Source: Saccoglossus kowalevskii (lineage: Eukaryota > Hemichordata > Enteropneusta > Harrimaniidae). Taken from it: a stretch of DNA of 31,836 bases. A model generated the notes under the pieces. The model did not search any database, was not told the origin of the DNA, and saw nothing but the letters and a program-made list of their open reading frames with translations. The position numbers were made by a program, and so were the translations under genes. The stretch is from contig NW_003134841.1 in NCBI RefSeq assembly GCF_000003605.2, positions 211,179 to 243,014 on the forward strand, read 5' to 3'. Below, in pieces: positions 1 through 31,836 of the stretch. The first letter of the stretch is position 1; every line of letters begins with the position of its first letter.

Positions 1-137
1 AATAACGGATCAAGCTGTAACTAGTCAGGTTGGCATTGAAAAGTACATGAATGACAAGGTAATGAGAATGTGACTTTCAAAATTTAAACCAGAAAATTCT
101 GAAGCTGGTCCAGTATCCGTGGAAGTGTGGGACTTAC
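1..137 (-). other. BLTP1 intron 19, partial
   Basis: Sequence left of the exon 19 donor. I searched the minus strand for the next family block and saw no match, so this is most likely intron. Confidence 0.6.
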
Positions 138-386
138 CTGAAAATGACATGCGGACCCTGTATCCACCAAGTAGAGATCAATATGATCCAATGAAACCCT
201 GGTCATTTCATATTTGACGTCTTCCACCAACTGACATGGTAATGAAGAATTTGCATCAACTCTAGTGCATAAATGTTGAGGTGCATCGTGTTGGCATTTT
301 TTGTATGGCAGAGGAGGTTGGAAGGTATTCTCAGAATTCAGTGCCAGAAAGACAAACATTTGAGCAAAGTTGGCAAGTGACTGAAT
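138..386 (-). CDS. BLTP1: BLTP1 exon 19 (residues 899-981), last exon in window
   Basis: Acceptor gttgcag, donor gtaagt, 249 bases, phase 0 both ends. It encodes IQSLANFAQMFVFLALNSEN, then a Cys/His-containing stretch KKCQHDAPQHLC, then DVKYEMTRVSLDHIDLYLVD and TGSACHFQ. Matches LACLLEWGQTFVFHVV, ICQHGIDRRFC and DLKYTMIRLAVDGADIYIVEHGCA. The next exon lies left of the window or is not recognisable in bases 1-137. Confidence 0.92.
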
Positions 387-3300
387 CTGCAACAGAACAG
401 GGAAACAATAAATGTTGCATATTATTTTTTCTTTTAAAAAATCATTGGTTTAGTAACCAGATGTGTGGTATAATGGTTAGTGTGACTACCCAGCATTGCT
501 GGTTCAACCCCTGTGGTTATCCATTGGTTTAGTAACCAGATGTGTGGTATAATGGTTAGTGTGACTACCCAGCATTGCTGGTTCAACCACTGTGGTTATC
601 CATTGGTTTAGTAACCAGATGTGTGGTATAACGGTTAGTGTGACTGCCCAGCATTGCTGGTTCAACCACTGTGGTTATTCATTGGTTTAGTAACCAGATG
701 TGTGGTATAATGGTTAGTGTGACTACCGGTACTCAGCATTGCTGGTTCAACCACTGTGGTTATCCATTGGTTTAGTAACCAGATGTGTGGTATAATGGTT
801 AGTGTGACTACCCAGCATTGCTGGTTCAACCACTGTGGTTATCCATTGGTTTAGTAACCAGATGTGTGGTATAATGGTTAGTGTGACTACCCAGCATTGC
901 TGGTTCAACCACTGTGGTTATCCGTTGGTTCTAGTAACCAGATGTGTGGTATAATGGTTAGTGTAACTACCTCAGCATTGCTGGTTCAACCACTGTGGTT
1001 ATCCATTGGTTTAGTAACCAGATGTGTGGTATAATGGTTAGTGTGACTACCCAGCATTGCTGGTTCAACCACTGTGGTTATCCATTGGTTTAGTAACCAG
1101 ATGTGTGGTATAATGGTTAGTGTGACTACCCAGCATTGCTGGTTCAACCACTGTGGTTATCCATTGGTTTAGTAACCAGATGTGTGGTATAATGGTTAGT
1201 GTGACTACCCAGCATTGCTGGTTCAACCACTGTGGTTAGCCATTGGTTTAGTAACCAGATGTGTGGTATAATGGTTAGTGTGACTACCCAGCATTGCTGA
1301 CATCACATAAAATTGCAATATTCCCTGGATCTTTTTCTAAAAACAGCACTCAAAGCATGTAAAATCTAACATGAACAAAAACTATGAAAGAACCATTTAC
1401 ATTAAGCAGACAACTCACTTGTGGTAAGGTAACTTTACCGCTGACTGATCCTACTTGAACTTCCACCAACCAGGCATATTCCAATGTCTCACTTGTTGGT
1501 GGTAAATCTTCACCAGAAAACATGGCATGACCTCTGACCTGTAGACCTGACAAGGTTAAGTGACCTTCTTTTAAATGGATGTCTGAGTCTGGTCGCTGTT
1601 GAAGAGAGAAAACAAGATCTGACGAACAGTTCTTTCATGAAAACTATAACTGTTGACATTTCTGGTGAGGGTAGACCATACATTATTTAGACTTTAGCAT
1701 AAATAATGAGATCATTTGCATATTTATTGCATGTGCTATAAAGTTTTCCACTTACTGATAGGTATCAGCCATTAGTATTGTGACAGGTGATAGTAACAAC
1801 TGTAGTTTGGTTTCTCGGTAGGTTTTGTGCATTTCAAAGCACAGCTGTTCAAGGTGAGCCACAGGAATCATCCCATCTTTCTCTCCACAGTGCTGTAAAT
1901 TAAAATAAGTGAAATGATGCAATTGAATACATCTAGAGCCAACTTTAGTGCAATTTTAGGGTTCTAATTCTGTTCAGTATCATTTTAGCTGGAATTTCAT
2001 TTTGCTGAAAATACATTTTTGTATGCAGTTTATTTTTGCTCATTTTAAATGTATTTCACTGAATATTTTTCACTGATTCATTCTTGGGGTGAAAACAGCA
2101 ACAATAAATTCCAAGTGAAAATAAGGTACTTTACAGTAGATAGGGTAACAAGTAGCTTGATTGAAGGTACCGTGAAATCTGTATTAGAAGCCACACCCAT
2201 TCATTTTGAACAATAGAAAATTGACTATTTCGTGTAGATGCTCTAATAGAAGCTGCATCTCCTCTGTTGTATTGCACCACTAGAAGCCATTACTTCTAAT
2301 ACAGATTTTACATTTACTATCACAAAAGTATAGGACTGCAGACAACTTATTCTGGTCACTTATAATTAATGTAGTACATTGCCTCAAACTACATCTGATC
2401 ATGTAAGTCACCTTTACGTCTTGTATGTTCTGAACCAATCAGAACTTGTGTTACAGGCTGCCTGCTACACTCTGATTGATTGACAAATCTTGTAAGAAGT
2501 AAGCATGATGAACATTGATTTGTGTTGTCATTTGACAGTTAGAATTGAGTTGAAATAAAGTGACCTCCACCGACATCAGATTTCAATCAAATTACAGACA
2601 ATGTGATGTCATATGGATTTATAAACTGGAAAACATATTGATTCTTACTTAACAAACAACAAATAATAATTTGAGAACAGTTATTTTGAAAAACAATGAG
2701 TAAGTAAGTACATTGTATAGTAAGAGTCAGGATAAATATAACTAGTTGACCCCTGACCTTTGGGAAGTAACCTCTGACATTGGTTATGCTGGCTGATACA
2801 GTGACACATAGTGGTCGCAAAGTAAGTGGATTGATGTTCTCGTCATCTGTTTTATCAGTTATATCCACGGCAACACTGCTGGATGGTGACATGGACTGCG
2901 ATGGGCAACTGCTGCTAAGATCTGTAAACATCTGATCTTCACCGAAAAAATTCTCCTGTAAAGGGAAAGTTAGTGATATTTGGGATTTGAAATTATTGAT
3001 TGGATATTAATAGATAAAATTTTCCTCTGTACTGCTGCTGAAAACATTGATTGTTGTGTTCTCATGTAAGTTGTGAGTTTAGTCAAAATAATGTTCAGGT
3101 CACTTACACTTACCGGTACATATACCCTACTCTATAACCGATTGCATTTTGTCACATTTTTGGCCAGATTAATATAAAAACCACCTGCACAAAATTAAGG
3201 CCAGGAAAAAAAAATTCTCTGTTCCTCGTTTCATGGAAATTTTAAAATGAGGCGGCGAAGCGATTTTTTTGTTTTTTTGTTTTTAATACTGAGCTAAAAT

Positions 3301-6300
3301 GGGGGTTAATTTGAGACAAGTACGAGTACAGGCGCATTTTGGAATGCTTTAGAAGAAAAAAAAACGTCTGAGGTGCATAGTTCCAAAAATATTTTTTTCT
3401 CAGCCTAAAATGCAACAAATTTTATTCCAATTACAGTAATTTTAATAAATGTAAGTATATCAATAAATGTATTGTTTTGACATTTTTATTTTAAAATCAT
3501 AATCATTTGTATGGAGTGTATGCCATACAGAATACAAAATAGCCCATTTGCTTTGAATAGTGCTCTGTGAGTAGCTAACTATTTTGCGATAATTAATATT
3601 CATGAATATTACCACGTACATGTAATACTATCAAACCTTTATAAGATTATGGTATGCAAGAGAGTGGTATGCGATGAAAATCACACACAAAGAAAAGAAG
3701 TCACACAATTTTGCAGTAGTATCACAAAGTTTTCTAGAAACATTTCTCGAAATTCAAATATGAATCCGTGAAAAAAATGGTTCAGTCAGACAGTTTTTGG
3801 TACTGTCATCGCATATTCACAAAGTGTGTAATATGTGCACTTCATGTTTTTTATTGCGGCAATAATCTTTCTAATAGCTCATTTATGTTTACGCAATTGA
3901 ATATTTCCAAGCATGTAGTGCATTCTGTGACAATATCAACAGAATGGGGTCACTTACAAATGTTTTCAAATCGTAAAGAGTTAATTGCATATTATCGTAC
4001 ATGGTTATAAAAGTTGCATACCCTTTAGCTTACCTTTAGGAAATAAAAGTGTCTAAGAATAGAACCATAAACAAAGAGTTCAGAAGGACCCATGTCAAAT
4101 TCCACACTTATGACGTCTGGTGGCAGTGTACTTGGATCTACTAACATACCAACAGCCACTTTAGTGTCCTTTGATGTTCCTGCTATTGTACTGTCTATAG
4201 AGGGCGCTACTTTCATTGGTAGGTCATCATTCGGTGGGAGAGGATAGTACGTGTAGCCGAGATTCAACGAGGCCTCAGGTACGGACAGGCAATCAATCCA
4301 ACCAGTACTAGTGAGCAAGAAGTGATTAGTTTGGTTGCTGTTTTCAATTATTATAAGTATGAATGTATTGTAAGTATTAATCCAATCTTATACCATATAC
4401 CACATCATATCATTTTTATCAAATATTCATTATATTAAATCAAATCATAAACAATATTCCATATCATAATATTCAAATTATATACCATAGTACACCATAT
4501 CATATATGCATATCATATTAATCAAAAATACCATATCATAGATTATATTAATCAAATTATAATTCATATACCATATCCTGTGCAAACGTTTTAATCAGTC
4601 TTGACCCAAATTGACCCTCTGTCTCATACCTTTCTTGAGTTACATTCCTCCATTTGGACTTCATCTTCTTATTAGATGTGTTACTATTATCAGTCATTTC
4701 CTTACACTTCATTCTCTCAACAGCCTCCTTACAGGATCTATCCAACGCTAGTAATACATGTCGACTGGTGGCGCATTCTGGTATGAAAATCCGCAAGTCA
4801 GCATTCTCAATCTGGTACAAACAAAAAGTATTACGTTATGAACTTTACCCCACCATTTCTTTTACCCACCATGATTCTTGACCATACTGACTGAATTGTT
4901 CAACAGGCATGTATTGTTAAGCATATATTGCTTGAAGCCTTTGACATAACAGTTAAGGTACTCTTAAGATATCCCAGTCTTGAATTTGTTATATATATGT
5001 TATAAATATTTTAATAGATTTATTTGTGAAGAGTTTTCAGCAATGATTCAGGTTATTCTGTTCAATGATTTAAAAATGAGCTCATCACAAAATTAAAATA
5101 ATGATCTGTGATGCACACTGGAATCCGGTTTATTTCCTGTATAACCATTAGACTCTGCTTTCTGTATTCATGTTTCTACAGTGCCCAATTAAACATAACA
5201 TACTTTCTGGGTTGGTTTTGTTTAGTGCACACTTGAAGCAGAATTCAAAATAGGGATCCATAATAGGATTAACTATTGATTTGAATGATTTGATACACAT
5301 ACTTTGTGAATGACAAAACTACTAAATTTGGTTCACGGCTCAATTTACTGTATATGTTAAAGACTTTGAACAAAATATATGTGACAATACATACTGCTTG
5401 TCAAACATTACAATTGTGATAATGACTAATGAGGATTCACAAAATAAATGCAAATGCAACATTCGGTTAAAAAACAAAAAGAAATAACAAAATGCACAAT
5501 TTAAACTTGAACTCATTAACTGGAATTTGTAACGATCCATATTTCATATACTTACTGCGATCCAAAACTTGATCGGTACGGTTTCAGGCAAGAAGTCAGA
5601 AAACGGTAGATTGAAGGATATATCAAAATGCTCACCGCATATCGCTAGTAAAACTATGCAATAAAGAGATATGTGAGTTAACATAGGGAATGTTGAGAAA
5701 AATAGTTTAAAAAAATGCTGTGAGTGCCATTAGTGCCAAGAAAGAACTAATTCTACACCTTCTTCAGACCTTTTCATTTCTAACTGAATGTAACAGACAG
5801 ACAACATATTTGTAGGCGACAAAAGCTATAAACATGTTGAATAGATAAATATGCACCCCTAGTTTTATAATTATTCTCACCATTCTCTTGATTCTGAGAT
5901 GAACAGTCAATCCAGTTGTATAAATTTGACGGAAGAATTAATTCAAATTCATTGAAAACAAGATTGAACTGCCACGTATAGGGTGTAAATGACAACAGAT
6001 CAGGTTTACTTTTACTTGACCAATCATTCATTAAATCTGGAAGAGATAAATAAACTATTAATAGTTTAATAAATTCCACTAACTTTATAGGTTCCAGGGA
6101 ATGTAGTATCATTTTTGGCCAGATTCCCATCGAGAATGTGCAGAGTAATTGACAAATTTATTTCGTCTTAATTGAGTCTCAGATGCAGGAAACAGAATTT
6201 ATGGTTAACATGAGCTATGTGTCTATGTCCTAGAAAATACTTGAAACTGAAGCAATGCAAAAACTGCTTAAATATTGGCATTTGTATTTTGTACTGAAAT

Positions 6301-9300
6301 CTTATTATGACAGAATCAGGTGTCTTCATACATAAAGGGGATTTAAATATGAGAACAAATTAAAGTTATTTCAATAAAAAAAATTGAAAAAAAGATAATC
6401 AAGAGAAACATACCTAGGAGAAAAGTTTTATGTTGATAAATAAAAAACCATGTTCCTTTACAGAATGTCAAATCACATTCCCACGTCTGATGGTGATTCC
6501 AAATCATAGGGTAGTGCACATTCACTGAAAACTAACAAAATAAAACAGGAAATTAAATTTGGTAAAATTTTGAATTAATGGTCAAGCATCTCAAGGTCAC
6601 ACACAGATGAACTATTTATTAACAATCTTCTAGCACTGAAACTGCAATGTGATGGTGCCATTAAAATGAATGCATAGGATGACTTGCGATGTTATGGTAG
6701 TAGCCACTGGTGGATCCAGAAATTCAGCAGGGGGGGGTGGGGGGCTCCTATTGACGTGGCCGAAGTACACCTCCTAAATCTGCGCGTGGTAGCTACATTC
6801 ACTACAAGTGCATTCATGTTTCCACAGTTCCATGCAAGCCACAACAAACCATGAGATGTCTATGAGATCTGCATTATTATGAAGGCTGCATGACCTTTAT
6901 CTCATCAACCCTTGCCATAATTTACCTGCAATGTTTCACTCTCAATGAAAGACCTGTACTGTAAACTTGTGGATGAATCTACATGTAATAACTGCCCCGT
7001 AATAGACGTCCTATATCCGTCACTATGCACAACCCATGGCACTATGACCTCTATGTACGAACCGGCACCAATATTCATATGTATAGCGTTAGTTTCCTGT
7101 CACAAAAACAACATAACAATATGGTATAACAGTATAAAGTCATGTTAACATAAGATGAAATGTAGATGGATCAACCTCAATGTAGGATGTGTAAATGTGG
7201 TCACAGAAATCAAAACTGAGAATGTGAAAAATGCACATTTATTCATATGATATTTATGCAATCATTTTATCGATTCACATCACATGACTCAATAATGTTT
7301 GTTTTTCCCTCATTAATATTAATTACAATATTTTCTTTTGTTTACAAATTAAAATATTCTGTTGTAAATAAGAGTCCTCTCAGTTCATTTTCTCATGGAG
7401 GTGATTTGTTATTTTATAATGTTGCTTTTATCCATTACATATCACATGATTAGCATAAATAGTGACAGTTCAGTCATAACATTCAGTTGTGATACAAAAA
7501 CAACAGACGAATTTCTGGTCAACAGGTCATCAACAACTTTAATTTCATTTTATAAGAATTCAGATGTAATACCATTACATAGTGAATCATACTAATTCAT
7601 GCACTGGGTCAAAGTCACTAAAATGGCATGTCGCTATTTGAAAGTGGTTTACAGTATTAATACTAGCGCCCTCCAGTGGCATTCATTTTGTTTCCCTTTC
7701 TTTTTATGTCAGATACAGTAATACTCATTATTAATAGTCATATAGTAATCTCATAAATAAAGATACTAAATTTTTCAGACAACTGAACCTAAAATTCTGC
7801 ACATATACTTTGGTTTTTATATTACAAATTTATCAATCAATAAAATATTTATTGTTATTTAATCAATAACTCATACTCAAAATCATATAATTAATTACTA
7901 ATTAAATAAATAAAACAATGCTAGCTACAAATATGAGTAAACCTGGTGACTGTTTAATTAATAAAGTATTAATTTTGTTAATCAATGTGAGAATAAATAA
8001 ACAAAAATAAACAAGTAGCTGAGACTGCACGGTGTAAACTTACTTTGCATTTTGTAAATAATATGTCAATAGTAGCGTCTGCTATAATATTTAATCTGAA
8101 ATCAAAACTTGTGGATTGCCTGGTATCCCCGGGTTGCGCAGGTTTGGTTACAACTAAGTCTTGGTAATCCACTGGATAGAACAACTTATGAAGCCACTCC
8201 CTGGAGAGAAAAAATGATAATGATGGTTAAAATATAAGTGATTGCAGCGTAAAAAGCTATGACCATTACGTATTTGTCTATTTCAATAGAAACGATGAAG
8301 TCTCCAATTTTTTCTTTTATATTTTTTTTTTTTTTTAAATTGTTTTTTATTTTTTATTTATTAACACATATTCACACCCCAGAAGGAATAGCAATGATTA
8401 CAGATATTAGTAAAAGTATACAGAAAGGAAGGAATAAAAATAAACTAATCTACAAAAACAGAAACTGACAAAAAAAAGTGTTTTTGGTGTATACTGAACT
8501 AGTATAGAAAAACGCCTCTGTAATTAACATGTATGGGCAACTGATGGAGCAAAATAGTCTATGGAATTACACAATTTACAAAATGTACCACATCTTTGTT
8601 TAATCAGAAGCACTTTTCACAAGAAATTAACACCATAGCCACACAAGTTCCCCCCACACACGCACTCACACACACTCACATTCAAAGTCAATATAACATT
8701 GTATTCATGTACATGTACATGTATATAAAGCTCAAAGCCCAATTCCATACACAGATACACACACCCATCCACCCAAATATCAGCTGATTACTTGTTGCTA
8801 AGCAGGGGTTACTAGGACAAGCACAGTGTGTGACAAGGAAATAGAAATGTGATCTACAAACTGTACAGTAGATACAGTTATGTAATACAAAACTCAGAAG
8901 GAAGTCAGAAATATAAAGTGACAGTCAGATAGTTACATTTATCAACGTATTACTCAAAATATTGTGGAAAATTAGTATTATAACTGCACCATCGTCAACT
9001 ATTGTCACAATCACAAATTAAAAACCAACATTTCATTTTCTTTTTAAATGTTGATCATGACTTGTAGCTAATAGAAAATCCAAAATTATCTGAAAATTTA
9101 TCAACAAATACATAAAAATTGGAACCAAAATTATGATGTAAAAATTAGGTGGGTGGGTTAAACCAAATGCAACATCCATATGTAGAGATAGTTATAGCAC
9201 ACATATAAATGGTGAAATTTGCATAAATAAAATATAAATAGATTTGTTTATATAATACCTTTGTCTATCTGCCCACGGTCCGTAGCTAAGGTCAGTCCCT

Positions 9301-12300
9301 TTACCACATTTGACGTTCATACCCCAGCACGGTGCCGGTGATATCTCATAATCTTCAAGTGTATCGGGCACCAAGCCTAGTCACATAAAAATAACAATTT
9401 AATATTTATTGAGTTAATTAAAAGTAATATAGTTAAATTAAGTTATTAAAACATATTAAAATAAATGTCAACAAGTACTGTAAAATCTGTATTAGAAGCT
9501 GCGGCTTCTATTAAAATGGTACATTGCAACAGAAGGGATGTGGCTTCTATTAGAGCATCTAAACATATGAGAAACGGTGAATTTTTGGTTCTCAATTATT
9601 CAAAAAGAATGGTTGTGACTTTTATTAGAGATGCCGCTTCTAATACAGATTTTACGGTAAGAGTATTGTGTTACATCTAGGGTTCTGTCAAGCCTCATTA
9701 ATATTATTAATCTACATGCAATATTAATTCATTTATGAATTATCACTTTTTGCAATCACCTAAAGTAATATTGTTATTATTCAAGAACCTTACTTATGGC
9801 AAAGTTAAGTCACATATCTCAATTGATACCAATATGCTATCAACATATTACATAACTTAATAAAAATGAAATTGGCAATAGAATAAATATAATAAAATTT
9901 GAGCAAAATATATCAAAACATTGTTGTGAAATTATGTTTTCATGATGAGATTTTGCACAAATTTATTACTACTGCCATAGCAATAGAAAGTACCAGGATG
10001 TGTGACCTTTATGGGTCATGAACACATGCATTTATAGATTGACTACTTTTAAAATTAGTTCCTTTTAATTTGCACTTAGACACATTCAGCGTTTTCACCT
10101 GAAAAATAGTGTATTCTTTGCTAATTTACATAATAATAGAACATATTAATTAACACTACTCTATTTGTTGTCATGGTAACTGAACTCTATTGTTTATTTT
10201 ACAAAGATGTGACCCTTTCATGTAATATATAGCTCAGTAAGTGATACTAAAATATAATGTAACATCACAATTCATATAACCTTTTCTCAGAATTGTAGTC
10301 GACATATTAAATTATTAAAATCACTATCAGAAACATAATACCCCATCAAGGATTTATATGGGCATGTAACTTTGTAACTTTAATATCCAGTGAAGAAGCC
10401 ATGTAATATCATTCTGTATGTCCTCAATCAAACTTATTTTCAAGCAATGGAGTTATACATGTATGTACGCTGGAAAAGTTTGATTGTGTATAAAACTGAA
10501 ATAAATATACCCTATATTGTCAAGATGTAATACAATAGGACATGCTGTGTTGCAGGCAAATAAAAGAAAACAATGGTGAAAATTGTTTCAGCGGTAACCT
10601 GCAAATAACCTTTACACTAATTTCAGTTTTATTTTTAGCAAGATTACTATAATCCCATATATGCTTTGTAGACAATGAAATGAGTGAAAGGGAAATTTGT
10701 ATATCACAGTATGAAAATATATTAATGTGAGAGTGCTCACCAGGTTCATCCCAATAATAATAGAAATCAACAGCATTAGATTGTAACATGACAAATCCTT
10801 CTCCCATGTACCGTGGTGGTCTGAAAGATAAAAAAACAAATGAGAGTTATGCTTTGGTAACATTTTTTTAGTGCATATATTTAATAACAAATAGGGTAAT
10901 AGTATGATATGTTCCAATCAAGACTGTAGATAAATATTTTTTCACTTAATATTTTATTTTTCAGTTGTTAGTAATCAGCAATGATGAAAAAAAAAATGTC
11001 TCTATTCGATACGCATTTTCATATTGGTGAAATTCACATTGTACAAAATATACCAAAATGGTATATTTTCTGAGGTGTTCTATTTGAGTAGTTGGGTGAG
11101 TGTCATGGTCAGAAATGGGATGGCATTACTTGAGAACTATTTTCTGAGGTGTTCTATTTGAGTAGTTGGGTGAGTGTCATGGTCAGAAATGGGATGGCAC
11201 AAGTACCAAACTGTGCAGGTAAAAGATTTACTAACATATTGAACTGATTTAGAGAGTGAAGGGCACACTAAAGGATTTAATTTATTGCTTTGTGGTATGT
11301 GAATAGCATAAGCCATGGCAAATAAACAAAAACATTCCTTCCAAAGAAATACATGTACCCCTGGTATATACATTTTGTATATACAGAACTCGTCATTGTT
11401 CCCCCATCTTAGATTTTAATGCATCTATCCAGACAGACTACCAGCATAGGTAGTTGACATGGCAACAAAGCCCTGATTCCATAATTTTTTTTTTACATTA
11501 TTAACTGTTTCAAGAATTACTTTCTATTAAAATCAATGTTGTAGCAATTTGAATTACATTGCATCTATGCTTGGCTACTCAACCAAAACATTACATAGAA
11601 ATATTAGTTTACATCAAATACAGTACTGGTAATAGATTTATATTCATACATGTATTTGCCACTACATGCTTTGAGCATTACGGTAATAGTTTAGAAGATG
11701 ATCAAATGGGTCAAACCATTTGGCATGGTGGGGAGGATGGGTGGTATGACATGAAATATACTATACCCAAGAATGAAGTGATAAAATTTGGCCAATTTGA
11801 AATTGATCTGAATTTAAAATGTTATCACATTTACCGGTGCACCATTTTAGCGAAGAGTGTTAATTATACGAGATGATGCATGCATACATTTAACCCTACA
11901 TTATGTGTATAAAACTGTTAACTATACAAGTGCTATTCATATGAAATACCCATCCAATATCTCATCAGACCATGTCAACCATTCAGTCATAATTACTATC
12001 AATCATCCCAGAATATTAATCATTTCCCTGTCTGTGATATCATATTACAATACACCACAATGACATACTTGAGTGAAATGCGTCTAATAGATGTTGTGTA
12101 ACACATCAATGAAAGCTAATATCAGTACTGTAGGAAATTTAAATATTGAGCTATTAAGTATGTGTACAACGAATCACTGGAAGAAATTCCCATTGAATAC
12201 ACTGGAAAAAGATGATCACATCAAAAACTCACTAAATTTAGTGTAATTTTTCTGAAAGTCTTTAATAATATTAGGATTTCTATCAATAAAAATATAAGAA

Positions 12301-15300
12301 TTTTTTTGTATAAGACACTGAGGAAATTTCCATGAAGAAAATACTATCACTATAGAAACCAGAGCAGAAACTGAGAAAATTTTCCATGACATATCAGATT
12401 GTCCATTGACCCTCGGCTTTGAACTAGACCTTTGCCAATTGACATTGGTGAGTCCATTAAAGCAGTCTGTGTCCTAATGTCATGCATTCATAAATAAAGT
12501 TTGAAAAAAATATCATTAAATTTCAATTTATTAAAAACGTTTTGACTGAAAACATCTGATCACTTTGGTAAGGCAATTACAAAGCAACAAATTATGCGTG
12601 AAACATTGGCTTCATCATATCATTCCAAGTTTACATGATAAATTTACATGAAGTATGTTTTACTATTGTGTTAAGTTTAAGTTGTGTTGTTGGCATTATT
12701 TTGTTCATTTTCCATTTGAAATTAAAAAAAAAAGGCACAAACAATCTAGAAAAATATAGCATATGAAAGCCATACAGACCCCTGCTGAAACATTCTGTCA
12801 TACAATGCTGTTTTGAATTGCTGCCTTGGGAGTAAGCTATTCACAACACTATAACAAGTATGTAATGTTCAAAGTAAAAGAGTTATCCTATAAAGGGATG
12901 GGCACAATGGCTGTACAGGAAATAAACAAGTGTGTAGTGCAGAGAAATCTTAATTGGATAGGCGTCACACTGAATTTCATTTTGTGAACATCAAGCATGT
13001 GACTCAGTGGCAGGAAGATGCCCTAAGATACTGAAAATTACACACAATAATCTACGCGAACCCAGACATCTGAAAATATCATAAATGTTGATATAATGGG
13101 TGAGAGACTTCCAATAAACACAACACAACAGCTTTAATGAAAGAGAAACTGAAGAAATCAAATTCATTACCATGGCAACACAGCAACAATCATGGACAAA
13201 TACAAATGGTTGAAAAAACATACCGGTAGTAATAGTAAAATAAAGAATACGTACTCATCCAATTGACCCTGGAATTTTGGACTTGGTGCAAACATGAGTC
13301 TGACATTCTCGCCGTTACATTTGACGCTATGCATGAATTGGTCTAATGGCGTGGAAGCCTGCTTTGTTGTGTACATAATATGGGCATCTTCAAAACTAAC
13401 AGTCAACGTAGTGGGTACAAGACGATTACCAAACACTACTCTTCCCTGGAAGATGCAATACAAATAATATGAAGATATTATGATACCGCAAAATAGGAAT
13501 GAAAACATTTTGGCAGGAGTGTTGGCTGAGGCGTAGCAGAGGTTTATGCAAACATGTACTGTCTGATTTCATACTTTGCCTTATCATAGTGATAAGTTTA
13601 TTAATATAAAACATTTCAACCCAAATGCTTGGCATATGGAACCCATAATTGGGCAAGATTTGCAAAGATTTGTGACACTTTCTCACTAAGAACTTCAATT
13701 TCTAGCAAGGCTGCCATCCTGAAAATAACTGGTAATCTTTCCATATTTTGAGTTTGCATTTCCTAGTAATGTAGGATGCAGTAATAATAAAATAACAATC
13801 AGTAATATCAGATCCTCCTATATCTATTTTACAATCTCTGTATCTACAATAGTGCTCCAGATACGATATTCATATGCATTTTTAATGAGGTCACATGGCC
13901 ATATATGGTCGTTAAGTATGTTGATCAGCTCATGTGCCCAACGTCTTCAATAAAGCACTGATTAAATGTCTACAATATGTGACGAATGATAATTAACCAT
14001 TTGTACATCTTGGGTAAATTCAGGACATTTTTCACTTACCGTTGATACATCTACTTTAATGACAGGTATTAAGTCTCTCCAGGACACATCTTTGCTTTGT
14101 TTACGAATAGCTGCCGTCTGCTCATGTCTGGAGAAAAAAAACAATAAAATAAAATCACACAGGTTTCCTCAATTGGTATTACTGTGGTGACCCTTCGTTG
14201 ACCTACCTTGTGACAAACTTTTCATGCTTGACATAACCGTCACATCCATGACCCCTAACTTTGCCTAACCTGACCTGAGATGATTTCTTTATCTATTCAG
14301 ATGACATGATGCCAACAAGCGCAACCCTGACATAGTATTGACCTTCTGTGAAAGACTCGTACCCCTGACCTTGTTTGACCTGACCTGTGATTCTCATACA
14401 CAAACACTATCCTAACCCACGCATGATCAAGCATGCCTCATAGCATGATGCCATGTGACCCCAAAACTACACTTCATTCCATTCTCAACCATTGTACATT
14501 GTACCTATATTACAACAATCAATACAGCAATAAATTAAACTCAAATGTCTACATATATACATGCATCAATGATGTTCCACTAAGAAAACACACAAAATAA
14601 TGGCAAGCATAGTTTAACTTAAATACTGTCATCACCACATCGGCTCCTTGAATAATTGAATTTACAAACAGAACAACTATGTATGATAAATCGGCACCAT
14701 CTAGTTATACTGCCATTTACAGACAAAACAGGGATAATGGGTCAGGTCACAAACATTCTGATGTATCAGATAGTTTTCTCAGTCCCTTCAGTGTTCAGTT
14801 TAGACAGGTTTCACTGTAAGACCTCTATAAACTGAACACCTCTGTAAACTGAACAATTTTCTCTTCAGTGTTTAGACAGGCTCTAAATACCTGTAAACTG
14901 GACAATTTCTTAGATACATTGTAGGTTTCACTGCATTAAAAAGCAACATACGCTATTGTAATCTCATTTCAATAGCTTAATTGGTTTAACTAGGATGTGA
15001 TCTGACTTGGAATATATCTAAGAACTAAATACCTTTTCTGATTCGCTGCTTCTTTACGTTCTTTTTCACTTTCTGGTATCATAGTAGGCTCAAGTCCGAA
15101 CTTCTTTTCAATCTGACTGAAGAGTGTAGATCTGTTGTATTGGTGATACTCCAAACCATTCAGTAATATATTTAGCCTGGTCTCCGCATGCGACATATCA
15201 GCTAGAAATAACACACAAAGTAGTTCAAATCAAATGATTACAAGTATCATGGAAAACAGTGAACTACATCAAAAATGAACAATCATTCTTAGTTTTAGAA

Positions 15301-18300
15301 ATCAAAGCTGAAATATGCAGTAAAAATATTAGTTTGAAGAATATTAGCAAATAATTCCATAAAACTTTACAGATTATATAAATATTTTAATCATCATTGT
15401 CAATGAAACAAGGATTTCTTTAGTTTTTTTCAGTTGTCTCCCAAACCCTTAAGAAAGCTGAAATTTTGTGCAAAGATTCACTACTTTGAGATCAAGTATG
15501 GTGACTCCATATTTTTTTAAACAAATATTGAAATAATGGATTGCTACCAAGTTTATTTTTAACTAACTGAAAATAGAACCAAGTACAGAGAGAAAGTACA
15601 CCGCAAAAGTTGATTGCAAATAAATAAATAAATCAAACATCAGTAATTAACACTTAGTTATAAATTGAACTGAAAAGCCACATGCTCAAGATATGCATGA
15701 TCAAGCCCCTCTATCACACTACTCGCCCACCCCTTATGAACAAAATGATTCTAACCTTGGTCTGGCATAGGTTTGTATGGCCTCCACCACCTAAATATAG
15801 CCCAGCCATCCTGTACTCTGAAAATTAAGAACACTCATTAATAATGTATTACATCGTGAAGTACATAACAATAAATGTAGTTGATATGTTAAGCACATAT
15901 AAGGGTTGGGCCAATGAATATTCTGAGGTCATAATATGTATCTATCGCAACGTACATGCATGAGCAAACTGTTACTGCTCGGCATATATACCAAAGCATA
16001 ATGGTGCACCAGTTTCCTGCCCAAGTTATACTTTGTAGTATACTTATAATAACTCTATTATTATATGTCTTCTCGATCCAATCGCTTCAATAATGAAACC
16101 AGTAAATGAGCATGAAAATTAATTTTGTTTTGAATATTGTTTGTCTCTTCTTATTTGAAATTCGATTTCCAAATAAGGTAGAATGCAAACTTCCTGTTCA
16201 ATGATGCCAAATTACTACACTCATTAAAGTTTAATATAATCATATACTGGTACATGTAGACTGTCGACAGTCCTCGGGCCTTGTAATTGTGTATCCTAGA
16301 CATTCAAAACGCAGATGGGAAATGCGAAGCATTTCACGCGAGCGACTTTAGTCCCGAGAGACTGTCCCCGTTTGCAGGTTTCTAGTTGATATGAATAATT
16401 CATAGTTGATGCTGACATCACAAAATAAATGATATGCAAATTTATTCTAAATGACATCCTGAATGCATTGGTTATTCACGTTATGAACACAATGAATACA
16501 GTCGCTCCAACCAAAATAACAAAGAAAATATTAAATCGCCTAGAACCAAGGAAACAACATGCATTGTTTGTGGCAGTGATATAGAAAATATAGAAAACAG
16601 AAGGAGATTGTTTCGGGGGATCAACAGAACTACGACATGCAAAGAAATCAAATTTGTTGTGGCAGAGACGGTCGATCTACATCTTGGCAGTTTGTATGCA
16701 TGCAGAAAATGTGGACTGAGAGCGTCGACTCTGCATAAAAACATGGATGAATTCAGGAAGAAATTTCAACAAATTAAAGTCGCAGGCATTTTCTACCAAG
16801 AGAATGGCAACTGAAAGTGGAGGATCCCTGGTTTCGAAACAAGTTCTTTTTGACAAGACGAATGTCAACAACAGCACGCTGACGAACACATCTTTTCCCT
16901 CTGTGTAGTTNNNNNNNNNNNNNNNNNNNNNNNNNNNNNNNNNNNNNNNNNNNNNNNNNNNNNNNNNNNNNNNNNNNNNNNNNNNNNNNNNNNNNNNNNN
17001 NNNNNNNNNNNNNNNNNNNNNNNNNNNNNNNNNNNNNNNNNNNNNNNNNNNNNNNNNNNNNNNNNNNNNNNNNNNNNNNNNNNNNNNNNNNNNNNNNNNN
17101 NNNNNNNNNNNNNNNNNNNNNNNNNNNNNNNNNNNNNNNNNNNNNNNNNNNNNNNNNNNNNNNNNNNNNNNNNNNNNNNNNNNNNNNNNNNNNNNNNNNN
17201 NNNNNNNNNNNNNNNNNNNNNNNNNNNNNNNNNNNNNNNNNNNNNNNNNNNNNNNNNNNNNNNNNNNNNNNNNNNNNNNNNNNNNNNNNNNNNNNNNNNN
17301 NNNNNNNNNNNNNNNNNNNNNNNNNNNNNNNNNNNNNNNNNNNNNNNNNNNNNNNNNNNNNNNNNNNNNNNNNNNNNNNNNNNNNNNNNNNNNNNNNNNN
17401 NNNNNNNNNNNNNNNNNNNNNNNNNNNNNNNNNNNNNNNNNNNNNNNNNNNNNNNNNNNNNNNNNNNNNNNNNNNNNNNNNNNNNNNNNNNNNNNNNNNN
17501 NNNNNNNNNNNNNNNNNNNNNNNNNNNNNNNNNNNNNNNNNNNNNNNNNNNNNNNNNNNNNNNNNNNNNNNNNNNNNNNNNNNNNNNNNNNNNNNNNNNN
17601 NNNNNNNNNNNNNNNNNNNNNNNNNNNNNNNNNNNNNNNNNNNNNNNNNNNNNNNNNNNNNNNNNNNNNNNNNNNNNNNNNNNNNNNNNNNNNNNNNNNN
17701 NNNNNNNNNNNNNNNNNNNNNNNNNNNNNNNNNNNNNNNNNNATCCCTGGTTTCGAAACAAGTTCTTTTTGACAAGACGAATGTCAACAACAGCACGCTG
17801 ACGAACACATCTTTTCCCTCTGTGTAGTTTACGATAATGTCCCACTGGTATTCTTTGCAAGAAATATCATGGTAGTCATGATAAAATGAGAGACATCTCC
17901 ACGACTATCATTTGCATATGAAAGTACCCGGCTCTGGTAAGAAATCTTACCAGTGAATTGCAGCACCGGACAGTCAGTCATGCCTAACGACACTCCATAC
18001 TTCCTGTCCCGGCGTTCACAATTTATTCACACCTATTATGTTCATACACAATATTCAATAACATAATAACAGATTAATATTAGGTATGACTGTTGACAGT
18101 CTATGCTAGATGTAGAATGTACTATACATGAAATCTTTCAGTTGATACATATAAGGGTTAGGCCAATGAATATTATTTTGCTGCCAGTATGTTGCAATGG
18201 ACATAAAAACTAATTCAGTTAAAGGCCCAGGTATACTATAAATACGCTCCTAAACAATAGGGATTATTTCCTTGCTTGTCACGCTGTAGTAAACAACTCC

Positions 18301-21300
18301 AGCCAAGCTCCGGTAAAAAACGCGTTTTTCTCGAACTCACAGGTCAATTATGTCGTGCCAAAGTGGATGTATGTGACTATGAATACCACAGCAGTGACTG
18401 TGTGTAATATTTATGACAATAAAGAGTGTACGAGCTGAGATTTTGGCGGATAAAAGTCGGGGAAAGGGACGCGCTACAATTCTTGAATAATTAACTACTG
18501 TCAATCAAAGTCACGTGATGTTGGACCCCTGAAACAGGATGCGTCATAGGCTATGCAAGTGATTAACAACACTCATTAGCATAGCCACACCTCCAATTCA
18601 CACTTGCCTTGGAATTGGGCCTTTAATTGAACGAGCTTCTATGTATATATTTCAGTTATCAGTGTTTTTTATGTCTTAACTTAATGTAAGTGGAGCAAAG
18701 TATACATTATTTAACAAACACACATATCACTGTAAGTCGTATGTGACCATATCAATGTACCATGGTATATCTATATGTTTAATAATTCTACTGACAGCAC
18801 ACAATGCGATAAAATACTGAATAATTGGCCTCAAACATTCCGAACACACATCTGTGTTCGTAAACAGCTGTACATATTTAAATAAATACCAAACATTTTC
18901 ATTTTTGTCATATTTGTAACAAAACATGATATTTGACGACAGTCGGTAATGCGGAGTATGGTTCATATGACTTTTATTGATTTCTTTTTCTGTATTTTTG
19001 TTGCCGAATATTGATCGCACTGCTAATTTGTGAGAAAACGGGTGTACAGAATTCACATCGTGTGCAATGCAAGGCAAACACTGAGTTTACTGGTGTACAT
19101 ACCTTAGGGAGAAATCTTCATTCATAAAATGGAAATCACGGAACATAACTTTACCCGACAACAACGACACAGAAAATGAACCTGAAAGGCAAAATTAGAC
19201 AAAATTAGTTTTGTTTCTACTCTCTGGTTTTTGAAATAGAAAATAGAAACACAACAAAAAAAGTACATAGACCGTTCACTGGTAGTGTAAAACCAAAGTT
19301 CAAATCATGGAACTCTACTGCTAGAAAGTTTTCCTGTGTAAAGTAAATATACGGTACTCAGGGCCAGAGGTGACTATTTTATGTAGAAAAATGCAATTAT
19401 TTGTGATTTTAAATGTTGTTTATTTTCTGTATTTTGTGACATTCCATACTGTGTCTAATAATGATGTCCATGTTTCTGCTTGAACAGTTTTTCATAAAGA
19501 AGCAGGTGGTGAGGCAATTGTTTTAAATATTTGATGGTGTACAAATTTTGCAGGTTTGTCAATTGAGGGCACTGTACATTGGTGAAATAAGTAAAAAGAA
19601 AAAAAGATGGACTATAAACATCTTTTTTTGGTATGCCTGACATTATCAAAAAAATAGATGAGGTAGGTAAGTTGGTAACAGTAAATAAGCGCCCTCCAGT
19701 GGCTACTTTGCAGTTTGGCCATTAAAAAATAGACACACACAAAATTGTCACGTTTGTTTTGTTTGGCCCTATATTTAGCATATAGTATAACCACTAATTA
19801 ACTAAATCAATAAAACAAAATTATTCAAATATATACACTGTAAAATGCTGGTACCCTTTCATTTAGCAATTAGAATTTTTAGGAGAACCTGAGACAAGAA
19901 GGTCTTGCTTCTGTACTTTTTATAGCGAACTACACATTCCATATGTATTTTATTGTTCCTTATATCCTTATTGTATTCTAATCTAGATCCCAGAAGGGAT
20001 ACGATATCAATAAATATATCAATAAAGGTTATGTGTACATTTTTGTAGATGCTCTAATAGAAGCTGCATCCCCTCTGTTGCAATCCACCATTTTAATAGA
20101 AGCCGTGGCTTCTAATACAGATTTTACAGTATTATGTATACCTGCCATATGTAGTGATTATTTGCATACATGAATGATGTGGTTACTGTTCTGTACTGTT
20201 CTGGGGTACTGTGAAGGGGTCAATTATTCACTGGGTTTTAATTTTGCGCCAAATTAAAACCCACTGAATATGTAGAATTTAGCATAGAACACATTATCTA
20301 AATGATAAAACCCATTGAATATGCCTGAAATAGTAAAATCAGCGAAATTTAAAACCAGTGAAAATTAGTCATTTTACAGTAAATACTAGAAATCGTGAGC
20401 CTACAGTGTACCAGTAGTGGGTGTTTTTATTTACATCTTGATGGCAGTGTTAGACAACTGTGAAGATGTACTAGTACATCACTACATTTTATATGCAATA
20501 GACATGCACAGTCACAGAAATAAACATGACACGCCTACTTAAAGGGGAACTTGTCAATCCAAGGGATTGCATCAGGGAATCATGGGACACATTTTTTAAC
20601 TTTAGGCCAGACTTTTTTTATTCCTTGTTTCTCAAGTTTTTATAAGGCAATTTTCATAAGGAGGGCGGGAAAAAAATAAAATTAATTCTTTTTTTTCATT
20701 AGATTTGTGTGATTCTCAACAAATTGTAAGTCATTCATTCATTCGGAGAGAAGAAATGAAATACAATTTTATTCCATGTATAACCTTGTTTCTCATCTGC
20801 GCAGGACTTTGGTACTTTGATTATGATACTCCCATGAAAATGCAACTTGAGTTTGTTATGCGGCGGGTGGAAAAAAAATGAAGATAAAAATAATTTTTTT
20901 TTAGCAATTTTTTTCACTTACAAGTTGGTGGGTGCGAGAAATTACGCTGAAATAAAATGTTTTTTTTTATTTCATTTTCGGCTCCTGTTCATTCAACGGG
21001 TTCGCGAAACAAGTGATAATAAAAGTCTGGCCTTATTTTTGCCAGGCTTTACATACTATTTTATTTGAAATTGCTAAGATTCAGAGGTCAAAGTTCAAAT
21101 TGCCACATAATTTAAGAGCACTGCAAACAGAGTTTAAGGCAGCGTTTGCAAACATTTTGTGACATATTTTAAAGAAATAGCAAAAACCATTCTGATGATA
21201 AAAATGAGTTTCTGCACTTTACACTACAACATACAATTTTGAAAACCATTTTAGCTTTGCAAGTAACTAATAAGCAAAAAATCAAAAAAAATCAAAACAG

Positions 21301-23818
21301 TGAAAATTACTTTATTGTCATTTATTGTTTTCTATTTTCTCTGTATTAATGATCAGCATGAAAAAAAAAATCCTCTACAAAATCTATTTCTTTATATTCA
21401 ACCTAGAATCAGTCAATATTATATAAATTAAATAAATACCAGTGAAATGAAGGAAATAGAAAACATTTTTGAACATAATCTATTTTCACGGATTTGTCAA
21501 ATGCAATTATAAAATGTTCTTTTCCCATTCAGAGAAAATGAATTCAAATCAAATTCAGAGTTAGAATGGATACATCTATGCAACCCACAGTATAATACTG
21601 AGTCCATCTGTTACAGAGACGACTGTGACAGGGTATTTAAATGCTGGATTTTTTACCTCATTGTGATCAAATAATACACATTTCTCTCTTTCACATGTAG
21701 CTGTCCTATATCTGAAATAATCACTCATACCATATTGCTTTTAAAATTGATTCACCGAATTTTGTTTGTTTATAATTTAACAAAGTACAGTTATATTTGT
21801 ACATGCAAAGTCCAATAATGATACATATTAACGATTATTTATTATATAATATTTCATATATTTATAAACACTATACATGCTGTATGTAAATAGTTGAAAT
21901 GTATTGATTAAATTTATATGTACACGATTCGATAATGTAATTAAGGGGTTAATAAAGATGAAATGTAATAATAAAAACATATTAACGATTATTTATTATA
22001 CAATATTTCATATAATTAGATCGCTTACATGCTGTGTATAAACAGTTGAAATTTGCTGATTTAACTTATATTTAAATTTTAGTTTTGGTGATTTAATTAA
22101 GGGTTTTATAGTGTGACAATAGTGTGACACATTTTGCTTAAAATTCAAGAAGTTTATATTACTGGTTGCCATAGAAATGTCTTATTTACAGATATGGCCA
22201 AAACCATATCTACATTTTATTATTTAGTTGTCATGGCTTGATTTTACTGAGACATCAAAGCCAATTGTATTGGTGCTCTACCATTTTGACCTTGATGTCT
22301 CCAAGGAATTTCATATAATTTCTTTACACTATATTTAAAGACAATTTTGAAAATGGGTGAAAATCAACCCCTTTACTGTCTGGTGTCACTTATATTTGAA
22401 GTGACCTGAAGAGCTGTTTTTTAACTTTATACTGTCTTATACAAACAATTCAGATATTTTTAGGAGGTCATTAATTCTGTTTCAGCTGTGACATTATTTA
22501 CAATAGTGTGGCATTCCACAGCACACATGAACTCTTTGAAAGATGGAGACAACTTCATCTCTCACTGAATAAACCTGAATAACTGTTTCCAAAATATTGG
22601 TCAAGTGATGTAAACCAATGACAACTGATGTCCATTCGGTTCAAAATGAATTGACAAAGTAATTTCAGAAAAATACAAAATTCTGGTTGGAAAAATTCAA
22701 TAGGTTAACAAGTACATACTAAGACAGGGTACATGTATGTATTATAAAATAAAGTTAATCTGGATGTTGAGAAATCCCAGAAAACCATTACTTTTTATTG
22801 AACTGTTTAATAACATTCACTGCCAGCATATGAAAATATACATCTATTTCAGATTACCAAGGGATGTTGTTAACTGCAGTATATTTTAGTTTTATCATCT
22901 CACGACACAAATTGAATGGAAATTTGAGCGACTTACAGAGTATATCAATAAAAGCAATGCTTAAATGTTTGAAGTGGAAAATCCTGTGTGGAAAAATGCA
23001 TTATGATTGTACAGATTAATTCTCTATATTTTATTTCCTGATTGTTATTAATTACAAAAAACATTATGCCAGGAAAGGTTGAAAACCACATGTTACATGT
23101 ATTTTTATCAGTAAAAAAATACAGAAAATATTATTTATTATTATCTACATAAAAATTAACTGTATACAAGGTTCTTAAATTTATGTTCACTGTATGCAAA
23201 TTTTCATGAAAATTTCACTTCATGTGAATTCTGAGAAATTCTCACTGCTACAATATTGTGAAAATTTGTCACTTGTGAAATTATAAATTTATAATGTGTG
23301 GGCTACACTGAACATTCAATGGACACTCCGGGGAGGGGAATCACTGTGAACAACTAATAACTAGAGAACTTGCAAGCATTATAATTAAATTACGCAATGG
23401 CAAAACTTTTAATTATTAATGAATTAGAAATTTGCACGCTGTGAGACAACAATACAAAATAACTTAGTGATGACTGCATGTTTATTTCATATCCCTCCTT
23501 GAAATGCACACATCAATGTAAATACTCATAAACAAACAAAGAATGCATACTTAGTGCAAAATAAATTCTTGTTCACTTACCTATTTTAACGTATCCACCT
23601 GTTACAAATTTATTAATAATCCTGGTTAGCACAAACCCGAACATACGTGAGTTATAATAAACGAGATACAGAATCCAGAGACCTGTCATCAGAGTCGTGA
23701 ACATCAACCATATAACATCTGATTTGAAAATGAGCTCGGACAGTTCAGGCGCATCGGTTGTTTGTATCGTCTCATTGTCCGGGATTGTTGTTATTATTGG
23801 GGTGACCGAGGTGGACAT
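138..23818 (-). CDS. BLTP1: BLTP1 (KIAA1109/tweek) 5' portion, 19 coding exons, incomplete at 3' end
   Basis: The spliced minus-strand product follows the N-terminal ~980 residues of vertebrate BLTP1 exon by exon, from memory of the family. Landmarks are a signal anchor near residues 35-55 followed by YYNSR, the blocks FRWW, FGLEPTMIPE, LIPVIKVDVST, LDQFMHSVK, PPRYMGEGF, YGPWADRQR, NIIADATIDILFTK, NWIDCSSQNQEN, KWRNVTQE, LTLRP, SGLQVRGHAMF and LEYAWLVEVQ. The family (Csf1 in yeast, tweek in fly, LPD-3 in worm) forms rod-like hydrophobic bridges that move lipids between the ER and other membranes; the N-terminal helix anchors the ER end. The visible part is that anchor plus the start of the repeating beta-groove. 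Exons are joined by consensus donors (mostly gtaagt, gtatgt, gtgag) and ag acceptors. The gene continues beyond base 1; vertebrate length is about 5000 residues. One junction (exon 17/18) breaks phase by one base. Family assignment is very secure; exact exon ends are read by eye. Confidence 0.96.
443..1299. repeat. Tandem array, 11 units of ~79 bp, tRNA-like boxes and hairpins
   Basis: Units start at 443, 522, 601, 680, 765, 844, 923, 1004, 1083, 1162 and 1241; the last is cut short at about 1299. The period is 79 bp, with 85 bp for the unit at 680 (6-base insert ggtact) and 81 bp for the unit at 923. On the plus strand each unit has tggtataatggttag, resembling a Pol III A box in Asp/Glu-type tRNAs, and 24 bases later ggttcaacc, resembling a B box. 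Each unit also has neighbouring inverted repeats: tggtt-tagt-aacca, ggttagt-gtg-actacc (one bulge), ccagca-t-tgctgg and aaccac-t-gtggtt. No proper 7-base anticodon loop or acceptor stem forms, so these are not functional tRNAs. It lies in BLTP1 intron 18, antisense to the gene's transcription. Confidence 0.93.
1419..1595 (-). CDS. BLTP1: BLTP1 exon 18 (residues 840-898)
   Basis: Acceptor ttcaacag, donor gtgagt, 177 bases. It encodes RPDSDIHLKEGHLTLSGLQV, then RGHAMFSGEDLPPTSETLEY and AWLVEVQVGSVSGKVTLPQ, close to the vertebrate LSGLQLRAHAMFSAEGLPL..LEYAWLIDVQAGSLTAKVTAPQ. The exon must be read from its first base (phase 0), whereas exon 17 ends in phase 2. Confidence 0.94.
1756..1892 (-). CDS. 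BLTP1: BLTP1 exon 17 (residues 794-839)
   Basis: Acceptor tttacag, donor gtaagt, 137 bases. It encodes HCGEKDGMIPVAHLEQLCFE, then MHKTYRETKLQLLLSPVTIL and MADTY. Matches FLERLCFEMKKGFRETMLQLILSPLNVFVSDNY. The canonical donor leaves two bases (phase 2), which does not fit the next exon. Confidence 0.92.
1893..2757 (-). other. BLTP1 intron 16
   Basis: AT-rich intron containing a MITE copy (2170-2314). Nothing else recognisable. Confidence 0.85.
2170..2314 (-). mobile_element. MITE family A, copy 1 (TA-flanked)
   Basis: Begins after ta with ccgtgaaatctgtattagaa and ends with ttctaatacagattttaca, an imperfect terminal inverted repeat. The internal part (gatgctctaatagaagctgc) is shared with the copies at 9478 and 20046. 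The ta before the left end suggests a Tc1/mariner-type non-autonomous element. The right end has drifted. Confidence 0.75.
2758..2955 (-). CDS. BLTP1: BLTP1 exon 16 (residues 728-793)
   Basis: Acceptor tttacag, donor gtcagg (weaker than the others), 198 bases, phase 0 both ends. It encodes ENFFGEDQMFTDLS, a Ser/Pro-rich acidic loop and then NPLTLRPLCVTVSASITNVR and GYFPK. Matches the family ENYFGED opening and HPLALRPWDITVLVNLYKVHG. Confidence 0.92.
2956..4033 (-). other. BLTP1 intron 15, with Harbinger-like fragment at ~3190-3410
   Basis: The stretch near 3190 (ttaaggccaggaaaaaaaa, then ttcctcgtttc) resembles the left end of the element at 20605, and the poly-T and aggcgg parts also resemble its interior. 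This is probably a decayed relative. The rest is AT-rich with no recognisable feature; the 80-codon plus-strand ORF at 3768 shows no family features. Confidence 0.5.
4034..4307 (-). CDS. BLTP1: BLTP1 exon 15 (residues 636-727)
   Basis: Acceptor cactag, donor gtaagc, 274 bases, the longest exon here. It encodes STGWIDCLSVPEASLNLGYT, then a low-conservation loop, then DPSTLPPDVISVEFDMGPSE and VYGSILRHFYFLK. Matches SGWVECWTVPSVMLTIDYTWHP and DPSELPPDKLHVEMELSP. The loop is shorter than in vertebrates. Confidence 0.94.
4380..4575. repeat. Degenerate catatcata-type AT-rich satellite tract
   Basis: Repeated, imperfect catatcata / ataccatat / attaatcaaa words through most of BLTP1 intron 14 up to the exon 14 donor side. 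It is low-complexity sequence, not coding. Confidence 0.75.
4630..4811 (-). CDS. BLTP1: BLTP1 exon 14 (residues 576-636)
   Basis: Acceptor gtaccag, donor gtatga, 182 bases. It encodes IENADLRIFIPECATSRHVL, then a Lys/Ser/Asn-rich loop, then SKWRNVTQE. Anchored by the family motifs EDVDLHLFLPDC and KPKWRNVTQE. Confidence 0.94.
4812..5555 (-). other. BLTP1 intron 13
   Basis: AT-rich intron. I see no coding block or repeat of note. Confidence 0.8.
5556..5653 (-). CDS. BLTP1: BLTP1 exon 13 (residues 543-575)
   Basis: Acceptor tgcatag, donor gtaagt, 98 bases, ending in phase 0. It encodes VLLAICGEHFDISFNLPFSD, then FLPETVPIKF. Aligned to vertebrate VYLAACGETLNIDFSLPFTDFVP. It is too short for an ORF scan and was found by homology. 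Confidence 0.93.
5881..6036 (-). CDS. BLTP1: BLTP1 exon 12 (residues 491-543)
   Basis: Acceptor cttccag, donor gtgaga, 156 bases. It encodes DLMNDWSSKSKPDLLSFTPY, then TWQFNLVFNEFELILPSN and NWIDCSSQNQEN. This is highly similar to the vertebrate DWSS..PD..SF.PYTW and HNWIDCSTKQQEN blocks. Confidence 0.95.
6037..6413 (-). other. BLTP1 intron 11
   Basis: AT-rich intron with nothing recognisable beyond the splice signals. Confidence 0.8.
6414..6531 (-). CDS. BLTP1: BLTP1 exon 11 (residues 452-491)
   Basis: Acceptor ttgttag, donor gtatgt, 118 bases. It encodes FSVNVHYPMIWNHHQTWECD and then FCKGTWFFIYQHKTFL, matching the family block YPRIWN..QTWQCEL..YKATYHFIFAQKNF. A second ag inside the exon would bring an immediate stop, so the first was chosen. 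Confidence 0.94.
6703..6760. mobile_element. Possible hAT-type terminus fragment with poly-G tract
   Basis: cactggtggatccagaaatt followed by cagc and gggggggg-t-gggggg resembles the 'cagtggcggatccag ... ggggggg' ends common in hAT-derived elements of invertebrates. It lies in BLTP1 intron 10 (6532-6925). No partner end or target duplication was found. The assignment rests on recalled similarity. Confidence 0.4.
6926..7096 (-). CDS. BLTP1: BLTP1 exon 10 (residues 395-451)
   Basis: Acceptor gtgacag, donor gtaaat, 171 bases, phase 0 both ends. It encodes ETNAIHMNIGAGSYIEVIVP and then GQLLHVDSSTSLQYRSFIES. This matches the vertebrate blocks VGAGSYLEINIP and GQLLHVDATTSMQYRTLLE. The plus-strand ORF here is a shadow. 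Confidence 0.94.
7097..8043 (-). other. BLTP1 intron 9
   Basis: Very AT-rich intron; holds the CTCF-like motif at 7666. Plus-strand ORFs at 7247 and 7395 are low-complexity reads without family features. Confidence 0.8.
7666..7679 (-). promoter_or_regulatory. CTCF-like motif
   Basis: Minus strand reads ccactggagggcgc, which fits the CTCF core (ccasyagrkggcrs) at 13 of 14 positions. An identical 14-mer in the same orientation is at 19689. Binding is not shown by sequence alone. Confidence 0.4.
8044..8200 (-). CDS. BLTP1: BLTP1 exon 9 (residues 342-394)
   Basis: Acceptor ctctccag, donor gtaagt, 157 bases, ending in phase 0. It encodes REWLHKLFYPVDYQDLVVTK, then a linker, then FDFRLNIIADATIDILFTK. 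The NIIADATIDLLFTK block is one of the best conserved in vertebrate BLTP1. Confidence 0.95.
8201..9258 (-). other. BLTP1 intron 8, low-complexity rich
   Basis: Contains a T-rich tract (about 8310-8362), ca-rich microsatellite stretches (about 8645-8690 and 8745-8775) and a tandem catgta run (8706-8724). No coding block seen; the ORFs here are repeats. Confidence 0.75.
9259..9376 (-). CDS. BLTP1: BLTP1 exon 8 (residues 303-342)
   Basis: Acceptor tgactag, donor gtatta, 118 bases. It encodes LEDYEISPAPCWGMNVKCGK and then GTDLSYGPWADRQR. The CWG, CGKGTD and YGPWADRQR motifs are conserved through the family. Confidence 0.96.
9377..10740 (-). other. BLTP1 intron 7
   Basis: AT-rich intron containing the most intact MITE family A copy (9478-9657). 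The rest shows nothing recognisable. Confidence 0.8.
9478..9657 (+). mobile_element. MITE family A, copy 2, intact (180 bp, TA-flanked)
   Basis: Flanked by ta on both sides. The left end ctgtaaaatctgtattagaa(gc) pairs with the right end (gc)ttctaatacagattttacgg, a 22-base terminal inverted repeat with one mismatch. The interior repeats the word gcttctattaga in both orientations. The 71-codon plus-strand ORF is just this element read through and is not a gene. Confidence 0.88.
10741..10820 (-). CDS. BLTP1: BLTP1 exon 7 (residues 276-303)
   Basis: Acceptor ctttcag, donor gtgagc, 80 bases. It encodes PPRYMGEGFVMLQSNAVDFY and then YYWDEP, matching PPRLMGEGFVVMQSNDVDLYYYMDEP of vertebrates. Vertebrates follow this with an acidic insert that is much reduced here. 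Confidence 0.95.
10821..13254 (-). other. BLTP1 intron 6
   Basis: A 2.4-kb intron containing the 62-bp direct duplication at 11064-11199. ORFs at 11137, 11559 and 11857 lack recognisable domains and splice context and are probably chance. Confidence 0.75.
11064..11199. repeat. 62-bp perfect direct duplication
   Basis: 11064-11125 and 11138-11199 are identical over 62 bases (starting tattttctgaggtgttctat), separated by the 12 bases ttacttgagaac. Perfect identity implies a recent duplication, or an assembly artefact. Confidence 0.92.
13255..13445 (-). CDS. BLTP1: BLTP1 exon 6 (residues 213-276)
   Basis: Acceptor cttccag, donor gtacgt, 191 bases, phase 0 to phase 2. It encodes GRVVFGNRLVPTTLTVSFED followed by MYTTKQASTPLDQFMHSVK and ENVRLMFAPSPKFQGQLD. 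This matches the family block with TYTTKPPSSHLDQFMH and ENVRVMLVPSP. Confidence 0.95.
13446..14039 (-). other. BLTP1 intron 5
   Basis: AT-rich intron with nothing recognisable. Confidence 0.8.
14040..14127 (-). CDS. BLTP1: BLTP1 exon 5 (residues 183-212)
   Basis: Acceptor ttctccag, donor gtaagt, 88 bases. It encodes a short basic linker and then SWRDLIPVIKVDVST, nearly identical to the vertebrate block. The linker before this block is clearly shorter than in vertebrates. Confidence 0.94.
14128..15032 (-). other. BLTP1 intron 4, with probable pogo/Tigger-like fragment
   Basis: At 14806-14935, cctctataaactgaacacct is followed by a second cctctgtaaactgaaca and later ctgtaaactggacaattt; the block is bounded by ggtttcactg on both sides. 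Such 'cctctataaactgaacac' ends are typical of pogo/Tigger-type elements. No transposase ORF seen. Confidence 0.45.
15033..15201 (-). CDS. BLTP1: BLTP1 exon 4 (residues 127-183)
   Basis: Acceptor tttctag, donor gtattt, 169 bases. It encodes AETRLNILLNGLEYHQYNRS and then LFSQIEKKFGLEPTMIPESE, aligned to the family segment with YNRS and FGLEPTIIP. A charged Lys/Glu linker follows (SEKERKEAANQK), where vertebrates carry a longer disordered insert. Confidence 0.95.
15202..15755 (-). other. BLTP1 intron 3
   Basis: AT-rich intron with no recognisable element. Confidence 0.8.
15756..15817 (-). CDS. BLTP1: BLTP1 exon 3 (residues 106-127)
   Basis: A 62-base exon with acceptor tttcag and donor gttaga, phase 2 to phase 1. 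It encodes RVQDGWAIFRWWRPYKPMPD; the FRWW tetrad is a family hallmark. The donor is weaker than its neighbours, but the phases fit both sides exactly. Confidence 0.92.
15895..15922. repeat. 28-bp direct repeat, left copy
   Basis: acatataagggttgggccaa plus tgaatatt matches 18147-18174 with one mismatch (g to a). The pair brackets the zinc-finger-like ORF, the N gap and their flanks in BLTP1 intron 2. Confidence 0.85.
16545..16908 (+). pseudogene. ZAD-like zinc-binding domain fragment, frameshifted
   Basis: On the strand opposite BLTP1, in its intron 2. From about 16545 the frame reads TKETTCIVCGSDIENIENRR, then RLFRG, then LYACRKC, ending DEFRKKFQQIK. The two C-x2-C pairs (codons at 16560 and 16569, 16701 and 16710) are 47 residues apart and a helix follows, the layout of ZAD-type treble-clef modules; similar N-terminal modules occur in uncharacterised marine invertebrate proteins. 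There is no ATG in this frame: upstream it is open back to a stop in the 16450s, while the nearby ATG at 16483 is in another frame. The frame stops at 16814, but a +1 shift near 16760 gives LKSQAFSTKRMATESGGSLV and then SKQVLFDKTNVNN, a plausible Ser/Thr-rich linker, up to a stop at 16906. So it is a decayed gene or contains contig-end errors. Function unknown. Confidence 0.5.
16824..16910. repeat. 87-bp sequence identical across the gap, left copy
   Basis: Identical base for base to 17743-17829, and abuts the run of N directly, as the other copy does. This is most simply two overlapping contig ends that were not merged. Confidence 0.95.
16911..17742. other. Assembly gap, 832 N
   Basis: A run of N only. 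The non-round length suggests an estimate from paired reads. The long ORFs spanning it are meaningless. Confidence 0.99.
17743..17829. repeat. 87-bp sequence identical across the gap, right copy
   Basis: Exact copy of 16824-16910; see that entry. Confidence 0.95.
18147..18174. repeat. 28-bp direct repeat, right copy
   Basis: Partner of 15895-15922, one mismatch in 28. A short gttgata word also precedes both copies. Confidence 0.85.
18223..18622. mobile_element. TTAA-flanked MITE, piggyBac-like (400 bp)
   Basis: ttaa at 18219-18222 and 18623-18626 flank a segment that begins aggcccag and ends ttgggcct, an 8-base inverted terminus with one mismatch. The interior is non-coding and locally GC-richer, with a gtcacgtgat E-box-like palindrome and aacgcgttttt. 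TTAA target duplication is typical of piggyBac-type elements. The termini are short, so this is moderately supported. Confidence 0.55.
18627..19102 (-). other. Rest of BLTP1 intron 2
   Basis: AT-rich sequence between the TTAA element and exon 2. The 116-codon minus-strand ORF at 18727-19077 has no recognisable domain, no BLTP1 homology and no splice context that fits the gene. Confidence 0.6.
19103..19181 (-). CDS. BLTP1: BLTP1 exon 2 (residues 80-106)
   Basis: Acceptor tttcag, donor gtatgt, 79 bases, phase 1 to phase 2. It encodes SFSVSLLSGKVMFRDFHF followed by MNEDFSLR, matching the family block SFSVLSGKVMVREIYYITEDMSIR. This is the first beta-strand pair of the lipid-transfer groove. It is too short for an ORF scan and was found by homology and splice phase. 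Confidence 0.93.
19689..19702 (-). promoter_or_regulatory. CTCF-like motif, second copy
   Basis: Minus strand ccactggagggcgc, identical to 7666-7679 and in the same orientation; 13 of 14 positions fit the CTCF core. Confidence 0.4.
20046..20129 (-). mobile_element. MITE family A, copy 3, truncated
   Basis: Reverse complement starts ctgtaaaatctgtattagaa and follows the left half of the 9478 copy (gcttctattaaaatggt, attgcaacagagggga, gcttctattagagcatct). It ends next to ta at 20130. The other half is missing. Confidence 0.8.
20209..20379. mobile_element. MITE family B (171 bp, TA-flanked)
   Basis: Flanked by ta at 20207 and 20380. The ends ctgtgaaggggtcaattatt and agtgaaaattagtcatttta(cag) form an imperfect terminal inverted repeat. 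An inner 19-base hairpin (attcactgggttttaattt against aaattaaaacccactgaat, one mismatch, 6-base loop) lies near the left end. Confidence 0.75.
20605..21032. mobile_element. Harbinger-like MITE (428 bp, TTA-flanked)
   Basis: ggccagactttttttattcc with cttgtttc at the left pairs with gaaacaagtgataataaaag plus tctggcc at the right, an imperfect ~30-base terminal inverted repeat. It is flanked by tta at 20602 and 21033. A 3-bp T-A target duplication and gg.. termini fit PIF/Harbinger elements. The interior is poly-A/T-rich; ORFs inside are shadows. Confidence 0.7.
21823..22110. repeat. Imperfect tandem duplication, ~154-bp offset
   Basis: The segment from 21823 (acatattaacgattatttat) recurs from 21977. 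The copies share acatgctgt, aacagttgaaat-like and taattaaggg words over ~130 bases but have diverged. An old local duplication in BLTP1 intron 1. Confidence 0.85.
23581..23818 (-). CDS. BLTP1: BLTP1 exon 1: start codon and ER signal anchor (residues 1-79)
   Basis: ATG at 23818-23816 opens MSTSVTPIITTIPDN. An upstream in-frame GTG (23830) is not a credible start, and no in-frame ATG precedes the upstream stop. A Ser/Thr-rich, acidic head is followed by a hydrophobic helix near residues 35-55 (starting VIWLMF), then YYNSRMFGFVLTRIINKF and GGYVKIG, matching the family's N-terminal anchor. The donor is gtaagt at 23580, phase 1. Confidence 0.95.
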
Positions 23819-24250
23819 GTTGCAAAACACTGTAGTAGCAAGCGATCCTGGTTGAAATCGTGTATTGTTGCGGGCTATTTTGGGCAGTGTTCAGGTGATC
23901 GGATGAGCGAAACCGGATGAACTCATGCAAACGAGAGGACGCACAGAGATGGGTCGAGACGCCGCACCAGCAGGTAGTCGTACAAGTTTAGCTGCAAACT
24001 GATTGACAATCAGACATCCAAGGAAGCAACACACATACTGAGATCTTCCATGCTCATCTTGGTGTCATTTTTACGTACTTGTTGATTTGAAATAACACAT
24101 CCCCCAATAAAACACGACTTCATGGGGCTCTGCTCATTGTTGTAACAGTAACACATTTGTAGACGCCATGTTGAATGAAAGAATACAAACATTATTGCTA
24201 GGTGGCGCTATTTTCATGCCAACCAGAATTTGTAATTTTGACCGCGTGAG
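23819..24250 (-). promoter_or_regulatory. BLTP1 5' leader and probable promoter region
   Basis: Upstream of the start codon, base composition is less AT-rich (23880-23990) with several CpGs. At 24175-24163 the minus strand reads attcaacatggcg, a TISU/YY1-like element; its ATG (24170-24168) opens an 11-codon upstream ORF ending in tga. At 24195-24208 the plus strand ttgctaggtggcgc fits the CTCF core at 11 of 14 positions. No TATA box is obvious. The transcription start is not determinable here. Confidence 0.45.
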
Positions 24251-25237
24251 GTCGTACTCACCAATAATGGATACTAAATGATTCCAACAATGAACGTTTT
24301 TTTAAACACTGTATACTCTTTTCAGTTATTAAGATCTTTTTAAAACTTTTCAAACATGAAGATAGTATTTGCACACCTACCCCTAAACAGCTATGCAATT
24401 CTGTCTTAATGAATTGCTGATGTTAATTTGATATCTTGGATGGGAAAAAAGCTTTTGAGACTGGAGTGACTATTTGCCGGGAAATATTCTGTGTAATTAT
24501 CATTTAGGTCATCTAGTGTTCGGAGTTGCAAATAATTCGTAAAATACACTAGACTCTACTCATCGGTTTCAAGTTGTCGATGACGTCACGGCACAGGGAC
24601 CCCAAGAACTATAATCAACTAAGTATACGCAGTCTCTATGAGCGGGGGGGGGGGGGTGTCGGCTGGTATCTTAAATTTCTTACACTAGATACCAGCCGAT
24701 AGCCGATATCATGTTTTAGTTTCCAAAATAATCGATATCACACAGTCTTGGTTCAGCATGGTTTCTGCGCCCTCGGCGACGGATTCAGACGCAACCCCGA
24801 ATAGCTCTTGCAGATACATTTATCTAAAGCATTTGCATATTCCATGTTCCGTGAGAATTTATCTTGTCTGATCCCCGGGCTTTGTGCGCCTTTTTCGAAT
24901 GCATATCTTGCCTGTGTGTCGAGGTGCGGGAGTGGACAGGTTTTCACAGGGGACAGCGTAACGCGTTGTAAAATTGTGCGAGGAATTTGTGATTGGACGA
25001 CTAGTAGAATTCGGGTGACGTAAAATATTTAAATATTTGTTTCATGAAATTTCCTCTGTATTTTTTTTTTAAATCTACCCGTGCTTCAATGGACAATCCC
25101 TGTTAGAATAAATATCACCGCGTGTATCGTATGCGATTGTTGAATATCAAAACGCTCAAAGCGGTAAAGTGTGATACACGCATTATACGTTACGTGGTTC
25201 ATACCTGGTATTCTCCACGCCTTCTACTTATGTGAAA
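24251..25237. other. Intergenic stretch with poly-G and hairpin
   Basis: Contains the poly-G/hairpin at 24644-24698 and, at about 24740-25020, a GC-richer block with an atttgcat octamer (24831) and a reversed CCAAT box (gattgg, 24992). The two overlapping ORFs on opposite strands in that block have no recognisable domain. It could be a promoter or a decayed element. Confidence 0.5.
24644..24698. repeat. 13-base poly-G followed by a perfect 12-bp stem hairpin
   Basis: Thirteen consecutive G (24644-24656), then cggctggtatct (24660-24671), a 15-base loop, and agataccagccg (24687-24698). The arms are perfectly complementary. Confidence 0.93.
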
Positions 25238-25522
25238 ATGGACATATGGAGTATACTCGCATGTACATTGATATACCTCTGGACACTTCAAGGGATAACA
25301 ATTGTGTTAATGGAATATGAAATATCGATTATGCTCTATCGTTATGCGATGGCCGCGAATGGACATGGATTTTTTTATTTCTTGGTAAATGCTAATTCAA
25401 AATTCTCATGTCCGATGTTTGTTCCTAATACACATTTCGCAATAGCCGTATTATCTTTTCTATCTATGTTGCTGGTGTTTCACATCGTCAAAATCCAATG
25501 CAATACTATATATTACAAGTAA
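25238..25522 (+). CDS. Unidentified small ORF, two predicted membrane segments
   Basis: ATG at 25238 in a good context (aaaatgg) opens 94 codons to a taa stop. The earlier in-frame gtg at 25232 is not a likely start. Hydrophobic stretches lie near residues 6-26 (ILACTLIYLWTLQGITIVLM) and 67-85 (FAIAVLSFLSMLLVFHIV), joined by a loop with one Cys and YRYAMAANGHGFF. I do not recognise the family. There is no clear promoter, polyadenylation or splice context, and AT-rich DNA readily encodes hydrophobic residues by chance, so it may not be a gene. Confidence 0.25.
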   Translation: MDIWSILACTLIYLWTLQGITIVLMEYEISIMLYRYAMAANGHGFFYFLVNANSKFSCPMFVPNTHFAIAVLSFLSMLLVFHIVKIQCNTIYYK

Positions 25523-26490
25523 CCTGTAGAATGCTGTGTTGGTAATATTTTTATATCGATTTTTGTTGCATTTGCAGCAAATAGTTACCAAACAATGAGA
25601 AATCTATTGGATTGGATTTACCTCTCAGCTGGCTTCAAATACATAGTTGAAGCCTGCCTAACCGGTGCTTATACAGGATTTAATTACAGCACCTAGACGG
25701 TCTGTGGTTACAGCTTCATGTTCCGAGTAATCGCAAGAAATTGACATTGCAATAGAAAATAAAAGACTGGCACTCCCATGCAATTAATAGCAAGTGAAAT
25801 GCCTGGGATTGAAACACAGATTCTAAAGTCACTGATGTAGGCAATGACTAACGAGGTAGTTTATTTAACCAGTGCTGAACCACAAGCTGAAATTATAATT
25901 AAGTTAAGTTAATTTGTTTATTTCAATTTCTCCTGTCAAATAGAATACATCGGTGAATGGATGTTTTGGGGTGTAGTTTACACTGTGTATAAAGTGGTAG
26001 GGTTGGGTGTCATATAATTTGTTCATTTCCAACTCTCATGAAGTAACATAGAATTTCACTTAATTTATTTTCGTTTTCAAGCATTACGTGTGAATCCAAT
26101 TTTCACTGTGCTGTGTCAAGTCTCAATGGAGTTTGAGGGAAATGGCATTTTCACTGGAATTTATTTTAGCGGAAAAATGTTTACAGTGAAAATGAAGTAT
26201 TTCACATTATTACATATGTACTGCAGTTTATTTTGATTCGTCCCTGAAATCAAAATCAGTATTTCCACACCACATATGCAAATGAGGTCTGAGAATAACA
26301 AAGTAGTTCTTTCGAAACATAGCAGAAAGAAACTATATTTAGAAGTACGATATTTTATACTTGGATACATGAATATACGACCAATTTCGGACAATCGCCC
26401 TCAAAATAATTGATGAAATAGTTTCGGGACCCATCGACAGTAGAAAAGTAGAAACTTGAGGCGAAAATAATGAAAAAAAAAACGGCTGTT
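25523..26490. other. Intergenic, with possible decayed MITE at ~26051-26205
   Basis: tagaatttcacttaatttat near the left and agtgaaaatgaagtatttca at the right resemble, in inverted order, the ends of the element at 31444. Otherwise nothing recognisable. Confidence 0.4.
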
Positions 26491-26495
26491 ACGGC

Positions 26496-26616
26496 CCGAC
26501 CTGATTTCAGGTCGGTAAAATAGGGTAACTCGCATAGGATGGAACTGTAGCTCCCTGGTTTCGCGTTAACACCACGACGAACCAAATGACAGACAGCGAA
26601 ACCAAGCGAGCTACAG
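26496..26616. repeat. Two adjacent inverted repeats
   Basis: ccgacctga-tt-tcaggtcgg (26496-26515) is a perfect 9-bp stem. It is followed by ctgtagctccctggtttcgc (26545-26564) against gcgaaaccaagcgagctaca(g) (26596-26616), imperfect, with a 31-base loop. Confidence 0.8.
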
Positions 26617-26918
26617 AACTGCAGCTAACTAATTTCACGCAATTGTGATGTTTGTTTTAAGTGTACATCACATGGAATACTACGATTGAGAGAACTTGGT
26701 GTATGTTGAGTTTTATAAACCCTGAAGGGCTCTTGGAAGACCCCCCCCCACGCAGTAAAATTAGCGATTGCCATGGAGGCGCAACCATCAACATCGAAAT
26801 ACACTGTGACGTCATATTTTTTTATGATAACAACTGTGGCTCCCCTGATCAGCACAGACTTGTGATCTGCTGTGATAACATTGCTCATAAGTTGCTTCAT
26901 TAACAAGAACACATATAT

Positions 26919-27460
26919 CAGGGCCGTAGCTAGCTTTTTTCACTAGGGGGGCAGCAATGTATTTTTTATAAAATGCGTATAAATGTATAAAGGCGTAGAG
27001 GCTGGGGGGTATATCTATCTATTTTTAACAATAATATCATCTTGATATATTTTATGAATATATACAAAACACGGGATATTACAGTATGAACTTTAATACC
27101 TGAAACACTTTTGTTCTATCTTCATATATAAGCAACATTAATGTACAGGACTGATTAATACAATTGATAGTTGTACAATACACAGTTTATGTTTACAACT
27201 TTGGCAATAGCATATTAATTTATCTCCAGTTAGCTTTCCTCGAATAAATCACTTCTGGGGAAGAAATGATGTCTTTGTCTCGGTGTACTAGTAACATTGC
27301 AAGAGCACTGAGTCTGTCTTGAGCCATGCTAGATCGTGTCCATAACTTCACCCGCCGAAGTGCAGACACAGAACGTCTCGGGAAGAACGTTCACAGGTGT
27401 TGTAAAGAATATTGTGTGAATTCTGTGGGTGGCTGGGAAATATTTGACATCATAAACAGC
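26919..27460 (-). pseudogene. hAT-family transposase C-terminus, frameshifted remnant
   Basis: Minus strand 27390-27220 reads SVSALRRVKLWTRSSMAQDR and then LSALAMLLVHRDKDI, ending in a taa stop. This is the hAT C-terminal dimerisation motif (S.LRR.K..LRSTM...RL..LALL.IHRD). The preceding part, DVKYFPATHRIHTIFFTTPV (about 27455-27376), is the expected upstream block but in another frame, so the copy is broken between them. At 26919-26934 cagggccgtagctagc resembles a hAT terminal repeat, about 285 bases beyond the stop. The matching far end and an 8-bp target duplication were not found. Confidence 0.75.
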
Positions 27461-27496
27461 AACGGCCTTGTATATGTAAACGGCCTTGTATATGTA
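27461..27496. repeat. 18-bp tandem duplication
   Basis: aacggccttgtatatgta occurs twice without spacer, at the upstream edge of the hAT remnant. It explains the repeated GLVYV in a spurious plus-strand ORF. Confidence 0.9.
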
Positions 27497-27776
27497 TATT
27501 TAATAACAACGGCGAACAACGCCGTAATTTTATCTTCGAGTACGAACGACCGGTTCTTGCCAACTTGAACCAGTCACTGCCCTAGCGCACCCGCGGACGT
27601 ACTACTTTGGTTTCACCATGACAACGACGTAAACAGATCGATCCAACGTTTCATCATTCTGACTGTGTGACAGTTTGTGTGGTTATTTTATATTAACATA
27701 TATAACTTACTGAATTTATTAATATGGCTAACATTTCTTTAGTTTGTTTTTGTCTAAATTGTATGTTTGGATAAAA

Positions 27777-27938
27777 ATGTCGTTGGGCATACCAGAGGGT
27801 ATTTTGACAGGATACAACGAAATTCTCATTGAAAAAATAACTCCCGCTACTGAGGAAGAAATAAATGAATGCCAACTAATAAATAATACTTTTGATTTGT
27901 TTAGAACTCGAAGATATTTCTTTTCCGGTAGTATGTAA
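27777..27938 (+). CDS. Unidentified 53-codon ORF
   Basis: ATG at 27777 opens MSLGIPEGILTGYNEILIEK, then an acidic ITPATEEEINECQLIN and a basic end with RTRRYFF, stop at 27936. The composition is less biased than the surrounding AT-rich DNA, and acidic-helical followed by basic residues is protein-like. gtagta near the end (at 27928) could be a weak donor, making this a first exon. No family recognised. An upstream in-frame ATG at 27762 is possible. Confidence 0.25.
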   Translation: MSLGIPEGILTGYNEILIEKITPATEEEINECQLINNTFDLFRTRRYFFSGSM

Positions 27939-30201
27939 CTCAAAAGAGCCCATGTCTACTATATTACTAACAGTTGTCTCGTTTTTCTTTACTTGAATAA
28001 TTCAATATATAAATGAATGAAAGAATAAATAAAGTAAACTTTATAATTAAGTTAAGGGTCATTTAACGCAATTATTAAAAAAATGTAGGCTAAGTACGAG
28101 GTGAACAGTAAGAAGGAGTACATGGTAAAAACAAAGACGTTTTTCTCTGTAAGCGCCGTAGAGGGCGTTATTTGTTTCAGGTGAGTTAAAATTCTCATAA
28201 TTAGTACAGCAATAATTCACAGACACTGAATAAATAAATAAATTACTGACTTTTTTGTTGCATATTTTTGTTGAGAGAATTTGATAAATCAGAAGGTGGT
28301 ACACATTTTTAGTTCATATCTTCTCGATTACCAGAAATATAATAGCCTCCATCGCTTGCCAAATCGTTGTGTACATGATGATAATCCAGTTACCTAAGAA
28401 ACTGAAAACATGTTATTGATGGTAAAGACCATGTCTGTCACATGCGGATATAAACTAAGACCGAAGTCTCGGTGTAAGGATGTAGGCATGCAGAGAAAGA
28501 AGACATGCATCACCAAGGTAACTATTTGAACACGCAGTAAACACTAGTAGTGAGTAATAAACATCAGGTAGTCACGGCAACCTATTCGTGTCAACAGAAC
28601 AAACATTACGTGAGAATGTTATATAGTTTATCTTCTTAAATCACATTATTTTTTTAACTGTGAAAAAAATAAAAATCAACAATTGTAAATTAAAAAGAGT
28701 CATTCCATTGTTTAATTCTGTTATTTCAAAAATTATACATACATGTACAAGAAAAATTGAAATGTGAATAGAAACTAAAAGTGTGCGTGTCCTTTTTGAA
28801 AAAAAATGGAAATTGTTTGGCATATGTTTTCCTGCACTGGGAAATGGAACGTTTCCATATGGAAGATTCCTTCAACATCAAATGCAACACAAAAATACAC
28901 ACTTTTGGATATTCTGCACGACCAAAGCAAAGACCATTCATGATACTATTTATTAGAATTGGACTGGGTCCATAATTTTTCTTTACTTTAAGAAATAATA
29001 ATACGTATTTTCATTAAACGTGAGTTATTTCTTCCAATTTGTCGCAAGAGCCTGAATCTTCATCAAGTCGGATCGAGAAAGATTGTTAAGACTCCCTAAG
29101 TGAACGCGTATTACACAAAGCTCCCCAGCTAGGTATACTTATTCTTTTATCCGACACGGCTTTGTACGTTGATCTGGTCTGCAGGTCGCAGTTGGCGAGG
29201 AATTTGACGACGGAGAGGAATATACATATAAACGAACAATATATGTACTGGCTTCTATATTCGTCTGCAACTGAAACCAATGACGTGCACAGAAACGCGT
29301 GGAAACGAGTCTCGAATACTAGTAATGTACGTACGTTCAAACATACATTGACTTAGCACACATTGGGGTGACGAACTCGATGAACGGTTCAGTTTTACTT
29401 AAAAAATGGCACAGCAATAACGCGGCAGTATATTAAACCGTTGTCATGGTGATCTCTATACTCTGTGCACACGTGGTAGCTTCAGTCTGATCTAATTGTT
29501 TTATATCAAAAAGTACATTTTCAGTGATAGTTTCGCTTGACTGTAACAAACATGTCCGATCACTCAGTGTCACCCCTTCCGTGTCAAAATACAGCACTAG
29601 TAGAACATTATTATCGATTCGCAGTCACACAATCACGGCTCTCATAATGTGATCAGGGTATTTACATAATGCCGCTACATTTAGTACATGTAGGTATTAC
29701 CAGAGATTACTATTAATACCGGTAGTAATACTAGTATGTCTTTATAAACCGTGTTCTATTTATAAATCTGGATGCCGGCTATAAGATCATAGTGTGCATA
29801 TTTGACAGGGCGAATCTGTGACCCAACAATGTCTGATTGGAAAAAAGTTACTTTAGTAACATACAATTATATTGGGGAGTGCTGGAGGATAGGGTTATAG
29901 TTAGGGGTAAATAAAAGTATTATGCAGCTACCAAATTCAAACGACAGTATAAAAACTCTTTTAAAACTGTAAATATCAAAGTAAGTTTAGGTTTTTATTT
30001 TTCACTTAAATCTGAATCATGTGAATTCTAAAATCAAGAAAGAGTTATTAATTAATTAATTGGTGACAGCCATGTGGCGGGTAGTGGATGGGGTTGGCTA
30101 TGGTGGTAAGGTTGAGTGGGGAGGTTGTGCTGGGTACGTGGCAGTTAACACATGATCTACCCAAACAACGTCTCATCACACTTTTCATTTTTCATGTACA
30201 G
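27939..30201. other. Intergenic stretch without recognisable genes
   Basis: AT-rich to about 29040. More mixed composition with CpGs follows at 29100-29350, where overlapping ORFs on both strands show no domain. taccggtagtaatactagta (29718-29737) is typical local low-complexity sequence. A possible donor ggtggtaagg near 30101 could end a non-coding leader exon of the gene at 30202. Confidence 0.5.
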
Positions 30202-30440
30202 GGCACACTATGTTGCGTGACATGAATCTACGTCGTAGAGTGCTAGGAATAATGAATACAAGAGTCCGAACTCGACATTACTTATCTCGGTTTTGTGTTG
30301 CTGCCTTGAGCATATTCGTTCTGCTATTTCTTTTCGAGTATGCGAGTGACAGCAAGTTGAAGACAAGTGATAGGTACGCCGTTAATAATATGAACAAACT
30401 GATGGGAAATGTCGCAAGGAAACTAGATTTGCACAAGCAG
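30202..30440 (+). CDS. First coding exon of a type II membrane protein (unidentified)
   Basis: Acceptor tttttcatgtacag ends at 30201, so a non-coding leader exon probably lies upstream. ATG at 30210 gives 77 codons to a strong donor (cag|gtaagt) in phase 0. The protein starts with a very basic head (MLRDMNLRRRVLGI, then RVRTRH), then a hydrophobic helix near residues 28-44 (FCVAALSIFVLLFLFEY), then a polar stem (SDSKLKTSDRY). A basic short cytoplasmic head, signal anchor and stem are the layout of Golgi glycosyltransferases and sulfotransferases, and that is the best guess at class. The catalytic part is not in the window, so no family is assigned. Confidence 0.7.
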
Positions 30441-31699
30441 GTAAGTTGGTGACTGCATACATATGTATCTACAGTTGAATATTTCACATAGTTATGTTAA
30501 GTGGGCTATTATCAATTCATGCATGATTTATACAAACATTCTGGTACTCTAGCGATGGGGATGATAAATTCATATTTACTTTCAATGTAATTTTATTCAT
30601 TATTTTTGACATCAATTTAATATTTGAAATTAGGGGTCACGCATAAGACCTATTCATGATGCACATTATTTACCAGCTATTTACATGACAGCATACCATC
30701 TGACCTACAGTAGATGGGATGTTTTGAAGCATGTTGTCCAAACAGTGACAATTCTCTATTTGTATATAAACTAATTAGCTAAATCTTTCCACATATTTTT
30801 TTTTTTTTTACTGATTAATGAAACTTTAGTTTAAATGATAATAATGTCCAAAAAAACAATAATTTTTCCATTGCATCTAAATGATGTATGCCGTTATGAA
30901 TCATAGTGACTATAGGACATTTAATATTGATTGAATGCATTAATTTGTAATATGATTTCAAATAAAATTTTAGTGATGAAGCCCACTATTTACAGATTTG
31001 TTCAAAATTAATCTGAAAATTATCCCCAGAAAAAAATCTTTTGGATGATTTTTTGACAATTTTTAAATAAAAAAACAAAACCCTGCACATATTTATTTTA
31101 GAAAACAAATTGACTTGAAGCCCTTTTTCTGGGCCTTGTTAAAGCAGGGGTGTCGTCACCCGCGTATACGTCAGATGGCCATAGCGTGTCATTGTTTACA
31201 AACAAGCGTCCACCCATGAGCCTTTGCGCTTCAAGCACGTGTTGTTCACGTCGGTTGGGACTCGCTTCCCGAGGTGCGCAGGTGAGACCCCTCTGCTTTA
31301 TTAAATTGTGCATATAAATGTTGCATCTGAATTTTGGTAGTTTGGCTCTCAAAGGTATAATGTTTCACACTAAGGAGGTTACAATGGATTGTAAGTGTTT
31401 TAACACATGCTGGATGAATGTAGGTCTTGGTGAAATTATAATACTGTAGAATACTTTGAATTTATTTTCACTATTTTTGCTGAAGGGATGATTCTATGAA
31501 AATGAAATCCAGCGAATACACCTTTTTTCCTATATTTCACATTAAACTCGTCAAAAATCAGTGAAAATAAATTCTATACAAAATGCCAAAAAAGCCTTTT
31601 CAGCGAAAATTAATTCCAGCGAAAATAAAGTATTCCACAGTATATGTAATATACAATATGTAATATCTAATATGTAATACAATATTTTTTGTCGGGCAG
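30441..31699 (+). other. Intron of the type II membrane protein gene
   Basis: AT-rich with a T-tract (30798-30810), a GC-richer patch (31140-31290) with an acgtca site, a cacgtg E-box (31237) and a donor-like cag|gtgaga (31281), and a MITE (31444-31640). The patch has no frame compatible with the flanking phase 0 from a credible acceptor, so it is not placed as a coding exon. Confidence 0.6.
31444..31640. mobile_element. MITE family C (197 bp, TA-flanked)
   Basis: Flanked by ta at 31442 and 31641. The left end ctgtagaatactttgaattt pairs imperfectly with the right end aaataaagtattccacag. Inner words gaaaatnaattcc and tttattttcac recur in both orientations. It sits 59 bases before an exon acceptor. 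Confidence 0.75.
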
Positions 31700-31836
31700 G
31701 ACGGTCGGTGTTCTATTCCTCATCTTGCTGGTCACAGTTACAATTCAGAGAATGTGTCTTGTCACCGAATCCATCCCATTAGAGGTTCCTGCCAGTTGGC
31801 TGATGAATTGTTTTTCAACTCACCATTGGAAACATG
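31700..31836 (+). CDS. Second coding exon of the type II membrane protein, partial
   Basis: Acceptor gtcgggcag at 31699. In the phase 0 required by the first exon it is open to the window edge, reading DGRCSIPHLAGHSYNSENVS and then CHRIHPIRGSCQLADELFFN. Three Cys in a lumenal position and an N-x-S site (NVS) fit an extracytoplasmic chain. Other frames contain stops, which supports the assignment. Runs off the right edge. Confidence 0.6.

Follow-up and report, generated by a model that had tools for sequence, protein, structure and literature searches.

The array and its setting

The stretch of Saccoglossus kowalevskii DNA that was analysed (31,836 nucleotides, hereafter the window) carries, near its left end, two exons of a BLTP1 gene on the minus strand, and about 83% of the intron between them is taken up by a tandem array of 79-bp units. 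The features of this locus are as follows.

84-386, minus strand: BLTP1 exon on the 3' side of the intron; its downstream border is approximate
387-1418, minus strand: BLTP1 intron enclosing the array, about 1032 bp long, with GT...AG borders in the sequence and predicted splicing
1419-1600, minus strand: BLTP1 exon on the 5' side of the intron; its upstream border is approximate
443-1299, plus strand: tandem array of 10 full and one partial 79-bp unit, the monomer very probably being a tRNA-derived SINE head (TRF, script, alignment)
443-521, plus strand: copy 1, in which alone both the A box and the B box match their consensus in full (TGGTATAATGG ... GGTTCAACCCC, 35 bp from start to start)
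680-764, plus strand: copy 4, 85 bp, with six additional bases on the anticodon side (alignments)
923-1003, plus strand: copy 7, 81 bp, with some substitutions and two 1-base insertions (unit sequences)
1332-1336, plus strand: first downstream T run of four or more, a putative Pol III terminator

The exon frames on either side of the array each matched the Pfam family BLTP1_N (40.1 and 94.6 bits), singly below the 100 bits of its curated cut-off. With the array bridged, the two frames gave one continuous BLTP1_N match (profile positions 874-1017, 133.4 bits) and also matched the solved protein 9cap with an E value of 1.9e-13. Since the boxes of the units read on the plus strand and the BLTP1 exons on the minus strand, the array had rightly been called antisense to BLTP1 in the first-pass annotation, as far as the orientation of the boxes is concerned.

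TRF reported a period of 79, 10.7 copies and 96% matches at 443-1299, and a unit-finding script resolved the same interval into 10 full units and one partial unit, which confirms the 11 units of 79 bp claimed earlier. Eight units are 79 bp long, copies 4 and 7 being longer and the last, partial one measuring 59 bp (1241-1299); half of the 10 full units are identical, and six distinct sequences occur overall. A SINE-derived satellite was taken to comprise at least four head-to-tail units, a number that the array exceeds. Short sub-repeats (TGGTT words) are present in the unit, and internal duplication was not significant, 17 of 200 shuffles being as good; an origin of the 79-mer from within, by growth of sub-repeats, was rejected for this reason. 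At the head-to-tail junction each unit carries extra bases, CCATTGGTTTAG, which resemble that unit's own A-box stretch AATGGTTAG and form one of its hairpins; they may be the remnant of a second, collapsed head.

Several other features were seen in the window. At 16824-17829, identical 87-bp stretches stand on both sides of 832 N (16911-17742), which looks like an assembly artefact at the gap. A MITE-like dispersed short repeat occurs in at least three places (2177-2312, 9476-9659 and 20038-20131), the first with the inverted ends TCTGTATTAGAAG ... CTTCTAATACAGA. A 62-bp sequence is repeated directly and without change after a spacer of 12 bp (11064-11125 and 11138-11199), and a near-perfect 46-bp palindrome, 91% self-complementary, lies at 20225-20270. 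An open frame of 119 amino acids with paired cysteines (16455-16814), for which Pfam gave sub-threshold matches only, some of them to zinc ribbons, may belong to a different gene as one of its exons, or come from a mobile element. A scan of the window for bacterial promoters and terminators was empty, which has no bearing on a eukaryote.

Boxes, hairpins and likeness to tRNA

The A-box word is present in all 11 units, with one substitution in copy 3. The B-box word GGTTCAACC occurs in 10 of 10 full units, and the full GGTTCRANYCC is fitted by copy 1 only; hence the earlier statement that every unit carries both words held for the A box, while the B box proved to be confined to the full units and mostly imperfect. 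When the A and B pair was scored against the Pol III consensus words, copy 1 had no mismatch and the array consensus had one, and for neither did any of 1500 dinucleotide shuffles yield a pair with one mismatch or fewer. Elsewhere in the window, over 1301-16900 and 17751-31836 on both strands, no A and B pair with two or fewer mismatches was found. The A box precedes the B box as in tRNA genes, and the distance between them was counted as tRNA-like; the 35 bp from A to B is nevertheless shorter than the spacing in tRNAs.

Short perfect non-overlapping stems cover 38 of the 79 bases of the unit, compared with 15.9 ± 8.0 in dinucleotide shuffles, none of 1000 shuffles reaching the observed value. 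Inverted repeats had been described as covering nearly the whole unit: packing with hairpins beyond that of shuffled sequence was borne out, and the extent given for it was generous. Folding of the unit, which the first-pass annotation had proposed as a check, gave energies little or no better than those of shuffles. The six distinct window sequences were close to shuffles (z from -0.10 to -0.95); a second folding test gave z of -0.72 for one window unit, -1.62 for copy 4 (16 of 200 shuffles as good), and -0.76, -0.24 and 0.11 for the relatives described below. Strong RNA structure as the driver of the array was rejected on these energies, the lowest of which is that of copy 4.

ARAGORN found no tRNA gene in the window, Rfam gave no match there at the gathering threshold, and the window units had no tRNA match in Rfam even at E values up to 10. 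Strings of three units built from the window consensus, from copy 4 and from the monomers of two related arrays, C3773 and C4123, were likewise without an ARAGORN call. A cluster of tRNA genes was accordingly rejected, in agreement with the earlier remark that no canonical cloverleaf forms.

Alignment gave a different picture. Among 21 tRNA sequences, the best local alignment of the unit scored 33 (Gln); 4 of 2000 shuffles did as well, as did 1 of 1477 other segments of the window. After 26 distinct host tRNA sequences were added, tRNA-Gly(TCC) came out best with a score of 40 (0 of 1000 shuffles), a figure that is flattered because this tRNA had come to light through a unit-derived pattern; the Gly, Arg and Gln isotypes all scored well. 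The alignment is significant and colinear, and the likeness to host tRNA-Gly extends from the D arm to the T arm, at about tRNA positions 7-58. Compared with the tRNA-Gly(TCC), Arg and Gln genes, however, the unit has a shortened anticodon arm and an unmatched acceptor stem, and yields no cloverleaf call.

The relatives did give tRNA matches in Rfam, weak ones. When Rfam was run on four stretches (L079, L080, L091 and L093), matches appeared in L079 only, in seven units of the C4123 array, and every one of them was to the tRNA family RF00005, at 17.4-17.8 bits (E 2.9-3.9 over 4227 families), far below the gathering score of 29. These matches span model positions 8-63 of 71, and the D and T arms are formed in both of the alignments shown. 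Weak as it is, the match carries weight because no other family appears and because its register agrees with the boxes. The C4123 monomer also keeps the T-arm hairpin, with five pairs and a seven-base loop. Absence of a tRNA covariance match had been named in advance as evidence against a tRNA relationship; the window units indeed have none, and their relatives match RF00005 weakly, below threshold. An acceptor-like stem shows a matched change, C3773 having TGACC..GGTCA, C4123 TGACC..GGTTA and the window TAACC..GGTTA, with too few changes to count. An origin from tRNA can escape tRNA and Rfam scans of a locus, yet emerge through its relatives.

Relatives of the unit in the host genome

The host assembly (572 Mb, 4830 contigs, the window lying on one of 392 kb) was searched with patterns taken from the unit and from its relatives; as the search scores the best candidates, all counts are lower bounds. 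The whole 79-bp unit gave at least 11 matches, all at the window locus, and a B-box 25-mer with up to three mismatches gave at least 10, all inside the array. With an A-box 25-mer at least 13 matches were obtained, namely the 11 units of the array and the SINE-like single copies L071 and L072. A spaced A-to-B pattern gave at least 11, of which nine lie in the array, one is the tRNA-Gly gene in L049 and one is a further SINE-like copy, L059. The idea of a genome-wide satellite of the exact monomer was therefore not upheld, the 79-bp variant occurring at one locus among the matches scored. Exact-match searches in viral and prokaryote genome contigs returned nothing, as expected for a eukaryote.

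Diverged relatives of 77 bp were found in at least three further arrays and in ten single places. A pattern from the middle of the SINE head had at least 22 matches, 10 in the C4123 array, two in the C3773 array and 10 as singles on ten other contigs, and its reversed-pattern controls had none in the host genome. In the stretches examined, TRF resolved 77-bp units in 9.7 copies at C4123, 7.0 copies at C3773 (in 541 bp) and 4.0 copies at C4182. A head-to-tail junction pattern, able to find this one junction only, matched at least 21 times, 10 in C3773, seven in C4123 and four in C4182 and nowhere else among the matches scored; the matches are spaced at 77 or about 2x77 bp, and the reversed-pattern control gave none. 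SINE-like copies thus occur singly in the same genome, next to at least three arrays of the homologous 77-bp head, joined at the same point, and through C3773, C4123 and C4182 the tandem head is present at more than one locus. The first C3773 unit lacks eight alignment columns on the anticodon side (the arrays in L091 and L093 show shortened units), and at C4182 the final unit is truncated.

A dimer of the window unit aligned to the C3773 monomer with a score of 100 and to the C4123 monomer with a score of 71, the maxima of 1000 shuffles being 54 and 46. The alignment runs through the junction (TAACCAGATGTGTGG in one against TGACCTGGTGTGTGG in the other), the A box, CCCAGC, the B-box region and CTGTGGT. 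According to this alignment, the window unit has about 9 bases fewer than its 77-bp relatives on the anticodon side and about 11 extra bases at the head-to-tail junction, which brings it to 79 bp. Copy 4 fills six of the roughly nine missing positions, where the 77-bp relatives have sequence too, and for that reason looks like an older, less deleted form of the window unit.

Four SINE-like copies, three of them obtained by searching for words from the window unit, were made into a profile; it matched every unit of the window array, 11 of 11 (E values 5e-7 to 3e-5), and the reversed control gave nothing below 0.9. With the bait 25-mer left out, the unit was not significantly similar to seven SINE-like copies (267/2000 and 284/2000 shuffles) or to C4123 (317/2000), and was weakly similar to C3773 (48/2000). 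The case for homology consequently rests on the alignment of the whole unit and of the junction, not on the second half of the unit by itself.

The last unit at C4123 passes into sequence resembling the body of the SINE-like copy L088 (score 39, reached by none of 300 shuffles). For the other 12 SINE-like copies, 4 to 288 of 300 shuffles did as well as the C4123 tail, so that the strong match is to one copy of 13. The C3773 array apparently starts at TGACCTG, preceded by unrelated sequence, which is consistent with TGACCTG being the 5' end of the SINE-like element. The window locus consists of heads only: no SINE body is recognisable in the flanks of the array, and the parts that follow the head in a complete SINE copy (body, LINE-related part, simple tail) are not present. 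An end unit extended towards the SINE terminus, which is usual and not required in SINE-derived satellites, is likewise absent at the window and present at C4123. The link to dispersed SINEs is given by the whole-unit match to the 77-bp arrays, one of which continues into a SINE-like body.

The host also has true tandem tRNA clusters outside the window (L019, L020, L023, L044, L047 and L049). Their periods are about 560 bp for Arg(TCG), mostly about 237 bp for Cys(GCA) and about 570-680 bp for Thr(TGT); Ala(TGC) and Gly(TCC) genes alternate on opposite strands, about every 540 bp.

Origin of the array

From these results, the array is very probably a passenger minisatellite that arose when an old SINE's tRNA-like head was amplified in tandem. 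A tandemised head of a tRNA-derived SINE had been among the origins suggested earlier, and the related arrays and single relatives in the host genome lend it support. On this reading, a head or a head multimer would have come to lie antisense in the BLTP1 intron and would have multiplied in place through unequal exchange or replication slippage; homogenisation would then have let one shortened variant take over. The array would do little and be removed with the intron by splicing, and the role of a passenger is the most likely one.

The monomer could instead derive directly from a gene or pseudogene for a tRNA such as tRNA-Gly(TCC), and have been amplified in tandem without a SINE stage. The score of host tRNA-Gly(TCC) against the unit and the existence of true tandem tRNA clusters in the host speak for such a course. 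We nevertheless consider it very unlikely: within three mismatches of the 25-mer TGGTATAATGGTTAGTGTGACTACC there are the SINE-like copies L071 and L072 and, among the matches listed, no tRNA gene; the C4123 array continues into a SINE-like body; and L049, which holds the tRNA-Gly gene, was itself found by a unit-derived pattern. That the array is an unrelated intronic minisatellite, its boxes and hairpins being due to chance or to sub-repeats, is scarcely credible. The TGGTT sub-repeats and the confinement of the exact monomer to one locus among the matches scored would suit it, whereas the inner duplication is not significant (17/200), the box test (0/1500 shuffles) argues against chance, and the whole-unit homology to the other arrays strongly disfavours it.

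Two further readings are compatible with amplification of a SINE head. Pol III transcription of the array from its boxes is possible, judging from the sequence, as T runs of four or more are missing inside the array and a T5 follows at 1332-1336; if Pol III acts, copy 1 with its full A and B consensus would offer the best start, and the RNA would extend through the array to the T run at 1332. That this makes the array a working unit, producing structured or small RNAs antisense to BLTP1, is highly improbable in view of the folding energies, the imperfect B box of the other nine full units and the short box spacing of 35 bp. The other reading concerns how the heads were spread. They may have moved as multimers, either by retroposition of a multi-headed SINE RNA or as circular DNA, and not have arisen locally each time, a course that we regard as possible and rather doubtful. 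It would explain the single shared junction, since all of the at least 21 junction matches lie in arrays at three loci, and it accords with the apparent start of the C3773 array at TGACCTG. On the other hand, inspection by eye revealed no target-site duplication on either side of the window array, breaks could recur at one place owing to a two-base microhomology (TG) at the junction, and the pattern used detects only this junction. A more elaborate version, in which read-through Pol III transcripts yield head multimers that are reinserted with a fixed junction and give rise to poly-headed SINEs, to head-only arrays and to some antisense Pol III units in genes like BLTP1, seems unlikely.

The proposed derivation from a SINE head has described counterparts. 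In the squamate satellites sSat1-3, a portion of a tRNA-derived SINE, about 70-290 nt long, is repeated in tandem, in a few to hundreds of copies; they usually have a longer end unit reaching into the SINE, longer arrays are more homogeneous, and a subtelomeric bias is part of their description (Vassetzky et al. 2023, PMC10702118). Tandem units made of a SINE part are common to both systems, and the extended end unit is matched at C4123. Compared with sSat1-3 as described there, the host and the SINE family are different here, the unit is the tRNA-like head alone, few loci were found, and the window array is without the extended end unit (PMC10702118). In the limpet Patella caerulea, PcH-sat is likewise an invertebrate satellite made from a SINE; its 179-bp unit is the 3' part of Nin-SINE, without A and B boxes, and makes up about 10% of the genome, whereas the window array is a 5' head with boxes whose variant lies at one locus (PMC11121367). 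Tandem repeats with a tRNA-like part are also given for amphibians, namely newt PolIII/TAN, which is transcribed in vitro, Xenopus OAX/satellite I and Rana/polIII; their units are longer and, in that account, no SINE of the same genome is clearly tied to them, whereas related SINE-like copies are present in this host (PMC10702118). With the squamate and limpet counterparts described, the window array very probably belongs to the known SINE-derived satellites. Neither the sequence GGTATAATGGTTAG as such nor tandem repeats derived from tRNA, in molluscs or in connection with Pol III, turned up in literature searches aimed at them.

The relatives in this genome offer a one-genome case of the passage from a dispersed retroelement to tandem repeats, with intermediates in the form of single heads and of four arrays, that of the window included. 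The series also shows one junction common to three arrays, the dominance of a shortened variant and the survival of an apparently older copy 4. Its least ordinary point is the junction common to three loci, which may mean that multimers rather than single heads were spread. If the shared junction does reflect moving multimers, the view of how SINE-derived satellites start would change.
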